DNA from: Lachnospiraceae bacterium 28-4
GTDB lineage: Bacteria > Bacillota > Clostridia > Lachnospirales > Lachnospiraceae
Assembly (NCBI GenBank): GCA_000403275.2
Contig: KE159598.1
Span: forward strand, 388,128 to 452,127
Length of the DNA stretch: 64,000 nt
Direction: 5' to 3'
Part shown: piece after piece, positions 1-64,000 of the stretch
How positions within the stretch are numbered: the stretch's first letter is position 1
Layout of the letters: the number at the start of each line of letters is the position of its first letter
Notes under the pieces: model-generated
What the model was told of the DNA's origin: nothing
Seen by the model: the letters and a program-made list of their open reading frames with translations, nothing else
The model's database searches: none
Position numbers and translations under genes: made by a program

Positions 1-33
1 GATTTGTCAATACCTTTTTCAAAAAAAGCAAAA

Positions 34-70
34 TAATACCGAAGCAATCGCTGTGATCACTTCGGTATTA
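34..70. repeat. Intergenic inverted repeat (11-bp arms)
   Basis: The arms TAATACCGAAG (34-44) and CTTCGGTATTA (60-70) are perfectly complementary around a 15-nt loop. On the minus strand the stem is followed by a T-rich run, while on the plus strand no U-tract follows. It could be a terminator read from the right, or a stem belonging to the gene that ends left of the window. The neighbouring gene is not visible, so its role is unknown. Confidence 0.45.
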
Positions 71-110
71 CAAAGCCTAACTTAATGACATTAGCATGGA
101 GGCGGTTTTA

Positions 111-141
111 GGAAGCATAGGACAGGATGTCCGTTGCTTCC
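111..141. repeat. Imperfect hairpin upstream of manA-ROK
   Basis: GGAAGCA (111-117) pairs with TGCTTCC (135-141), and inside it GGACA (120-124) pairs with TGTCC (128-132) around a 3-nt loop. There is no U-tract, so it does not look like an intrinsic terminator. It lies about 200 bp upstream of the manA-ROK promoter. No gene is visible in this stretch. Confidence 0.35.
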
Positions 142-179
142 GGCCCGTTCGGTTGCGTATATATGATCCATTTCATTAG

Positions 180-338
180 TGAAATCTGATTGGAAGCCTC
201 AGCAAAAACACCGCCGCCCTGCCAGCCCCTTCCCTTTCCGTCCGGTCCTTTCTCCCGCAGCCCCCTTCCACCTACCGGCTCTTTCCTCCCCCATTCCCTT
301 CTCCGGCTCCATCCTCCCGGCCCTCGGCCCCCTAGTCC
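180..338. other. Pyrimidine-rich, non-coding intergenic tract
   Basis: The plus strand here is almost entirely C and T (many CCC and CTTTCC runs) and almost free of G/A-rich codons. An open frame crosses it in phase with the downstream gene, but its translation is low-complexity P/S/F/L-rich and it lies upstream of a good promoter and ribosome binding site. I therefore treat it as non-coding. A shorter C-rich tract occurs at about 55925-55995. Confidence 0.5.
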
Positions 339-366
339 TTGATTTTCCTATCCCATGCCCTATAAT
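339..366 (+). promoter_or_regulatory. Sigma-70 type promoter for manA-ROK
   Basis: A -35 box TTGATT (339-344), a 16-bp spacer and a perfect -10 TATAAT (361-366) are visible. Transcription would start near 373, giving a short leader before the ATG at 407. This rules out the longer upstream reading frame as part of the protein. Confidence 0.75.
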
Positions 367-406
367 GTATAGAAAGCAATCAAATAAGAAAGGGATGGGA
401 AGCGCT

Positions 407-2305
407 ATGTCCGTTTTAAAATTGAAGCCCGCATGCAAAGAATATTTGTGGGGCGGGAATAAATTAATCCATGATTTTCACAAACAATACGAAGGCAAAA
501 AGCTGGCGGAGACGTGGGAGCTGTCCTGTCATCCTGACGGGCCGTCGGTGATTGCAAACGGTTCCCGGGTCGGGGGCACCCTTGCGGAATATATAGAATC
601 CGGCGGAATAGAAGCGCTTGGGAAAAATTGCAGGAGATTCGAAGAGTTTCCGATTTTGATCAAGTTTATCGACGCAAAGGATGATTTGTCCATCCAGGTT
701 CATCCTGATAACAGCTATGCGCTGAAAAACGAAGGGCAGTACGGAAAAACGGAAATGTGGTATATCGTGGATTGCAAGGAAGGCGCGTTTTTATATTATG
801 GATTTGCAAGAGAGATTACCAAGGAGGAATTCCAACAGCGCATTGAGGACAATACGCTGCTGGAGGTTTTAAATAAAGTTTCGGTGCAAAAGGGCGACGT
901 GCTTTTGATCGAAGCGGGAACGATCCATGCGATCGGAAAGGACATTGTCATTGCGGAAATCCAGCAAAACTCCAATGTAACCTATAGGGTATACGATTAC
1001 GGGCGCGTGGACGGAGAGGGCAGACAGAGGGATCTGCATATTGAAAAGGCGCTTGCCGTGACGAACCGTATTCCGCTGGTAAGAAATAAACCAGTATCCC
1101 CGCATCTGGTAAAATGCGATTATTTTACCGTCGATAAGCTGAATCTGGACGGAAGGATGCTGAGAAAGGCGGGAGGCATGGTGTCGGAGGATTCTTTCGC
1201 TCATTTTTTGATCGTGGAGGGGAATGGAACGATTGTCTGCGGCGGCGAAACGGTAAATTTTGAAAAGGGAGACAGCCTTTTTCTGCCGGCGGGTTCCGGG
1301 GAATTTCAGGTGGAAGGGAAATGCGAAGCGCTGATAACCACGATCGGGGAAAAGGCAAACCCGATACGAATCGCGGTGGATATGACGAGCAGACAGATTC
1401 AGGCCGGGCTGGTAGATATGAATCATATTTGCTTTGAAAAAAGGAAAATGGAGATCGGGTCTAAGGAAGATTACCGGCTTACGGTCAGGAAGATCGGGGC
1501 GGCCATTGCGGAAATGCTGGAAAAGAACGACCTGAAAGTGGATAATTGTATCGGGATCGGCGCCGGACTTCCGGGAACAGTGGATCGGAAAAAAGGCAGG
1601 GTGATATATTCCAACAACATCGGATGGGAAAACGTTCCTTTTGCGAAGGAACTTCAAAAGTACATTCCGCTTCCCGTGTACATCAATAATAATGCGAATT
1701 GCATCGCTTTGGGCGAAATGGTCAGGGGAGCAGCGAAAGAGTATGTCAATACGGTGCTTCTTACGATCGGCAACGGCATCGGGGGAAGTATTATCCTGAA
1801 CGGCGACATCTTTGAAGGAAGGATGCCCGGAGGGAGCGAACTGGGACACATGTCGATCCAGATGGACGGGCCGGTGTGTACATGCGGGCGGCGGGGATGC
1901 CTGGAAACTTATGCATCTATACCGGCATTGCTAAAAGATGCGAAGGGAGCCATGTCCCGGGACAAAGCCTCTTTCCTGTGGGAACTTTGTTCCGGGAATC
2001 AGGAAAAGCTTACGGAGGATATGATTGTCTGCGCGGCCAGGAAAAAAGATAAAACGGCGGAAGAGGTCATATATCGCTATATCAGGAGCCTTTGCGCGGG
2101 AATTACCAATATTACAAATATTTTTCGCCCGGATCTTGTGTTGCTGAGCGGAAGTTTATTCAGCAAAAATGAATATTTGCTGGAAGAAATACATTCTTTT
2201 ATAGAAAAAGAATGTTTTGGGAGATATGGTACGGGAGTGCCGGATATAAAGGCGGTAAATGACAGCGAAAATGCAGGTTTGACGGGAGCGGCCAATTTGA
2301 TTTGA
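407..2305 (+). CDS. manA: Mannose-6-phosphate isomerase (class I) fused to a ROK-family sugar kinase-like domain
   Basis: The protein is about 632 aa. Residues 1 to about 315 are a type I phosphomannose isomerase, with a QVHPD metal-site motif, an EAGTIHAIG segment and a cupin tail. This half should interconvert mannose-6-P and fructose-6-P. Residues from about 320 to the end are a ROK domain, with GAGLPGTVD, the acidic GGSELGHMSI segment and the zinc motif CTCGRRGCLE. The ROK N-terminus reads AVDMTSRQIQAG where kinases usually have DxGGT, so ATP binding may be altered and the half could be a sensor or a weak kinase. The start at 407 is chosen for its spacing from the purine-rich GGGA at 397-400 and its position behind the 339-366 promoter; 395 is an alternative. 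The gene appears monocistronic. Fusion of isomerase and kinase halves suggests mannose or fructose entry into glycolysis. Confidence 0.85.
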   Translation: MSVLKLKPACKEYLWGGNKLIHDFHKQYEGKKLAETWELSCHPDGPSVIANGSRVGGTLAEYIESGGIEALGKNCRRFEEFPILIKFIDAKDDLSIQVHPDNSYALKNEGQYGKTEMWYIVDCKEGAFLYYGFAREITKEEFQQRIEDNTLLEVLNKVSVQKGDVLLIEAGTIHAIGKDIVIAEIQQNSNVTYRVYDYGRVDGEGRQRDLHIEKALAVTNRIPLVRNKPVSPHLVKCDYFTVDKLNLDGRMLRKAGGMVSEDSFAHFLIVEGNGTIVCGGETVNFEKGDSLFLPAGSGEFQVEGKCEALITTIGEKANPIRIAVDMTSRQIQAGLVDMNHICFEKRKMEIGSKEDYRLTVRKIGAAIAEMLEKNDLKVDNCIGIGAGLPGTVDRKKGRVIYSNNIGWENVPFAKELQKYIPLPVYINNNANCIALGEMVRGAAKEYVNTVLLTIGNGIGGSIILNGDIFEGRMPGGSELGHMSIQMDGPVCTCGRRGCLETYASIPALLKDAKGAMSRDKASFLWELCSGNQEKLTEDMIVCAARKKDKTAEEVIYRYIRSLCAGITNITNIFRPDLVLLSGSLFSKNEYLLEEIHSFIEKECFGRYGTGVPDIKAVNDSENAGLTGAANLI

Positions 2306-2333
2306 AAAATTAAGAAACTTTGCGCTTTTTCCA

Positions 2334-2362
2334 TGGATTTTTTCGTTTATTCATAGTATAAT
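2334..2362 (+). promoter_or_regulatory. Possible promoter for the FapA-like gene
   Basis: A perfect -10 TATAAT lies at 2357-2362, with a weak -35 TGGATT (2334-2339) 17 bp upstream. A second A/T-rich TATAAA lies at 2377. The position fits the gene starting at 2395. Only the -10 element is convincing. Confidence 0.45.
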
Positions 2363-2394
2363 ATTATGGGCTATAGTATAAATATGAAAGGCTA

Positions 2395-4470
2395 GTGTTT
2401 GATATGCATGAGAATTGGAGTTTACAAAAAAATCCGGAATTTATGATGGCGGAAAATGCGGAGTATATGGAAGAACAGAGCCAGGAGATCTTTCTTGGGA
2501 AGGAAGAGGGGCTGGATGTTTCGATTTATTCCAATCCTGAGTATAACTGGCTCCAGATGGAGCAGATCAGGATGGGGATCAAGGACAAAATCGATGTTTC
2601 CTCCTATGCGGATCCTTCTTACAGTTATGAAACGATGAAACAGATCCGGCTTTCCATTTATTCTTCCAACGACCTTACCGCCTATCTGGACCGGGGGTTT
2701 GTCGATGATGAACTGGAACAGATCCGTCTGGCGCTGGAGGACGGGCTTCCTATCAATACGTGGCTGACCGATGATATGTACGTGCAGCAGATCTATGAAA
2801 TCAGGATAGGGCTTTACGAGGGGTTAAATGTTTCCGTATATGCGAATTCCCAATATAACTGGATGCAGATGAGAGAGATCCGTCTGGGGCTGGAGAAAAA
2901 GTTAAAAGTATCTGCCTATACCAATTATTTGTTCAGCCATTGGCAGATGAAAGAGATCCGTTTGGGGCTGGAGGCCGGATTGGATGTATCGTCTTATGCC
3001 AAACTCATTTTTTCCGGTACGGATATGAAGGAAAAGAGAGAGAATTTGTTAAAGGAAAAGACGCCGAACCCGGCAGTCGCCGAGAAACTGGGAATCAATT
3101 TGAAATCCTTGTCGAAAAAGGAATTCAGTATTTTTGTAGAAGATAATGGAAACAAAGCTTTCGGATATATCCCGTGGACAACAGGAACGATGATGACTGT
3201 GGACGATGTTTACAGCGCGCTGAAAAAAAGAGGCATCGTAGTCGGGATCAAACATGAAGCTATAGCCGATATGATAACGAAAAGGCGGATGAACGAAAAA
3301 GTATTGATTGCCGAGGGGACACCCGCCGAGGATGGCAAGAATGGCTGGTTTGAATTTTTTGTCAGGCTTGACCTGCCCCGTATTCCGGCTCCACTTCCGG
3401 ATGGGGGCGTTGATTATGTGAACATAGAAGCCTTTGAAATGGTGGATGAGGGAGAAAAAATTGCCGTTTATCATCCGGCAGAAAAGGGCGTGGACGGGGA
3501 AAATGTTTTTGGGGAGGTGCTTCACGCCAACCCAGGGTCGGAAAAGAAACCCTTAAAAGGAGAGGGCTTCCTGATTGCTCCGGACGGGATAACATATTTT
3601 TCCAAAATGAACGGAAAGTTCGAATACGTAAACGGCAAGATCATTATCAGCAATATGATTATTGTAAAGGAAGATGTAACGGCCGTTACGGGGAAACTGG
3701 AAGTGGACGGTTCCGTATATGTGATCGGCAGCGTATATTCGGGAGGATATATTTCGGCGACCGGGGACATTATTGTGGAATATAATGTGGAGGCCGGAAA
3801 GCTCATTGCGGGGGGCAATGTGATGATCAAGAAGGGGAGCTGCTCTAAAAACGACTGCTTTATCGAGGCGAAAGGAGAGGTTTCCGGCAGTTTTTTCGAG
3901 GCAGCCAATATCAATGCCGAAGGAAATGTGAAGGCAAATTATATTATGAACAGCAACATCAATACGATGGGAAAAGTCATTGTATCCGGCAGCAAGGGAA
4001 TGCTTCTGGGAGGCAGGGTCTGTGCGGTAATGGGCGTGGATACTTACAATCTTGGAAATAAGTCGCACATAAAAACGTTTTTGGAAATCGGTAAAAATGC
4101 GCTTTATGAAAAAATGCAGGCGAGGCTTGCGGAGAAAAGGGAACGCATCCTGGAAGAGCTGTCGATGCTGGAGGACCGGTGGCACAAGATTCTGAAAGCT
4201 CTTCCGCCCAATAAGGAAGCGGCGATAGAACTGATTAAAAAATTGAATGCGACGATCGTGGCCAAAGATCACGAGTTGGCCGATCTGGATGCGGAGGTGT
4301 CCAAACTTTCCAATGTGACCGACCAGGAAATGAAGGCGGTCATTGTCAGGGGGTTTGCGTATGAGGGCAGTTTTATTGAGATCAATACGGTAAGGTACAT
4401 GCTGCCGTCGAATGTCAGCAGGGTTGTCTTTAAACTTCGGAACAATAATGTGGTAATGGTAAAAGTATAA
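2395..4470 (+). CDS. FapA/DUF342-family protein with N-terminal QIRxGLExGLDVS repeats
   Basis: The protein is 691 aa with a GTG start; ATG at 2404 is an alternative, and AAAGG at 2387-2391 serves either. Residues about 40-220 contain seven degenerate repeats of about 26 residues, each carrying an aromatic-QM-EIRLGLE core followed by LDVS-YA. Residues about 235-560 match FapA (DUF342), with a beta-helix of many short V/I/G strands. The C-terminus (about 570-650) is a charged coiled coil. There is no signal peptide or membrane segment, so it should be cytoplasmic. FapA proteins are linked to polar localisation and cell-surface regulation, but the function is not settled. The HD-GYP gene follows after 25 bp, which suggests a shared operon and a link to c-di-GMP signalling. 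Confidence 0.8.
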   Translation: MFDMHENWSLQKNPEFMMAENAEYMEEQSQEIFLGKEEGLDVSIYSNPEYNWLQMEQIRMGIKDKIDVSSYADPSYSYETMKQIRLSIYSSNDLTAYLDRGFVDDELEQIRLALEDGLPINTWLTDDMYVQQIYEIRIGLYEGLNVSVYANSQYNWMQMREIRLGLEKKLKVSAYTNYLFSHWQMKEIRLGLEAGLDVSSYAKLIFSGTDMKEKRENLLKEKTPNPAVAEKLGINLKSLSKKEFSIFVEDNGNKAFGYIPWTTGTMMTVDDVYSALKKRGIVVGIKHEAIADMITKRRMNEKVLIAEGTPAEDGKNGWFEFFVRLDLPRIPAPLPDGGVDYVNIEAFEMVDEGEKIAVYHPAEKGVDGENVFGEVLHANPGSEKKPLKGEGFLIAPDGITYFSKMNGKFEYVNGKIIISNMIIVKEDVTAVTGKLEVDGSVYVIGSVYSGGYISATGDIIVEYNVEAGKLIAGGNVMIKKGSCSKNDCFIEAKGEVSGSFFEAANINAEGNVKANYIMNSNINTMGKVIVSGSKGMLLGGRVCAVMGVDTYNLGNKSHIKTFLEIGKNALYEKMQARLAEKRERILEELSMLEDRWHKILKALPPNKEAAIELIKKLNATIVAKDHELADLDAEVSKLSNVTDQEMKAVIVRGFAYEGSFIEINTVRYMLPSNVSRVVFKLRNNNVVMVKV

Positions 4471-4495
4471 AATAAAAAAGGGAGTCAGGCAGAAA

Positions 4496-5593
4496 ATGGT
4501 ACGTGATACAATTTTAATCCTTGAATATGATGAGACATGCCGTCAGCAGCTGACAGAGATATTTCAGGATAAATACAAAATACAGGCAGTATCGAATGAA
4601 AAAGAAGGAGTCAGCATATTGAGGAAACAGGCGGCATCGCTTGCCGTTGTTCTTGTGAACCTCCTCATACCGGCCAAGGATAATTTCCAGGTGCTGGAAT
4701 GGCTGTGTGAAAAGAAGTTTGTAAACCGGATCCCATTTATTATGATCACGAGTGAAAAATCGGCCCAGTATGAAAAAAAAGGATATGAATGCGGTATTGT
4801 AAGTTATATTAAAAAACCTTTTCACCCGGGTATTATCAGGCAGCTTGTGGACAATGTGGTGGAAGTGTTCCAATACAAAATGCAGCTTGAGATAACGATT
4901 AAAAACCAGACGGAACGGCTCAAGAAGCAAAACGCCATGTTAAAGGTAATGGCGGAAAAACAAAAACATATGAACGAAGTGCTGGTTGATTCCCTGAGCA
5001 ACATTGTGGAGTTCAGAAATCTGGAGTCGGAGCAGCATATTAAAAGAATGCGTGCATTTACCCGCTGTCTTGGAACAAGCGTCATGGAGCTTTATCCGGA
5101 GTATGAGCTGGCGGAAGAAAAGCTGGATATTATTGAGTGGGCGTCCTCGCTGCACGATATCGGAAAAATAGTGATTCCGGATCACATTATTTTAAAGGCC
5201 GGGAAACTGACGGAAGATGAGTATGAAATCATAAAATCCCATACGACGAAAGGCGCGGAGATCATCGAAAAGCAGCTCCATCTGGACAGCGAAATATTTT
5301 GTGAGTATGCCTATGACATAGCCAGGCACCATCATGAAAAATACGATGGAAACGGTTATCCGGACGGCTTAAAAGGAGAGGCGATCAGCATCGCGGCTCA
5401 GATCGTTTCTCTGGTGGATGTGTACGACGCGCTTACTTCGAAGCGGGTTTATAAGGCGGCCTACAAGACGGATAAGGCTTATCAGATGATCGTAAACGGA
5501 CAAAGCGGCGCGTTTTCTTCCAAGCTATTAAAGGCTTTCACCGAGGTAAGGGAAGAGTTTGAGGCGATCGTGGAAAAATATAAGGATGAATAA
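4496..5593 (+). CDS. Receiver-HD-GYP protein (c-di-GMP phosphodiesterase family) with a degenerate receiver
   Basis: The protein is 365 aa. Residues 1-125 are a response-regulator receiver, but the position of the phospho-acceptor Asp is Asn55 (VLVNLLIP), so normal phosphorylation is not expected. A coiled linker (about 130-160) leads to an HD-GYP domain with LHDIGK, ARHHHEKYDGNGYPDGL and SLVDVYDALTS, all the motifs of active HD-GYP phosphodiesterases that cut c-di-GMP. It lies 25 bp after the FapA-like gene and probably shares its transcript. The large hybrid kinase downstream has its own promoter. The domain call is firm; the exact substrate is inferred from the family. Confidence 0.87.
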   Translation: MVRDTILILEYDETCRQQLTEIFQDKYKIQAVSNEKEGVSILRKQAASLAVVLVNLLIPAKDNFQVLEWLCEKKFVNRIPFIMITSEKSAQYEKKGYECGIVSYIKKPFHPGIIRQLVDNVVEVFQYKMQLEITIKNQTERLKKQNAMLKVMAEKQKHMNEVLVDSLSNIVEFRNLESEQHIKRMRAFTRCLGTSVMELYPEYELAEEKLDIIEWASSLHDIGKIVIPDHIILKAGKLTEDEYEIIKSHTTKGAEIIEKQLHLDSEIFCEYAYDIARHHHEKYDGNGYPDGLKGEAISIAAQIVSLVDVYDALTSKRVYKAAYKTDKAYQMIVNGQSGAFSSKLLKAFTEVREEFEAIVEKYKDE

Positions 5594-5608
5594 AAATCCG
5601 GCAGAATC

Positions 5609-5637
5609 TTGACAAAACCTTTTCTTACGGGTATAAT
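5609..5637 (+). promoter_or_regulatory. Consensus promoter of a short stand-alone transcript
   Basis: TTGACA (5609-5614) and TATAAT (5632-5637) are separated by exactly 17 bp, a full consensus promoter. Transcription would start near 5644 and end at the terminator at 5854. The hybrid kinase gene has a separate promoter at 6000-6028. Confidence 0.85.
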
Positions 5638-5643
5638 CGTCAA

Positions 5644-5854
5644 AAATATGTTTCAGGAGAATGATGTATGTTAAGTGTCGTGGTAACGGAGAAAATGGCA
5701 AAGTAAATATTGCAGGGGTGATTTCCGGCAGAAGGCTGGAAGTCTTCCCTTTGCCGGCGGCATGAGCCGTTGGCATTTTCGCCTTACGGACGCTTCATGA
5801 AGAGATATAGATGGAAACCATGGTATATGCTTTCAGGAGAGCCATGGTTTTTTT
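5644..5854 (+). ncRNA. Candidate small RNA or small-peptide transcript (about 210 nt)
   Basis: This unit is bounded by a consensus promoter and a strong intrinsic terminator and holds no normal gene. It is predicted to fold: GAAAATG (5691-5697) can pair with CATTTTC (5774-5780), CCGGCA with TGCCGG (about 5726-5757), and CGGCATGAGCCG forms a small hairpin (about 5757-5769). An AGGAG at 5655-5659 precedes a 12-codon frame (ATG 5668, TAA 5704-5706; MLSVVVTEKMAK). An overlapping frame of about 34 codons runs from ATG 5661/5664 to TGA 5763. I do not recognise a known riboswitch. It could be a small regulatory RNA, a leader-peptide system or an orphan riboswitch. Confidence 0.45.
5815..5854 (+). 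terminator. Intrinsic terminator of the short transcript
   Basis: AAACCATGG (5815-5823) pairs with CCATGGTTT (5842-5850), and an inner GCTTTC/GAGAGC stem extends the hairpin. A run of T reaches 5854. It is a strong Rho-independent terminator. Confidence 0.85.
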
Positions 5855-5999
5855 GCGTCCAATTTTTGGCGGTAGGAAAAGGAGAAAAGCCTTTTCGACA
5901 CGGTGGAAAATCGGAAAATACGGCATGATATGGAAAGAAAATATACGGAAGAGACTATCCGGTATGACGAAGATAAGACGGATTAGATACTGCGGCATG

Positions 6000-6028
6000 T
6001 TGACTTGCAAAGGCGCTCGTAGTATGAT
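6000..6028 (+). promoter_or_regulatory. Promoter of the hybrid histidine kinase gene
   Basis: A -35 TTGACT (6000-6005), a 17-bp spacer and a -10 TATGAT (6023-6028) are present. The start site would be near 6035, just before the GGAGGAGG ribosome binding site at 6042-6049. Confidence 0.7.
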
Positions 6029-6055
6029 TGGATAAAACAGTGGAGGAGGAAGCGG

Positions 6056-9000
6056 TTGGTGAAGATTTTGGTGAAAGGAAAGAAGGGATCGCTGCGGCAG
6101 ATTGTTTACGTTGTAATACTTTTGGCGGCAGTTATTGCTTTGTTCCAGTGGTATTCCGTACAAAACAGGAAGCGGATCAGCGAGCAAAATAAAAATTACG
6201 CGGCAGATTCCGCAAGGCAGATGGCAGTCAGGATTAATGACGAGCTGAAAAATGCGTTGAATCTGATCGATACTTATACATATTTTTTAGGGGAAAGTTT
6301 AACGGAGCCGGAAGTCAGCGCCCAGCTGCTGGAAGAGATCGAGAGGAATACCTGGTTTGACGCTTGTCTGTTTACGGATATGGACGGGATGAATCATTCT
6401 TCCGACGGTCGCTCGGCGGATGCGTCCACACGCGATTATTATTTGAATGGCATAAAGGGAGAAAAGGGAGTCACCGTTGTCTTCGATTCCAAATTTTTTG
6501 ACGAAACGATGATAAGCTTCTACGCGCCGGTATATTATCAGGAAGAACTGATCGGTGTGATCCGGGGAACCTATCTGGCGGAGGAATATTTAAAGAATAT
6601 GCTTGCCACTACTTATTTCGGGGAAACGGCAGATGTGTATTTGTGCATGCCGGACGGAAGAATGATCGCCAGCTCGAATGGCAAGGAGTATGAAGAAGAC
6701 TTGCTGGATATGCTGCTGGCGTCGGGCATGATCGATGCGGAGACGGCGGCCGGGGCAAGGAAGATCTTCGAGAATGGGGGAGAAGGCGCTTTTATATGCA
6801 GTCCTGACAGCAAAACGGATAATATCTGCGTCACGTATCTTCCCGAAAGCAAATATGTTCTTGTACAGGTTTTTCCTAAAAGCGTGACCCAGAAGATGAT
6901 AAAAGCGGGAAACATGGTAGGAATGCAGATGGAAACCATGTTGATTGTTTTATTTGCGGTTTATATTATTATCCTGTTGATCCGGGCGGGACGGGAAAAG
7001 AATCGGCTGGAACAGGAAAACAGGGAAATGGGTTATATTATCAGCGGTATCAATACGTTGTTCAACCGTTTTGTCATGGCTGACTTTGAAGCGGACACTT
7101 ATCAATATCTGGCCGGAACCAAGCCGGAGGACGCCGATTTGGAAGACAGGGGCAGATACGAAGATTTTGTGGAAAATCTCTGTTCGGCGCTGGTAGAGGA
7201 AGAAGAACGCAGGGAACTGGCCGGGCAGATGACCAGGGAGTCCATTGTCGGAGGGCTGGATGATCAGAACGATGTGCGTTTTGAGTGTTATGTGGAGCGG
7301 GACGGACAGACGGAATGGGAGCATGTGAATGCGATCTGCCTGGAAAGAAAAGATGGCCGGGCAAGCAAGGCATTGTTCATCCGTCAGAATATTACGGAAC
7401 TCAAAGAGAAGGAACTCCGCATCCAGTCGGAGATGGCTCTGGCAAACCGCAAGGAAAGGCAGTACCGGATCGCAATTTCTTCCAACGCTATCTGCACTTA
7501 TGAATTTAATTTAACAAAAGATTTGGTGGAAGAGGACATCGTGAGGGTGATCGACGGGGAGAGGATATCCCTGTTGGAAAAGGTAGGGCTGCAGGTACCC
7601 TGCAAGGCTTCCGAATGGATGGAGCGGAGCAAGGGGCGTGTATTGGAAGAGTCCATAGAGGAGTATGACAAAGAAGTAAATATAGAACATTTACGGGAGC
7701 ATTTTGAGCGGGGCGATGCGGAAGTGACGGTGGAATATTGGGGAGATGATTCCCATTCCGGGCAGATATGCGTCCGCCAGTCCTTCGTTATGACATGGGA
7801 CGATGATACCGATGATATTATGGTCATGGTAGTGGTAAAGGAGATTACGGAAAGCGTCAGGAAGCAGAGGGAACAGACACAGGCGCTGCAGGATGCGCTG
7901 ATGCAGGCGCAGCATGCCAACCGGGCAAAGACGACGTTCCTTTCCAATATGTCCCACGATATTCGTACGCCGATGAATGCGATTATCGGGTTTGCTACGA
8001 TTGCGGCCAGCCATATCGACAACAAGGAACAGGTCAGGGATTGTCTGCAGAAAGTGCTTTCTTCCAGCAACCACTTGCTTAGCCTGATCAATGATATTCT
8101 CGATATGAGCAGGATCGAAAGCGGAAAGGTGCAGATTAAGGAGCAGGAATGCAACATTTCCGAGCTGATGCATAATCTGGTCAATATTATCCAGCCGCAG
8201 GTGAAGGCGAAGCAGCTGGAGCTGTTTATCGATACCTTTGAAGTGACAAACGAAGATGTAATAGCGGATGCCCTGAAGCTGAACCAGGTGTTTATCAATC
8301 TGTTGAGCAATGCGGTCAAGTATACGCCGGCAGGAGGAACCATTACATTCCGTATTATGCAGAAAACCACATTCCGTCATGGATATGGAGATTATATTTT
8401 TATCATTAAAGATAATGGCGTGGGCATGTCCCGGGATTTTGTGGATCATATTTTCGAGCCGTTTGAAAGAGAGGCGACTGCAACCCAGTCCGGGATTCAG
8501 GGAACGGGGCTTGGCATGGCGATTACGAAAAATATCGTGGAGATGATGAACGGCGTGATCTCCGTGGAGAGCGAGATTGGCAAAGGAAGCACATTTAAGG
8601 TGGAGCTTGGCCTCAAATTGCAGGATATCGAAAAAAATGCGGAACAGATAAAAGAGCTGGACGGCCTCCGCGCTTTGGTGGTGGACGATGATTTCAATGT
8701 CTGCGACAGCGTCAGCAAGATGCTGAAGCAGATCGGTATGCGCTCCGAATGGACGACGTCCGGCAGAGAGGCGGCGTATCGGGCCAAACTGGCTTATGAA
8801 GAAGGCGATTCTTACCATACTTATATTATCGATTGGCAGATGCCGGAAACAAGCGGGGTGGAAACCGCTAGAAAGATCAGAAACGTGGTTGGGGAAGAGG
8901 CGCCGATCATTATTCTGACGGCTTACGACTGGTCGGATATTGAGGAAGAGGCGAGAGAGGCGGGAGTCACCGCATTTTGTGCAAAACCGCTCTTTATGTC

Positions 9001-9463
9001 CGACTTGAAATCCGCGCTGCTGGCTGCCAATAATATGATCGATAAAGAAGAAGAGGTGGCGGCATGGACGCTGGCTGATTTTAGCGGAAAGAGAGTCTTG
9101 CTGGTAGAGGATATCGAGCTGAACCGGGAGATCGCGGAAGTGATTTTAACGGAATCGGGGTTTGTCGTAGAGACTGCGCCGGATGGAACCGATGCGGTGG
9201 CCATGGTTAAAAAATCGGAAGAATATTATTATGACGCCGTTTTAATGGATGTGCAGATGCCGATTATGGATGGCTATGAAGCGACCAGAACGATTCGTGC
9301 TTTGCCGAGAAAAGACGTAAAGGATATGCCGATCATTGCCATGACGGCGAACGCTCTGGAAGAGGATAAAGAAGCGGCGTTAAAGAACGGTATGAATGCG
9401 CACATTGCAAAACCGCTGGATATGGATATATTTATTTCGGTGCTGCGGCAGTTCTTAGGCTGA
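6056..9463 (+). CDS. Membrane hybrid sensor histidine kinase with two receiver domains
   Basis: The protein is 1135 aa with a TTG start (or GTG at 6059) behind GGAGGAGG. Transmembrane helices at about 14-32 and 290-308 flank an extracytoplasmic Cache-like sensor (about 35-285). PAS-like linker regions follow (about 330-590). The HisKA motif FLSNMSHDIRTP has His634, and the ATPase has NLLSNAVKY, DNGVGMS and GTGLGMAI. Receiver 1 has Asp926 (IIDWQMP) and receiver 2 has Asp1065 (LMDVQMP). Both receivers look phosphorylatable. There is no histidine phosphotransfer or DNA-binding output domain, so a separate output protein is expected. The nearby HD-GYP protein cannot simply be that partner because its receiver lacks the Asp. 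The signal is unknown. Confidence 0.9.
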   Translation: MVKILVKGKKGSLRQIVYVVILLAAVIALFQWYSVQNRKRISEQNKNYAADSARQMAVRINDELKNALNLIDTYTYFLGESLTEPEVSAQLLEEIERNTWFDACLFTDMDGMNHSSDGRSADASTRDYYLNGIKGEKGVTVVFDSKFFDETMISFYAPVYYQEELIGVIRGTYLAEEYLKNMLATTYFGETADVYLCMPDGRMIASSNGKEYEEDLLDMLLASGMIDAETAAGARKIFENGGEGAFICSPDSKTDNICVTYLPESKYVLVQVFPKSVTQKMIKAGNMVGMQMETMLIVLFAVYIIILLIRAGREKNRLEQENREMGYIISGINTLFNRFVMADFEADTYQYLAGTKPEDADLEDRGRYEDFVENLCSALVEEEERRELAGQMTRESIVGGLDDQNDVRFECYVERDGQTEWEHVNAICLERKDGRASKALFIRQNITELKEKELRIQSEMALANRKERQYRIAISSNAICTYEFNLTKDLVEEDIVRVIDGERISLLEKVGLQVPCKASEWMERSKGRVLEESIEEYDKEVNIEHLREHFERGDAEVTVEYWGDDSHSGQICVRQSFVMTWDDDTDDIMVMVVVKEITESVRKQREQTQALQDALMQAQHANRAKTTFLSNMSHDIRTPMNAIIGFATIAASHIDNKEQVRDCLQKVLSSSNHLLSLINDILDMSRIESGKVQIKEQECNISELMHNLVNIIQPQVKAKQLELFIDTFEVTNEDVIADALKLNQVFINLLSNAVKYTPAGGTITFRIMQKTTFRHGYGDYIFIIKDNGVGMSRDFVDHIFEPFEREATATQSGIQGTGLGMAITKNIVEMMNGVISVESEIGKGSTFKVELGLKLQDIEKNAEQIKELDGLRALVVDDDFNVCDSVSKMLKQIGMRSEWTTSGREAAYRAKLAYEEGDSYHTYIIDWQMPETSGVETARKIRNVVGEEAPIIILTAYDWSDIEEEAREAGVTAFCAKPLFMSDLKSALLAANNMIDKEEEVAAWTLADFSGKRVLLVEDIELNREIAEVILTESGFVVETAPDGTDAVAMVKKSEEYYYDAVLMDVQMPIMDGYEATRTIRALPRKDVKDMPIIAMTANALEEDKEAALKNGMNAHIAKPLDMDIFISVLRQFLG

Positions 9464-9530
9464 TGGAGCGGCCCGTCGAAACGCGCGGTTTGTTTTTCTG
9501 TTTTTTTGCTGGGATATCTTGACAAATGAT

Positions 9531-9610
9531 TGGTATAATGTTAGTTTTTATATAGCCTGACTTTTGCGGTAAAAAGTCGGCGCATGAAATGAATTACATA
9601 AGAATATAAT
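9531..9610 (+). promoter_or_regulatory. Promoter region of the PTS operon (two candidate -10 elements)
   Basis: An extended -10 (TGGTATAAT, 9531-9539) and a second perfect TATAAT (9605-9610) lie upstream of the RAT hairpin. A TTGACA at 9519-9524 is only 9 bp from the first -10, so it does not pair with it. Either -10 could drive the leader, and neither has a good -35 box. Confidence 0.45.
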
Positions 9611-9643
9611 ACCGTCTTTGGAAGCAGAGAAGACAGCGTATTA

Positions 9644-9679
9644 CATAGTATGTAACTGGTAAGCAGGCATTAACTATGC
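9644..9679 (+). promoter_or_regulatory. RAT antiterminator hairpin (BglG/GlcT-type target)
   Basis: CATAGT (9644-9649) pairs with ACTATG (9674-9679), with inner TAA/TTA and CTG/CAG pairs and small internal loops (ATG against GCA). This is the layout of ribonucleic antiterminator targets. Its 3' half shares AGGCATTAAC with the terminator stem, so the two folds exclude each other. The likely ligand is the antiterminator encoded at 11941-12765. Confidence 0.8.
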
Positions 9680-9720
9680 ATAAATTTTAAGAATGTTTAT
9701 GCATGTTAATGCCTTTTTTT
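9665..9720 (+). terminator. Leader terminator of the PTS operon (attenuator)
   Basis: AGGCATTAAC plus ATGCATAAA pair with TTTATGCAT plus GTTAATGCCT, a 19-bp stem with one bulged T and an 11-nt loop, followed by a T-run. It overlaps the RAT hairpin, so antiterminator binding should open the operon. Confidence 0.88.
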
Positions 9721-9754
9721 ATCAAAATATAAATCAAGCAGGAGGGATATCGTT

Positions 9755-11902
9755 ATGAAAGACAAGATTTTTGGCGTATTGCAGCGTGTGGGACGATCTT
9801 TTATGCTGCCGATCGCTATTCTGCCAGTAGCGGGTTTGCTGCTCGGCGTGGGAGGTTCGTTTACAAATGAAACGATGCTGGAAACCTATGGGCTGATGGG
9901 GATCATGGGGCCGGGAACATTTTTAAACGCTATTTTACAGGTAATGAGCGCAGCCGGGGATATTGTATTTGGGAATCTGCCGATTATTTTTGCCATGGGC
10001 GTTGCGATCGGCATGGCCAAGAAGGAAAAAGAAGTAGCCGCTTTGTCGGCGGCAATCGCATTTTTCATTATGCATGCGTCGATAGGAGCGATGATTACGA
10101 ACCATGGGGGAACGGAAGCCATGCTGGAAGGGGCGACCACGTCGGTAGTAGGCATTACTTCCCTGCAGATGGGGGTATTCGGCGGCATTATCGTGGGACT
10201 GGGCGTTGCGGCATTGCATAACCGGTTTTACAAGATCGAGCTGCCCCAGGTGCTTTCCTTTTTCGGGGGAACGAGGTTCGTGCCGATCGTCTGCGGACTC
10301 GCTTATACGGTGGTCGGCATTCTGATGTTTTTTATATGGCCGGTGATCCAGCAGGGGATCTATGCGGTCGGCGGCGTGGTATTGCAATCCGGTTATGTGG
10401 GAACATGGATTTATGGCTTGATGGAACGCGCCCTGATTCCGTTTGGGCTGCATCACGTATTTTATCTTCCGTTCTGGCAGACCGCTCTGGGAGGAACGAT
10501 GGAAGTCGGAGGGCGCGTGGTGGAAGGCGCGCAGAATATCTTCTTTGCCCAGCTGGCAGATCCTTCGGTAGAACATTTTGCGGTATCGGCAACCAGATTT
10601 ATGTCGGGCAAATTCCCGCTGATGATCTTCGGCCTTCCGGGAGCTGCGCTGGCAATGTATAAAGTGGCGAAACCGGAAAAGAAAAAAGTGGTGGCAGGAC
10701 TTTTGATGTCGGCAGCCCTGACTTCGATGCTGACCGGTATTACCGAGCCGCTGGAATTCACCTTTTTATTCGTAGCGCCTATTTTGTATATCGTCCATTG
10801 CATTTTTGCGGGAGCGGCTTACATGCTGATGCATATATGCGGCGTAGGTGTCGGAATGACTTTTTCGGGAGGACTGATCGACATGTTTTTGTTCGGAATC
10901 CTCCAGGGAAACGGAAAGACAAGCTGGATTTGGATCGTCGTAGTGGGATTGGCATATTTTGCGGTTTATTATTTCCTGTTCGCCTTTTTGATCAGGAAAA
11001 TGGATTTGAAAACGCCCGGGCGGGATGACAGCGAAGAAGTGAAGTTATACCGCAGAAGCGATGTGGATGCCCGTAAAAAAGGCGGAGCAGCAGGGAGCGG
11101 GGAGGCTGAAGAAGACATATTGTCCGCTTCCATTTGCAGAGGGCTTGGCGGAAAGAAAAATATTTCGGATGTGGATTGCTGCGCTACAAGGCTGCGCTGT
11201 ACCGTTCATAAATCCGAATTGGTGGACGATAATCTTTTAAAATCCACAGGAGCTTCCGGCGTGGTCCATAAAGGGAACGGCGTGCAGGTAATCTATGGCC
11301 CAAGGGTTACGGTAATTAAGTCCAATCTGGAGGATTATCTGGAAACTGCACCGGAGGAAGAATATCTTCCCGGCAATGGCGGGAGCGGCAAAGAAACGGC
11401 TTCGGCAGCGGAGGAAAAACCGGCGGGCAAGGTAGTGAAGACAGAAACGGTTTACAGCCCCGTAAAAGGAACGGCGGCGGATATTTCCGAGACTCCGGAC
11501 GAAGCATTTGCCGGGCGTATGATGGGGGACGGAGCTATGGTGATCCCGGAGGAGGCGATGGTATATGCGCCGGAAGATGGAAAAGTCAGCTTTGTTTTCG
11601 ATACAAAACATGCGATCGGCTTTGAAACGGCGGAGGGAACCGCACTGCTGCTCCATATGGGAATAGATACGGTGAACCTGGGAGGAAAAGGGTTTGAAGT
11701 ATTGGTGAAGGACGGAGATGAGGTAAAGAAAGGCGATGCGTTGATGAAGCTGGATCTGGAATATCTGAAGAAAAACGCTCCTTCGCTGGCGTCACCCGTA
11801 TTATGTACGGAACTTGCCGAAAACCAGAAGATCCGTTTGCTGAAGAGCGGCAGTATAAAGGCAGGGGAGGCTTTGCTGGCGATCGACACGTATGAAGAAT
11901 AG
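9755..11902 (+). CDS. PTS glucose-family EIICBA permease
   Basis: The protein is 715 aa. The EIIC membrane domain (about 1-420) has the family signature GITEPLEFTFLF and many hydrophobic helices. EIIB (about 445-525) carries the phospho-Cys in CCATRLR (Cys476). EIIA (about 560-705) has the phospho-His in LLLHMGIDTV (His634). It imports and phosphorylates a hexose such as glucose or N-acetylglucosamine; the exact sugar cannot be read from the sequence. The ATG at 9755 follows AGGAGGGA (9740-9747). Expression is controlled by the RAT/terminator leader, and the antiterminator gene follows 38 bp downstream. Confidence 0.92.
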   Translation: MKDKIFGVLQRVGRSFMLPIAILPVAGLLLGVGGSFTNETMLETYGLMGIMGPGTFLNAILQVMSAAGDIVFGNLPIIFAMGVAIGMAKKEKEVAALSAAIAFFIMHASIGAMITNHGGTEAMLEGATTSVVGITSLQMGVFGGIIVGLGVAALHNRFYKIELPQVLSFFGGTRFVPIVCGLAYTVVGILMFFIWPVIQQGIYAVGGVVLQSGYVGTWIYGLMERALIPFGLHHVFYLPFWQTALGGTMEVGGRVVEGAQNIFFAQLADPSVEHFAVSATRFMSGKFPLMIFGLPGAALAMYKVAKPEKKKVVAGLLMSAALTSMLTGITEPLEFTFLFVAPILYIVHCIFAGAAYMLMHICGVGVGMTFSGGLIDMFLFGILQGNGKTSWIWIVVVGLAYFAVYYFLFAFLIRKMDLKTPGRDDSEEVKLYRRSDVDARKKGGAAGSGEAEEDILSASICRGLGGKKNISDVDCCATRLRCTVHKSELVDDNLLKSTGASGVVHKGNGVQVIYGPRVTVIKSNLEDYLETAPEEEYLPGNGGSGKETASAAEEKPAGKVVKTETVYSPVKGTAADISETPDEAFAGRMMGDGAMVIPEEAMVYAPEDGKVSFVFDTKHAIGFETAEGTALLLHMGIDTVNLGGKGFEVLVKDGDEVKKGDALMKLDLEYLKKNAPSLASPVLCTELAENQKIRLLKSGSIKAGEALLAIDTYEE

Positions 11903-11940
11903 ATCCTGAGGGAAAAATGATCTGCGGGGGATAAAGGAAT

Positions 11941-12765
11941 ATGTTCAGAGTAAAGAAGGTATTGAACCATAATACGTTGATTGGGATTGGAATGGAGGAT
12001 AACCGGGAGTATCTTTTAATCGGAAAGGGAATTGGTTTCGGAAAGAAGGTTAGCGAGAGGATCGAGGCCCCGGAGGAATGTACGGTATATTCCCTTTGTG
12101 AACAGACCCAGCGCGGGTCGGCGGCGGAACTGGTAAAAAGCGTCGATCCGGTTTTCCTGGAGATTTCGGAGCAGATATTAAAAGAGAGCGAGCGGATTTT
12201 TGGAAAAATCGACTGGGCAATCCTTTTCCCTATGGCGGATCATATTGCATATGCGGTAAAACGAATCAGAAACCAGGAACAGATCAGCAATCCTCTGACC
12301 GAAGACATCCGGGCGCTGTTCCATATGGAATACAAGACGGCAGAGCGCATCGGGTCTGTTTTAAAGGAAAGGCTGGACGTAGAGATTGATGAACATGAGA
12401 TCGGCTATATCGCCTTGCACATTCATTCGGCCATTGAGGATGAAAATGTAGCGCTGTCCATGCAGATCGCCAGAACAGTCAGGGAATGCATTCAACTGGT
12501 GGAAGAGGAAACGGGCATGAAGATCGATACGGTATCTCTTTCCTATAACCGGCTGATGAACCATGTCCGTTATATGGCGGCGCGGGCGGTAAAGGGGGAA
12601 AAGCTGAAATTAAATATGAACGACTATATGCTGGAAAAATTTCCGGATGCTTACCGGTTGGCATCGACAGTATGCGGGCATTTGGAAAAATACTTGAAGA
12701 AGCCTTTGGATGAAGTGGAGATTGGGTATTTGGCAATGCATATCCAGAGGGTTTCGGAAGAGTAA
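11941..12765 (+). CDS. BglG/GlcT-type transcription antiterminator
   Basis: The protein is 274 aa: an RNA-binding CAT domain (about 1-58, MFRVKKVLNHNTLIGI) followed by two PTS regulation domains (about 65-170 and 172-274) with conserved His-containing segments such as YIALHIH and YLAMHIQ. It is expected to bind the RAT at 9644-9679 and prevent termination when the PTS signals sugar. It sits directly after the PTS gene it should regulate, the normal arrangement for this family. Confidence 0.92.
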   Translation: MFRVKKVLNHNTLIGIGMEDNREYLLIGKGIGFGKKVSERIEAPEECTVYSLCEQTQRGSAAELVKSVDPVFLEISEQILKESERIFGKIDWAILFPMADHIAYAVKRIRNQEQISNPLTEDIRALFHMEYKTAERIGSVLKERLDVEIDEHEIGYIALHIHSAIEDENVALSMQIARTVRECIQLVEEETGMKIDTVSLSYNRLMNHVRYMAARAVKGEKLKLNMNDYMLEKFPDAYRLASTVCGHLEKYLKKPLDEVEIGYLAMHIQRVSEE

Positions 12766-12771
12766 GGGATG

Positions 12772-12870
12772 CAGACAGGGATTCCGTATTTTCAGAATGC
12801 GGCAAGGAAACCGGGCCATGTGGGGCAGGGGGTTCCTTGCCGCATTCTGAAAATATGGAATCCCTGTCTG
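12772..12870. repeat. Long hairpin with 38-bp arms
   Basis: The arms 12772-12809 and 12833-12870 are reverse complements over 38 bp with a single G:T wobble, separated by a G-rich 23-nt loop. The element begins 6 bp after the antiterminator stop codon. No T-run follows, so it is not a standard terminator. It could be a MITE-like or REP-like element, an mRNA-stabilising stem or an RNase III target. No terminal target duplication is obvious. Confidence 0.75.
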
Positions 12871-12964
12871 TTGGCAATATAGGATAGGATTTTAGGAAGT
12901 TATATGATATACTGTAAAAATAGAGGTTCGGAGTGAAAGAGAACGGATGAAGGAGGAAGGGAAA

Positions 12965-14035
12965 ATGAAGAAAAACTTGCAAAAAGGGCTGGCGGCTCTT
13001 TTGTTGTTTGCGCTGATTTTGCCAGGCTGCGGGGATGCGGCACCGGGCAGTGAGCCGCCGAAGAGGGCTGTCGGGGAAGAAACGCCTAAGGCCATGGAAG
13101 ATGCGGAGGAAGCGGCTGGAGACGAGGAGATGGAAAGCGGAGAATATGGCGATGATGAGGAACTCGGACTTTCACCAGAAGAGATGGATCTGATCAAATA
13201 TAATTATTATGTGGAACTTAATAATGATATTATTGGTATTCTGGATGATATTGACTATTATTTCGTGGTGGTGGATTATGCGGAAGAATTCTCCCTGCTG
13301 CCGGACAGCGGATATACTTATGGCTACCGGGTCTACGGGAAGAACAGCGATATTATCGAAGACTGTCTGCTTCTTGCCGATATGGATCCGGCCTATGAGG
13401 AATTGGATGCGCTGGTAAAAGAAATGGCAGATCCGTTAAGGGAATTGATGGATACTTTTCTGGAAATCAGCGGAAGCTATGACTATGCCGATAACCAGTA
13501 CCAGAAGGCAAAGGAATACCATAAGGTTATTTATGAAGCGGCGAACGCTTTTGCGCCTCTCGGCTATGAATATATCGATGCCATTGCCGAAATGGGAGAG
13601 GAGAGAGTCGCTCTGGAAGAAGAGCAGATGAAGGCGGACGGGGATCTGATCGCTTATAACGCCAGCCGCGGGCTTTCCATCGCCAGAAAGATATTGAACG
13701 AGATTTATGGGCAGGGAATCACGGATGAGACGATTACGGAATTGGATCTGACGGAAATAAAGATACTTTACGATGAATTGGTGGCGGTGGTTGCCGATCT
13801 GGATGCGGCTACGGCCGACAACAATCAGCTGATCAAAGAATCTTTGAGCAATTCGCGTCCTTTTGACGGATTATACGATTCTTTGATTCAGGCGTTGGAA
13901 TGGATGATCAAACAGGTGGAAAGCGGACAGCCCCTTGACCTGAGCGGATCAGGAGCGCCTTTGGGTTCTATCGGGCATTTTGCCGAAGTGTTTGGCAAAT
14001 GCGTGGATCGGTATAACAGCGTCTTTGTGGAATAG
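12965..14035 (+). CDS. DUF3829-like lipoprotein
   Basis: The protein is about 356 aa. A lipoprotein signal peptide ends in LILPGC, so the mature protein should be lipid-anchored outside the membrane. The next 50 residues are acidic and low-complexity. The rest is helical and resembles DUF3829 lipoproteins of Clostridia, whose function is unknown. The start at 12965 is chosen because AGGAGG (12951-12956) lies 8 bp upstream; the in-frame ATG at 12947 lies upstream of that site. A TATACT at 12908-12913 may be its -10 element. It ends just before a bidirectional terminator. Confidence 0.75.
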   Translation: MKKNLQKGLAALLLFALILPGCGDAAPGSEPPKRAVGEETPKAMEDAEEAAGDEEMESGEYGDDEELGLSPEEMDLIKYNYYVELNNDIIGILDDIDYYFVVVDYAEEFSLLPDSGYTYGYRVYGKNSDIIEDCLLLADMDPAYEELDALVKEMADPLRELMDTFLEISGSYDYADNQYQKAKEYHKVIYEAANAFAPLGYEYIDAIAEMGEERVALEEEQMKADGDLIAYNASRGLSIARKILNEIYGQGITDETITELDLTEIKILYDELVAVVADLDAATADNNQLIKESLSNSRPFDGLYDSLIQALEWMIKQVESGQPLDLSGSGAPLGSIGHFAEVFGKCVDRYNSVFVE

Positions 14036-14045
14036 GAGAAAAATA

Positions 14046-14089
14046 AAAAATGCTATGCAGGGAATTTTTTGACTGCATGGCATTTTTTT
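14046..14089. terminator. Bidirectional terminator between converging genes
   Basis: AAATGCTATGCAG pairs with CTGCATGGCATTT around a T-rich loop. A T-run follows on the plus strand and an A-run precedes it, so it can stop the lipoprotein gene and the PHP gene on the other strand. Confidence 0.85.
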
Positions 14090-14109
14090 CTTTAGCTGTT
14101 ATTGGAGAT

Positions 14110-14844
14110 TTACAAAGCAGAGCAATTTAGAAAATGAAGAAGTTTATCCACCGAGCGGTTTATGATCAGTTCTTCTGGGAAATTTATTTCCCGGATCAGG
14201 GAGAGCGCATAAGTGAAATCTCCGATATGGGAGCGGCCGTGGCTGTCGCTGGAAAGGAGTACCGGATAGCGGTATTTCCGGCAAAGTTCCAGTATGGCCC
14301 GGTCATTTTCCTTTGTTTTTTCATGCTCCCCACGGTAACCGCCGGGAGCCAGGGAACTATTGTTGATTTCCAAAAGAACATGGCAGTCCATGGCGGCTTT
14401 CATAAGACGGTTGTAGTCTACCGGGTATTTGATATCGTCAGGATGGGCGATCATGCGTATATAAGGGCTTTCCATAGCATGGATATAAGCGTCCGTATTC
14501 TCTTGCACCGTGCCGGGGGCCAGGCAGGGAAGATGCATGCCGGCCATGCAATAGTCCAGGTTTTTCATAATCTCCGGCGGCAGATCCAGGCTGCCGGAAA
14601 AATCCGTAATATTTACTTCCGCGCCGTATAATACGTGAATACCCATGCGGCGGCGGGGGGCAAGGGACTGGCCTCTGAAATAAGAAGCGGCGCAGGAATG
14701 GGGGATGGAGGGGCCGTGTTCGCTGATTCCCAACAGTTTGATTCCTGCCCGGGCCGCATATTTTATCATATCCGTGGCGGTGTCACGGGTATAATGGCCG
14801 CTGGAGACAGTATGGGTATGTATATCTAATTCATAAGGAAGCAT
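14110..14844 (-). CDS. PHP-domain phosphoesterase (YcdX-like)
   Basis: The protein is 244 aa. Metal-site motifs of the PHP superfamily appear in order: DIHTHT at the N-terminus, GISEHGP, GAEVNI, AGMHLP, IAHPDD and SSDSHGR near the C-terminus. The family hydrolyses phosphate esters using three metal ions. YcdX-type members are phosphatases of unclear physiological substrate. The ATG follows GGAGGG on the minus strand. It is convergent with the lipoprotein gene and appears to stand alone. Confidence 0.88.
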   Translation of the reverse strand: MLPYELDIHTHTVSSGHYTRDTATDMIKYAARAGIKLLGISEHGPSIPHSCAASYFRGQSLAPRRRMGIHVLYGAEVNITDFSGSLDLPPEIMKNLDYCMAGMHLPCLAPGTVQENTDAYIHAMESPYIRMIAHPDDIKYPVDYNRLMKAAMDCHVLLEINNSSLAPGGYRGEHEKTKENDRAILELCRKYRYPVLLSSDSHGRSHIGDFTYALSLIREINFPEELIINRSVDKLLHFLNCSAL

Positions 14845-14863
14845 GAAATCCCTCCGTATCGTA

Positions 14864-15004
14864 GTGTGAGAAGTACTTCGAATTGCTTTAGCAATTTAAG
14901 CTCACGCCAGAGGGCGTTTCGCTAAGAAGTACTAAGTCTCACACCGAAGAACGCCTGAAATGCGGCGTTCTTCCCATTGGTGGTTTGTGCCGCCGGGAGG
15001 CGGC
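14864..15004. repeat. Cluster of three hairpins upstream of the microcompartment operon
   Basis: GTGTGAG (14864-14870) pairs with CTCACAC (14938-14944), with an inner GTACTTC (14873-14879) and GAAGTAC (14926-14932). It is followed by the perfect hairpin GAAGAACGCC (14946-14955) / GGCGTTCTTC (14964-14973), then GCCGCC (14989-14994) / GGCGGC (14999-15004). The stretch 14845-15188 holds no gene. The cluster lies between the divergent PHP gene and the glycyl radical enzyme promoter. It may be an intergenic repeat or a structured RNA; no U-tract suggests termination. Confidence 0.55.
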
Positions 15005-15078
15005 ATGGGTTAGTGAGGAAAGAAGTTATGTTAAAAAAAGAAAATCAAAGTCATTACAAGATTATAATAACACAAAAA

Positions 15079-15106
15079 CAACATAAAAACAATAAAAAGT
15101 ATGTTG
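15079..15106. promoter_or_regulatory. Candidate operator of the glycyl-radical-enzyme operon
   Basis: CAACATA (15079-15085) and TATGTTG (15100-15106) form an inverted repeat just upstream of the -35 box. It lies within an A-rich stretch with repeated AAAACAA. A related CAAAAACAA/TTGTTTTTG palindrome and a TATGTTG overlap the promoter of the second microcompartment operon at 28648-28676, so both may be read by one regulator, possibly the DeoR protein at 37197. Confidence 0.45.
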
Positions 15107-15112
15107 GATTAG

Positions 15113-15141
15113 TTGACTTTTAGGGAGGACACGATTATAAT
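15113..15141 (+). promoter_or_regulatory. Promoter of the first microcompartment operon
   Basis: TTGACT (15113-15118), a 17-bp spacer and TATAAT (15136-15141) form a strong promoter. Transcription would start near 15148, about 40 nt before the ATG at 15189. Confidence 0.8.
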
Positions 15142-15188
15142 AAAGAATAGCTCATCAGATGGAGAAGAGCGGTGGAAGGAGAGGTATT

Positions 15189-17726
15189 ATGGGATTGTAT
15201 CAATACGAGGTTACCGATATAAAGAAAACGGCAAGAATCGACAGGCTGGTTGCCAACTTGTTTGCGAAAATGCCGGAGATCGAGTCGGCCAGAGCAAGGC
15301 TGGTTACGGAATCTTATAAAGAGACGGAAAACGAGCCGATTATTATACGCCGGGCAAAGGCGTTTGCCCATATTTTGGAAAATATTCCTATTATTATAAG
15401 AGATGAGGAACTGGTGGTGGGAAGCAGCACTATCGCTCCGAGAGGATGCCAGACGTATCCCGAATTTTCTTATGAATGGCTGGAGGCGGAATTTGACACG
15501 GTGGCGGGTCGAAGCGCCGATCCTTTTTACATATCGGAAGAGGCAAAACGTGAAATCAGGGAAGCGGACATTTATTGGAAGGGAAAGACGACCAGCGAAC
15601 TGGCGACCGCTTATATGGAGCCGGAGACGTTGATTGCCATGGAACATAATATGTTTACGCCGGGAAATTATTTTTATAATGGCGTAGGCCATGTGACGGT
15701 GCAATACGAAAAGGTGCTGGCGATAGGATATGAAGGTATCCGTGCCGAAGCGGAAAAAAGGCTTTCGGAATGCGATTTCGGCGATGGGGATTATGCGAGG
15801 AAAGCGCGCTTCCTCCAGGCTGTGATCATAAGCTGCGACGCCGTAATCACCTATGCGCGCCGTTACGCGAAACTGGCAAGGGAAATGGCGGCAGAGTGTA
15901 AAGATGCCGCGAGGCGCGCGGAACTTTTACAAATCGGGGAAAACTGTGAAAAAGTGCCGGCGAAGGGGGCGGAGTCTTTTTATGAGGCATGCCAGTCCTT
16001 CTGGTTCGTGCAGCAGCTTTTACAGATAGAATCCAGCGGCCATTCCATTTCGCCGGGACGTTTTGACCAGTATATGTATCCTTATTATGAAGCGGACAGG
16101 AAGAAGGGAACACTGAGCAGGGAATTTGCACAGGAACTGCTGGACTGCATTTGGGTGAAATTAAATGATTTGAATAAATGCAGGGATGCGGCTTCTGCGG
16201 AAGGGTTTGCGGGCTACAGCCTGTTCCAGAACCTGATTGCGGGCGGCCAGAACGGCGACGGAATGGATGTAACCAACGATCTGTCCTTTATGACGATCCA
16301 GGCAACTATGCATGTACAGCTGCCCCAGCCTTCCTTTTCGGTAAGGGTATGGAACGGCACTCCTCATGAATTCCTGATAAAAGCAGCGGAACTGACGAGG
16401 ACAGGAGTCGGGCTTCCGGCATATTATAACGATGAGGTGATTATTCCGGCCTTAATGAACCGTGGGCTTACTTTGAAGGATGCGAGGGAATACAATATCA
16501 TCGGCTGCGTGGAACCCCAGAAAGCCGGCAAGACAGAAGGATGGCACGATGCGGCGTTCTTCAATATGTGCCGTCCTATGGAACTGGTATTTTCCAGCGG
16601 CAGGGACAGAGGCGTACAGGTGGGGGCAGCCACTAAGCCGGTAGAAGAAATGAAAGATTTTGAAGAATTTTACGATGCTTATAAAGAGCAGATGAATTAT
16701 ATGATCAAGCTGCTGGTAAATGCGGACAATGCCATCGATGTTGCCCATGCCGAGAGATGTCCCCTGCCGTTTCTTTCCTGCATGGTGGACGATTGTATGG
16801 AACGGGGCCTTTCCGTTCAGGAAGGCGGGGCCGTATATAACTTTACCGGTCCTCAGGGCTTTGGCGTAGCCAATATGGCGGACGCGCTCTATGCGATAAA
16901 GACGCTTGTATTCGATGAGCATAAGGCGACTCTCAAAGAGTTTAAAGAAGCGTTGGCCACCAACTACGGCAAAGGGCTGACGAAAGAAATGGTCGGTGAT
17001 ATGACGACGCAGATTGCAGCGAGTTTAAAAGCAGCCGGACAGGAGATCGGGGAAAAGGAGATCGCGGCGATTATGAAGACAGTGATCGAAACTTCCGAAA
17101 TGCCGTCGGTAAAAGAAAACGGAGAACGGCTGCTGAAACTGATCGACCAGGTTCCGAAATTCGGCAACGATATTCCCGAAGTAGATGCTTTTGCAAGAGA
17201 TGTGGCCTATACTTATACGAGGCCGCTGCAGGAATACAGGAATCCGAGAGGCGGTATTTTCCAGGCCGGATTGTATCCGGTGTCGGCCAATGTGCCTCTG
17301 GGAGCCCAGACCGGAGCTACGCCGGACGGAAGGCTGGCGGGTACGCCGGTAGCGGACGGGGTATCCCCTTCTGCCGGAAAGGATGTAAACGGCCCTACCG
17401 CTGCGGCCAATTCCGTAGCAAGGCTGGATCACTACATCGCTTCCAACGGAACGTTGTTCAATCAGAAATTCCATCCGTCGGCTTTGAGCGGAAGGGAAGG
17501 GCTGGAAAAATTTGTGGCGCTGATCCGCGCGTATTTCGACCAGAAGGGAAGCCATATGCAGTTTAACGTAGTCAGCAGGGAAACTTTGCTGGATGCGCAG
17601 AAAAATCCGGAAAAATACAAACACCTGGTGGTAAGGGTGGCCGGATACAGCGCATTGTTTACCACATTGTCCCGTTCCTTGCAGGATGATATCATTAACA
17701 GGACGGAACAGGGCTTCGGCGCATAA
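15189..17726 (+). CDS. Glycyl radical diol dehydratase (B12-independent propanediol/glycerol dehydratase type)
   Basis: The protein is 845 aa. The thiyl Cys440 and base Glu442 lie in IIGCVEPQ, and the glycyl radical Gly819 in RVAGYSA. His168 (GVGHVTV), His285 (GHSISPGR) and Asp454 (WHDAAFF) occupy the positions of the substrate-binding residues of Clostridium butyricum glycerol dehydratase. The segment after GCVEPQ lacks the choline-lyase pattern. It should dehydrate a 1,2-diol to an aldehyde, propanediol to propanal if fed by deoxyhexose breakdown. It is about 50 residues longer than the C. butyricum enzyme between Asp454 and Gly819. The start at 15189 follows AAGGAGAGG; the upstream ATG at 15159 lacks a site. 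It heads an operon with its activase and two Pdu-like genes, so it is probably lumenal. Confidence 0.92.
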   Translation: MGLYQYEVTDIKKTARIDRLVANLFAKMPEIESARARLVTESYKETENEPIIIRRAKAFAHILENIPIIIRDEELVVGSSTIAPRGCQTYPEFSYEWLEAEFDTVAGRSADPFYISEEAKREIREADIYWKGKTTSELATAYMEPETLIAMEHNMFTPGNYFYNGVGHVTVQYEKVLAIGYEGIRAEAEKRLSECDFGDGDYARKARFLQAVIISCDAVITYARRYAKLAREMAAECKDAARRAELLQIGENCEKVPAKGAESFYEACQSFWFVQQLLQIESSGHSISPGRFDQYMYPYYEADRKKGTLSREFAQELLDCIWVKLNDLNKCRDAASAEGFAGYSLFQNLIAGGQNGDGMDVTNDLSFMTIQATMHVQLPQPSFSVRVWNGTPHEFLIKAAELTRTGVGLPAYYNDEVIIPALMNRGLTLKDAREYNIIGCVEPQKAGKTEGWHDAAFFNMCRPMELVFSSGRDRGVQVGAATKPVEEMKDFEEFYDAYKEQMNYMIKLLVNADNAIDVAHAERCPLPFLSCMVDDCMERGLSVQEGGAVYNFTGPQGFGVANMADALYAIKTLVFDEHKATLKEFKEALATNYGKGLTKEMVGDMTTQIAASLKAAGQEIGEKEIAAIMKTVIETSEMPSVKENGERLLKLIDQVPKFGNDIPEVDAFARDVAYTYTRPLQEYRNPRGGIFQAGLYPVSANVPLGAQTGATPDGRLAGTPVADGVSPSAGKDVNGPTAAANSVARLDHYIASNGTLFNQKFHPSALSGREGLEKFVALIRAYFDQKGSHMQFNVVSRETLLDAQKNPEKYKHLVVRVAGYSALFTTLSRSLQDDIINRTEQGFGA

Positions 17727-17742
17727 ACGGAAAGGAATGGGA

Positions 17743-18537
17743 ATGGAAGCTTACAGGCAGACGAAAGGACGTATTTTTGATATTCAAAAATTTTCTATCC
17801 ATGACGGGGACGGCATCCGCACGATTGTTTTCCTGAAAGGCTGTGTGCTGCGGTGCAGATGGTGCTGTAACCCGGAGTCGCAGGAGTATCCGATCCAGAC
17901 GATGGTTGTGGCAGGAGAAGAGAAGATCATCGGAAGGGATGTGACAGTGGATGAGGTAATGAAAACGGTGGAGCAGGATCGGCCGTATTACTACCGTTCC
18001 GGCGGCGGATTGACTTTGTCAGGCGGCGAGAGCCTTTGCCAGCCGGAATTCGCCAGGGATCTGCTGCGGGCAGCGAAGGGGAATGGGATCAATACGGCGA
18101 TGGAAAGCATGGCCTGTGCAAAATATGAAGTGATCGAAAGCATTCTTCCTTACTTAGATCATTATCTGCTGGATATCAAACATATGGATCCTGCAAAACA
18201 TAAAGAATTTACGGGGAAAAGCAACGAACTGATGCTGGAAAATGCCCGGAAGCTCGCAGCTTCCGGGCAGACAAGGCTGAGTATACGGATACCGGTGATT
18301 CCCACATTCAATGACAGCGAGGAGGAGATCCGGGCCATTGCCCGCTTTGCGAAAGAATTGCATCATATAGAAAAAATACATCTCCTGCCTTACCACAGGC
18401 TGGGGCAGGATAAGTACGACGGCCTTGGCAGGGAATATTTGATGAAAGATATTGTTCCCCCTAAGGCGGAGCATATGAAGAGGTTAAAGAGGGCAGCGGA
18501 ATCCGAGTCCGGCCTGATATGCCAGATCGGCGGATAA
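17743..18537 (+). CDS. Glycyl radical enzyme activating enzyme (radical SAM), short form
   Basis: The protein is 264 aa. The radical SAM cluster motif is Cys34-x3-Cys38-x2-Cys41 (GCVLRCRWC), after the family signature FSIHDGDGIRT. A GG-rich SAM motif (LTLSGGES) follows. It should cleave SAM to 5'-deoxyadenosine and place the radical on Gly819 of the adjacent dehydratase. Activases of glycerol dehydratase and choline lyase usually carry an inserted Cys-rich two-cluster ferredoxin domain. Here that place is only a short stub (about 48-70) with no cysteines, as in pyruvate formate-lyase activase. The start at 17743 follows AAAGGA (17731-17736). Confidence 0.9.
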   Translation: MEAYRQTKGRIFDIQKFSIHDGDGIRTIVFLKGCVLRCRWCCNPESQEYPIQTMVVAGEEKIIGRDVTVDEVMKTVEQDRPYYYRSGGGLTLSGGESLCQPEFARDLLRAAKGNGINTAMESMACAKYEVIESILPYLDHYLLDIKHMDPAKHKEFTGKSNELMLENARKLAASGQTRLSIRIPVIPTFNDSEEEIRAIARFAKELHHIEKIHLLPYHRLGQDKYDGLGREYLMKDIVPPKAEHMKRLKRAAESESGLICQIGG

Positions 18538-18540
18538 GAA

Positions 18541-18951
18541 ATGGAGAAAGTGATGGGAATGCAGGAAAGTTTTAGCGGAATATCGGATAATTTATCAACG
18601 GAGGGAAAGACGAGGATCGTCCAGGAGCTGGTGCCGGGAAAACAGATCACGATCGCGCATCTGATCGCCAATCCGGATAAAGTACTATACGAAAAACTGG
18701 GCCTGGATCCGAGCGTGGATTATTCCAGGTCGGCTATTGGGGTGCTGACCATAAGTCCGGCGGAGACTGCTGTGATTGCGGCGGACATCGCGGTAAAAGC
18801 GGCGGGCATTGAACTTGGCTTTGTGGACAGGTTCAGCGGAACGCTTATTATTACAGGAACCGTATCCGAGACGGAGGCTTCCCTGAAAGCGGTATTGGAA
18901 TATACGAAAGAGAAAATGGGATTTGCCATATGCCCGTTTACCCGCACCTAG
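18541..18951 (+). CDS. pduU: Microcompartment shell protein, PduU/EutS type
   Basis: The protein is 136 aa. The segment RIVQELVPGKQITIAHLIAN and the downstream BMC fold match the circularly permuted BMC-H proteins PduU and EutS, which form hexamers with a beta-barrel cap. An ATG at 18553 with GGAG 6 bp upstream is a likely alternative start. It sits 3 bp after the activase stop and before pduV, the usual pduU-pduV pairing. Confidence 0.88.
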   Translation: MEKVMGMQESFSGISDNLSTEGKTRIVQELVPGKQITIAHLIANPDKVLYEKLGLDPSVDYSRSAIGVLTISPAETAVIAADIAVKAAGIELGFVDRFSGTLIITGTVSETEASLKAVLEYTKEKMGFAICPFTRT

Positions 18952-18996
18952 CGCAGAGGCTTGCGATGAACGGGCGGGGAGGCGCGGCGTGAGGAA

Positions 18997-19455
18997 ATGA
19001 AGAAAATTATTTTAATGGGCAGGAGCGAAAGCGGGAAAACCACTTTGACACAGGCGTTAAAGGGAGAACGCATCGAATACCGCAAGACCCAGTATATTAA
19101 TTATTTCGATGTTGTGATCGATACTCCGGGGGAATATATACAGACGAAACAGCTCGGCTACGCGCTGGCGCTTTATGCGTATGAGGCGGATATCGTTGGA
19201 CTGCTTTTATCGGCGACGGAACCGTATTCGCTGTACCCGCCCAATATTACCTGTATGGTAAACCGGGAAGTGGTGGGCATCGTGACGAAGATCAATGAAG
19301 AAAATGCGGATCCCAAAAGGGCGGAACGATGGCTAAGGCTTACAGGATGCAAAAAAATATTTTTTGTGGATTCCAAAAGGCAGGAAGGGATAGCGGAAAT
19401 CCTGGAATATCTTAAGGAAGAAGGGGATAGGATGCCCTGGGAGAAAGAAAATTAG
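18997..19455 (+). CDS. pduV: PduV/EutP-like small GTPase
   Basis: The protein is 152 aa. It has a P-loop GRSESGKT at residues 8-15, the switch DTPGEY, and a degenerate base-recognition motif (TKIN in place of NKxD). PduV and EutP proteins associate with microcompartments, probably through PduU, and may affect compartment placement. It is the last gene of the first operon and is followed by two hairpins. Confidence 0.85.
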   Translation: MKKIILMGRSESGKTTLTQALKGERIEYRKTQYINYFDVVIDTPGEYIQTKQLGYALALYAYEADIVGLLLSATEPYSLYPPNITCMVNREVVGIVTKINEENADPKRAERWLRLTGCKKIFFVDSKRQEGIAEILEYLKEEGDRMPWEKEN

Positions 19456-19462
19456 CTTATGT

Positions 19463-19490
19463 AACCGGCGTGGCATAAACCACGCCGGTT
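19463..19490 (+). terminator. GC-rich hairpin after pduV
   Basis: AACCGGCGTGG (19463-19473) pairs perfectly with CCACGCCGGTT (19480-19490) around a 6-nt loop. Only a weak T-run follows, so it may assist the stronger terminator at 19515. Confidence 0.6.
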
Positions 19491-19514
19491 GTGCTTTAAA
19501 ATAATATAGCCAAG

Positions 19515-19548
19515 CGGGCAGGAAAGAGAATCTTTCCTGCCCGTTTTT
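19515..19548 (+). terminator. Intrinsic terminator of the first microcompartment operon
   Basis: CGGGCAGGAAAGA pairs with TCTTTCCTGCCCG around a 3-nt loop, followed by TTTTT. This closes the operon that starts at 15113. Confidence 0.85.
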
Positions 19549-19614
19549 GGAATAATATGTAAAATACAAAATGGGATAAACAAAACTATCATAAAAATCC
19601 CCAAAAAAATTAAC

Positions 19615-19668
19615 GAAAGTATTTTAGTAAACGGTATAAATTTATATATATTGTCGGAAAATACTTTC
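19615..19668. promoter_or_regulatory. Paired operator-like sites upstream of the LacI-ribokinase gene
   Basis: GAAAGTATTTT (19615-19625) and AAAATACTTTC (19658-19668) are exact reverse complements, with centres about 43 bp apart, close to four helical turns. The second copy sits in the near-palindrome GGAAAATACTTTCC. Helically phased paired sites suit a LacI-family tetramer that loops DNA. Confidence 0.5.
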
Positions 19669-19682
19669 CTAAACTGGAACTA

Positions 19683-19711
19683 TTGAAATACAATTTGTCA
19701 AATTGTATACT
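19683..19711 (+). promoter_or_regulatory. Promoter with an embedded 21-bp palindrome
   Basis: TTGAAA (19683-19688), a 17-bp spacer and TATACT (19706-19711) form a promoter. Between and overlapping them, ATACAATTTG (19688-19697) and CAAATTGTAT (19699-19708) form a perfect palindrome around T19698. A repressor bound here would block RNA polymerase. The LacI-type regulator encoded just downstream is the obvious candidate. Confidence 0.72.
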
Positions 19712-19741
19712 TTTTACATGAAAAAGGTAGATGGTGTTGGT

Positions 19742-21664
19742 ATGAATATTCAGGAAGTGGCAAAGCTGGCAAAGGTTTCCGTATCGACGGTATCAAAAAT
19801 TATCAATGGAAAAGATAACGATATCAGCGAACCTACCAGAAAAAGAGTTTTAAAAATTGTAGAAGAGCAAAACTACATCCCTTATGCGAAATACAGAATG
19901 AAAGAAGGAATGGCAAACCGGTTGGTGGGGTTGGTCATTCCGGGAAACAACAGCTATTATGGCGTATTGATTGCCATGATAGAAGAAGCGCTTCGGGAAC
20001 GCGGATACCGCCTGGTAGTCTATACGGTATCGGAAATGGATGCAAAGGTATTGGATGAAGCGCTGGAACAGCTTTGGAAACGCGGGGTGATCGGGGTGCT
20101 GGTGAATGGAACTCTGGCAGCTTCCCATGTGCCTGAGAATTGCAAAGCGGTATATTTCACGGAGACGGAAGAATTTGACCAGCGGCAGCAGAATACCTTT
20201 TATTTCCGCAAATATGAAGCCGGCCGGCTGGCGGCAGAAGCGCTTTTGGAAGCGGGACATAGGAAAATCGGATGCATTTTGGAGCAATCGGAACAGAATA
20301 TTTTAAATGGGATAGAGGCCGTATTCAGGGAACGGCAGCTGCCGGAGGGCGATCTGGTGTCCTATCTCGGAAAAGACAGAGAGGATTTATGGAAAAACGG
20401 AACCGGATTTTGCATGACGGATAATGTGTCGGCAATGATATGCGGCAGTTCGGAGATCACCGGCATGGTATTGGAATATGCAGGAAAAACGGGAATTCAG
20501 GCTCCGCAGGAGCTGTCGATAGTCTGCATGGAAGAACAGGATATTCTGGAATATATGGCAGGAGGGATCGCTTCGGTAAAATATCCCTTGCAGCAGATGA
20601 CCGCTTCCGCCGTGCATCATTTATTACAGATGATTACGGAGAAAAAAGAGTGTGAAATCGCCAGGAAATTTTTTCCCGTTCTTCAGAAAAGAGGCAGCAT
20701 CCGAAAGAACGAAGAAGGGCAGAGGGGCGGAAAGATCGTAGTGGTAGGAAGCATGAACATTGATAATGTGATCGAAGGGGTACGCATTCCGGTAAACGGG
20801 GAAACACATATCGCGGACAATATCCTGGTCATGCCGGGAGGGAAGGGAGGAAACCAGGCGGTCGGCGTGGGGAAGCTGGGGGGAAGGGCATATATGATCG
20901 GCAGGATTGGAAAAGACGCGGATGGCAAACTGCTGTTTAAGGGATTGTCGGATTGCGGAGTCTATATGGACGGAGTGGAATTCGACGACCAGTTATCCAG
21001 CGGCCAGGCATTTGTCCATCTGGACCGGGAAGGGGAAAACACCATTGTTGTATACCGCGGAGCAAACGGCAATTTGGACGGGGCACAGTTGGAAAGGCAC
21101 GGTGAAGTTTTTCAAAATGCGAAATATTGTCTGATTTCATCGGAAATATCGATGGAAACCATACGCGCCGCAAAAAAACATTGCCGGAAAAATCAGACGG
21201 AAATGATACTGAAGCCTTCCGCATTGGAGGAAATTGAAGAAGATATTCTGGAAGGGATCGATTACCTGGTGCCAAATGAAAAAGAGATGGAACAGATTTG
21301 CCCCGGCAATATGCCTCTGGAAGAAAAGGCGGATCGGCTGCTTGCAAACGGGGTGAAAAATGTGATTGTAACCTTGGGGAAACAGGGCTCTTACCTGAAA
21401 AATAAAGCGCATTCCATTTATTTTCCGAGCGCGCCGTTTACGGCGATCGATTCGACGGGAGGAGCGGATTCCTTCATTAGCGCTATGGCATTTTCTCTGA
21501 GCGAAGGAAACGAACTGGTTTATTCCATTATCTATGCCACCTATGCCGCCGGGATCACTGTTACGAGATACGGAGTGCAGGAGGCGATGCCGGATAAAAA
21601 AACAATCGGTATCTATATAGAAGAAATGGAAAGAAAATACAGGGAAATAAAAGAAATTATTTAA
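19742..21664 (+). CDS. LacI-family regulator fused to a ribokinase-like (PfkB) domain
   Basis: The protein is about 640 aa. Residues 1-50 are a LacI helix-turn-helix (IQEVAKLAKVSVSTVSKIIN), about 60-325 a periplasmic-binding-like effector domain, and about 335-640 a PfkB ribokinase domain. The kinase part keeps MPGGKGGNQA and the catalytic Asp576 in DSTGGADSF, where ribokinases usually read TGAGD. One polypeptide may therefore bind DNA and phosphorylate the inducing sugar. The start at 19742 is preferred because the -10 box lies inside the longer frame beginning at 19703. A second ribokinase follows after 16 bp. The architecture is clear; kinase activity is inferred. Confidence 0.88.
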   Translation: MNIQEVAKLAKVSVSTVSKIINGKDNDISEPTRKRVLKIVEEQNYIPYAKYRMKEGMANRLVGLVIPGNNSYYGVLIAMIEEALRERGYRLVVYTVSEMDAKVLDEALEQLWKRGVIGVLVNGTLAASHVPENCKAVYFTETEEFDQRQQNTFYFRKYEAGRLAAEALLEAGHRKIGCILEQSEQNILNGIEAVFRERQLPEGDLVSYLGKDREDLWKNGTGFCMTDNVSAMICGSSEITGMVLEYAGKTGIQAPQELSIVCMEEQDILEYMAGGIASVKYPLQQMTASAVHHLLQMITEKKECEIARKFFPVLQKRGSIRKNEEGQRGGKIVVVGSMNIDNVIEGVRIPVNGETHIADNILVMPGGKGGNQAVGVGKLGGRAYMIGRIGKDADGKLLFKGLSDCGVYMDGVEFDDQLSSGQAFVHLDREGENTIVVYRGANGNLDGAQLERHGEVFQNAKYCLISSEISMETIRAAKKHCRKNQTEMILKPSALEEIEEDILEGIDYLVPNEKEMEQICPGNMPLEEKADRLLANGVKNVIVTLGKQGSYLKNKAHSIYFPSAPFTAIDSTGGADSFISAMAFSLSEGNELVYSIIYATYAAGITVTRYGVQEAMPDKKTIGIYIEEMERKYREIKEII

Positions 21665-21680
21665 GAAGGGAATAGGAAAA

Positions 21681-22589
21681 GTGAAAAAGATCGTAGTATT
21701 GGGCAGTTTAAATATGGATTTTGTGATTCGTGTAAAAGAGATGCCTCAAATCGGGGAAACGGTTCTTGGAGAAGGTGTGCGGCTGGTGCCGGGCGGTAAA
21801 GGAGCAAACCAGGCTTATGCGGCGGGAAAACTGGGCGGCGCGGTGACAATGCTCGGGGCGGTAGGAGAGGATGTGTATGGGGAACAGTTGTGCCAGAACC
21901 TCCGCAGCGTCCGGGTGGATACAAAAGGAGTCAGAAAATTGGAAAATATTCCCACCGGCCAGGCTTTTGTTTCCGTTTACGACAGCGGGGACAATTCGAT
22001 CATAGTGATTCCCGGGGCGAACGGAGAGTTAAACCGGGAAATGATCGAACAGGAGATGGCGTGCATTGACGAATGCGACTATATCGTTATGCAGATGGAA
22101 ATCCCTTTGGATGTCATAAGGTTTGTGAAAGAGGCGGCGATCCGAAAAGGAAAAAAAGTAGTGCTGGATCCGGCGCCGGCGGTCGCGGGGCTGGAGGATG
22201 AATTTTGGAAAGGGATATCCATATTGAAGCCGAATGAAACGGAATTGGAGATTTTGACCGGAAAAAAGCCAAAGACACAGGAAGAAATAAAAGAAGCGGC
22301 AAGAAGCATGGTCAAAAAGGGCGTGGAAACGGTGATCGTTACGCTTGGGGAAAAGGGATGTCTGCTGGTCAATGAAGAAAAGGAAGAATATTTTCCGGTA
22401 CATAAAGTAAATATAAAGGATACAACGGCCGCAGGCGACAGTTTTATTGCGGCGCTGGTAGTTGCTCTTTGCGAAGGAAAGACGTATGAGGAAGCGGTGG
22501 CATTTGCCCAGCGGGTATCGTCGGTTGTTGTTACCAGACAAGGGGCGCAGACATCGATCCCATGGAGGAACGAGATGGAAAAGGAGTAA
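21681..22589 (+). CDS. rbsK: Ribokinase (PfkB family)
   Basis: The protein is 302 aa with a GTG start. It has the N-terminal VLGSLNMDFV, GGKGANQAYAAGKLGG, a central QMEIPLDV segment and the catalytic anion-hole motif DTTAAGDSF. The family phosphorylates ribose (or a related pentose) at O5. It follows the LacI-ribokinase fusion in the same operon, next to a nucleoside hydrolase that would release ribose, so ribose is the best guess. Its motif is more canonical than that of the fused kinase. Confidence 0.88.
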   Translation: MKKIVVLGSLNMDFVIRVKEMPQIGETVLGEGVRLVPGGKGANQAYAAGKLGGAVTMLGAVGEDVYGEQLCQNLRSVRVDTKGVRKLENIPTGQAFVSVYDSGDNSIIVIPGANGELNREMIEQEMACIDECDYIVMQMEIPLDVIRFVKEAAIRKGKKVVLDPAPAVAGLEDEFWKGISILKPNETELEILTGKKPKTQEEIKEAARSMVKKGVETVIVTLGEKGCLLVNEEKEEYFPVHKVNIKDTTAAGDSFIAALVVALCEGKTYEEAVAFAQRVSSVVVTRQGAQTSIPWRNEMEKE

Positions 22590-22617
22590 ACAGAGCCTGG
22601 CGGCTGGGGGTGAACGA

Positions 22618-24141
22618 TTGAAGATTAGAAAGACAGTATTTTATCCTACGGTAATCATTATATTGATGTTTCTTGCCTGTTATATGGTAAGTCCGCAGAG
22701 GGTCAATGAAGTGTTAGACGCGGTGAACCGGTTTTTCCAGCAAGGATTCGGGTGGTTTTATTTGGCGGTTTCTCTGTTTCTTGTGGTGGTGTCAGGTATT
22801 GTATTGTTCTCTGGATTTGGAAAAACGAGGATTGGAGGAGAAGAGGCAAAACCGATGTTGTCAACCGGGAACTGGTTTACGGTGGTGCTTTGTACGACGA
22901 TCGCGGCGGGGTTGATTTTCTGGGGATCTTCGGAGCCGGTATACCATCTGATGGAACCGCCGGGATTTCTGGGCATAGAGGCCGGAAGCTATGAAGCCTC
23001 CGTGTTTTCCATGACAACGATGTTTATGCATTGGACGATCACTCCGTATGCGATATACAGTGTACCGGCATTGATGTTCGCGGTTGCGGTTTACAACCAG
23101 AAAAAGGCGTTCAGTTTTTCTTCCTGCGTATCGGGGGTTCTGCCCCGGGCGGACAGGCCGTTGAGTTCGGCGGTCATCGATTCCATGTGTGTATTCGCTA
23201 CGGTCATGGGTATGATCGCTTCCCTTGGGCAAGGGATTTTGAGCATTGCGGGAGGGCTGAGCGAAATCAGCGGGAAGGAAAGCAGCCGGATGACATGGGT
23301 GCTGATCGGAGTGTTCATTGCCATTATATTTACCATATCGGCATGCAGCGGCGTACTGAAAGGGATTAAGTGGATCTCCAATATCAATACCGTATTCCTT
23401 ATTTGTTTGATGATGCTGGTATTCGCGGTGGGGCCGACCATGTATATTGTACAACTGGCTATGGAATCTTTTGGAATTTATCTAGACAATTTTTTTACGA
23501 GAAGCCTGATGATTGGCGCAGGGTCGGGGAGCGACTGGTCCTATTTCTGGACGATAGCCACCTTTGCGAACTGGATGGCATGGGCGCCGATTACGGGAAT
23601 GTTTCTTGGGAAAGTATCCTATGGGCATTCGGTAAGAAAATTTATTGTTATTAATCTGGGCGCAGGGGCGTTAAGCTCCGGCCTTTGGATCAGCATATTC
23701 GGAGGCACATCCATTTATCAGCAGCTGCACGGAACGGATCTGCATGGAAAGATGGCCTTGCAGGGAATGGAAAGCGCGGTGTATGGAATGCTGAAGGCGC
23801 TGCCGGCCGGAAGATGGCTGATACCGGTGCTGGCCGTTACGGTTGTTTTGTCAGTAGTGACAGCAGCGGATTCTACGACGAATGTACTGGGGGATTTGTG
23901 TTTTCTTGGCGATGAGAAAGACCGGGGAATGAAGATAGTAAAAGTGATATGGGGAGTCCTGATCGGCGGGATGGCGATTCTGCTCATTTGCTCTCAGGGA
24001 GTGGCCGGAATCAAAATGATGTCGGTGATCGGAGGGCTTCCGGCGGCGGCGCTGCTGTTGCTTTCAGGAATTTCTCTTCTAAAAACAGCCCGGCAGAAAG
24101 GATCTTTGGGGAAGGAGGGTAAAAGAGAACAGCAGCAATGA
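22618..24141 (+). CDS. BCCT-family transporter
   Basis: The protein is about 507 aa with a TTG start behind GGGGGTGA; the longer frame upstream overlaps the ribokinase gene and is not membrane-like. About 12 hydrophobic segments and the family patterns FYPTVIIIL, GLIFWGSSEPVYHLMEPP and HWTITPYAIYSVPAL mark it as a betaine/choline/carnitine-type transporter. Known members carry quaternary ammonium compounds. Here it is between a ribokinase and a nucleoside hydrolase, so its substrate may be a charged nucleoside or related compound; that is inference. Confidence 0.85.
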   Translation: MKIRKTVFYPTVIIILMFLACYMVSPQRVNEVLDAVNRFFQQGFGWFYLAVSLFLVVVSGIVLFSGFGKTRIGGEEAKPMLSTGNWFTVVLCTTIAAGLIFWGSSEPVYHLMEPPGFLGIEAGSYEASVFSMTTMFMHWTITPYAIYSVPALMFAVAVYNQKKAFSFSSCVSGVLPRADRPLSSAVIDSMCVFATVMGMIASLGQGILSIAGGLSEISGKESSRMTWVLIGVFIAIIFTISACSGVLKGIKWISNINTVFLICLMMLVFAVGPTMYIVQLAMESFGIYLDNFFTRSLMIGAGSGSDWSYFWTIATFANWMAWAPITGMFLGKVSYGHSVRKFIVINLGAGALSSGLWISIFGGTSIYQQLHGTDLHGKMALQGMESAVYGMLKALPAGRWLIPVLAVTVVLSVVTAADSTTNVLGDLCFLGDEKDRGMKIVKVIWGVLIGGMAILLICSQGVAGIKMMSVIGGLPAAALLLLSGISLLKTARQKGSLGKEGKREQQQ

Positions 24142-24215
24142 AAGGGGTATTTTCGGGAGCCTTCCAGGTATCCCGGTGATGCATAAAGAAAAAAGAAAAA
24201 GAGGAGGAACCAGAG

Positions 24216-25169
24216 ATGGAAGAAATGAAGAAAATACCGATAGTTATGGATTTTGATACGGGGACGGATGATGCGGTGGCGCTTATTACCGCCCTGCTGC
24301 ACCGCGACATGCTGGATGTCTGCGCGGTTACGGCGGTGGCAGGAAATGTTCCGCTCGAGGCGACGGCAGCCAACACATTGAATATTGTGGATGCGCTCGG
24401 CCATACGGATATCCCGGTGGCGAAAGGCGCGGACAAACCGTTGAAAAGAGAACTGCATTGTGCCATTTCCCATGGAAAGACAGGGCTGGGAGATGTGATA
24501 GTGCCGGATTCCGAACGCGGATTTTATGAAAAAGATGCGGCGGACACTATTTATGAGGCGGCTCTGGCGCATGAGGGAGAACTGGTTGTGCTGGCTACCG
24601 GCCCCCAAACTAATATGGCGATCGCAATCCAGAGATACCCGGACATTGTAAAGCTGATCAAGCGGGTGTATATTATGGGCGGCTGCCTGGTAGGAGGAAA
24701 TATGACGCAGGCATCCGAATTCAATGCCTATGTGGATCCGGAGGCGATACAGATCCTTTTCCGCAGCGGATTGGATGTGGTCATGGTAGGGCTGGATGTC
24801 ACGCTTCAGACGGAACTTCCGATCTGGGCAAGGGACAGAGTGGAAGCGGCGGGAACGCCGGAAGCGAAGCTGGCAGTACAGGTGATGGATTTCATGATCA
24901 AGAGAAATAAAGAATTTGGCTATGATGTGGCGAATTTGCACGATGTGGTCGCATTCTGCGCTATCGTAAATCCTTCGGTTTTAAAACTGAAAAAATATTA
25001 TGTGGATGTGGAAACGGAAGGAACCATTACGAGAGGAATGACAGTGGCGGATTTCCGGGATGTATGTCCTGATAAGGAGAAAAATATTACCTGTGCGGAA
25101 GATATTGACGTAGAGGCGTTCTGGAACTGGTTTGTAGATGTTTTTGAAAAACGCGGCAAAAGGAGATAA
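24216..25169 (+). CDS. Inosine/uridine-preferring nucleoside hydrolase family protein
   Basis: The protein is 317 aa. The calcium-site signature DFDTGTDDA (Asp12, Asp14, Asp18, Asp19) is near the N-terminus, and a C-terminal NLHDVVAF provides the His/Asp pair of the active site. It should cleave the N-glycosidic bond of a ribonucleoside to give base plus ribose. The ATG follows AGGAGG by 8 bp. It lies in the ribokinase-BCCT-MFS operon, which supports a nucleoside salvage or catabolic role. Confidence 0.9.
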   Translation: MEEMKKIPIVMDFDTGTDDAVALITALLHRDMLDVCAVTAVAGNVPLEATAANTLNIVDALGHTDIPVAKGADKPLKRELHCAISHGKTGLGDVIVPDSERGFYEKDAADTIYEAALAHEGELVVLATGPQTNMAIAIQRYPDIVKLIKRVYIMGGCLVGGNMTQASEFNAYVDPEAIQILFRSGLDVVMVGLDVTLQTELPIWARDRVEAAGTPEAKLAVQVMDFMIKRNKEFGYDVANLHDVVAFCAIVNPSVLKLKKYYVDVETEGTITRGMTVADFRDVCPDKEKNITCAEDIDVEAFWNWFVDVFEKRGKRR

Positions 25170-25173
25170 ACAG

Positions 25174-26409
25174 ATGGGAAAAGGAAAACAAATGAACAAA
25201 TGGTTATTGCTGGTCGTGATCTGTCTGGGAGGAGGAATCATTTATATTTTTCCGTATATACAATATTCTTACTACGACAGCATGATGGCGGAAATGGGAC
25301 TTTCTAATGTACAGATGGGGAATTTGATGTCATTGTACGGGGCGCTGAACCTGATCGGCTATTTCTTCGGGGGCATGGTAGCGGACAAATTCAAATATAA
25401 ATATCTGATCACATTTTCACTGATCGGAACCGGTATTTCTGGTTTTGTTTTTGCTTCGGCTCCTCCTTATGCCGTGCTGCTGGCAGTTTCGGCATTCTGG
25501 TCGATCACTACGGTATTTACTTATTGGCCGGCGATGATGAAGGCGGTAAAACTGTTGGGAAGCCAGGACGAGCAGGGAAAAATGTTCGGTTTCCGGGAAG
25601 CAGGATTTTCGTTGATGTCCCTTATTTTCACATCGGTAGGACTGGTGATTTTTAACGGGACAGGAGAAAAATTCTCTAATCTTCTGATCTTTTACAGCAT
25701 CGTATATATTCTGTGCGGTCTGGCGAGCTTGTTCCTGTTGCCCGGCCAGGACGATGCGGACACGAAGAATGAAAATTCGGTGTTCTATGGTTTGGGATAT
25801 GTGTTGAAATCGCCGAAAGTATGGGTTGCGGGCGGAGTGATCTTCTTTGCCTACTCGGTAGGAATTACCCTTGGCAAATTTGCTCCGTATTTAACGGGCG
25901 TGTTCAAAATGAGCGTTTCCGTTGCAGCGATGGTTTCTATTATTAATGAATATGCGATTCCAAACGGAGGAGCGGTTGCGGGCGGTTTGCTGGTGGATAA
26001 GGCAAAATCCAGCTCGAAAGTGATTCTGGTCGGATTTATCCTGATGGGCATTCTTTTGACAGGATTTGTAGCGGTACCGGGAGAGGCAAGCCTGCTGTAT
26101 GTAGTTATTACGCTCGGCTTCTCTATCAAGCTGATGCAGTCCGCGCTGCGCGGGATCTACTTTGTACCCGTATCGGAGATCGGTATTCCTGATAAATATA
26201 TAGGAACCGCGATCGGCGTAATCAGCGTGATCGGCTTTTTGCCCGATGCTTTTCTGCAGACCGTATGGGGAAGCATCCTGGACAGCCACGAAATTGAAGC
26301 AGGTTATAAGATGATGTTCAGTACATTGATCGTATTCTGCGTCGTTGGTGCAGTTCTCACCGTAGTTTTGAAAAAAATGGTGGACAGCCGGAAGCAAGCG
26401 GAAGAGTAA
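25174..26409 (+). CDS. Major facilitator superfamily transporter
   Basis: The protein is about 411 aa with roughly 12 membrane segments. It contains the MFS loop 2-3 pattern GGMVADKFKYKYLI. The start at 25174 follows AAGGAGAT; the upstream ATG lies inside the nucleoside hydrolase gene. The substrate is not evident. As the last gene of the nucleoside cassette, it may import a nucleoside or sugar or export the freed base. Confidence 0.82.
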   Translation: MGKGKQMNKWLLLVVICLGGGIIYIFPYIQYSYYDSMMAEMGLSNVQMGNLMSLYGALNLIGYFFGGMVADKFKYKYLITFSLIGTGISGFVFASAPPYAVLLAVSAFWSITTVFTYWPAMMKAVKLLGSQDEQGKMFGFREAGFSLMSLIFTSVGLVIFNGTGEKFSNLLIFYSIVYILCGLASLFLLPGQDDADTKNENSVFYGLGYVLKSPKVWVAGGVIFFAYSVGITLGKFAPYLTGVFKMSVSVAAMVSIINEYAIPNGGAVAGGLLVDKAKSSSKVILVGFILMGILLTGFVAVPGEASLLYVVITLGFSIKLMQSALRGIYFVPVSEIGIPDKYIGTAIGVISVIGFLPDAFLQTVWGSILDSHEIEAGYKMMFSTLIVFCVVGAVLTVVLKKMVDSRKQAEE

Positions 26410-26475
26410 AAAAGAAATATCCGTAAAAGAGGAAAGAGGCCTCCGGCGGATAAAAGGAAGCGGATGAAAAAGAAG

Positions 26476-26514
26476 CCCCGCAGTCTGTCATATGATACAA
26501 GGCAGACTGCGGGG
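26476..26514. terminator. Bidirectional terminator
   Basis: CCCCGCAGTCTG (26476-26487) pairs with CAGACTGCGGGG (26503-26514). A T-rich run follows on the minus strand and a weaker A/T run on the plus strand. It separates the MFS gene from the convergent chemoreceptor gene. Confidence 0.8.
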
Positions 26515-26520
26515 AATTTA

Positions 26521-28551
26521 TTAACAAAGTTCGAATTTTTTTACCATTTGATTTAATATCTCGGCCTGCGAAGCCAGTTCTTCCGAAGTGGCGGAAGTTT
26601 CCTGGGAGGCGGCGGAATTATCCTGGATTCCGCGGGCGATCTCTTCAATGCCGATCTGGAGCTGCTTCATGTTTTCTGCCTGGACAGCCGCATCTGCCGC
26701 TGTTTCCTGAATCATTTCATTGACATGTTTTATGGCGCTTACGGATTCCTGGAGCGAGTCCATGGTATCAACGGCAATCGCATTTCCTTTGTTGATTTCC
26801 CTGATGGAGATTTCGATCAGTTCTTTTGTATTATTCGCTGCTTTGGAGCTTTCCAATGCGAGTTTCCCGATTTCATCGGCAACTACGGCAAAGCCTTTTC
26901 CTGCTTCGCCGGCGCGGGCGGCTTCAATGGAAGCGTTTAACGACAAAAGGTTTGTCTGGGAGGCAATGTCTTCGATCGTCTGGATGATCCCGACGACTTT
27001 CTGGGAAGTAATGTGGATCTCATTCATGGCATCTATCATACGCTTCATTTTTCCCTGGTTCTGCTCAATCATGGCAGCAGCCTGTGAGGTTGCTTTGGCG
27101 GAGACTTCCGCTCCGGTCCGGCTGTTATCTACCTGCTCCGTGACGGTGGTAGTGGTGGCTGTCAGCTGTTCGATGGCAGCGGCTTGCTGTTCGGCTCCTT
27201 CCGCCAGCATTTGCGAAGCGGAGGCGAGTTCGGCGGCTCCGACGGATACCCTTTCCGAACTTTCATGGATTCCCACCATAACCTGGTTCATCGAATCGGA
27301 AATATTAAGCAGGGCAGTCTTTATTTTTTGGAATTCACCGGAATATTCGTGTTTCAGGTGGATGCTTAGTTTTCCATCGGCGATTTGGGAGAGCGTTTCC
27401 GCCGTTTCATCTATGTATGCGATATATTCTTTCAAACGGTTGACCGTCTTTTGTATCGATTCGCCCAGTTCGCCGATTTCATTTTCGCTTGTTATATGAA
27501 GGGAGACATCCAGGTTTCCGTCGGCAAGCTGCTGTGCGGTATGGTTCAGGGCCAAAATCGGTTTGGTTATGTTTTTGGCGCTTTTGTTGATGCGAACCGC
27601 GATCAGTATAATACCGACTGTGAAAATAATGACCAGCGCAAAAATCATTGCCGTCAGCGTTTCGTAATATTCCAATCCAGGGAGGCTGCTCAGCACAACA
27701 TATCCGGTGTCTCCGGCATGCTGCAGGAAACCGTATTTTGCAGAGCCTCCTGTTTTGTATTTTAAAAATTCGCTGTTCTTTGACAGGATTGCGTCAGCGA
27801 CGTTTTGGGACGTGTCCGTATCCTTGATATTTTTCTGTACGATGTCGCTCTGCGGATGGTAAAGGAAGATGCCGCCTTCCGATAATAACAGGGTATATCC
27901 GTTGCGGCCGATTTTATATTCTTTCATGACTTCCGTCATATGATCCAATGAGATGTCCATGCCTACCGCGCCGAGAACGTCCCCAGTGGCATCGTCATAG
28001 ACCGGGGCTGCCGCGCTTAAGATCATCTTTCCGGTAGAGGAATCTACATATGGCTCCGTCAGGACTGTTTTCTTTTCCGTAATGCATCCGTACCATCCCC
28101 GACCTGTAATATCCCAGCCTTTTTCGCTTTTAAAGCCATCGGATTGTGCCAGCGTGCTTGCGTCAAGATCGGAGACCCATACTGCCATGACGTTTTCGGT
28201 ATCGGTGTTTGCAATGTTTACGAGATTTTCCATAACTGTATCCATTTTGGGGGATTGCCAGAAATCGCCGAAGGATGCTGCCTCCAGCATCAGGCTTTTA
28301 ATTTCGGGATTGCCGGCCAGCTGTTCCGTGCTTTTTGTATACTGCTCCAAAAAACCGGTCAGTTGGTTTGCGGCCGCTTTGGATTCCTGTATCAGTTCGG
28401 ATTTTTTGGAAGCAAGGCTGAGCCATCCCACCATGCAGATTGCCACAACTGCTATGAGCAGCAGTACAAGAATGACGCTTCCGCCGATCTGGTGTAAGAT
28501 TTCTTCCGTAATTTTTTTCTTTGATTGGTTTTCTTTTTTATGTTGATTCAT
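26521..28551 (-). CDS. Methyl-accepting chemotaxis protein with a Cache sensor
   Basis: The protein is about 676 aa. A transmembrane helix (about 25-47) and a second (about 315-337) flank a dCache-like sensor with ISLDHMTEVMKEYKIGRNGY. A HAMP region and a long signalling coiled coil follow, with the conserved hairpin tip EAARAGEAGKGFAVVADEIGKLA. The start at 28551 follows GGGAGGTG; the longer frame lacks a site. It lies divergent from the aldolase operon, so it may sense a ligand related to the microcompartment substrate, but nothing in the sequence proves that. Confidence 0.92.
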   Translation of the reverse strand: MNQHKKENQSKKKITEEILHQIGGSVILVLLLIAVVAICMVGWLSLASKKSELIQESKAAANQLTGFLEQYTKSTEQLAGNPEIKSLMLEAASFGDFWQSPKMDTVMENLVNIANTDTENVMAVWVSDLDASTLAQSDGFKSEKGWDITGRGWYGCITEKKTVLTEPYVDSSTGKMILSAAAPVYDDATGDVLGAVGMDISLDHMTEVMKEYKIGRNGYTLLLSEGGIFLYHPQSDIVQKNIKDTDTSQNVADAILSKNSEFLKYKTGGSAKYGFLQHAGDTGYVVLSSLPGLEYYETLTAMIFALVIIFTVGIILIAVRINKSAKNITKPILALNHTAQQLADGNLDVSLHITSENEIGELGESIQKTVNRLKEYIAYIDETAETLSQIADGKLSIHLKHEYSGEFQKIKTALLNISDSMNQVMVGIHESSERVSVGAAELASASQMLAEGAEQQAAAIEQLTATTTTVTEQVDNSRTGAEVSAKATSQAAAMIEQNQGKMKRMIDAMNEIHITSQKVVGIIQTIEDIASQTNLLSLNASIEAARAGEAGKGFAVVADEIGKLALESSKAANNTKELIEISIREINKGNAIAVDTMDSLQESVSAIKHVNEMIQETAADAAVQAENMKQLQIGIEEIARGIQDNSAASQETSATSEELASQAEILNQMVKKFELC

Positions 28552-28647
28552 AACCCACCTCCCTATGTGTGCTTTCTTAATAAAATTATTGTACATCTGT
28601 TGAGTTCGTAATACAATGAAAACTTTATTTTTGAATCATATTCCACA

Positions 28648-28686
28648 CAAAAACAAGTTGACTTATGTTGTTTTTGGTGGTATTAT
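28648..28686 (+). promoter_or_regulatory. Promoter and overlapping operator of the second microcompartment operon
   Basis: TTGACT (28658-28663), a 17-bp spacer and TATTAT (28681-28686) form the promoter. The perfect inverted repeat CAAAAACAA (28648-28656) / TTGTTTTTG (28668-28676) spans the -35 box, a typical repressor site. The same -35 GTTGACT and A-rich CAAAAACAA occur at the first operon promoter. Confidence 0.72.
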
Positions 28687-28747
28687 GAAAGAACAAACAA
28701 CAGAAAACCAATATTTTGCATATAAATCTAAGGAGGATAAGGGAATT

Positions 28748-29554
28748 ATGCTGAATGAGTATGAAATTAAGAAAGAAATGTGTGAAATTGGCAGGAGAGT
28801 TTACAACCGGGGCATGGTGGCAGCCAATGACGGTAACTTTTCCGTGAAACTGAACGACAACGAATTTCTTTGCACGCCGACTGGTGTGAGCAAGGGATTT
28901 ATGACGCCTGAATATATCTGCAAGGTGGATGCGGAAGGCAAAGTGATCCAGGCGAACAAAGGTTTTAAGCCCTCTTCCGAGATTAAGATGCATATGAGGG
29001 TATATAAAGAGAGGCCGGATGTGCAGTCGGTAGTGCATGCTCATCCCCTGTATGCTACCAGCTTTGCGATCGCGGGTATTCCGCTGACACAGCCTATTAT
29101 GCCGGAAGCGGTTATCTCTTTGGGCTGCGTGCCGATCGCTGAATACGGCACGCCTTCCACCAATGAAATTCCCGATGCGGTTTCCAAATATTTGCAGTAT
29201 TATGACGCGGTGCTTTTGGAAAATCATGGTGCGCTGGCATATGCCGATTCCCTTTTGGCGGCATACCATAAAATGGAATCCGTAGAGTTTTATGCTCGTT
29301 TATTATATCAGTCAAAAGTTCTCGGCGGGCCGAAGGAATTATCCCCGGCGCAGGTTGAGAGATTATATGAAATCAGAAGACAGTTCGGCATGACCGGAAA
29401 GCATCCGGCGGATCTGTGTCCGAACAAAAAAGCCGGCAAGCCGAGCTGCCATAGCTGCAGCGGTTCCTGTGGAGGCGCATCTTCCGACGGCAAAGCGGAT
29501 GCGGATCTGGTAGCTTCGATTACAAAGAAAGTGATGGAGCAGTTAGGCTTATAA
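28748..29554 (+). CDS. Class II aldolase (fuculose/ribulose-phosphate aldolase type) with a C-terminal encapsulation peptide
   Basis: The protein is 268 aa. The aldolase domain (about 1-215) has the catalytic Glu78 (SSEIKMH) and zinc ligands His97 and His99 (HAHPLY) and His160 (ENHGALA). It should split a ketose-1-phosphate into DHAP and an aldehyde such as lactaldehyde. A Cys-rich linker (PSCHSCSGSCGG) leads to a terminal amphipathic helix, ADADLVASITKKVMEQLGL, typical of microcompartment targeting. The start at 28748 is chosen because AGGAGG lies at 28731 and the -10 box of the operon lies inside the longer frame. It is the first gene of the operon. No isomerase or kinase for fucose or rhamnose is in the window. 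Confidence 0.88.
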   Translation: MLNEYEIKKEMCEIGRRVYNRGMVAANDGNFSVKLNDNEFLCTPTGVSKGFMTPEYICKVDAEGKVIQANKGFKPSSEIKMHMRVYKERPDVQSVVHAHPLYATSFAIAGIPLTQPIMPEAVISLGCVPIAEYGTPSTNEIPDAVSKYLQYYDAVLLENHGALAYADSLLAAYHKMESVEFYARLLYQSKVLGGPKELSPAQVERLYEIRRQFGMTGKHPADLCPNKKAGKPSCHSCSGSCGGASSDGKADADLVASITKKVMEQLGL

Positions 29555-29580
29555 TATGAAGACAGGAAGGAATACAGGCC

Positions 29581-30048
29581 ATGAATGAAGAGCTGATCTG
29601 TCAGGTGGTGGAAAAAGCGGTCAGAGAAGCGGGCAAGGCTGTCATGACGCTGGAAACGGCGAAAAAGCTGATCGACATGGTGGAGAAAAAAGCGGAAGAA
29701 ATGGGGATCGCCGTTATCATCGCGGTTGCCGATAAGGCCGCAAGGCCCGTCGCCATCCACTGCATGGACGATGCGTACATAGCCAGCTTTGACATCGCTC
29801 TGAACAAGGCGTATACATCCGCAGGGCTGAAAATGTCCACGGCAGAACTTTCCCGGCTCAGCGGGCCGGGTCAGCCCCTTTACGGCATCCAGCATACCAA
29901 CGAAGGGAAGATTGTCATTTTCGGAGGCGGAGAAGTGCTGGAGGCAAACGGGCGGATAGCGGGCGCTCTGGGCGTAAGCGGCGGAACGCTGGAACAGGAT
30001 ACCTATCTTGCCGCATACGGGCGGGAAGTGTTTGCCCGGATCGAATAG
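29581..30048 (+). CDS. GlcG/HbpS-like (PduO C-terminal type) protein
   Basis: The protein is 155 aa. Residues about 20-150 match the GlcG/HbpS fold (IIAVADKAARPVAIHCMDDAY and GGGEVLEANGRIAGALGVSGG). Related domains bind heme or cobalamin-like cofactors or form the C-terminus of PduO. The N-terminal helix MNEELICQVVEKAVREAG looks like an encapsulation peptide. The role in this compartment is unknown. It lies between the aldolase and the aldehyde dehydrogenase. Confidence 0.82.
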   Translation: MNEELICQVVEKAVREAGKAVMTLETAKKLIDMVEKKAEEMGIAVIIAVADKAARPVAIHCMDDAYIASFDIALNKAYTSAGLKMSTAELSRLSGPGQPLYGIQHTNEGKIVIFGGGEVLEANGRIAGALGVSGGTLEQDTYLAAYGREVFARIE

Positions 30049-30119
30049 ATCCGGTGATCAAATAGGCCCGGTGATAGAAACAAGCCATATAAGTCATAAA
30101 AGAAAGGGATGATAAAGCG

Positions 30120-31508
30120 GTGGCAGTAAGTGAACAACTGGTACAGGACGTGGTAAAAGAAGTTGTTGCCAAACTTCAGATCAATGCCGATGTCAGCGGA
30201 AGCAAAGGAGTATTCGCGGACATGAATTCGGCGATCGAAGCGGCAAAACAGGCACAGAAAAAAGTGCAGAAGATGTCCATGGACCAAAGGGAAAAGATTA
30301 TTACGATTATTAGAAGAAAGACGAAAGAAAATGCCGAAATTCTGGCGCGGATGGGCGTACAGGAAACAGGCATGGGAAACGTGGGCCATAAAATATTAAA
30401 GCATCATCTGGTAGCGGAGAGAACGCCGGGGACGGAAGATATTACGACAACGGCCTGGTCCGGCGACCGGGGACTGACCCTGGTGGAAATGGGACCTTTC
30501 GGAGTTATCGGGGCGATTACCCCTTGTACGAACCCTACCGAAACGATTATCTGCAATACCATGGGTATGCTGGCGGGCGGCAACACGGTAGTGTTCAATC
30601 CCCATCCGGCAGCGATCAAGACTTCTATATTCGCGGTAAATATGCTGAATGAGGCTTCCCTTGAAGCGGGGGGACCGGATGCGATCGCATGTACGGTGGA
30701 AAACCCAACATTGGAAACGAGCAATATTATGATGAAACATAAAGATATTTCCCTGCTTGTGGCAACAGGCGGCCCCGGAGTGGTAACGGCCGTCCTTTCC
30801 TCCGGCAAGAGAGGCATCGGGGCAGGAGCGGGCAACCCTCCGGCGCTGGTGGACGAAACAGCGGATATACGGAAAGCGGCGGAAGATATCGTAAACGGAT
30901 GTACGTTCGACAACAACCTTCCGTGCATCGCCGAAAAAGAGATCGTGGCGGTGGAGAGCGTGGCCGACGAACTGATGCATTATATGATCAGCGAACAGGG
31001 CTGCTACAGGATCAGCAAGGAAGAGCAGGATAAGCTGACCGGCGTGGTTCTGACTTCCAAAGGATTGAACAGGAAGTGCGTGGGAAGAAGCGCAAAAGTA
31101 CTGCTTTCCATGATCGGGGTTGAAGTACCGGACAATATCCGGTGTATCGTGTTTGAAGGAGAAAAAGAGCATCCTCTGATTTCGGAAGAACTGATGATGC
31201 CGATCCTTGGAATCGTAAAGGCAAAGGACTTCGAAGATGCGGTGGAAAAAGCGGTCTGGCTGGAGCACGGCAACCGGCATTCGGCGCATATCCATTCGAA
31301 AAATGTGGATAATATCACGAAATATGCGAAAGCCATCGACACAGCGATCCTTGTAAAGAACGCGCCTTCCTATGCGGCGCTGGGTTTCGGCGGAGAAGGC
31401 TACTGTACCTTCACGATTGCCAGCAGGACGGGCGAAGGCCTGACGAGCGCCAGCGCATTCACGAAAAGAAGACGCTGCGTAATGTCGGACAGTCTTTGCA
31501 TCAGATAG
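30120..31508 (+). CDS. pduP: CoA-acylating aldehyde dehydrogenase, PduP type
   Basis: The protein is 462 aa with a GTG start behind AAGGGATGA. The N-terminal helix SEQLVQDVVKEVVAKL is a typical PduP encapsulation peptide. The dehydrogenase domain has the catalytic Cys269 (NNLPCIAE) and the family segment GPFGVIGAITPCTNP. It should convert the aldehyde made by the diol dehydratase into acyl-CoA with NAD+ reduction. Its acyl-CoA product would feed PduL downstream, and the NADH would be reoxidised by the alcohol dehydrogenase next door. Confidence 0.93.
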   Translation: MAVSEQLVQDVVKEVVAKLQINADVSGSKGVFADMNSAIEAAKQAQKKVQKMSMDQREKIITIIRRKTKENAEILARMGVQETGMGNVGHKILKHHLVAERTPGTEDITTTAWSGDRGLTLVEMGPFGVIGAITPCTNPTETIICNTMGMLAGGNTVVFNPHPAAIKTSIFAVNMLNEASLEAGGPDAIACTVENPTLETSNIMMKHKDISLLVATGGPGVVTAVLSSGKRGIGAGAGNPPALVDETADIRKAAEDIVNGCTFDNNLPCIAEKEIVAVESVADELMHYMISEQGCYRISKEEQDKLTGVVLTSKGLNRKCVGRSAKVLLSMIGVEVPDNIRCIVFEGEKEHPLISEELMMPILGIVKAKDFEDAVEKAVWLEHGNRHSAHIHSKNVDNITKYAKAIDTAILVKNAPSYAALGFGGEGYCTFTIASRTGEGLTSASAFTKRRRCVMSDSLCIR

Positions 31509-31541
31509 CAATAGTCATAAAAAGAAAAGAAGGAGGCGGCT

Positions 31542-32762
31542 ATGAGCAATATAAATAAGATCGATGCGATCGATGTGGAAGCGGTGGTAAAACAGGTGCT
31601 GGAGAGCATGGCGGGCTTTGGCACGGACAGTTCAGGCACCGCATCGCCGGCAGGACAGATACCGAAAACGGCGAGAGTTGCCATGCTGACCGCATTGGAA
31701 AAATATGAAGTAAAGGAATTCCCCATGCCGGAAGTCGGGGACGGGGACATCCTTGTAAAGGTAGAAGGCTGCGGTATTTGCGGCACCGACGCCCATGAGT
31801 TCAAAAGAGATCCTTTCGGCTTAATTCCGGTGGCATTGGGCCATGAAGGAACCGGCGAAATCGTAAAGATGGGCAAGAACGTAAAAAAAGACAGCGCAGG
31901 AAAGCCCTTAAAGGTTGGGGACAAAGTAGTTACCTGCATGATCTTCAAAGATAATCCGGACATTACTATGTTTGACCTGAATAAACAGAACGTAGGAGGC
32001 GCCGACGTATACGGGCTTCTTCCCGACGACGATATTCACTTGAACGGGTGGTTTTCCGATTACATATTGATCCGTGAAGGTTCCACAGTGTTCAATGTCA
32101 GCGACTTGGATCTGAAGTCAAGGATTTTGATTGAGCCTTGTGCCGTGCTGATTCATGCGGTGGAACGGGCGAAGACGACAGGAATCCTCCGTTTCAACAG
32201 CAGAGTGGTTGTACAGGGCTGCGGGCCGATCGGCCTGATCTGTATCGCTGTGCTGCGCACGATGGGCATCGAGAACATCGTAGCGGTGGACGGAGAACAG
32301 AAACGTCTTGATTTTGCAAAGGAAATGGGCGCGGAAAGATCGGTCAACTTCAAAGACCATAAAGGAATCGAGGCGCTGGCAAAGGCGGTAGAGAATGCGT
32401 TCGGCGGATATCCGGCAGATTTTGCATTCCAGTGTACGGGTTCCCCGGCGGCACATTCCAATATTTATAAATTTATCCGCAACGGCGGCGGCTTGTGTGA
32501 ATTAGGTTTCTTTATTAACGGCGGAGATGCGACGATCAATCCTCATTTTGACATCTGTTCCAAAGAGATCACCACGGTAGGCTCCTGGGTATATACCTTA
32601 AGGGATTATGCAACTACTTTCGATTTCTTAAAGAGGGCGAAGGGGATCGGGCTTCCGGTCGATAAGCTGATCACTCATGAATTCCCGTTGGACCAGATCA
32701 ACGAGGCGCATGTGACGAACTTGAAAATGGAAGGTTTGAAGATAGCGATCATCAATAAATAG
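31542..32762 (+). CDS. Zinc-type (MDR) alcohol dehydrogenase with N-terminal encapsulation helix
   Basis: The protein is 406 aa. An N-terminal helix, VEAVVKQVLESMAGF, resembles encapsulation peptides and is followed by an S/G/A linker. The medium-chain dehydrogenase domain has GCGICGTDAHE and GHEGTGEIV for the catalytic zinc and a GCGPIGLICIAVL nucleotide fold. It probably reduces the aldehyde to the alcohol, regenerating NAD+, or acts in the reverse on lactaldehyde/propanediol. Many Pdu and Eut systems use an iron-type enzyme (PduQ/EutG) instead. ATG follows AAGGAGG. Confidence 0.88.
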   Translation: MSNINKIDAIDVEAVVKQVLESMAGFGTDSSGTASPAGQIPKTARVAMLTALEKYEVKEFPMPEVGDGDILVKVEGCGICGTDAHEFKRDPFGLIPVALGHEGTGEIVKMGKNVKKDSAGKPLKVGDKVVTCMIFKDNPDITMFDLNKQNVGGADVYGLLPDDDIHLNGWFSDYILIREGSTVFNVSDLDLKSRILIEPCAVLIHAVERAKTTGILRFNSRVVVQGCGPIGLICIAVLRTMGIENIVAVDGEQKRLDFAKEMGAERSVNFKDHKGIEALAKAVENAFGGYPADFAFQCTGSPAAHSNIYKFIRNGGGLCELGFFINGGDATINPHFDICSKEITTVGSWVYTLRDYATTFDFLKRAKGIGLPVDKLITHEFPLDQINEAHVTNLKMEGLKIAIINK

Positions 32763-32778
32763 GAAGTGGAGTTAAGGT

Positions 32779-33093
32779 ATGGGAGAAGCAGTAGGTATCA
32801 TAGAGGTATTCGGACTTGCAACAGCATTTGCTGCAGCGGACGCAGGATGCAAAGCCGCCCAGGTAACGATTGAGAATTTCGATAAAAATAAACCGGCCAA
32901 TGCGGATGCTCTTCCCGTGCCGCTTATCGTAATGATCAAATTCCGCGGAACCATATCGGATGTCAGGGCGGCCGTCGCAGCGGCAAAGCAAAGGGCGGAA
33001 GAACTCGCCGGAGTCGTGGCGACCCACGAGATCGCAAGCCCAGAGGAAGATACGGAAAAAATGCTTAGACTTAGCGGTATGGATAAGGTATAA
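32779..33093 (+). CDS. Microcompartment shell protein BMC-H (PduK/CcmK-like)
   Basis: The protein is 104 aa, a single BMC domain beginning [20 protein letters not shown], with a longer loop and a charged C-terminal tail. It forms a hexameric shell facet. It is the first of four consecutive BMC-H genes and is the most divergent of them together with the one at 33472. Confidence 0.9.
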
Positions 33094-33125
33094 TAAAAAA
33101 AGAAAACAGCAATAGGAGGATTATA

Positions 33126-33401
33126 ATGGCACAATTAGCATTAGGCATGATAGAGACAAGAGGACTCACAGCGGCGATTGAAGCATCGGACGCAATGATC
33201 AAGGCAGCGGAGGTTACTCTGATCGGAACAGAAAAGATCGGTTCCGGACTGGTAACGGTTATGGTACGCGGAGATGTAGGTGCCGTAAAGGCGGCGGTAG
33301 AAGCGGGCAGCGTAAGGGCGGCAAGCCTTGGCGAACTGGTGGCCACACATGTAATACCGAGACCCCACAGCGACGTAGAAAAAATTTTACCGCTTATTTA
33401 A
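33126..33401 (+). CDS. Microcompartment shell protein BMC-H (PduA/PduJ-like)
   Basis: The protein is 91 aa: a canonical BMC-H domain ([56 protein letters not shown]). This short type forms the main hexameric facets with a small central pore. It is very similar to the core of the protein at 33931-34209, so the two are recent duplicates. AGGAGG precedes the start. Confidence 0.93.
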
Positions 33402-33471
33402 TCCCGGCGCCATGGTGGAGAGAAGAAGAAAGTTGCTATGCGCGAAAAATTGCGCAGGAATGAGGTGAATC

Positions 33472-33789
33472 ATGGGAAATGCATATGGGTTTTTTGAGAT
33501 TCCGAGTACGACGGCAGCGATAGACGCCCTCGATATTATGTGCAAAACGGCAAATGTGGAATTTATCACATGGGAGAAAAAGCTGGGCGGCAGACTGGTT
33601 ACGATCATCATACGGGGAAGCGTATCGGATGTAAAACAGGCGATAGAGACGGCCGCGCGCAGCGCGATCAAGAAACCGGCGGCTACGGTAGTAATCGCCA
33701 ATCCCCATGAAGAAATCATTAAACTGGTGAAGAAGAGCGCCAGCCGGTTGACGAATATATCAACCGCCTGGAACGACGAAATGGAGTGA
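33472..33789 (+). CDS. Microcompartment shell protein BMC-H
   Basis: The protein is 105 aa. A single BMC domain (AYGFFEIPSTTAAIDALDIM, LVTIIIRGSVSDVKQAIE) with a polar, lysine-rich tail. It lies between two PduA-like genes. Its divergent pore-region sequence suggests different pore selectivity, which is inference. Confidence 0.88.
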   Translation: MGNAYGFFEIPSTTAAIDALDIMCKTANVEFITWEKKLGGRLVTIIIRGSVSDVKQAIETAARSAIKKPAATVVIANPHEEIIKLVKKSASRLTNISTAWNDEME

Positions 33790-33792
33790 CGT

Positions 33793-34209
33793 ATGGCGGA
33801 ACAGAAAAATTCGGCGAAAAAAACTCCGGCAAAAGCCGAGGCAAAAAAAGCAGAAGCAGTAAAAACAGAAACAATAGAAACTAAAATAGAAACGAAAACA
33901 GTAAAATCAGAGCCAAAGGAGGAAAAAAGGATGGCACAGGAAGCATTAGGTATGGTAGAAACAAGAGGTTTGGTAGCATCTATTGAGGCAGCGGACGCAA
34001 TGTTAAAGGCTGCAAATGTAACATTGGTTGGAACAGAGAAGATCGGTTCCGGTCTGGTAAGCGTTATGGTACGCGGTGATGTAGGCGCTGTAAACGCTGC
34101 TGTTGAGGCAGGAAGCACGAGTGCATCAAGGCTTGGCGAATTAGTGGCAACCCATGTAATTCCCAGACCTCATACGGATGTTGAGAAGATACTTCCCGTT
34201 TTAAAATAA
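33793..34209 (+). CDS. Microcompartment shell protein BMC-H with a Lys/Glu-rich N-terminal extension and an internal start
   Basis: The protein is 138 aa from ATG 33793: 46 residues very rich in K, A, E and T precede a canonical BMC-H domain ([20 protein letters not shown]). The upstream start has GGAG (33783-33786), while an internal ATG at 33931 has a near-perfect AAAGGAGG (33915-33922) 8 bp before it. A short 92-aa form and a long form could therefore both be made. The core is a near copy of the BMC-H at 33126. The extension could interact with cargo or decorate one face of the shell. Confidence 0.85.
33915..33933 (+). promoter_or_regulatory. Internal ribosome binding site within a BMC-H gene
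   Basis: AAAGGAGG (33915-33922) lies 8 bp upstream of the in-frame ATG at 33931, inside the coding sequence of the extended shell protein. It is as good as any other site in this operon and would produce the short 92-aa form. Confidence 0.7.
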
Positions 34210-34237
34210 GAAACGGATAATTTCGTGCGATGATGAT

Positions 34238-34256
34238 GGGCGGGCCATGCCCGCCC
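34238..34256 (+). terminator. GC hairpin between shell genes and pduL (weak terminator/attenuator)
   Basis: GGGCGGGC (34238-34245) pairs with GCCCGCCC (34249-34256) around CAT, followed by TTAAGTCTTTTT. It may act as a partial terminator that lowers expression of pduL and later genes relative to the shell proteins. Confidence 0.5.
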
Positions 34257-34292
34257 TTAAGTCTTTTTGGGAAGTTCTGGAGGGAACGGACG

Positions 34293-34952
34293 ATGGAGAA
34301 TAACAGTATGACGAGCAGCCAGATAGAGCTGGTTGCCAGAATGGTAATGGAAGCCATGAACCAGGGCAAGGATACGGATCAGGGATATATGGTTCCGGTC
34401 GGAGTATCGGCAAGGCATGTGCATTTGACACAGGAGCATGTGGAAGTCCTTTTTGGAGAAGGATATCATTTAACGAAGAAAAAAGAGCTGATGGGCGGCC
34501 AGTTTGCATCGAATGAACTGGTAACGATCGTCGGTTTAAAGCTTAGAGCGATAGAGAATGTAAGAATATTGGGACCGGTCAGGAAGAAATCACAAGTGGA
34601 GATTTCTTCGACGGATGCGGTTAAATTAGGGGTGAAAGCTCCTATCCGGGAATCGGGTAACATAGCAGGGAGCGCTCCTGTGGCGCTGGTCGGGCCGAAA
34701 GGAGCGCTGTATTTGAAGGAAGGATGCATCGTTGCCAAAAGGCACATCCATATGTCGCCGAAGGATGCAGCGGCATCCGGGCTTCACGACGGGGATGTCG
34801 TATCGGTAAAAGCCGATAACGAAAGAGGCACGGTATTCAACCATGTGCAGATCAGGGTAGATGAGAGCTTTACGCTGGAGATGCATATTGACACGGATGA
34901 GGCGAATGCGGCGAAGATATCTACGGGAGATACCGTGAGGATTCAAAGATAA
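34293..34952 (+). CDS. pduL: Phosphate propanoyltransferase PduL
   Basis: The protein is 219 aa. The N-terminal helix SSQIELVARMVMEAMNQ is an encapsulation peptide. Two PduL repeats follow, with the zinc-binding GVSARHVHL and AKRHIHMSP motifs. It should convert propionyl- or acetyl-CoA plus phosphate to the acyl phosphate, recycling CoA inside the compartment. The start at 34293 follows GGAGGG by 8 bp. No acetate kinase is nearby, so a housekeeping one probably makes ATP from the acyl phosphate. Confidence 0.93.
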   Translation: MENNSMTSSQIELVARMVMEAMNQGKDTDQGYMVPVGVSARHVHLTQEHVEVLFGEGYHLTKKKELMGGQFASNELVTIVGLKLRAIENVRILGPVRKKSQVEISSTDAVKLGVKAPIRESGNIAGSAPVALVGPKGALYLKEGCIVAKRHIHMSPKDAAASGLHDGDVVSVKADNERGTVFNHVQIRVDESFTLEMHIDTDEANAAKISTGDTVRIQR

Positions 34953-34972
34953 CAGAAAGGCATGGGTTACAT

Positions 34973-35245
34973 ATGCTTATAGGAAAAGTAGTTGGAAGCG
35001 TAGTTTCCACGAGAAAAAGCGAAAAATTGATTGGCAATAAATTCATGGTTGTCGAGCTGGCAGAAAAAATGGGAAGCGGCGGCGGTCAGATGATTGCCAT
35101 CGATAATATCGGTGCAGGGATCGGAGAATTTGTGCTGGTCGCTACGGGAAGCGCGGCGAGAATCGGCTGTGACATGGAAAATGTACCGGTAGATGCGGCT
35201 ATCGTAGGGATCATTGATGATGGAAGGCAATGGATGCAGAAATGA
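34973..35245 (+). CDS. Microcompartment vertex protein BMC-P (EutN/PduN/CcmL)
   Basis: The protein is 90 aa. It matches the pentameric BMC-P family, beginning MLIGKVVGSVVSTRK, with VVELAEKMGSGGGQMIAIDNIGAG and VPVDAAIVGIID. Pentamers cap the shell vertices. It is the only BMC-P in the window. The next gene overlaps its end. Confidence 0.92.
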   Translation: MLIGKVVGSVVSTRKSEKLIGNKFMVVELAEKMGSGGGQMIAIDNIGAGIGEFVLVATGSAARIGCDMENVPVDAAIVGIIDDGRQWMQK

Positions 35246-36606
35246 GCGAAGTAGGAAGTACAGGTAAAACCGGATGGGAAAGCATGAGCATGGAAGAGGT
35301 GAGCGTCATACTGCGCCAAAGCGGAATCGTCGGCGCGGGCGGTGCCGGTTTTCCCACTTATGCCAAATTAGATAAACGGGCGGATACGATTATTATGAAC
35401 TGTGCGGAATGCGAACCCCTTTTAAAGCTGCATAGACAGCTTTTGGAGCAGAACGCCAGGGAGATCATAAGAACATTTCACCTGCTTGCCGAATGCGTAG
35501 GCGCGAAAGAAGCCGTGATCGGCATTAAGAAAGCGTATAAGAGAACGATCGCCGCGTTGCTGGCTTATGCCGGGGAATACCCGGAAATCAGGCTGGGGCT
35601 GTTGGATGAGGTTTATCCCGCAGGGGATGAAGTCGTGCTGATTTATGAGACCACCGGAAAAGCGGTTCCGCCGGGGGGACTTCCGATCGAAAGCGGCGTG
35701 GCGGTATTCAACGTAGAAACGGTATACAATATATACCGGGCTATGGCGCTGGGGCGTCCGGTAGAGGATAAACTGGTGTCCGTCGTAGGAGAGGTGGAAC
35801 ATCCGGTTACGGTAAGGCTGCCTCTGGGATGTACGATAGAGGAAGCCGTGCGGGAAGCCGGGGAAATCACGGTAAAAAATCCCGTGTTTTTTATCGGCGG
35901 GCCGATGATGGGGTTTGAGGGAAGCGGAGCACTCCCTGTAACGAAGACGACTAATGCCGTATTGGTATTGCCGGAAGAGCATTTACTGATACAAAGAAAA
36001 AGAAGAAAATCTTCCATAGATTTAAAACGGGCTGCTGCGGCTTGCTGCCAGTGTACGATGTGTACCGATCTATGTCCGAGGCATCTTCTGGGGCATCCTA
36101 TAGAGCCTCACAAATTCATGCTGGCAGCAACCTGCAAGGATATACAGGATACGGATATTTTTCTGAATACGATGTTCTGTTCTTCCTGCGGGTTATGCGA
36201 AAATTATTCTTGTATGCAAGGCTTGTCCCCCCGTTCTTTGATTGCGGATTATAAGGCGGGATTAAGAGCCCATGGCATAAAGCCGCCGAAGGCAGAGGCA
36301 GCTCCCGTGCCGGAAGAGCGCCAGTACCGGAAAGCGCCGATGGAACGCCTGATGGCAAGGCTGGATCTGACAAGGTATGATAAACCCGCTCCTATCACGG
36401 AAATGGCAGGGGAGATCAGGAAAGTAAAACTGATGTGCAGCCAACACATCGGAGCCCCCGCCGTTCCTGCCGTGAAGGAAGGGGATATGGTAAAGAAGGG
36501 GCAGATCATAGCGGAGCCGGCAAACGGGTTAAGCGTTGCGGTACATGCTTCGATCGAAGGAAAAGTAACCGAAGTAACGGAAAAATATATTATTATTCAA
36601 AAGTAG
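35230..36606 (+). CDS. pduS: PduS-like cobalamin-reductase-family flavoprotein (RnfC-like electron carrier)
   Basis: The protein is 458 aa. An RnfC-like N-terminal part (GIVGAGGAGFPTYAKL, NCAECEP) is followed by two 4Fe-4S motifs, CCQCTMCTDLCP and CSSCGLCENYSC, and a C-terminal lipoyl-like barrel with a Pro/Ala-rich linker. PduS carries electrons for cobalamin recycling in B12 systems. Here the dehydratase is B12-independent, so it more likely moves electrons across the shell or balances NADH. It overlaps the EutN gene by 16 bp; an ATGA start at 35242 is an alternative. Confidence 0.9.
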   Translation: MDAEMSEVGSTGKTGWESMSMEEVSVILRQSGIVGAGGAGFPTYAKLDKRADTIIMNCAECEPLLKLHRQLLEQNAREIIRTFHLLAECVGAKEAVIGIKKAYKRTIAALLAYAGEYPEIRLGLLDEVYPAGDEVVLIYETTGKAVPPGGLPIESGVAVFNVETVYNIYRAMALGRPVEDKLVSVVGEVEHPVTVRLPLGCTIEEAVREAGEITVKNPVFFIGGPMMGFEGSGALPVTKTTNAVLVLPEEHLLIQRKRRKSSIDLKRAAAACCQCTMCTDLCPRHLLGHPIEPHKFMLAATCKDIQDTDIFLNTMFCSSCGLCENYSCMQGLSPRSLIADYKAGLRAHGIKPPKAEAAPVPEERQYRKAPMERLMARLDLTRYDKPAPITEMAGEIRKVKLMCSQHIGAPAVPAVKEGDMVKKGQIIAEPANGLSVAVHASIEGKVTEVTEKYIIIQK

Positions 36607-36622
36607 GAAGGTTGTACATAAT

Positions 36623-37171
36623 ATGAGCAAGGCGATCGGAATGGTGGAATACAAAACAGTTTCGGCAGGGGTAACGGCGGCGGATGCCATGGTAAAAACT
36701 GCGGAAGTCGATATCATAGAGGCGCAGACCGTATGCCCGGGCAAATACATTGCGCTCATCAGCGGAAGCCTGAGCGCGGTAAAGGCTGCGGTGGATGCGG
36801 CGAAGAACAATTATGGGATGCATCTGATCAACAGTTTTGTACTTGGAAACCCTCATGAGTCCATATTTCCTGCCATTTACGGAGCAACCCAGATAGAGGG
36901 AGTCAGCGCCCTTGGCATATTGGAAACTTACGATGCGGCATCCATTATAGTAGCGGCGGACATTGCGGCGAAAACGGCGATCGTATCGCTGATTGAACTG
37001 CGTATCGCACGCGGCATGTGCGGCAAATCCTATATGATGCTGACTGGCGAAGTGGCCGCGGTGAACGCAGCCATAGAAAAGGCAAGAAATGAAATCGGGG
37101 CGGAAGGCATGTATCTGGATTCCACCGTCATTGCCCATCCTGACGAGAAAATATGCCGCGCAATATTATAG
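36623..37171 (+). CDS. pduT: Microcompartment trimeric shell protein BMC-T, PduT type
   Basis: The protein is 182 aa with two tandem BMC domains (about 1-90 and 92-182). Cys38 (QTVCPGKY) lies at the position that binds the 4Fe-4S cluster at the trimer pore in PduT. With PduS directly upstream, this supports an electron conduit through the shell. AGGAAGG precedes the start. Confidence 0.93.
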   Translation: MSKAIGMVEYKTVSAGVTAADAMVKTAEVDIIEAQTVCPGKYIALISGSLSAVKAAVDAAKNNYGMHLINSFVLGNPHESIFPAIYGATQIEGVSALGILETYDAASIIVAADIAAKTAIVSLIELRIARGMCGKSYMMLTGEVAAVNAAIEKARNEIGAEGMYLDSTVIAHPDEKICRAIL

Positions 37172-37196
37172 GCTTGGAAGGTGAGACAGAAAATAT

Positions 37197-37973
37197 ATGT
37201 TAGCGATAGAAAGAAGAAATGAGATACTGGAGAAATTACAGAAGGAAAAAAGGGTAGTCGTCAGCGAACTGAGCAAACTATATGGCGTCACGGAAGAAAC
37301 CATACGAAGAGATCTGGAAAAACTGGAAAAAGACGGATATGTGATCAAAAGTTACGGCGGCGCGGTGCTGAATGAAAATATGAACATCGATATGCCGTTC
37401 AATATTCGAAAGAATACCAATGTATCCGGAAAGCAGAAGATTGCGGAGATCATAAAAAGCATGGTAAAAGACGGCGAACGGCTTATCCTGGATTCCAGTT
37501 CTACCGCTGTATTCATTGCGAAGGCTTTGAAAGAAGAAAAAAGAAATCTGACAATTATTACAAATTCCATAGAAATCATTATTGAACTTTTCGATGCGCA
37601 GGACTGGCATGTGCTTTCCACGGGCGGATTGGCGATGGAAGGGTCTTTGGCTCTGGTTGGCCCCCAGACGGATCATATGCTGCGATCCTATTATGTGGAT
37701 AAGACGATCATTTCCTGCAAAGGCTTCGATATGGAAAATGGTATCACGGACTCTAACGAGCTTCATGCCAGAAATAAAAAGACGATGCTGGAGCGGGCGG
37801 ATTGCAGTATTTTAGCGGTAGACAGTTCCAAATTCGGACATACGGCCTTTACCAGTATCGGAGGGCTTGAGAATATTTCGATGATTATTACGGATGAGGA
37901 GCCGGAGGAAAGATGGCTGCGGCTCTTTGAGAAGCACAATATCAAATGTATTTGGGAAGGGGATATGGTTTAG
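37197..37973 (+). CDS. DeoR-family transcriptional regulator
   Basis: The protein is 258 aa. The N-terminal helix-turn-helix (VVSELSKLYGVTEETIRRDLEKLEKDG) and the C-terminal sugar-phosphate-binding domain (SSTAVFIAKAL, TNSIEI, GGLAMEGSLALVG) are typical. Such proteins repress sugar operons and respond to phosphorylated sugars. As the last gene of the second microcompartment operon, it probably controls one or both microcompartment promoters, whose shared palindromes are described at 15079 and 28648. Confidence 0.9.
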   Translation: MLAIERRNEILEKLQKEKRVVVSELSKLYGVTEETIRRDLEKLEKDGYVIKSYGGAVLNENMNIDMPFNIRKNTNVSGKQKIAEIIKSMVKDGERLILDSSSTAVFIAKALKEEKRNLTIITNSIEIIIELFDAQDWHVLSTGGLAMEGSLALVGPQTDHMLRSYYVDKTIISCKGFDMENGITDSNELHARNKKTMLERADCSILAVDSSKFGHTAFTSIGGLENISMIITDEEPEERWLRLFEKHNIKCIWEGDMV

Positions 37974-38053
37974 AGAGGAACTCCATATTTGCAAGCGCCA
38001 TAATGCGCGGGGGAATCCATCGGCTATGAAGCTGCGGTGGCCTGGATATATTA

Positions 38054-38082
38054 TTGAAAAAAATCAGTTAAGCAGGTATAAT
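38054..38082 (+). promoter_or_regulatory. Promoter of the JAB/RadC-like gene
   Basis: TTGAAA (38054-38059), a 17-bp spacer and TATAAT (38077-38082) form a good promoter. Transcription would start near 38090, just before GGAG and the ATG at 38115. Confidence 0.78.
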
Positions 38083-38114
38083 GATAATACTTTATATAGC
38101 ATCGGAGCAAAAAA

Positions 38115-38750
38115 ATGGAATCTAAAGATGGAAAAATATCTATAAATGATTTAGAAATGGCCAAAAAACGTAGTCATAAAATTATGATCACGGATGTGTC
38201 TATCAAAAAAGTGCCATTGATTAAATATAGAGAGATTCCCGAAAGTGAATATTTGATGTTACAGGACTTGGTCAAGGAAGTATTGCTGGTTTCTAAAAAT
38301 GATAATGATTCTAACGAGGTGGCGCTCACTTATAGTCTTGATTATAGGAATTTGATTGCCGAAGGGAAAGAATTTATGGGAGTTGCTTTGGGCGATGAAC
38401 ATTCGGTTGATCCCTGCATGAATACAGTGGCGTATCATTTGATAACTACTTCCATTCAATGTGTTGTTATCGTACTTCATAATCATCCATCGTTATCGAA
38501 ATTTTCATTGGAGGATGTAAAGTTTTTTCTTAATAATGGAACTGTTAAAATGATGGTTGTAGTTACAAACTTAGGAAATATTTCATACCTTGTAAAAAGA
38601 GAAAATTATAACCGGAAAAAAGCGATAGAAATATATAATTATGCAGTTAGTGTGCATAATGAGGGGAATAATATACATGATTATCAGAAGGCGGCATTCT
38701 ATTTTCTTTCTAATTGTCATGAGGCAAATATTGTATACGAAGATCGTTAG
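38115..38750 (+). CDS. JAB/MPN (RadC-like) domain protein
   Basis: The protein is 211 aa. The motif VLHNHPSLSKFSLEDV is the metal-binding core of the JAB/MPN fold (HxH then S and D) as in RadC-like proteins; these can be metallopeptidases or nucleases. The base composition is AT-richer than neighbouring operons, and the gene has its own promoter and terminator, so it may be acquired. RadC-like proteins often occur on mobile or defence elements. The function here is unknown. A 63-aa protein is encoded 11 bp downstream. Confidence 0.78.
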   Translation: MESKDGKISINDLEMAKKRSHKIMITDVSIKKVPLIKYREIPESEYLMLQDLVKEVLLVSKNDNDSNEVALTYSLDYRNLIAEGKEFMGVALGDEHSVDPCMNTVAYHLITTSIQCVVIVLHNHPSLSKFSLEDVKFFLNNGTVKMMVVVTNLGNISYLVKRENYNRKKAIEIYNYAVSVHNEGNNIHDYQKAAFYFLSNCHEANIVYEDR

Positions 38751-38761
38751 GAGGTGCTAAT

Positions 38762-38953
38762 ATGACGAAGAGAGCTATCTTAAGTGAAAAAGCAGAAGAT
38801 AACAAAGCTGCTGCTGAATGGGGGATAAAACAGGCAGAATTGCTTCAGAAAAGTGAAGAAATAACACGTAGGTTAGTAGAAAAATATATACCGATTATTT
38901 TATCGCGTAATATGAAAGGAGCAGTTAGAAATAAGGATGATGGTACATTTTAA
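38762..38953 (+). CDS. Small charged protein of unknown function
   Basis: The protein is 63 aa, rich in Lys, Glu and Arg and predicted helical (EDNKAAAEWGIKQAELLQKS). GGAGGTG precedes the ATG. It is co-transcribed with the JAB gene and ends before a terminator. I do not recognise a family. A partner or antitoxin-like role would be speculation. Confidence 0.65.
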   Translation: MTKRAILSEKAEDNKAAAEWGIKQAELLQKSEEITRRLVEKYIPIILSRNMKGAVRNKDDGTF

Positions 38954-39028
38954 TATGAGTAAATTCTTAGAGATATTTATTTATAATAGAATCGACCATG
39001 GATATTGTAAAATGAGTAATTATATGAT

Positions 39029-39064
39029 ATAGCAGAAGACGGATGTCTTCTGCTATATTTCTTT
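39029..39064 (+). terminator. Terminator of the JAB unit
   Basis: ATAGCAGAAGAC (39029-39040) pairs perfectly with GTCTTCTGCTAT (39045-39056) around a 4-nt loop, followed by a T-rich run. It may also stop the convergent acetyltransferase gene. Confidence 0.83.
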
Positions 39065-39139
39065 TAGGCTGCAATATTCTTACAGTTCTTGCAAACATGG
39101 ATTTTTGTGATTCCCGGGAGTAACTTTCAGGAGGGTGAC

Positions 39140-39757
39140 TTAAACGGATGGAATTTTCCGGTTTTTGTAATAATATTCCCTGTCATGTTCATTGATATCG
39201 CGCATAACCCGGCATGGGTTTCCGACGGCAACGACGTTGGCGGGGATATCTTTTGTTACGATGCTTCCGGCACCAATTACGGTATTATCTCCGATCGTGA
39301 CTCCGGGCATGATGATGGCTCCGGCGCCGATCCAGCAGTTCCGGCCGATATGGACGGGCATGTTGTATTGATAGATTTGCTCGCGGAGTTCCGGGAGGAT
39401 GGGATGGCCGGCGGTGGCAATGGTTACATTCGGCCCGATCATGGTATAGTCGCCTACATAAATGTGGGTGTCGTCCACGCATGTTAAATGATAGTTTGCA
39501 TAGACCATTTTGCCGAAATGGCAGTGGTGTCCGCCGAAATTGGCGTAAAAAGGGGCTTCTATATATACGCCTTCTCCACAGTCGGCGAGCATTTCTTTTA
39601 ACATTTCCGCTCTTTTCTCGGCTTCCGATGGTTTGGTCATGTTGTAATCGAAGAGCCTGTCCTGGTATACGACTTGCTCGCTCATAATCTCTTCGTCTCC
39701 GGGGAGATAAAGCTCTCCGGTGTGCATTTTTTCTTTCATTTCACTCATTTTGTTCAT
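39140..39757 (-). CDS. Maltose/galactoside O-acetyltransferase family protein
   Basis: The protein is about 205 aa. It has a maltose-acetyltransferase N-terminal region (MHTGELYLPGDEEI) and a left-handed beta-helix of hexapeptide repeats (MIGPNVTIATAGHP, GRNCWIGAGAIIMPGVTIG). The active-site His lies in TAGHP. It transfers acetyl from acetyl-CoA to a sugar. The start at 39757 follows AAAGGA on the minus strand. It is the last gene of a three-gene minus-strand operon with two GntR regulators. Confidence 0.88.
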   Translation of the reverse strand: MNKMSEMKEKMHTGELYLPGDEEIMSEQVVYQDRLFDYNMTKPSEAEKRAEMLKEMLADCGEGVYIEAPFYANFGGHHCHFGKMVYANYHLTCVDDTHIYVGDYTMIGPNVTIATAGHPILPELREQIYQYNMPVHIGRNCWIGAGAIIMPGVTIGDNTVIGAGSIVTKDIPANVVAVGNPCRVMRDINEHDREYYYKNRKIPSV

Positions 39758-39768
39758 ATTGTCCTTTC

Positions 39769-40485
39769 TCAAGAAATGCCCGCCGCATTTTTCAGATCGA
39801 TTTCCGTAATCAGGTTGACCCGTGTGCCTACGCAAATGGAAAGGCAGATGCCGATCGTCTGGTTCCGGTAATGAACAAAGTTGCTGATCAGCAGCAGCGT
39901 ATCGGGGATATTTAGTTTTAAAAGTTCCAGTACTTCCGATTCAATATATCCGGCATCTATCACGCGGATGGACTGGGTGACGGTCAGGTCTTCCGGTATC
40001 GTGTCCATTTCAAAGAGATAGGGGATGAATGCCTGGGAGAGAGGTTCCTGGAAAGTGTAGGTGATGCTGACAGGCGTGTTTCCCACATATTCCAGATGCT
40101 TCCGGGTATTGCTTTTTTCCATTCGGATAGGACCGAGTATGTTATTTACAATATTCTGAATGCGGTCCGGGATCATGCCGACAGGAGCTACCCGGTATCC
40201 TGACCGGATCAGGTGGCTGTCCTTATAAGGAAAGCAGTAATAAAGAAGTTCTCTGTTGACCTTTGGCGGACAAATGTAATATCCGCTGTTTTTTCTATTT
40301 TCAATGATGCCGTCACTGATCAGCAGTTCGAGCCCGTGGCGGAGCGTACCCCTCGTAATGCCAAGTTCTGTGGCAAAGGTTCTTTCCGCAGGAAGCTTAT
40401 CGCCAGGCTGCAAATGGTTGACTGCAATATATTCCCGTATATATTCCTCCACTTCCAGACTGAGCTGGTTAAAAACTTTTGGCAT
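39769..40485 (-). CDS. GntR-family regulator (UTRA type)
   Basis: The protein is 238 aa. The GntR winged helix (about 10-75, GDKLPAERTFATELGITRGTLRHGLELL) is followed by a UTRA ligand-binding domain. AAAGGGGG precedes the start. It lies 13 bp after the GntR gene at 40499 and 11 bp before the acetyltransferase gene. Two adjacent GntR paralogs suggest different effectors or promoters. Confidence 0.87.
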   Translation of the reverse strand: MPKVFNQLSLEVEEYIREYIAVNHLQPGDKLPAERTFATELGITRGTLRHGLELLISDGIIENRKNSGYYICPPKVNRELLYYCFPYKDSHLIRSGYRVAPVGMIPDRIQNIVNNILGPIRMEKSNTRKHLEYVGNTPVSITYTFQEPLSQAFIPYLFEMDTIPEDLTVTQSIRVIDAGYIESEVLELLKLNIPDTLLLISNFVHYRNQTIGICLSICVGTRVNLITEIDLKNAAGIS

Positions 40486-40498
40486 GGTAAATCCCCCT

Positions 40499-41248
40499 TT
40501 ATGTGATGAGCTGGGATGTCAGATTAAAGATTCCATTCTTGATGATCCCGTCGGTATAATATTTGGAAAATGCGGGGGCTACAAGAACCTCCGTATATTC
40601 TGCAATCTGGTGCGTTTTTGTATAAGAAGTTATTTTAATATTGATAATAGGCGTATCTTCTTCCCTGTTCAGCAGTTTGGCATAGGCGCCATGTATTCTT
40701 GTGGAAGAAAAAATATGTTCGATGTTCTGGATAGAAATTCCGTTTATGGCAAACATATCGTAAAGGGAATATACCTGAAAATCGATATCCTCTATATGCT
40801 TTATGCTGTGATAGGGAATCGTCGTGTTCTCAATGGAAATAGGGAGATCATTGCCGAGACGCAGACGTATGATCTGGAACATTTCCGTGTCTTCCGCCAC
40901 ATGAAAAATATTCGAATATTTGAATTTGGCTTTTCTTGTCAGGGTGGTCAACACTCTGGAAGACGGTTTAAAACCAGCTTCATTCAATAACTCGCTCATG
41001 CCCTTAAAATGAATGGCTGTATCGTCAATATCCGTTTTGGTTACATATGTGCCTTTTCCGTGGACGCGTTTGAGCATGCTTTCTTCGATGAGCGAATCGA
41101 TGGCGGAACGTATTAGATTCCGGCTCACATTGAATTGCCGGGCGAGTTCTCTTTCGGAAGGGATCGTGGAGCCGTAAGGATATGTTTTGTTTTGGATTTT
41201 CGTTCTTATCAGGTTTGTAATTTCCGTTGTTTTTTCATCTATATCCAT
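40499..41248 (-). CDS. GntR-family regulator (UTRA type), divergent from the PTS/deglycase operon
   Basis: The protein is about 249 aa. A GntR winged helix (STIPSERELARQFNVSRNLIRSAIDSL) precedes a UTRA domain (about 80-245). The start at 41248 follows AAAGGGG; the longer frame has no site. It is transcribed away from the deglycase-PTS operon, so it is the most likely regulator of the promoter at 41453, as FrlR regulates fructoselysine genes in Bacillus. Confidence 0.87.
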   Translation of the reverse strand: MDIDEKTTEITNLIRTKIQNKTYPYGSTIPSERELARQFNVSRNLIRSAIDSLIEESMLKRVHGKGTYVTKTDIDDTAIHFKGMSELLNEAGFKPSSRVLTTLTRKAKFKYSNIFHVAEDTEMFQIIRLRLGNDLPISIENTTIPYHSIKHIEDIDFQVYSLYDMFAINGISIQNIEHIFSSTRIHGAYAKLLNREEDTPIINIKITSYTKTHQIAEYTEVLVAPAFSKYYTDGIIKNGIFNLTSQLIT

Positions 41249-41452
41249 GGAATGCCCCTTTCTGACAGATGGATTCCCACGGGAGGAAGTCAAGGCTGCC
41301 GCCTGAGCCATCGGTCACAAAATATTATAACAGAAGAGAAAAGGAAATAAAAGCATTAAAAAAGTGGTCTTGTAAAAACACGCTTGCATACCTATAATGG
41401 TTATTTAAAAACAATAAAGATATAAAATTGGTATATTAAAAATAAAAAGAGA

Positions 41453-41481
41453 TTGACAATAAAGATAGAGTGTGGTATTTT
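41453..41481 (+). promoter_or_regulatory. Promoter of the deglycase-PTS operon
   Basis: TTGACA (41453-41458), a 17-bp spacer and TATTTT (41476-41481) are seen; a TATAAT at 41481 is offset by 22 bp. An imperfect inverted repeat of TGTGGTAT and ATAATCACA overlaps the -10 region and could be the GntR operator. Confidence 0.6.
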
Positions 41482-41591
41482 ATAATCACAAGGTGGTTGA
41501 AGAATGGTACATAAAAAACTGTCTTATGCGCGCAGGACAGGAACGGAAAACGCTGATGCAAAATTTTGATTCATTTTGGGAGGAAAAGAAA

Positions 41592-42605
41592 ATGTATGGA
41601 TTTGATAACGAAACTTTTTTAAGCGTACTTCATGGAGCGGTGGACAATATTGAGACGATCGGGAAAGTGCTTGACCAGGCGGAAAAAAAGGGATACAAGA
41701 ACGTGTTTCTCATCGGTACCGGCGGTACTTATTCGATGTTAAGCCCGCTTTCCTATCTGCTGAAGACAAACAGCACCCTGGAGTGGTATTATGATATTGC
41801 GGCGGAGTTTGTGAAAGCAAAACCGAAAAAGCTGACGGAAAAGTCACTTATGATCACCGCCTCTTTATCGGGGGATACGAAGGAAACGGTTGAAGCGGCG
41901 GAATATGCGGCAAGCGTGGGCGCACAGGTCATCGCGTTTGTGGGCAGTGAGGACAGTCCGCTGGGAAGGGCGGCGACTTACCCGATTGCGAACGCGGCGT
42001 CGAACGATAATCTGGTGGAGGAGATACATATACAACTGTTCGCGCTGGGCGCTATGCTTATGAAGAGGAACGGGGATTTTGAACAGTGCGACAGATTTTT
42101 GGAGAATCTGAAGAGAATGCCGGAAGTTCTCCTGAAAGTAAGGGAACAGAACGATGAGCGGGCGCTGGCCTTTGCGGAAAAACATAAGGATACCAAGTTC
42201 CATATGTTTGTAGGAGCGGGCAATACATGGGGCGAGACTTACTGCTTTGCCATGTGCGTGCTGGAGGAAATGCAGTGGATTCCGACCAAATCGATTCACG
42301 CGGCGGAGTTTTTCCACGGAACTATCGAAATGACGGAAAAGGATATGAGCTTTGTACTGATCAAAGGGGAAGACGAAACGAGGCCCCTTGTGGACAGGGT
42401 AGAAAACTTTGTAAAGCAGCACTCGGAATATGTGGAAGTGTTTGATACAAAGGATTATGCGCTGGAAGGCATTGACGAAGATATGAGGAAATTTGTTGCG
42501 CCGATGGTGACATCTACCCAGTTAGAAAGGGTAAGCGCCCATTTCGAACATGTCAGGAACCACAGCCTGGATATCAGGAGATATTACAGGACGGTGGAAT
42601 ACTAA
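41592..42605 (+). CDS. SIS-domain sugar-amine deglycase (fructoselysine/glucoselysine-6-P deglycase type)
   Basis: The protein is about 337 aa with two SIS domains (FLIGTGGTYSML about 38-49; FVGAGNTWGETYC about 204-216). Such FrlB/GfrF-like enzymes release glucose-6-P and an amino acid from phosphorylated Amadori products. It resembles GlmS isomerase domains but has no glutaminase. The start at 41592 follows GGGAGG (41578-41583). The next four genes form a mannose-family PTS, as in gfr-type loci, which supports the assignment; the exact amine is unknown. Confidence 0.82.
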   Translation: MYGFDNETFLSVLHGAVDNIETIGKVLDQAEKKGYKNVFLIGTGGTYSMLSPLSYLLKTNSTLEWYYDIAAEFVKAKPKKLTEKSLMITASLSGDTKETVEAAEYAASVGAQVIAFVGSEDSPLGRAATYPIANAASNDNLVEEIHIQLFALGAMLMKRNGDFEQCDRFLENLKRMPEVLLKVREQNDERALAFAEKHKDTKFHMFVGAGNTWGETYCFAMCVLEEMQWIPTKSIHAAEFFHGTIEMTEKDMSFVLIKGEDETRPLVDRVENFVKQHSEYVEVFDTKDYALEGIDEDMRKFVAPMVTSTQLERVSAHFEHVRNHSLDIRRYYRTVEY

Positions 42606-42625
42606 AACAGAATGGGGGTATCGGA

Positions 42626-43078
42626 ATGAGAAGGCTGCTGGTGGCGACTCATGGGAGGTTTGCAGAAGGAATTGGGGAAACCCTGGGATTGATTCTCGGG
42701 GCTTCCCAGCCATTGGAAATATTGAATGCATATACGACGCCTGATTTCGATATGGCGAAGGCGGCAAAAGATTATGTTTCCGGTCTGGGGGAAGAGGATG
42801 AGCTGATCGTGGCTGCGGATGTATTTGGCGGAAGCGTGGCCAACGCTTTTACGGAATATACGGCAGACGGGCGCGTACATGTAGTGACGGGATTAAATCT
42901 TCCGCTGCTGATCGTATTGGTATCTATGCTAGGTTCGGAATTTTCCTCGGAAACTTCCTCGGAAATTTTCTTGGAAGAAATGATACAAAATGCCATAGAG
43001 GAGGCAAAGGAAGGCATTGTTTATGTGAATAAGGTAATAGAAGAAACGATGCAGGAAGAAGAGGAGGATGATTTCTGA
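42626..43078 (+). CDS. PTS mannose-family EIIA
   Basis: The protein is 150 aa. The phosphorylated His9 lies in LLVATHGRFAEG. Residues to about 110 form the EIIA-Man fold, and the C-terminus is acidic. It takes phosphate from HPr and passes it to EIIB, whose gene overlaps its stop codon. Confidence 0.9.
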   Translation: MRRLLVATHGRFAEGIGETLGLILGASQPLEILNAYTTPDFDMAKAAKDYVSGLGEEDELIVAADVFGGSVANAFTEYTADGRVHVVTGLNLPLLIVLVSMLGSEFSSETSSEIFLEEMIQNAIEEAKEGIVYVNKVIEETMQEEEEDDF

Positions 43079-43548
43079 TGATTAAAATGCTGAGGTTGGA
43101 TGAAAGACTGATTCATGGACAGGTTGCATTTGCATGGACCAATTCCCTTGGGGCGGACTGTATTTTTGTAATTAACGATGATGTTGCAGATAATAAACTC
43201 CGCATGACATCCCTGAAACTTGCGGCGCCGGGGGGCGTAAAGTTTGTGGCGAAGTCGGTGGATGATGCCATAGAACTTCTGAACGGAAATAAAACGGATA
43301 AATATAAATTATTTCTGATTGTGGATAATACGGCGGATGCTTTGCGGCTCGTGAAAGAAGTAAAAGACGTGAATCATGTGAACTTGGGGAATATGAAAGT
43401 AAAGGAAGGGGCACAGGCGCTGACTCCGTCCATAGCAGTGACGGAAGCGGACGTGGAAAATATCAGGGAGATGCTTGCCGCAGGAGCGGAAGTGGAGTGC
43501 AGGGCGGTGCCTACGGATAAAAAGATCATGGTGGAAACGCTGATTTAG
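43078..43548 (+). CDS. PTS mannose-family EIIB
   Basis: The protein is 156 aa. The phosphorylated His13 is in LDERLIHGQVAFAW. Start and stop codons overlap with EIIA (TGATG), indicating translational coupling. It transfers phosphate to the sugar carried by EIIC/EIID. Confidence 0.92.
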   Translation: MIKMLRLDERLIHGQVAFAWTNSLGADCIFVINDDVADNKLRMTSLKLAAPGGVKFVAKSVDDAIELLNGNKTDKYKLFLIVDNTADALRLVKEVKDVNHVNLGNMKVKEGAQALTPSIAVTEADVENIREMLAAGAEVECRAVPTDKKIMVETLI

Positions 43549-43566
43549 GGAGAGAGGAGAACGGTT

Positions 43567-44319
43567 ATGATCATTACAGCATTATTAGTAGCAGTCGTGG
43601 CCTTTCTGGCAGCTATCGACGAGCAGACATTCGGCGCGTCGATGATGTCAAGGCCGTTATTTACAGGCCCCATTGTAGGGCTGATTATGGGGGATATGAC
43701 GACGGGCGTCATTATGGGAGCTTCTCTGGAGGCGATGTTTATGGGATCTATTATGGTAGGAAGCGCTGTTCCGCCGGAAGTATACGCATCCAGCGTTTTA
43801 AGTATCGCCGTGGCGATCCAGTCGGGCGCTGAAGTGGGGACTGCGGTTGCCCTTGCCCTTCCCCTGTCCATATTCCTGCAAATGTGGAGGAACTTCTGCT
43901 ATGCCATTCCCGGAAGCTGGGCCGGAAAGCAGATTCAGAAAGCGGTAGAAGAGAGAAACATGAAAAAAGCGGATTTCCTGCATTTGACGGTAGTGCCGCT
44001 GTCCATAGGCATTCCTTCGGCTTTGCTCGTATTCGTCGCGATCGCCTTTGGTGCCGATTCCATCAATGCCATTTTGAATATGATTCCCGAAGTGGTAATG
44101 AACGGATTTAATGTCGCAGCCGGAGTTCTGTCCTGTGTAGGGTTGGCGCTGTTGATTAAAATGATGTCCAATAATAAAGTGCTGCCGTACCTTTTCCTCG
44201 GCTTTGTTGCAGTCATCTATCTGCATATGGATGTTATTGGAGTGGCGGTTGTCGGTTTCTGCATTGCAATGATTGCGGTAAATAATATGAAATTTGAAGA
44301 TGCGGAGGAGGATTTCTGA
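43567..44319 (+). CDS. PTS mannose-family EIIC (membrane)
   Basis: The protein is 250 aa with about seven hydrophobic segments. It carries the family pattern IDEQTFGASMMSRPLFTGPI near the N-terminus. With EIID it forms the membrane channel. AGAGGAG precedes the start, and the last base of its stop overlaps the EIID start. Confidence 0.9.
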   Translation: MIITALLVAVVAFLAAIDEQTFGASMMSRPLFTGPIVGLIMGDMTTGVIMGASLEAMFMGSIMVGSAVPPEVYASSVLSIAVAIQSGAEVGTAVALALPLSIFLQMWRNFCYAIPGSWAGKQIQKAVEERNMKKADFLHLTVVPLSIGIPSALLVFVAIAFGADSINAILNMIPEVVMNGFNVAAGVLSCVGLALLIKMMSNNKVLPYLFLGFVAVIYLHMDVIGVAVVGFCIAMIAVNNMKFEDAEEDF

Positions 44320-45164
44320 TGATGGAAAATAAGATACAGACGGCGGATAAAGAGAAAAGGGCGGAAGAGATTATGACCGCGAAAGAGTACAGGAGCATAT
44401 TCTGGAGATCTTTTACGATACAGTCCTCCTGGTCTTTCGATAAGATGATGGCATACGGATATATGTATGCGCTGGAAAAACCGCTAAGAAAAATTTACCC
44501 CGATGATGATGATTTTTATGCCGCATTGAAACGCCATACGGAGACATTTAACATCACTCCCCACGTATCCCCTTTTATTATGACGCTGGGCGTGGCGATG
44601 GAGGAGGAGAATGCAAAAGAAGAGAACTTCGATACGGATTCCATCAATAACGTGAAGGTTGGGCTGATGGGGCCGCTTTCAGGAATCGGCGATTCCTTCT
44701 TCTGGGGAACCTTCCGCGTGATTGCCGCCGGCATCGGCATCGGGCTGGCACAGCAGGGAAATATATTGGGGGCTGTCATTTATTTCCTGCTTTATACTTC
44801 CATACATTTTATTACGAAGATTATAGCGGGCAAATATGGATATAAGCTGGGCACTTCTTTCCTGGAAAATGCGTCCGAGAATCATATGATGGAAAAACTG
44901 TCCTATGGCGCTTCCATCCTCGGCATGACCGTAATCGGCGCGATGATCGCCACGATGGTTTCCTTGCAGACCACTTTGAGTTTTACACTGTCTGGCACGG
45001 AAACGACGCTCCAGTCGATTTTTGACCAGATTTTCCCCGGACTGCTGCCGCTGGCAGCTACCTTCCTCTGCGTATGGCTTTATAAGAAAAATGTGAAAAC
45101 CATTTACATTATCCTTGGTATTTTTGCTTTATGCATTTTGGGGTGCGCCGTTGGGATTCTCTAA
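44319..45164 (+). CDS. PTS mannose-family EIID (membrane)
   Basis: The protein is 281 aa. A cytosolic N-terminal region (SSWSFDKMMAYGYMYAL, TPHVSPFIMTLGVAMEEENA) is followed by membrane helices, with the pattern GLMGPLSGIGDSFFWGT. It partners with EIIC. A second ATG at 44322 is an alternative start. The HAD gene begins inside its last codons. Confidence 0.92.
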   Translation: MMENKIQTADKEKRAEEIMTAKEYRSIFWRSFTIQSSWSFDKMMAYGYMYALEKPLRKIYPDDDDFYAALKRHTETFNITPHVSPFIMTLGVAMEEENAKEENFDTDSINNVKVGLMGPLSGIGDSFFWGTFRVIAAGIGIGLAQQGNILGAVIYFLLYTSIHFITKIIAGKYGYKLGTSFLENASENHMMEKLSYGASILGMTVIGAMIATMVSLQTTLSFTLSGTETTLQSIFDQIFPGLLPLAATFLCVWLYKKNVKTIYIILGIFALCILGCAVGIL

Positions 45165-45792
45165 GAAACTGGTCATATTCGATGTGGACGGAACGTTGAA
45201 TATGACGGAGATATATGCGGTGCCGGCATATAAAAAGGTTTTGCGCGAAATGGGGGCGAATGGTTTTACGGATGAAATGCTGCGGGACAGGATTGGGGCC
45301 GTGTTCGAGGATGATATCCGGTATTTCTTTGGCAGCCGGGCGGAAGAAAAGAAAGAAGAGTTTGAAAGGCTGATCGGGGAATATTGGATGAAGGATGTGG
45401 AGCGGAAGGCAAAAACCTTTCCCCATACGGAAGAAACCTTGCGCGAGTTAAAAGAAAAAGGATATTCTCTCGCCGTTTGCTCCAACGCGGAAAACAAGGA
45501 AATCGATCTGGTACTGCGCGCATTGCATATCAAGGATTATTTCAGCTATATACAGGGAATTACGGAGGAAGGAACCAAATCCCACAGCCTCCGCCGGCTG
45601 CTTGAAAAAACAGAGCCGGAATGGGCGGTTATGGTGGGTGACAGGTTTTATGACAAAGAGGCGGCAAGAGATAACGGGATTCCGTTCATTGCCTGTCTGT
45701 ACGGATATGGGAAGAAAGGGGAATTTTCGGAAATGGATTTATCCATAACGGAGATTTGCCGACTGCCGTCTATGATGGAAAGAATAAAATAA
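45151..45792 (+). CDS. HAD-superfamily phosphatase
   Basis: The protein is about 213 aa from TTG 45151, overlapping the EIID gene; GGGGTG lies 7 bp upstream. Motifs are IFDVDGTLN (nucleophile Asp), VCSNAEN and VMVGDRFYDKEAA. It resembles phosphoglycolate-phosphatase-like HADs. Overlap with the PTS operon suggests it removes phosphate from a sugar-phosphate intermediate, or relieves sugar-phosphate stress. The exact substrate is unknown. Confidence 0.8.
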   Translation: MGFSKKLVIFDVDGTLNMTEIYAVPAYKKVLREMGANGFTDEMLRDRIGAVFEDDIRYFFGSRAEEKKEEFERLIGEYWMKDVERKAKTFPHTEETLRELKEKGYSLAVCSNAENKEIDLVLRALHIKDYFSYIQGITEEGTKSHSLRRLLEKTEPEWAVMVGDRFYDKEAARDNGIPFIACLYGYGKKGEFSEMDLSITEICRLPSMMERIK

Positions 45793-45817
45793 AGATACGA
45801 ATTGCGGAAATCGATTT

Positions 45818-45869
45818 TTGCAAACGGAAGTTTTCTTATTTATAGGAAAATCCGTTTGCAATTTTTTTT
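45818..45869 (+). terminator. Terminator of the deglycase-PTS operon
   Basis: TTGCAAACGGA (45818-45828) pairs with TCCGTTTGCAA (45851-45861), extended by inner GTTTTC/GAAAA pairs, followed by eight T. Confidence 0.88.
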
Positions 45870-46031
45870 CCATAAATTACCACTATAAGAAAGAAACAAT
45901 ACTTCCAGTTTATTCCTTATTGAAATGTTTTGTAGTAAGTTAGTAAAAGCGGTAAGGAAAACAAAAGGAAAGGATTTGTCTGTTTTGTTGCTGCCGTGTG
46001 GTGTGGGGGAGTCTGTTTATGGGGGACACAT

Positions 46032-46364
46032 ATGGATAAAGCATGTTATGACGCTATCGGGAGACGGATTCGCTATGTAAGGCACGGTAAGAAGCTGACA
46101 CAGGAACAGGTTGCGGAACGGGCTGGAATTTCGGCGAATTATTTAAGCAGGATAGAAAACGGTACGGCAAAATTCAGCCTGGAGGTATTGATTCAACTGA
46201 TTAACGCGCTGGATATCAGCGCAGATTATCTTCTTTTGGATGTAATTAAAAAGAAGGAAGGGAAAGGCATAGACGTTCAAAATTACGACAGACTGCCGGA
46301 AGCGCAGATTGAATTTATTAATCAGTTCATTGGTTTGGCCAGACAATATCATATTTTAAAATGA
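46032..46364 (+). CDS. XRE-family helix-turn-helix regulator of the polyketide operon
   Basis: The protein is 110 aa. Residues about 8-65 form the XRE domain (IRYVRHGKKLTQEQVAERAGISANYLSRIENG). The start at 46032 follows GGGGGA. The stop codon overlaps the carboxyltransferase start (ATGA), so the two are coupled. A regulator at the head of a biosynthetic operon probably controls it. Confidence 0.87.
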   Translation: MDKACYDAIGRRIRYVRHGKKLTQEQVAERAGISANYLSRIENGTAKFSLEVLIQLINALDISADYLLLDVIKKKEGKGIDVQNYDRLPEAQIEFINQFIGLARQYHILK

Positions 46365-47833
46365 AGAAAACAGATTCGTATGAAAAACAGCATAGAAAAG
46401 AAAAGCTGCTTATAGAAGAAAAAATTGGGCTTTTGTTTGATCAAGAGAGTTTTCGGACGCTGGAGGGAGGAAAAGAAGAGAAAGCAGGAAGCGTTGTGAC
46501 GGGCTATGGAACCATTGAGGGACGGAGAGTATATATGTATGCCCATAATTCTGCCGTGAAAGGGGGAACCGTGGGGCTACAGGAAGGAAAGCGGATACGG
46601 AAATTAATCGAAGAAGCCATGAGGCAGAGAAGACCGGTGGTAGGGATACAGGATTCAGGGGGCGCGCGGATACAGGAGGGCATCGCGGCCCTTGCCGGAT
46701 ATGGAGAAGTGTTAAAGGCCCATGCGGCGGCGGCCGGAGTGATACCTCAGGTTATGGTAGTAGCGGGCACCTGTGCAGGAGGGGCGGCATATTCGCCCGG
46801 ACTGGCTGATTTTACTTTTATAGTGGAAGAGACCGGATATATGTTTGTGACAGGGCCGGATGTAGTGGAAAAAAGCTGCGGGCAGAAATGTACATGGGAA
46901 GAGACAGGAGGCGCCGGGCTCCATGGGAAATTGTCAGGAGCGGCACATTTTTGCAGCAAAAATGAAAAGGAATGCTTTGTCCGGTTAAAAAGGCTTCTTA
47001 TTTACCTGTCGGATGGGATGGATGAAAAGAGGCGGCGGAAAATAGTTCGGAGACGGGATGGGGATCATATCCTGCCGGGCATGAGGGAGATCGTTCCGGC
47101 CAACGGGAGAAAGGGCTATGATGTATGCGCGGTAATCGGACGGATCGTGGACAGAGGTAGTTTCTTGGAGGTAAGAAAGGATTTTGCAGAAAGCATTGTT
47201 ACCGGTTTTGGAAGAATGGGAGGGCGGATGACGGGCATCGTGGCAAATCAGCCGATGAGGACGGCAGGGGCGATCGATTGCAGCGCGGCCGTAAAAGGGG
47301 CGGCATTTGTCAGGTTCTGCAACGCCTATCATATTCCGGTGATTACATTTATGGATACGCCGGGATTCCTCCCGGGAGCCGGGCAGGAGCAGGAGGGTAT
47401 GGTACGCCATGGCGCAAAGTTATTGTTTGCATACGCGGAGGCGGATACGGTCAAGCTGACGGTGATCTTAAGGAAGGCTTATGGCGGCGCATATATATGC
47501 ATGGGCAGCAAGGCATTGGGAATGGATGCCGTATATGCCTGGCCGGGGGCGGAGATCGCAGTGATGGGAGCAGAGTGCGCCATACCCATACTTCATAAAA
47601 GAAAGCTGGCAGGGATGGACGAAGAAGAAAAGCAGGAATTTATAAAGGAACGGACGGAAGAATACCGGGAGAATTTGAAAGCGGATGTGGAAAATGCCGT
47701 GCGCTATGGATACATAGACGGCTGGCTGGAGCCGGATCATACAAGAGAGCAGTTGATCAGGGATTTGGAATATTACGGGAAGAGAAGGAAAACAGGGAAA
47801 AGAAAAAGGAAATACGGGCTGGTGCCGCTTTGA
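46361..47833 (+). CDS. Acyl-CoA carboxylase carboxyltransferase subunit
   Basis: The protein is 490 aa, with both crotonase-like halves of biotin-dependent carboxyltransferase beta subunits (about 40-235 and 250-480). Motifs include VVGIQDSGGARIQEGI, CAGGAAYSPGLADF and DTPGFLPGAGQEQEG. It should transfer CO2 from carboxybiotin to acetyl- or propionyl-CoA. No biotin carboxylase or biotin carrier gene is nearby. It is directly upstream of the polyketide synthase, so it likely supplies malonyl- or methylmalonyl-CoA extender units. The role is inferred from context. Confidence 0.87.
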   Translation: MKKTDSYEKQHRKEKLLIEEKIGLLFDQESFRTLEGGKEEKAGSVVTGYGTIEGRRVYMYAHNSAVKGGTVGLQEGKRIRKLIEEAMRQRRPVVGIQDSGGARIQEGIAALAGYGEVLKAHAAAAGVIPQVMVVAGTCAGGAAYSPGLADFTFIVEETGYMFVTGPDVVEKSCGQKCTWEETGGAGLHGKLSGAAHFCSKNEKECFVRLKRLLIYLSDGMDEKRRRKIVRRRDGDHILPGMREIVPANGRKGYDVCAVIGRIVDRGSFLEVRKDFAESIVTGFGRMGGRMTGIVANQPMRTAGAIDCSAAVKGAAFVRFCNAYHIPVITFMDTPGFLPGAGQEQEGMVRHGAKLLFAYAEADTVKLTVILRKAYGGAYICMGSKALGMDAVYAWPGAEIAVMGAECAIPILHKRKLAGMDEEEKQEFIKERTEEYRENLKADVENAVRYGYIDGWLEPDHTREQLIRDLEYYGKRRKTGKRKRKYGLVPL

Positions 47834-47842
47834 AGAAAAAGG

Positions 47843-50800
47843 ATGGAAAAGGGAATGGACGAGAAGAGAGTTGCAGTAATCGGAATGGGATGCAGATATG
47901 CGGGCGCTAAAAATCCTGAGGGATTGTGGCGGCTTTTAAAAAACGGGGAAGGGGAAAGCATGCCGATGAGCTTCCGATTCCCGCAGTTTCAGGAATACTA
48001 TCATTCCGATCACCGGGCGGCAGGAAAATTTTATAATGACAGGGCATTTTTCCTGAAGGAAGACCTTTCGGCTTTCGACGCGGACTTTTTTCGGATTTCT
48101 TATAAAGAGGCGAAACGGATGGACTATCAGCAAAGACTGCTGCTGCAAGTATCCTATGAAGCGCTGACGGACGCCGGAATGGAAATCAAAGGGAGCGGCA
48201 CAGGGGTGTTTATCGGAGCTTTTATGCAGGATTTTCTGACGAATACGATGCAAAAGGAAAATTACGAGAAACTGGGCGGGCACCACGCGACCGGTTCCAG
48301 CATCGGCATGCTGGCGGCGAGGCTGTCATATTTTTATGATATCCATGGCCCCAGCATGACAGTGGATACCGCCTGTTCCTCTTCCCTGACCGCGCTGCAT
48401 CTGGCGGTGGAGAGCATTCGCAGAGGCGATTGCGGGGCGGCGCTTTGCGGCGGAGTCAATATCATGACGGAAATAGGGAATTTTATTACATTGAGCAAAG
48501 GCGGATTTTTATCCCGCCAGGGCGTGTCGTCCGCTTTTGGAAAAGAAGCGGACGGCTATGCCAGGGGGGAAGGGGCCGGTGTGCTCGTTCTGAAGGAATT
48601 GGGACAGGCTCTGCGGGATCAGGATCGAATTTACTGTGAGATTATAAAGACGGCGGTCAATCATGACGGCAGCAAGAAAGGGGTCAGCTATCCGAACGGA
48701 GACGCACAACAAAAGCTGCTTTGCCAAATATACGGAGGAAACGGAGTTCCCATAGACGATATCGGTTATCTGGAAGCCCACGGAACGGGAACCAGGGCCG
48801 GGGACAGAACGGAAACGGAAGCTTTGGAGAGGGTATTCCGGGACAGGAAAAAAATACTGCCCATCGGTTCTTTGAAAAGCAATATAGGGCATACGGAGGC
48901 GGCGGCAGGGATTGCGTCCGTCATAAAGGCAATCCTGATTTTACAGCATGGGGAAATCCCGCCTACGCTCCATTGCGAAGAGAAAAATCCGAGCATTCCT
49001 TTTGCGGATTACAGAATCAGGCCGGTGGAGAAAACGGAAGGAATATGGCCGGCAAAGGATGGGAGGATATATGTTGGAATTAACAGTTTCGGCTTTGGAG
49101 GCGCTAACGCCCATGCATATATCGGCAGTTTGGCGGAAAGCGGGGAACAGGAGGGAAACAGCGGGAAAACGGCGGAAAGCAAGGACATTTTATTCCTTTC
49201 CGCAAACAGTATGCTATCTTTGCGGAATATGGCGGGCGATTATAAATATGCCATACAGGCCGGCGGATTGAAAAAAGAGGATTTGGGAGAGATATGCAGG
49301 TGTGCAAAATGGCGGAGGCCTCATCATTTGCCCTTTCGGCTGGCGGTATATGCGCCGGACCGCATGAGGCTGGCCAATGGGCTGACGGAGTTTGAAAACG
49401 GAAAAATGGGAAGCGGATGGTTATGCAGACAAAGAAATAAAGATTATAAAAAACAAGCGGCGGTTTTTTCCGGCATGGGGAACCAGACGGAGAGCATGGG
49501 CAAGGATTTGTACCGCAATTTCACCGTATTCAGGGAACAGTTTTGCCGATGCGGCAGAGAATATGAAAAATATTCCGACAGAAGCTTGAAAAAGGTAATG
49601 GAAAGCGGGACGGCGCCGGATTATTTTTACAGGGTCAGCTTTTTGCAGTCCTATCATTTGGCATATCAAATATCCCTGTTTGCCCTTCTGGTATCCGAAG
49701 GGGTGGAGTTCTGCGGATGTGTGGGACACAGCGCGGGGGAATTGGCGGCGTTTTATTGCAGCGGTTTGTTGACATTGGAGGAAACTTTCCGCATTGCATG
49801 GCATAGGGGAAAATGCCAGGAAAAGCTGCAGGGAAAGGGAAAAATGCTGGCGGTGAGGATGAGCCGGAAAGAAGCGGATTTTCTCTGCGAAAAAAGCGGG
49901 GGGCTGGTTTCCCTCGGGGTGGAAAACGGAGAGAACCGGATGGTGTTGTCCGGCGATTTAGCGGAGTTGGAAGAGATAGAAAAGCGCCGGGGCGGCAAAT
50001 TTTTGAAAGGTTCCATGGCATATCACAGTTGGCAGATGGACGAAGTGGAGGAAGAATTCCGGCGGTCGGTACGGGAACCGGAAAGAGGGGCGGCTGCGCA
50101 TGAAGCCGGAGCCGGGGGAAAAACGGCAGCAGGGATTGCAGCGGGAATGGCTTTGTATTCCACCGTATACGGAGACCGTATGGAAGAGAACGCATATGAG
50201 GTTTCCTACTGGTGGAACAATATAAGGAATACGGTGGAATTTGCAAAGGCTTTAAAGGCTATGAAAAGGGATGGATTCGATTCCTTTATGGAAATAGGGG
50301 TAACTCCTGTGTTAATGCCTTCCATTGCGGAGGAATTTTATGACAGGGATTTTAGCTGTATTGCGGTTCAGCCGGAAAAAGAGACGGGAACGGAAACGGA
50401 AATCTTCTGCCGGGCGATGATGCAGGTCTATGTAAACCGTGTACCCGCAAACTTCCGGGCAGGAGGAAATAAATGCGGAAATCTTTCCCTTCCGGGCTAT
50501 CGATGGGATAAGAAAAAGCTTCCTGTGGAAATGCCGGATCAGGAATGGGAAAAACCGGACCCCTTTCTTGGAAGGAAGGAGGGACTCCCTCTGGATATAT
50601 GGAAAAACAGGATAAACCTGGCGAGCCATGACTGGCTGAAAGGGCATAAAGCGGAGGGGGAATGTTACCTGCCGGGAGTATTCTATGCGGCGATGCTTGA
50701 CAGAGCGGGAATAAGGGAATGGAAGAATATGGAAATCCTCCGTCCGGTGATCCTGCATCCCTTCCGGGATACCGTATTAAGTTTTGTTCCTTATCCGTCC

Positions 50801-52864
50801 GGGAAGGCAGAAGTATCTGTTTTTTCGGCGGCGGAAGGGAAGTGGATGCCGGTCATGAGGGCAGAGGCAAGCGAAGGGGAGAAATGGAAAACGGACGACA
50901 GGAGTCCAAAAAACGAGAAAAAGGAATGGCTGGAAATAAGCGGAGACGCGGCTTATGAAATACTGCAAAGAAAGTCGCTGCATTATAGAGGAAGCTTCCG
51001 CAGGATAGAGAAAGCCTGGATCGGGGAGAATGAAATTTTCTGTCAGTTGACGGCGGAAAACGGCCGCTTAAAAAAAGAGGCGCTTGCAGGAACTTTGGAT
51101 GCCATGCTGCAGGCGGCGGCATTGGCGGGCAGCCGTGATATTGCATTTGACAGGAAATATATGATGCTGCCGGTGGGGATGGAAAAGGCGAGGCTGTCCT
51201 ATAGGGAGGAAAAGGAATATGCAGGGCTTTATGTCCACGCAGCGATATGGGAAAGGGAAGAGCCGGTCTGGAAAGCGGATTGCAGACTTTATGACGAAAG
51301 CGGCAGTCTGTTGGCGGAATTTCACCAGGTATCTTTTGAAAAAAAAGAAAAGGCAGAGACGGAGGAAATCAATACCTATAGGTTTCAGTGGGAAGAGATA
51401 AAAAGAAAAGAAGAAAGTAAAGGCAAGGCAACGGTTTTTCTTGCGGGACAGGATATAGAAACAGATATATTCCGTTTGTTGGCGCTGATCAGGAATTATC
51501 GGAGAAAGGAACGCCGCATGGTTATCGTAACAGAAAATGCAGTGAAGGTTTTGCCCGGGGACGAAGTGAAGGGCTACCGACAGGCAGGACTCTGGGGGCT
51601 GGTGCGGTGTATTCGGGCAGAAAGGCCGGATCTGGAAATATGTTTGCTCGATATGGATGAGAGGGGAAGGATAGGCGATAACGGAAAATATTTTTCGGAC
51701 GGACAGGATTTTTCCTATGTACCGGAAGGGGAATGGGAGGCGGCATATAGAAATGGTACGCTTTATGGGCTTCGGGCGGTACCGGTCAAAGAGAGAAAGG
51801 ACGGCAGGGAAAGGCATATGCAGGGAATCACGGCGGTTCTGACGGGAGCTTCCGGGGGTTTGGCATTTCCCTATGCGTTATGGATGGCCGCTGCGGGGGC
51901 GGAAAGGATCGCGCTTGTTTCCAGGCAAAGGTCGAAAAGACTGGAGATTTTATTGGAAGCGCTGGATTATTATAGATTGCAGGGAAAATACATAAGGGCC
52001 GATGTGACGGACAGGAAACAGATAGAAAGAGGCTTGGAACAGCTGGAGGAGGAAGGATGGTTCGAAGGAAAGGAAAAAATATTCTGCCATTTGGCCGGTT
52101 ATAGTGAAGACTGTCCTTATGAGGAGATTACGCCTTCTATTCTAAAGAAGCATTTGGAACCCAAAATGAAAGGGGCGGAAAATTTATCCGGGCTGGCGCA
52201 GCGATGGGAAAGCCAGCTTGTTCTCATCGGTTCCATAACCGCCGTGCTGGGGAATCCGGGGCAGGGATGTTATGGGGCGGCAAACAGCATGCTTCAGTCC
52301 TTTGCGGAATATGGAGGATATCGGCTGGAGGGCTTTGGCGCGTTGGATACCGGGATGGCCGTCAGGGAAAAAAGAGTCAGCCATGCGTTGCAGATGCAGG
52401 GTATCGGAATTATGGAAAGTTACAATGCAGTCCGGTGCAGGAAAGAATGCGGGGCGGAGATAGGGTATACGGCAAAGCTGGACTGGCGGAAAGTAATGGA
52501 CTATCGGAATATGCAAAAGGACAATAAATTCCAATTCGTCAGGGCGGAAGAGGAATCCGGGGATATTTTGGGAGAAACATACGGAGAGGGGAATAGGGAG
52601 GAGAAAGAAAAGATTCTGCAAAAGCTGCTGCAAACTATTTTTGCCGAAGTGCTTGGAATGGAGGAAGACGAAGTATCTTTGGACAGGAACACGGATACCA
52701 TGGGCATCGATTCTTTGAGCGCTGCTTTTATCGCCGGAAAAATCAGGCAGAAGACGGGCAGCAGCATGACGCCGGCCATGGCGGCAGGGGCGTTTACTCT
52801 CAGGGATATGGCCATGGGCATCGTCCAGGAGAGGGAAAGCGCAGAATCCGGGGAACGGTCATAG
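47843..52864 (+). CDS. Single-module type I polyketide synthase (KS-AT-DH-KR-ACP)
   Basis: The protein is 1673 aa; ATG 47855 is an alternative start. KS (about 5-430): Cys178 in DTACSSSL, His313 in HGTGT, His350 in KSNIGHTE. AT (about 540-850): Ser630 in GHSAGE, His728 in AYHSW. DH (about 910-1150): His935 in HKAEGECYLPG (HxxxGxxxxP) and Asp1086 in DAMLQ. KR (about 1340-1540): TGASGGLA, Ser1464 and Tyr1477. ACP (about 1590-1660): Ser1624 in GIDSL. All five domains keep their catalytic residues. There is no enoyl reductase, thioesterase or phosphopantetheinyl transferase nearby. A lone reducing module implies iterative use, perhaps giving a polyene or unsaturated acyl chain; the product and release step are unknown. 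Such synthases are unusual in gut Clostridia. Confidence 0.93.
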   Translation: MEKGMDEKRVAVIGMGCRYAGAKNPEGLWRLLKNGEGESMPMSFRFPQFQEYYHSDHRAAGKFYNDRAFFLKEDLSAFDADFFRISYKEAKRMDYQQRLLLQVSYEALTDAGMEIKGSGTGVFIGAFMQDFLTNTMQKENYEKLGGHHATGSSIGMLAARLSYFYDIHGPSMTVDTACSSSLTALHLAVESIRRGDCGAALCGGVNIMTEIGNFITLSKGGFLSRQGVSSAFGKEADGYARGEGAGVLVLKELGQALRDQDRIYCEIIKTAVNHDGSKKGVSYPNGDAQQKLLCQIYGGNGVPIDDIGYLEAHGTGTRAGDRTETEALERVFRDRKKILPIGSLKSNIGHTEAAAGIASVIKAILILQHGEIPPTLHCEEKNPSIPFADYRIRPVEKTEGIWPAKDGRIYVGINSFGFGGANAHAYIGSLAESGEQEGNSGKTAESKDILFLSANSMLSLRNMAGDYKYAIQAGGLKKEDLGEICRCAKWRRPHHLPFRLAVYAPDRMRLANGLTEFENGKMGSGWLCRQRNKDYKKQAAVFSGMGNQTESMGKDLYRNFTVFREQFCRCGREYEKYSDRSLKKVMESGTAPDYFYRVSFLQSYHLAYQISLFALLVSEGVEFCGCVGHSAGELAAFYCSGLLTLEETFRIAWHRGKCQEKLQGKGKMLAVRMSRKEADFLCEKSGGLVSLGVENGENRMVLSGDLAELEEIEKRRGGKFLKGSMAYHSWQMDEVEEEFRRSVREPERGAAAHEAGAGGKTAAGIAAGMALYSTVYGDRMEENAYEVSYWWNNIRNTVEFAKALKAMKRDGFDSFMEIGVTPVLMPSIAEEFYDRDFSCIAVQPEKETGTETEIFCRAMMQVYVNRVPANFRAGGNKCGNLSLPGYRWDKKKLPVEMPDQEWEKPDPFLGRKEGLPLDIWKNRINLASHDWLKGHKAEGECYLPGVFYAAMLDRAGIREWKNMEILRPVILHPFRDTVLSFVPYPSGKAEVSVFSAAEGKWMPVMRAEASEGEKWKTDDRSPKNEKKEWLEISGDAAYEILQRKSLHYRGSFRRIEKAWIGENEIFCQLTAENGRLKKEALAGTLDAMLQAAALAGSRDIAFDRKYMMLPVGMEKARLSYREEKEYAGLYVHAAIWEREEPVWKADCRLYDESGSLLAEFHQVSFEKKEKAETEEINTYRFQWEEIKRKEESKGKATVFLAGQDIETDIFRLLALIRNYRRKERRMVIVTENAVKVLPGDEVKGYRQAGLWGLVRCIRAERPDLEICLLDMDERGRIGDNGKYFSDGQDFSYVPEGEWEAAYRNGTLYGLRAVPVKERKDGRERHMQGITAVLTGASGGLAFPYALWMAAAGAERIALVSRQRSKRLEILLEALDYYRLQGKYIRADVTDRKQIERGLEQLEEEGWFEGKEKIFCHLAGYSEDCPYEEITPSILKKHLEPKMKGAENLSGLAQRWESQLVLIGSITAVLGNPGQGCYGAANSMLQSFAEYGGYRLEGFGALDTGMAVREKRVSHALQMQGIGIMESYNAVRCRKECGAEIGYTAKLDWRKVMDYRNMQKDNKFQFVRAEEESGDILGETYGEGNREEKEKILQKLLQTIFAEVLGMEEDEVSLDRNTDTMGIDSLSAAFIAGKIRQKTGSSMTPAMAAGAFTLRDMAMGIVQERESAESGERS

Positions 52865-53038
52865 CTGCAATTTATCCATGTGCGGTCTGACAGGCTGGCC
52901 TATAGGAAGGAAAGGCTGTTGGAGGGATTATGTAACAGGCGCCGGTTTCATAAGACAGGACAGGGATAAAATGTGCGTGATAAATAGAAGAAACAAATCT
53001 TTAAAGAAGACTTGTAAAAGAAAAAAGGAGGAATTGGA

Positions 53039-54541
53039 ATGGACGAAGAAACCAGGATGGAAGAAGTGGCGGCAATCAAGGGGATGCCAGTTAGGCGGAA
53101 TATGCATATTAAGCTGAAACAAGCGGTTCCAAGCGGTTATCCGACGGAAAAAATGAAAAGCCAGTTAGCAGCCGTAGGGCTGAATTGCGAAGAAACGTCG
53201 GAAGAAAGGCTGAAGCAATATAAGGAAGAGGTACTCAGGGATTTTCCGGAGGGAAACAGGCAGACTTTTTATATTGCCAAGGGAACGCCGAAAAGGAGCC
53301 AGGTTTATTCCTGCATGGCAGGGACTGACGGGAAAAAGATGAATGATGTCAGTTATTTGAAAGCTCTTGGCATTGAGGAAGTGGAAGTGAACGGAAGCTG
53401 GGTGATCGATGATGACGCCGGCGGCTACCGCAGAGATTTGTGCTATATTTCATACGCGCCTCATTTTGACTATTTAAGAGACAATTTTCCAGGTATTTTC
53501 CCGGGTTCCTATGCGGGGGAAAAGAAAGTAATCAATGAGCCTACAGGGGCGGCTATCCGCGATTCTTTCAAGACAATAGCCATGACGGTATGCACGACGA
53601 TAAAAAGCGGGATTCAGAAGGCGGATTTGGAATCGGTTGTTTCCACGATCTTAGGTGATAATACATCCGAGAACCCGAAAGATTATGTACAGGACGATGT
53701 GCTTTATACTTATTTGGTAAACGGCTATGATCCGGAAACAGAGACGGCGGTTTCCGTAGGGGTTCTGGCTGTGAAATATTCTATTCAGATTAAAGATTAC
53801 AAGGATAAGTCGGATCACAAGGACGGGCGCTATAACGATGCCGTCATACAGGCGGAGGCAAGGTTTGTTTCCTACAGCAAAGAGGAAGACATTAAGAGGG
53901 ATATAGAAAACCTGGCAGGTTTTCAGAATCGGATCATGGATATGGAAGCGCCGCAGGATATGGATGCAGAAGAGGAAATGCTGGAAGCAATACCGATTGT
54001 GAAGAAAAAAGTCACCGTACATACCAATCAGCCGCCGGCAAATGAGGAAACCTTTAAAACCGGCATGCCTTTGGCGGGGGTTGGAGACTATGCGGACACG
54101 ATGATTTTCTTCTGCCCGGATTTTGAAAATGTGGGTTATATCGATAATTTGGAATCGAGCGTCAAAACGACCTATAGCAGAAGCGTCACCGTTGGATTTG
54201 AAAATACGGCGGGAATAAGCATATCCGCAGAGATTTCAATGGAAATGGATTTTGTCGTTGCAAAATATGGAGTGAAGATGGGCGTCAGCATGTCGCTGAC
54301 AAGCGCATGGAACCAAAGTCAGACAGAGACTTTGACCTTTGAAGTAGGGCCCGGGGAAGAGGCGTATTTATATCAGGGCAAGCTGAGAAGCATCATATTA
54401 AGATACAATCCGGCTAACAATATGTTTGAATATATAAACAGCTCATTGAATTCCTTCCATTCCGATGCCGTGAAAACGACAAGAGAACCGATCGTGGATC
54501 CGAAGACAAAAGCAATATGGCAGGAGATGAAAAAAGAATAA
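53039..54541 (+). CDS. Possible aerolysin-like beta-pore-forming protein
   Basis: The protein is 500 aa without a signal peptide. The N-terminal 300 residues are mixed alpha/beta and not recognised. Residues about 360-470 show alternating hydrophobic/Ser/Thr strands (SRSVTVGFENTAGISISAEI, then MSLTSAWNQSQTETLTFEV) like the membrane-insertion region of aerolysin/ETX-MTX2 proteins. AAGGAGG precedes the start. It lies 174 bp after the polyketide synthase, same strand, with no clear terminator between. The pore-former call rests on pattern only; an unrelated beta-rich protein is possible. Confidence 0.55.
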   Translation: MDEETRMEEVAAIKGMPVRRNMHIKLKQAVPSGYPTEKMKSQLAAVGLNCEETSEERLKQYKEEVLRDFPEGNRQTFYIAKGTPKRSQVYSCMAGTDGKKMNDVSYLKALGIEEVEVNGSWVIDDDAGGYRRDLCYISYAPHFDYLRDNFPGIFPGSYAGEKKVINEPTGAAIRDSFKTIAMTVCTTIKSGIQKADLESVVSTILGDNTSENPKDYVQDDVLYTYLVNGYDPETETAVSVGVLAVKYSIQIKDYKDKSDHKDGRYNDAVIQAEARFVSYSKEEDIKRDIENLAGFQNRIMDMEAPQDMDAEEEMLEAIPIVKKKVTVHTNQPPANEETFKTGMPLAGVGDYADTMIFFCPDFENVGYIDNLESSVKTTYSRSVTVGFENTAGISISAEISMEMDFVVAKYGVKMGVSMSLTSAWNQSQTETLTFEVGPGEEAYLYQGKLRSIILRYNPANNMFEYINSSLNSFHSDAVKTTREPIVDPKTKAIWQEMKKE

Positions 54542-54586
54542 GAAAATACCGTTGATTATCTTTCTGATAGTTTAGCACTAAACGGC

Positions 54587-54631
54587 ATGGATACAAAATA
54601 GTTTACAACTTGCAGACTATTTTGTATCCAT
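54587..54631. repeat. Perfect 16-bp hairpin over the 3' end of the DUF1016 gene
   Basis: ATGGATACAAAATAGT (54587-54602) pairs with ACTATTTTGTATCCAT (54616-54631). The DUF1016 stop codon (54617-54619) lies within one arm. A second perfect palindrome, GTTTAG-CA-CTAAAC, is at 54570-54583. It may act as a terminator for the minus-strand gene or mark an insertion boundary. Confidence 0.6.
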
Positions 54632-55708
54632 CATTTTTGCGACTTCAGACTCCAGCGTTTCTATTGTAGGAAGACTATGTTGATATTCTTTGCTGAGCGC
54701 ATTGCTTAATTCATACCCTGTAATACCAATCGGCTGTGAAACTTCTTCCAAAGAATATTCCGCCACAACATTATCCTTATCCTTGCAAATAATCAGACCT
54801 ATTGCCGGATTATCGCCATTTCCTGTTAATTGCTTATTTACTGCTGTAACGTAAAAATTTAATTTTCCAACATACTCCGGTTCAAATCTCTTTGTTTTAA
54901 GTTCTACAACAACATAACAATGAAGTTTTATGTGATAAAACAGCAAATCAATATAAAATTCACGCTCCCCAACCTGTAAATGAACCTGACGTCCCACATA
55001 GGAAAAACCTGTTCCCAACTCTAACAAGAACTGTGTAATCTGATTTACCAGAGCATTTTCCAATTCTTTTTCATCATAATCATCCCGCATTGATAAAAAA
55101 TCAAAACTATATGGATCTTTTAACGTTTGTATTGCCAAATCTGAAGCTTTAGTAGGAAGTTTATCCTTAAAATTCGTAATGGCTCTTCCCTTACGTTCAT
55201 ATAATCCGCTTTCAATCTGATGTTCCAATACATCTCGACTCCAATTATTTTCCAAAGTATACTGTGCATAAAAAACAGCTTCACGTACATCTTTACATTT
55301 AAAAATGATACGCTGATTATGTCCCCACGGAATTGTTGTTATCAGCCGGAAAATATCATCACACCTCAATTCGTCTACAACTTGTTGACCATTTACAGCT
55401 TCTGCATAAAAGCGATACCATAACCGCATCGTTTTCAAATTCGTTTCTGAAAATCCCGCCATATCAGGAAAGGTGTTTTTTAAGTCAATACTCATTTGCC
55501 GCAAAAGACCTTCTCCCCACTTTGAATGTTTCTGCCGATTTACTATATCCTCGCCAATATGCCAATACAGTTCTAATAGTTCTCTATTGACTTTAATAGA
55601 TGCTTTAATCTGACTGTTCTTAATCCTGTCTTTAATCAAAGCAATCCATTCTCTATATTCATCAGTCACGATAAATTTTACCTCTTGCTTTTTGATGCCA
55701 GTTTTCAT
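54617..55708 (-). CDS. DUF1016/YhcG-type PD-(D/E)XK nuclease-like protein
   Basis: The protein is about 363 aa. The N-terminal DUF1016 region (VNRELLELYWHIGEDIV, KTMRLWYRFY) is followed by a C-terminal PDDEXK nuclease domain with FYIDLLFYH and VVELKTKRFEPEYVGKLNFY. Members are associated with mobile elements and restriction systems; activity here is unproven. The start at 55708 follows GGAGG. Its AT-rich composition contrasts with the flanking operons, suggesting acquisition. No methylase is adjacent. Confidence 0.85.
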   Translation of the reverse strand: MKTGIKKQEVKFIVTDEYREWIALIKDRIKNSQIKASIKVNRELLELYWHIGEDIVNRQKHSKWGEGLLRQMSIDLKNTFPDMAGFSETNLKTMRLWYRFYAEAVNGQQVVDELRCDDIFRLITTIPWGHNQRIIFKCKDVREAVFYAQYTLENNWSRDVLEHQIESGLYERKGRAITNFKDKLPTKASDLAIQTLKDPYSFDFLSMRDDYDEKELENALVNQITQFLLELGTGFSYVGRQVHLQVGEREFYIDLLFYHIKLHCYVVVELKTKRFEPEYVGKLNFYVTAVNKQLTGNGDNPAIGLIICKDKDNVVAEYSLEEVSQPIGITGYELSNALSKEYQHSLPTIETLESEVAKMMDTK

Positions 55709-56136
55709 TTTTTCCTCCATAGCATGCATCAATTCGTCATAAAATCATTCATTGTTGCATAAAATTTTCTATTTTTTTAAATCCATAATATTTTAACTCA
55801 CTTTTAAATTTCGATTTATTGTTTTATATTGGGGAAAATTATACCATACTCAATTACAAAAAACAATTTCCGTTCTAACGGCAAAACCGTTTGCACTATT
55901 TCGGCGGTTGGTGGTAGGTTTTGCGCCCTTTCTTCCGGCTCCGTTTCCCACCGCCCTGTTCCGCTTCCCCAGCCCCGTTTGGCTTCCTCCGCCATGGCGT
56001 TTATAAAAATTGATTTCTGCGTTCGTGAGTCATTTATTATTGAAATATGAGTTATCTTGTGATAGTATGAAATGGCGTAGATATTGTGAGGATAAATAGG
56101 ATATATTGAGATGCAGAAGGAAATAGGTACAATGCG
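55709..56136. other. Intergenic region with a C-rich tract and inverted repeat
   Basis: No convincing gene is seen in this 428-bp stretch. GCAAAACC (55881-55888) and GGTTTTGC (55917-55924) form an inverted repeat. A pyrimidine-rich tract (about 55925-55995) resembles the one at 180-338. Short frames on both strands translate to low-complexity sequence and lack ribosome binding sites. Confidence 0.5.
56040..56068 (+). promoter_or_regulatory. Possible promoter of the regulator-M60 protein operon
   Basis: TTGAAA (56040-56045) and TAGTAT (56063-56068) are 17 bp apart, 70 bp before the regulator gene. The -10 is weak. Confidence 0.45.
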
Positions 56137-57087
56137 ATGGATGGAGATATTATTCGGAAAATTGATTTGAAAAAAGAAAATGAAGATAATGTGAGTCATC
56201 TATCTTTGACAGATGAGTCAGAGGCATTGATCCGCCGGTTTTTAACAAAGCAGATGGCCCGGATCATGCTGCTATTGGTGGATCATACGATGACCAATAA
56301 GGAAATTGCGGAAAAAATGGATCTGACATCCAGCGCGCTCAGCAATATTCTGCAAAGAATGAAGCGGTGCGAGGTGGAACTGCTGGAGATATATAAAAAG
56401 GAAAAATATGTGATATATTCCCTGACGCCGGCGGCACGTGCATATGCGGAAAAGAACCTGGTGCTGAAGGGGAAGGGCAGTGTAAGGCTGATAAAGGTCA
56501 ACGAAACGGACACTCTCGAATGGCAAAATTGCAGGAATGCTCTGGAAAAGCTGAAAGAAAGGCTGGGAGAGGATTGGGATGTGGAGTTTCCGCACTGCTG
56601 CTTCCTGCATTATGAGAATGGAGGAAAGAATGAGATCCCGGAAGCGCGCAGTTTCTTTGAAACGGCGGAAGAACTCATTATCAGAGAGCAGAATGGGCAG
56701 TGGAAAAGGATATTGGATGACTTGGAAAATGAGGTGTGCAGAAAATCCTACCTACGGTATGCGGATAAATTTATTTTTATCAGAAAGCTATGTTTTTTGG
56801 ATGCAGAAAACTGGAAAATGGCATACCGGCTGATAGATGATGTTTTTTGCGGGGAAGAGGTACGCATCAGCTATGATTTTCTGGCAGACAGCGGGGATCT
56901 GAGCAAGGAAGAGATCGTCGGGATGGTAAAGGCTTTGGCGGACATCAGGAAACAATCGCAGGAAAGGGATTTGTCGGGGAAAGAATTTCTCAATGAATGG
57001 GAGAGGTATTTTATGCCTCATGAAAAGCTGGTTTATTTTATTGCTGAAAAGTATGCTTTTACGAAAGGAAAGGGAGAAAGAATATGA
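56137..57087 (+). CDS. Winged-helix regulator (MarR/ArsR-like) coupled to the surface protein
   Basis: The protein is 316 aa. Residues about 30-105 contain a winged helix (MTNKEIAEKMDLTSSALSNI). The rest (about 120-316) is a helical domain I do not recognise, perhaps a ligand sensor. Its stop overlaps the start of the next gene (ATGA at 57084), so regulator and surface protein are made together. The start site at 56137 has only a weak purine-rich signal upstream. Confidence 0.72.
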   Translation: MDGDIIRKIDLKKENEDNVSHLSLTDESEALIRRFLTKQMARIMLLLVDHTMTNKEIAEKMDLTSSALSNILQRMKRCEVELLEIYKKEKYVIYSLTPAARAYAEKNLVLKGKGSVRLIKVNETDTLEWQNCRNALEKLKERLGEDWDVEFPHCCFLHYENGGKNEIPEARSFFETAEELIIREQNGQWKRILDDLENEVCRKSYLRYADKFIFIRKLCFLDAENWKMAYRLIDDVFCGEEVRISYDFLADSGDLSKEEIVGMVKALADIRKQSQERDLSGKEFLNEWERYFMPHEKLVYFIAEKYAFTKGKGERI

Positions 57088-60000
57088 AACGAAAGATAGC
57101 CTGGCTGCTGGCATTTTGCCTGGTTGCAGCATGGATTCTTCCGGTTCGGGCAGCGGATCCGAACGGAGCGAGTGTACAAAAAGAGAGGCAGAATGAAGGG
57201 GGAACTTTGTATGTTCCGCCGGAAGGAGATGCGGCAGGGGCGAAAGCCGTTCCGGGGCCAACGGATGCAGTGAACGGAACCATACCGGATAACGGAAACG
57301 TGCCGGGAGCGGCACCGGACGCAAAGCCGGACAATGCAGGAAGCACACCGGGAGGAGGAACGATAGGTGGAACGGAAAACACGCCGGGGGAAGGAACGAC
57401 GAACGGAACGGAAAATGCGCCGGGAGGAGGAACGATAACCGGGACGGAAAATGCGCCGGGAGGAGGAACGACGAACGGAACGGAAAACATGCCGGGAGGA
57501 GGAACGATAACCGGGACGGAAAACATGCCGGGGGGAGGAACGATAACCGGGACGGAAAACACACCGGGGGAAGGAACGATAACCGGGACGGAAAACACAC
57601 CGGGGGATGGAACGACGAACGGAACAGAAAACACGCCGGGGGGAGGAACGACAAACGGAACGGGAACTACTCCGGGGACAGCGCCGGATAACACGGTACC
57701 GGGCGATACGGCGGCACCCGGCGATACGGGAATGCCGGGAGTTGGAGGAATACCGGATAATAAAACGCCGGATGGAATAATACCCGATGGTACAATAAAG
57801 GACGATACAACGCCGGACGGTACGGAAGTGCCGGGAACAGAAATACCGGGTACGGAAACGCCGGTTTCTTCCGCGGATGACGAAGAATGGAATAAGGAAT
57901 ATGCGCCTTCCGATGCAAAAGGACGGGCGGAAGTGATATTGAGAAATGTACTTCCGATCGACGCATCGCAAAAGATTGCTTTGACGGTCAGGCTGGAAAG
58001 CGGAGACGGAAATGTAATAGCTGAGAAAGAAGAAGATCTCGGACGGGAAGCGGACGCCCACACAATATTGTTTGGCGGGCTTTTGCCAGGTACTTACCGC
58101 CTGAAAGTGGAAGAACGCGGCGGAGCCGGTTTCGGGTTTCTTCCTTATGAACAGGATATTGTAGTGGACGGGGATATTCGGACGGCGGAAATCCATACGG
58201 GCTTCGTAAACCTGGACGGCTTTGACTATAAAGAAGGCAGTCCCCATCCGGGCGTATTGCTGATCGGAGACGCCAACAGGGACGGGAGGATTGATGAAGC
58301 GGACAGGAATGCCATTATGGAGGCGATCAGCCGGGGAGAAAACGGAGTGCTGGCCGGCGATCCTAATGTGGAACTGACAGATCTGGACAAGGACGGAAAA
58401 ACAGACCTGGTGGATCTGCAATATTATGTCAACAGCAGGGCGAAACTGAACGAAAATGCGGATACCCGTGCTGTCCTTGCCGGAAATATCGCGCCGGAAG
58501 CAGTAAAGGTGAACATCGATACCGGAAATACGAAAGTGACGGGCGGCGATCCGTCAGCACTGCTGTCGGACGCATCTGTTCCGGTCGTTCTGGAAACCGT
58601 TCAGGGAGGAGCGATTACGGAACAAAATCCGGTGAAGATCGGCTTTAACCTTCAGAGCAAGGAGAAGGCGGAAAGGGGCGAATATGCCCATGTGGAGCAG
58701 ATTTTGATTTCTATGGGGCAAAATGCTGTGGAAAGCGGGGAATTGCTTCTGGAAACGGATGGGGAACCCATAAGCATCGAGATTGCCAACGGAATACAGG
58801 CGATGGAGGCGGCCAGATCTGTGCAGGAAGGCCGCAGCGAGGGGCTGCTCAAAATCGACCTGGGCGGCCAGATTGCCGTAAAAAAAGTGACTTTCAGGAT
58901 TACAGGAACGACAAATGGAGGAAGCCTGGCGGAAATTTCCAAAGTGGAATTTTTGAATGATATGGAAAAACGTATTTCGGAACCCTCTTTTAATATTCCC
59001 CAAATATTGTCGGCAACGGGCGGGAACCGGTCGTTTACTCTGACATGGGAAGCACAGACCAATATTACCGGTTACGAGGTGGAAATCCGATATGGCGGGG
59101 AAGTGGAAACGGTGCGTGTTGCCTCTAACAGCCTGGAAGTGAAATCTTTCCGCAATGGAAAGCTGACGAACGGAGAAACCTATGAAGCCCGCGTGAGATC
59201 GGTAAACGGCACATGGGCGGGGCCTTATGGGGAATGGGCATCGGTTGTTCCGGAAGCTTCCAGCAGACCGGATGCGCCGGACAATCTGAAAGCGGTAGGC
59301 GGGTATTGCTGCATCCGCATGAGCTGGAAAGATATGAAGGATACTGACAGCTACCAAGTATATTATAAAGAATTGGGAGAGAGTTCATTCCAAACAATTA
59401 CGGGCATCGAAAAGAACCAATACACCATTACCGGCCTGAAAGACCAGACGGGATATGAGGTATATGTGACAGGAGTGAATGCGCTGGGCGAGAGCGGGCC
59501 TTCCCTTCATTCGGAAGTATGGACGATTACGCTGAAGCCGGCCCAAATGCCGAAATATAAACTGATCAATGAATCCAACGGGGAGGGGAAAGTAAGCGCC
59601 CATATCGTGAGCGCGACCCACGGCAGGGGCGAGATGATAACAAGCGCCTTGGATAAGGACAGCCAGAGCGCTCTTGGAACGGTGGATAAAAATTTCGGTT
59701 CTTATTATCAGATTCTGGACTGGGATGACGGAGCGGAATATGTGGCAAACAATAAAGGGATTTTGTTTACGCTGGATGATTATTATGAAATGAGTTATAT
59801 TGCCTTTGCGGAACCGGAAGATATTGCCTCTTATGCCAAGGTATCGGTCTGCTATTTCGATGAAGAACATCCGAACGGAACATATGCGGAAAATGTGTCC
59901 GTTGTGCAGAGAACGGATGCCAACGGCAGAAAATATTATATGGTGAAACTGGCGGAGCCGATCCGGACGAATAAAATAAAACTCGGTTTTGCGCGGGGAT

Positions 60001-62951
60001 ATGCGCTGTATAATATGACGATAGCGGAAGTGAATTTTTACTATTATGACAGCCTGGAGCATGATATCCTCGGGCTATATGGGGATGACCTGCACACCGT
60101 TCTGAAAGAAGGGGTGACGGAGGGAACCATCGATGAACTGCAAAAGAGGCTGGATACGAAGGATGAGAAAAGCGGGGAATACCACCCGGAAAGGGCTATG
60201 CTGCAACGGGAGCTGGAGAATGCGAGAGGACTGCTTTCTTCGGAGTTCAGAGATATCGTAACCATTAATCCGGCGATTACGGCGGCAAAAGACGGGCATC
60301 TGGGATTTGGCGGATTGAACGCATGGCAGCCATTGGGCATTTCGGCTTATGAAGGGGAAGAACTGGTCATTTATGTAGGCCATGACCGGTTGAAAACCGG
60401 TTCCAATTCGGCATTGAAGCTGATTGCTACTCAATATCATGCGGAGGCGGGAGCATTTGCATCGGAAGTGGCTACGTTGAAAGTGGGCCGCAATGAGATT
60501 ACCATACCTTCTATCCAAAGTCTGGCCTGCGAGGGCGGCGGAGCGCTTTACATCCAATATACCGGCAACAACGCGAATGACAGATATGCCGTGCGGGTAA
60601 GCGGCGGCGGAAAGGTACCTGTGCTGAACCTGTACGGAGTAAAGGATGAACAGAGCCGGAAGGACCGCATTGTTTCTTATGTAAAAGAGCTGGAGGAACA
60701 TGTAGCCTCCATGGAAGAACAACATAAACAAATACATGAAACGGCAGGAGCGGGCAACAAGGTAAACAGGGCATACGACAAACAGAACTGTATTCTCGGC
60801 GCGACGGATATCGTGCTGGATCAGATGATGCTGTCCGTATCCGCGGAGCAGATATTGGCGGGACTTGGACAGGGAACGACGGAACAGCGGGCGGATAAGC
60901 TCGGACAGTCGTTACGGGCAATGGACGAAATGATGCACCTTTTTTATCAGCATAAAGGTTTGAGCGCGGATGCATCCGCGCCGGCAACGGACCGGATGCC
61001 GGCCCAGCATTTGAACATCCGTTATATGAGGATGTTTGCCGGAGCATTTATGTATGCGTCAGGAAACCATATCGGAATCGAATGGGGTTCCGTGCCGGGA
61101 CTGGCTTCTTCCGTGCCTGTGCAGACGGATGAAAACGGCAAGTATGCCAGCGGCAGATATTTTGGCTGGGGCATCGGCCATGAGATCGGACACAATATCA
61201 ATCAGGGGAGCTATGCCATCGCGGAGGTGACGAACAATTATTTTGCGCAGCTGATAAAGTCGGAGGACAGCAATGCAACCGTAAGATTTAATTATGAAAA
61301 TGTGTATAAAAAAGTGACTTCGAATACGGTGGGAAGTCCGGGGAATGTGTTTACCCACCTTGCCATGTACTGGCAGCTTCATCTTGCTTATGACAGAGGA
61401 TATAACTATAAAACTTATGACAGTTATGAGGAACAACAGGCCAATCTGTTTTATGCGAGGGTGGATTCTTATAGCAGGGATGCTTCCCGCGCAAAGGGCG
61501 GATTGAGACTGGATGGCGGCAGCGAGCAGAATATCATGCGTCTTGCTTGTGCGGCGGCGGAAAAGGATCTGACGGAATTCTTTATGCGCTGGGGGCTGGT
61601 TCCGGATGCAGAGACAATGCGTTATGCGAGCCAGTTCGGGAAAGAAGAAAGGGCGATCTATTATCTGACGGATGATGCGAGAGTATATGAGATAGAACAC
61701 GGCATATCCGGTTCCGTGAAAGGACAGGATGTTATTGCGGCGGGAAGTATGGCGCAAATTGGCGAAAATCCGAATGAAGTGGTGATTTCTATCCAAAGTA
61801 CGGCCGACCCGGGAGTGATTCTAGGATACGAGATCGCCAGATATTCTTATGAGGATGGGAAGCCCGTGCGTCAGGTTGTTGGATTTTCCACAGAAAATAC
61901 TTATACGGACCGCGTTGCCATCATCAATAACAGAGTTCTGACCTATGAGGTTACGGCGGTGGATAAGTTCGGTTTCCGCTCCAATGCCTACACGGTCGGC
62001 AATGTGAGAATATCCCACGACGGCAGCCATGACAAATCGCAATGGACGGTGACGACCAATATGGGTTCGGAACTCGACGGGGCGGATGGGGCAACGGAAG
62101 AGGATCCCTGTGCGCCGGAAACAGTTTCAGCCATTTACCGCGTGATCGACGGAAATTATGAGGATACTTATATAGGGCAGACTTCAGGAAGCGACGCCGT
62201 GATCCTCCTGCGTATGAACCGGCCGCTGGCAGTATGCGGATTGAAATATACGGTCAAATCGGGAACGCCGGTCAGCGATTATGAGATCGAGGTAAGCGTG
62301 GACGGCAGCCAGTGGACGACGGTCAAGAAAGGAAGATTTGAAGAGAAAAAAGGAAGCCAGACGGTTTACTTTGAGAATGCGGCGGGAGATCCCTGGATAT
62401 GTACATATGATGCGGCTTATGTCAGGTTAAAGGCTTTGGGACAGAGCCATATGAGCATAACGGAAGTAGACTTGCTCGGGCCGGCGGGAGACAGTATTTC
62501 TTTTGGCGTGAAAGAGAGCGGCACACAGGGAGCCGTGGGAATTTTAGAAGAGGAATACGTTTATGAGCAGGGAAAAGCCATTCCCCAAGGTTCGCTGATC
62601 TTTACGGGAAATTATAAAGGAAACCCGGATTATAACGTGGTGGTGCTTTACGATGAAGACGGTTCCGTAGTCGGAGGCGTGGACGAAGAAAATGTACTGA
62701 AAGCGGAACAGATCATTTTGGCTAAAGTGCCTGAAAACGGGGCGCTCGGGGAAGTAAGCGACGGAATCTGGATCTATTGGATCGAGCCGGAATACATAGA
62801 CCAATGGAAAGGAAAGACGGTGCGTGCGCAGCTTTACCGTGTGGATAACGCGATGACGAACGAGGGACAGAGGCTTGTAAGCGATACGCTGCCTCTGAGG
62901 ATACCGGAGACTTTGGAATATATTACCTTTGTAGGAAAAGAGGAGCAATAA
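57084..62951 (+). CDS. Secreted dockerin/Fn3/M60-like metallopeptidase (mucin-targeting type)
   Basis: The protein is 1955 aa. A signal peptide covers about 1-23 (cleavage near VRAA). A G/T/P-rich repeat region follows (about 60-265). A dockerin-like EF-hand pair lies at about 395-455 (GDANRDGRIDEADRN, TDLDKDGKTDLVDL). Two Fn3 domains (about 640-725 and 727-815) and an F5/8-type C region (about 830-985) precede the M60-like peptidase (about 1060-1530), with the zinc motif HEIGH at His1366-His1370 and the downstream Glu in AEVTNN. A third Fn3 and another F5/8-like domain lie at about 1570-1800. M60-like enzymes cut O-glycosylated mucins. There is no LPxTG; the dockerin suggests attachment to a cohesin, perhaps the next protein. 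Confidence 0.9.
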   Translation: MKRKIAWLLAFCLVAAWILPVRAADPNGASVQKERQNEGGTLYVPPEGDAAGAKAVPGPTDAVNGTIPDNGNVPGAAPDAKPDNAGSTPGGGTIGGTENTPGEGTTNGTENAPGGGTITGTENAPGGGTTNGTENMPGGGTITGTENMPGGGTITGTENTPGEGTITGTENTPGDGTTNGTENTPGGGTTNGTGTTPGTAPDNTVPGDTAAPGDTGMPGVGGIPDNKTPDGIIPDGTIKDDTTPDGTEVPGTEIPGTETPVSSADDEEWNKEYAPSDAKGRAEVILRNVLPIDASQKIALTVRLESGDGNVIAEKEEDLGREADAHTILFGGLLPGTYRLKVEERGGAGFGFLPYEQDIVVDGDIRTAEIHTGFVNLDGFDYKEGSPHPGVLLIGDANRDGRIDEADRNAIMEAISRGENGVLAGDPNVELTDLDKDGKTDLVDLQYYVNSRAKLNENADTRAVLAGNIAPEAVKVNIDTGNTKVTGGDPSALLSDASVPVVLETVQGGAITEQNPVKIGFNLQSKEKAERGEYAHVEQILISMGQNAVESGELLLETDGEPISIEIANGIQAMEAARSVQEGRSEGLLKIDLGGQIAVKKVTFRITGTTNGGSLAEISKVEFLNDMEKRISEPSFNIPQILSATGGNRSFTLTWEAQTNITGYEVEIRYGGEVETVRVASNSLEVKSFRNGKLTNGETYEARVRSVNGTWAGPYGEWASVVPEASSRPDAPDNLKAVGGYCCIRMSWKDMKDTDSYQVYYKELGESSFQTITGIEKNQYTITGLKDQTGYEVYVTGVNALGESGPSLHSEVWTITLKPAQMPKYKLINESNGEGKVSAHIVSATHGRGEMITSALDKDSQSALGTVDKNFGSYYQILDWDDGAEYVANNKGILFTLDDYYEMSYIAFAEPEDIASYAKVSVCYFDEEHPNGTYAENVSVVQRTDANGRKYYMVKLAEPIRTNKIKLGFARGYALYNMTIAEVNFYYYDSLEHDILGLYGDDLHTVLKEGVTEGTIDELQKRLDTKDEKSGEYHPERAMLQRELENARGLLSSEFRDIVTINPAITAAKDGHLGFGGLNAWQPLGISAYEGEELVIYVGHDRLKTGSNSALKLIATQYHAEAGAFASEVATLKVGRNEITIPSIQSLACEGGGALYIQYTGNNANDRYAVRVSGGGKVPVLNLYGVKDEQSRKDRIVSYVKELEEHVASMEEQHKQIHETAGAGNKVNRAYDKQNCILGATDIVLDQMMLSVSAEQILAGLGQGTTEQRADKLGQSLRAMDEMMHLFYQHKGLSADASAPATDRMPAQHLNIRYMRMFAGAFMYASGNHIGIEWGSVPGLASSVPVQTDENGKYASGRYFGWGIGHEIGHNINQGSYAIAEVTNNYFAQLIKSEDSNATVRFNYENVYKKVTSNTVGSPGNVFTHLAMYWQLHLAYDRGYNYKTYDSYEEQQANLFYARVDSYSRDASRAKGGLRLDGGSEQNIMRLACAAAEKDLTEFFMRWGLVPDAETMRYASQFGKEERAIYYLTDDARVYEIEHGISGSVKGQDVIAAGSMAQIGENPNEVVISIQSTADPGVILGYEIARYSYEDGKPVRQVVGFSTENTYTDRVAIINNRVLTYEVTAVDKFGFRSNAYTVGNVRISHDGSHDKSQWTVTTNMGSELDGADGATEEDPCAPETVSAIYRVIDGNYEDTYIGQTSGSDAVILLRMNRPLAVCGLKYTVKSGTPVSDYEIEVSVDGSQWTTVKKGRFEEKKGSQTVYFENAAGDPWICTYDAAYVRLKALGQSHMSITEVDLLGPAGDSISFGVKESGTQGAVGILEEEYVYEQGKAIPQGSLIFTGNYKGNPDYNVVVLYDEDGSVVGGVDEENVLKAEQIILAKVPENGALGEVSDGIWIYWIEPEYIDQWKGKTVRAQLYRVDNAMTNEGQRLVSDTLPLRIPETLEYITFVGKEEQ
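57369..57656 (+). repeat. Eight 36-bp tandem repeats coding GTENxPGxGTxx
   Basis: Residues 96-191 of the surface protein are eight in-register 12-residue units, GTEN-(T/A/M)-PG-(E/G/D)-GT-(TN/IT), at the DNA level 36-bp units with few differences. They form a flexible, non-globular linker after the signal peptide. Such repeats can change in number between strains. Confidence 0.92.
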
Positions 62952-62993
62952 CGGAATAACGTTGATAGAAAAAGCGCTTAAGAGGTGTACGGA

Positions 62994-64000
62994 TGAAGAA
63001 AGGATTATATTTGGGAGCGGTTGTTTGGGCGCTGGTCTGCCCGATGCGGGTTTTTGCAGCCGGGCAGGACGCGGTAAATTTAAGTCAGGAAGGTTCGAAA
63101 GTAGCCGTATCGCTGGAAATGAGCAATGCAGCGGAAGAAGAAATTACGGCCGTTTCCCTTTCGCTGAAAGTGGATACGGAGAGACAGGCTGAGGTGGGAT
63201 TTGAATTTTCCCCGAACGTACAAGGTACGGAACATGGATTCATATATAAAGAAGAGGCGGGGAGGCTGGATATTTATGCGGCTTCCGCGAAGAGCCTGTT
63301 TGATGGAGAAGTGCTGAATCTTGGCTATGTCAGCATAACGCCGGCGGATGCGGCGCAGCTTACGTCGGTGGAAATCAGTTATTGTGAAGATTCCTTTCGG
63401 ACAGCCAACGGATCTTATGGAGATAAAATACCGATGGTGGAAAAGGCGCCGGAGCCTGTGAGCGTGAAAATCGGCGATGGAGCGGTCTATCCGCCGGGGC
63501 CGGAGGAAGAGGAACCCGCTCCCGCTCCCGGCGGGGACCAGGAAGATGACGGACAGGAGCCGGGCGGCGGAAACCAAAATCCTGACGATGGGAACCAGGA
63601 GGATTCTTCCGGCGGAGGAAATATAAATGACGGGCTGTACGATGAGAACACACAGTTGAAAAACGATCCCTCTGACGCCCAGAATATTTCCTCTTCCGTT
63701 GTCCAGAAAGATAATCAGACTTCCGGGCTGATAGATATGAGTCAGGGAATGGCCGTTCAGGTAACCGGGAAGCCTGCCTCAGGAACAAGTGGGAAAGTGC
63801 GGACGAAGCGGGGCGGCAAAGTATCTGTCGTGGATCCCGGGGATGGGCCGTCAGGTATTCTCATTGCGAAGGAGGAAAACGGCATCCCCGGCGAGGGGAA
63901 TTCGGACGGAATGGATGCGGAGGCCTTGGCGGAAACGGAAGACGGAACGGAGAAAATACTGCTGGATCAGGAGAACGGCGGAATGGTAGACGGTAAAAAG
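62994..64000 (+). CDS. Secreted cohesin-like protein (3' end beyond window)
   Basis: The frame is open from ATG 62994 to the window end (335 complete codons, no stop). A signal peptide MKKGLYLGAVVWALVCPMR ends near VFAA. Residues about 27-145 resemble a cohesin-type beta-sandwich (ITAVSLSLKVDT, LDIYAASAKSLFDGEVLNLG). A Pro/Glu/Gly/Asp-rich linker follows (about 160-230). AGAGGTG precedes the start. It directly follows the dockerin-bearing M60 protein, so the pair may assemble on the cell surface. The cohesin call is by pattern only. Confidence 0.72.

Follow-up and report, generated by a model that had tools for sequence, protein, structure and literature searches.

Gene content of the operon

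The window, a stretch of 64,000 nucleotides from Lachnospiraceae bacterium 28-4, harbored a three-gene operon on the + strand (46032..52864), running from an XRE regulator through a carboxyltransferase (CT) to a polyketide synthase (PKS) in the ORF list of the window. The regulator and CT genes overlapped by 4 bp and the CT and PKS genes lay 9 bp apart; together with the ORF positions and Pfam matches, this spacing confirmed the compact XRE-CT-PKS operon of the original prediction, which had been made from the sequence alone. An Rfam search of 44000-54000 returned nothing, and neither promoter-like sites (6 versus 8.7 in shuffles) nor terminator-like sites (8 versus 7.0) were in excess over shuffles.

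The first gene (46032..46364, +) encoded an XRE/Cro-type helix-turn-helix regulator of 110 aa (Pfam HTH_3, 3.5e-16, scanned as the 110-aa product from the ATG at 46032), its frame being also open from a GTG at 45996, where the longest ORF began. The second gene (46361..47833, +) encoded an acyl-CoA CT of 490 aa, of PccB/MmdA type and belonging to PF01039 (Pfam Carboxyl_trans, 4.9e-135, residues 9-483). The CT matched the 12S chain 1on3 at 2.5e-116, and its best NCBIfam model was mmdA TIGR01117 (498.5 bits, below the cut-off of 998.8).

The third gene (47843..52864, +) encoded a single-module reducing type I PKS of 1673 aa, with the Pfam domain order KS-AT-DH-KR-ACP (all on the + strand). The KS domain (residues about 8-428, 47864..49126) matched ketoacyl-synt (2e-76) and Ketoacyl-synt_C (8.3e-38), the AT domain (residues 541-844, 49463..50374) Acyl_transf_1 (1.8e-37), the DH domain (residues about 915-1172, 50585..51358) PS-DH (2.7e-12), the KR domain (residues 1331-1490, 51833..52312, with a Rossmann-like stretch upstream) KR (3.5e-27), and the ACP domain (residues 1595-1657, 52625..52813) PP-binding (5e-09). 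Alignment with four relatives displayed invariant residues in KS (C178, H313, H350), AT (S630, H728), DH (H935, D1086, Q1090), KR (K1441, S1464, Y1477, N1481) and ACP (S1624, within GIDSL), which we take to be catalytic from the motifs of these domains. Domain order and invariance thus agreed with the predicted reducing module with all catalytic residues. The predicted lack of a thioesterase and of a separate enoyl reductase also held among the 13 Pfam families listed for the PKS; an adh_short_C2 match, described as enoyl reductase, coincided with the KR region.

As predicted too, no phosphopantetheinyl transferase (PPTase) lay nearby; one of 247 aa, the sole PPTase detected in the genome, was encoded elsewhere. 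The whole genome gave three PP-binding matches, including the PKS ACP and an 81-aa ORF between plsX and rnc (position by eye). Since all 20 genomes scanned had at least one PPTase, and since this 81-aa ORF was present, the idea of a PPTase dedicated to the PKS was dropped.

Relatives of the polyketide synthase

A synthase of this kind has already been described. CA_C3355 of Clostridium acetobutylicum is a stand-alone KS-AT-DH-KR-ACP protein that uses malonyl-CoA iteratively in vitro, with clostrienoic acid and clostrienose as products (PMC5686105), so that the original statement that the pattern was not a recognised one did not stand for the PKS. Likened by domain content, both proteins consist of one such module without a thioesterase and without a partner PKS beside it. 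CA_C3355 is reported to be flanked on neither side by a further biosynthetic enzyme (PMC5686105), and therefore by no carboxyltransferase, whereas a CT adjoins the PKS of the window. The PKS alone is thus of a described kind, and the unusual part is the extender supply.

A contig search with the PKS alone as query confirmed no relative, and one with the alignment as query confirmed 591 loci. Among the best 80 of these 591, one was titled Bacillota, the titles of the others naming a different phylum or none, and best-segment identity was at most 39%; the best-scoring KS matches in fetched loci were about 45-47% identical to the window KS. A plasmid search gave 250 records at E <= 1e-80, all below 60% identity, and no near-identical plasmid DNA was found for positions 40000-62950 of the window.

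Carboxylase genes occurred near the PKS in 5 of 80 named loci, and in the fetched PKS stretches of 5 of 11 PKS-bearing family genomes (window genome counted). Two genomes, G084 and G101, resembled the window in having a private extender supply adjoining the PKS, but theirs was an ATP-dependent accBCDA set including biotin carboxylase. Six PKS-bearing genomes lacked the biotin carboxylase family PF02785, namely the window genome (G000), G054, G166, G278, G314 and G776. No CT was seen in the fetched stretches of G054, G166, G278 and G314, four of these six, and CT-PKS linkage is therefore not a rule.

In the genus-mate G776 (loci L155 and L156), genes for a CT, an OadA/5S-like protein, a biotin carboxyl carrier protein (BCCP) and a PPTase formed a row on one strand, placed at an end of an NRPS/PKS run. 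Both genomes thus have a CT gene in a PKS-associated gene set, but the window operon carries only the CT of this row, and the G776 protein is a hybrid NRPS-PKS without an AT domain, with a FabD-like ORF beside it (by eye) and about 15 kb between the CT and the KS-bearing ORF. The two CTs were 43% identical. A grouping of the window CT with those of G776 and G779 (93/88), obtained with two wrong-frame rows, was lost in the corrected tree, where the window CT sat on a long branch and its placement was not settled; kinship with the PKS-linked CT of G776 is therefore unsupported.

Biotin carboxylase and fatty-acid synthase genes

The usual route to malonyl-CoA combines a biotin carboxylase with a carboxyltransferase. 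Profile and protein searches of the 98.4%-complete assembly of the window genome found the carboxyltransferase domain of an ATP-dependent acetyl-CoA carboxylase and not its biotin carboxylase. In a profile search, PF02785 had no match in the window genome or in 15 compared genus-mates; four of these 16 assemblies consist of 1-7 contigs, and 13 of 14 controls did match. Across the family, 247 of 397 genomes matched in the same search. In all, 311 family genomes gave a ketosynthase match (E <= 1e-15), 235 of them with PF02785 and 76 without, the latter including the window genome, whose ketosynthase match was the PKS itself.

Because the genome yielded no biotin carboxylase, it is improbable that the CT belongs to an ordinary ATP-dependent acetyl-CoA carboxylase. 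The CT could still be the beta subunit of such an acyl-CoA carboxylase if the biotin carboxylase had escaped the assembly or diverged beyond detection, as its closest solved relatives, acyl-CoA carboxylase beta subunits, and the complete accBCDA sets adjoining the PKS in G084 and G101 would suggest; against the uniform absence across the 16 genus genomes, including the four assemblies of few contigs, and the wide detection by the same search in controls and family, we consider this improbable.

FabF-, FabD- and FabG-like matches, searched with the PKS as query, were absent from the window genome and present in 13 of 15 genus-mates, and no AccD-like CT was matched in the window genome either. 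On these searches, the type II fatty-acid synthase seems to have been lost in this organism. Most FabF-bearing mates (10 of 13) possessed a further CT of 544-571 aa, which was stand-alone in all five whose surroundings were read; two of the 13 had an AccD-like ORF near FabF and one had neither. Neither an extra CT nor an AccD-like ORF was found in the three FabF-lacking genus genomes. A tie between the lack of biotin carboxylase and the loss of fatty-acid synthase was dropped, since the 13 FabF-bearing mates lack PF02785 as well.

Candidate malonyl-CoA supply by transcarboxylation

About 190 kb from the operon, the window genome encoded a CT-OadG-BCCP-OadB-OadA cluster (Pfam/NCBIfam), the BCCP of which carried EAMKM. 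The OadA proteins gave matches under the cut-off to the 5S model NF008984. Every one of the 16 genus genomes had MmdA-type CT, OadG and BCCP together; OadA was present as well in 15, the contig of the remaining one ending first. In three of the 16, no OadB was found along the cluster stretch, and these three kept OadG; with OadG in every cluster, the clusters are therefore not bare transcarboxylase sets.

The methylmalonyl-CoA carboxytransferase of Propionibacterium type is composed of a 12S CT, a 5S subunit and a 1.3S BCCP. The window genome likewise has a PF01039 CT, a 5S/OadA-like protein and a biotin carrier with no biotin carboxylase found, but the CT lies in the PKS operon and the other two parts in the remote decarboxylase cluster, and the expected acceptor is acetyl-CoA instead of propionyl-CoA. 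The cluster also has the parts of Na+-translocating oxaloacetate and methylmalonyl-CoA decarboxylases, from which it would differ in serving also as a carboxyl donor for synthesis, and from which the three genus clusters without a detected OadB depart. Such decarboxylases are treated in PMC8473912, in the available text of which the word 'transcarboxylase' was not met.

As no biotin carboxylase was found, we propose that a carboxyl group would pass from oxaloacetate to biotin through the OadA and BCCP of the remote cluster. The operon CT would then move it to acetyl-CoA (oxaloacetate + acetyl-CoA -> pyruvate + malonyl-CoA) without ATP; since the operon contains no OadA or BCCP gene, this partnership is one that we infer. 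The PKS, activated by the one PPTase detected, would condense malonyl units repeatedly, and the product would either come off spontaneously or be released by an enzyme from another locus. That transcarboxylation through these three proteins feeds an iterative PKS, giving a small polyunsaturated acyl product, is our preferred reading, though in our judgement an even call. A parallel in modelling exists for Clostridium thermocellum, which lacks a standard acetyl-CoA carboxylase and in whose metabolic model a putative transcarboxylase was recruited for malonyl-CoA (PMC5414155).

The AT displayed GHSAGE and AYHS, which we read as malonyl-like by the usual motif rule for AT specificity, versus GHSQGE in the aligned DEBS and tylactone ATs. 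The CT has an Ile at the position of residue 422 of Streptomyces coelicolor PccB. Ile at this site permits acetyl-CoA, and CTs of the PccB/MmdA group may be promiscuous (PMC7835884). The other readable compared CTs had Ile, Val, Leu or Ala there, so that the Ile is weak evidence for acetyl-CoA. Membership of this group would allow another extender, such as methylmalonyl-CoA from propionyl-CoA, and a branched product, but the AT motifs and the Ile speak against it, and we hold it unlikely.

Iterative use and an unsaturated product, both part of the original prediction, appear plausible because no enoyl reductase was found, the DH residues are intact and no docking-like tails were seen by eye; the predicted extender-supplying role of the CT fits the genome. 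A single elongation, with the chain handed to partners encoded elsewhere, would recall the G084 relative, whose gene precedes a 3433-aa open frame that contains several PP-binding matches. It is rather improbable here, given the tails not seen, the three PP-binding matches genome-wide and the absence of a further listed PKS/NRPS ORF within 40000-58000 of the window. That the CT works backwards or as a metabolic passenger, decarboxylating acyl-CoA and charging biotin, with no extender role, would accord with its best model, a methylmalonyl-CoA decarboxylase alpha, albeit below cut-off, but is very doubtful in view of its tight operon with the PKS and of the missing FabF/FabD/FabG- and AccD-like matches, by which no other malonyl-CoA source was detected in the genome.

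A wider reading, held a little short of even confidence, is that a group of anaerobes may obtain the malonyl-CoA of fatty-acid as well as polyketide synthesis by transcarboxylation from oxaloacetate, independently of ATP. Interchangeable orphan CTs, one for each use, would work on a shared BCCP-OadA core, and the window organism would have kept only the polyketide branch. The operon bears in this way on malonyl-CoA formation in anaerobes without acetyl-CoA carboxylase, a route called an 'unknown pathway' in some acetogens (PMC8671834). No description of a transcarboxylase feeding a PKS was found in the titles and abstract beginnings of the literature searched. The window operon and the G776 run supply concrete candidate genes, which makes the question testable with a small number of purified proteins. 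A candidate polyketide from an apparent anaerobe would be gained as well; in 2017 clostrienose was called the second one known from a strict anaerobe (PMC5686105).

Organization of the operon and its polyketide synthase

The ORF listing of the window displayed three tightly packed genes on the forward strand: an XRE-type regulator (46032-46364; the ORF as listed opens at GTG 45996), an acyl-CoA carboxyltransferase (CT; 46361-47833) overlapping it by 4 bp and, after a 9-bp gap, a polyketide synthase (PKS; 47843-52864, 1673 residues). Gene order and Pfam domains agreed with the original prediction of a regulator, a CT and a KS-AT-DH-KR-ACP synthase; neither a thioesterase (TE) nor a separate enoyl reductase, both predicted to be missing, was among the Pfam families listed for the PKS. 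The putative catalytic residues, previously described as intact, were all unchanged across an alignment with four relatives, their roles being those we assume from common motifs. The AT motifs GHSAGE and AYHS are presumably of malonyl type, again by the usual motif rules. The DH was divergent, matching PS-DH at 2.7e-12 and, among solved structures, CurJ best (3.9e-07, over its second half), and retained its His and Asp in the alignment with relatives.

The closest solved relatives were type I PKSs, both modular and iterative. Counting the genome holding the window (G000), PKS matches were obtained in 10 of 397 family genomes at E <= 7.1e-61 (29-37% identity for non-self matches) and in 6 of 391 class genomes at E <= 1e-90; among the 16 genus genomes, only one other (G776) exceeded matches resembling fatty-acid synthesis (FAS) proteins. 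Top-scoring KS matches in fetched loci were about 45-47% identical. Judged on these sequence comparisons, the window PKS is rare and divergent. Its architecture, initially not recognized as a known pattern, has a counterpart in CA_C3355 of Clostridium acetobutylicum, described in passages of PMC5686105 as a stand-alone KS-AT-DH-KR-ACP protein condensing malonyl-CoA iteratively in vitro, with further enzymes encoded elsewhere in the genome. The window PKS has the structural features of this kind of enzyme, and its lack of a TE is no anomaly, because CA_C3355 likewise stands alone with its further enzymes elsewhere.

Mannose-family PTS ORFs (IIA/IIB/IIC/IID-like, by eye) occupied 42626-45164 (+), preceded by a sugar isomerase-like ORF. 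A 500-aa ORF (53039-54541, +) started 175 bp downstream of the PKS; with a lectin_4 match below cut-off (2.5e-44) and a weak monalysin-type beta-barrel match, its product is lectin-like and possibly pore-forming. A 1955-aa surface-protein-like ORF with Gly/Thr-rich repeats (57084-62951, +) contained, by eye, the HEIGHN motif of a metallopeptidase.

Carboxyltransferase, biotin carboxylase and likely carboxyl donor

Pfam, NCBIfam and solved-structure comparison assigned the window CT to the PccB/MmdA type (PF01039, score under the mmdA cut-off), and the CT tree left its placement undecided. CTs of 507-530 aa adjoining CitE-like ORFs (by eye) in L162 (G780) and L164 (G779) formed a separate group in that tree. 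The window CT carried Ile at the position of Streptomyces coelicolor PccB residue 422, where Ile permits acetyl-CoA and Asp favours propionyl-CoA, context also mattering (passages of PMC7835884). Since the other compared, readable CTs carried Ile, Val, Leu or Ala there, this Ile is simply consistent with acetyl-CoA.

Acetyl-CoA carboxylase requires a biotin carboxylase in addition to a CT. None (PF02785) was found in G000 or any of the 16 genus genomes, one G000 assembly (98.4% completeness, 7 contigs) and its genus being the basis of these absences; the same search was positive for G084 and G101 and for all but one of 14 control genomes. Membership of the window CT in an ATP-dependent carboxylase was thus not supported, no biotin carboxylase having been found. 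PF02785 was present in 247 of 397 family genomes. With a KS match, a proxy for FAS that includes PKSs, at E <= 1e-15 (311 genomes), it was present in 235 and absent from 76, so most KS-bearing family genomes do possess biotin carboxylase; it was absent from 21 of 25 genomes with a weaker KS match and 53 of 61 with none.

About 190 kb from the operon, G000 encoded a CT-OadG-BCCP-OadB-OadA cluster (L051; typed by Pfam and NCBIfam), with an OadA passing NF008985 (744 vs 718 bits) and a BCCP carrying EAMKM. This OadA/BCCP pair would be the likely carboxyl donor to the window CT. Each of the 16 genus genomes had CT, OadG and BCCP; OadA was found in 15 of them, the contig of the remaining one ending first. 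OadB, a membrane pump, was not found in the fetched cluster stretches of G776, G777 and G781 (L169, L170, L174), where BCCP lay directly beside OadA and OadG was kept; on these stretches, a sodium pump appears unlikely, and the persistence of OadG makes it doubtful that all parts are soluble.

The window operon may work like a transcarboxylase, of putative activity, feeding an iterative PKS. The route is not new as an idea, since a model proposes a transcarboxylase as malonyl-CoA source in C. thermocellum, which lacks a standard acetyl-CoA carboxylase (passages of PMC5414155). In the titles, abstract openings and selected passages searched, no description of this route wired to a polyketide operon was found.

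Lone carboxyltransferases and fatty-acid synthesis in the genus

With the PKS as query, 13 of 15 genus-mates gave FabF-like and FabD-like matches, and several gave FabG-like matches; G000 returned the PKS alone, with no FabF-, FabD- or FabG-like match, and G315 and G778 (65% complete) returned none. CT matches in G000 amounted to two. A further CT (544-571 aa) was present in 10 of the 13 FabF-bearing mates and an AccD-like ORF near FabF in two; the FabF-bearing G788 (81% complete) had neither, and the same held for all three genomes lacking a FabF match. The further CT stood alone in the five stretches read (L158, L159, L160, L165, L168), and no acc genes were seen by eye in the FAS operon of G777 (L144). 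Given these lone CTs and the lack of biotin carboxylase matches, the genus seems to make malonyl-CoA by a CT without detectable biotin carboxylase; the window operon seems to repeat this arrangement for a PKS instead of FAS. In L167 (G784:C59:1-15000), a 555-aa AccD-like ORF (8720-10387) lay inside the FAS operon; inspection by eye showed neither accB nor accC close to it.

Carboxylase genes beside other polyketide synthases

PKS surroundings were fetched in 11 family genomes (for G087, one of two PKSs). Carboxylase genes lay near the PKS in five (G000, G084, G101, G251, G776), and none were found in the fetched PKS stretches of G054, G087, G166, G278, G314 and G345. G251 displayed a fused AccDA, while in G084 and G101, both PF02785-positive, a full accBCDA adjoined the PKS, in contrast to the lone CT of the window operon. 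Among 80 named loci, the best of 591 confirmed, five had a CT of at least 41% identity in the flanks available. PKSs with carboxylase genes are therefore not unique; the distinct point here is the pairing of a PKS with a lone CT where the genome gave no biotin carboxylase match.

The clearest support for transcarboxylase-PKS coupling came from G776, where four genes followed one another at one end of a same-strand NRPS/PKS run: those for a CT, for an OadA/5S-like protein that scored 614 bits against NF006761 (cut-off 402), for a BCCP carrying ESMKM and for a phosphopantetheinyl transferase. The CT lay about 15 kb from the KS-bearing ORF. We infer that this row and the NRPS/PKS genes serve one product. 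In L161 (G779:C95:33001-53000), the stretch 8821-19002 held, by eye, a lone 494-aa CT next to ORFs resembling ACPs (two, small), KASIII (two), SDRs (two) and a flippase (one), which may mark a second biosynthetic role for an orphan CT.
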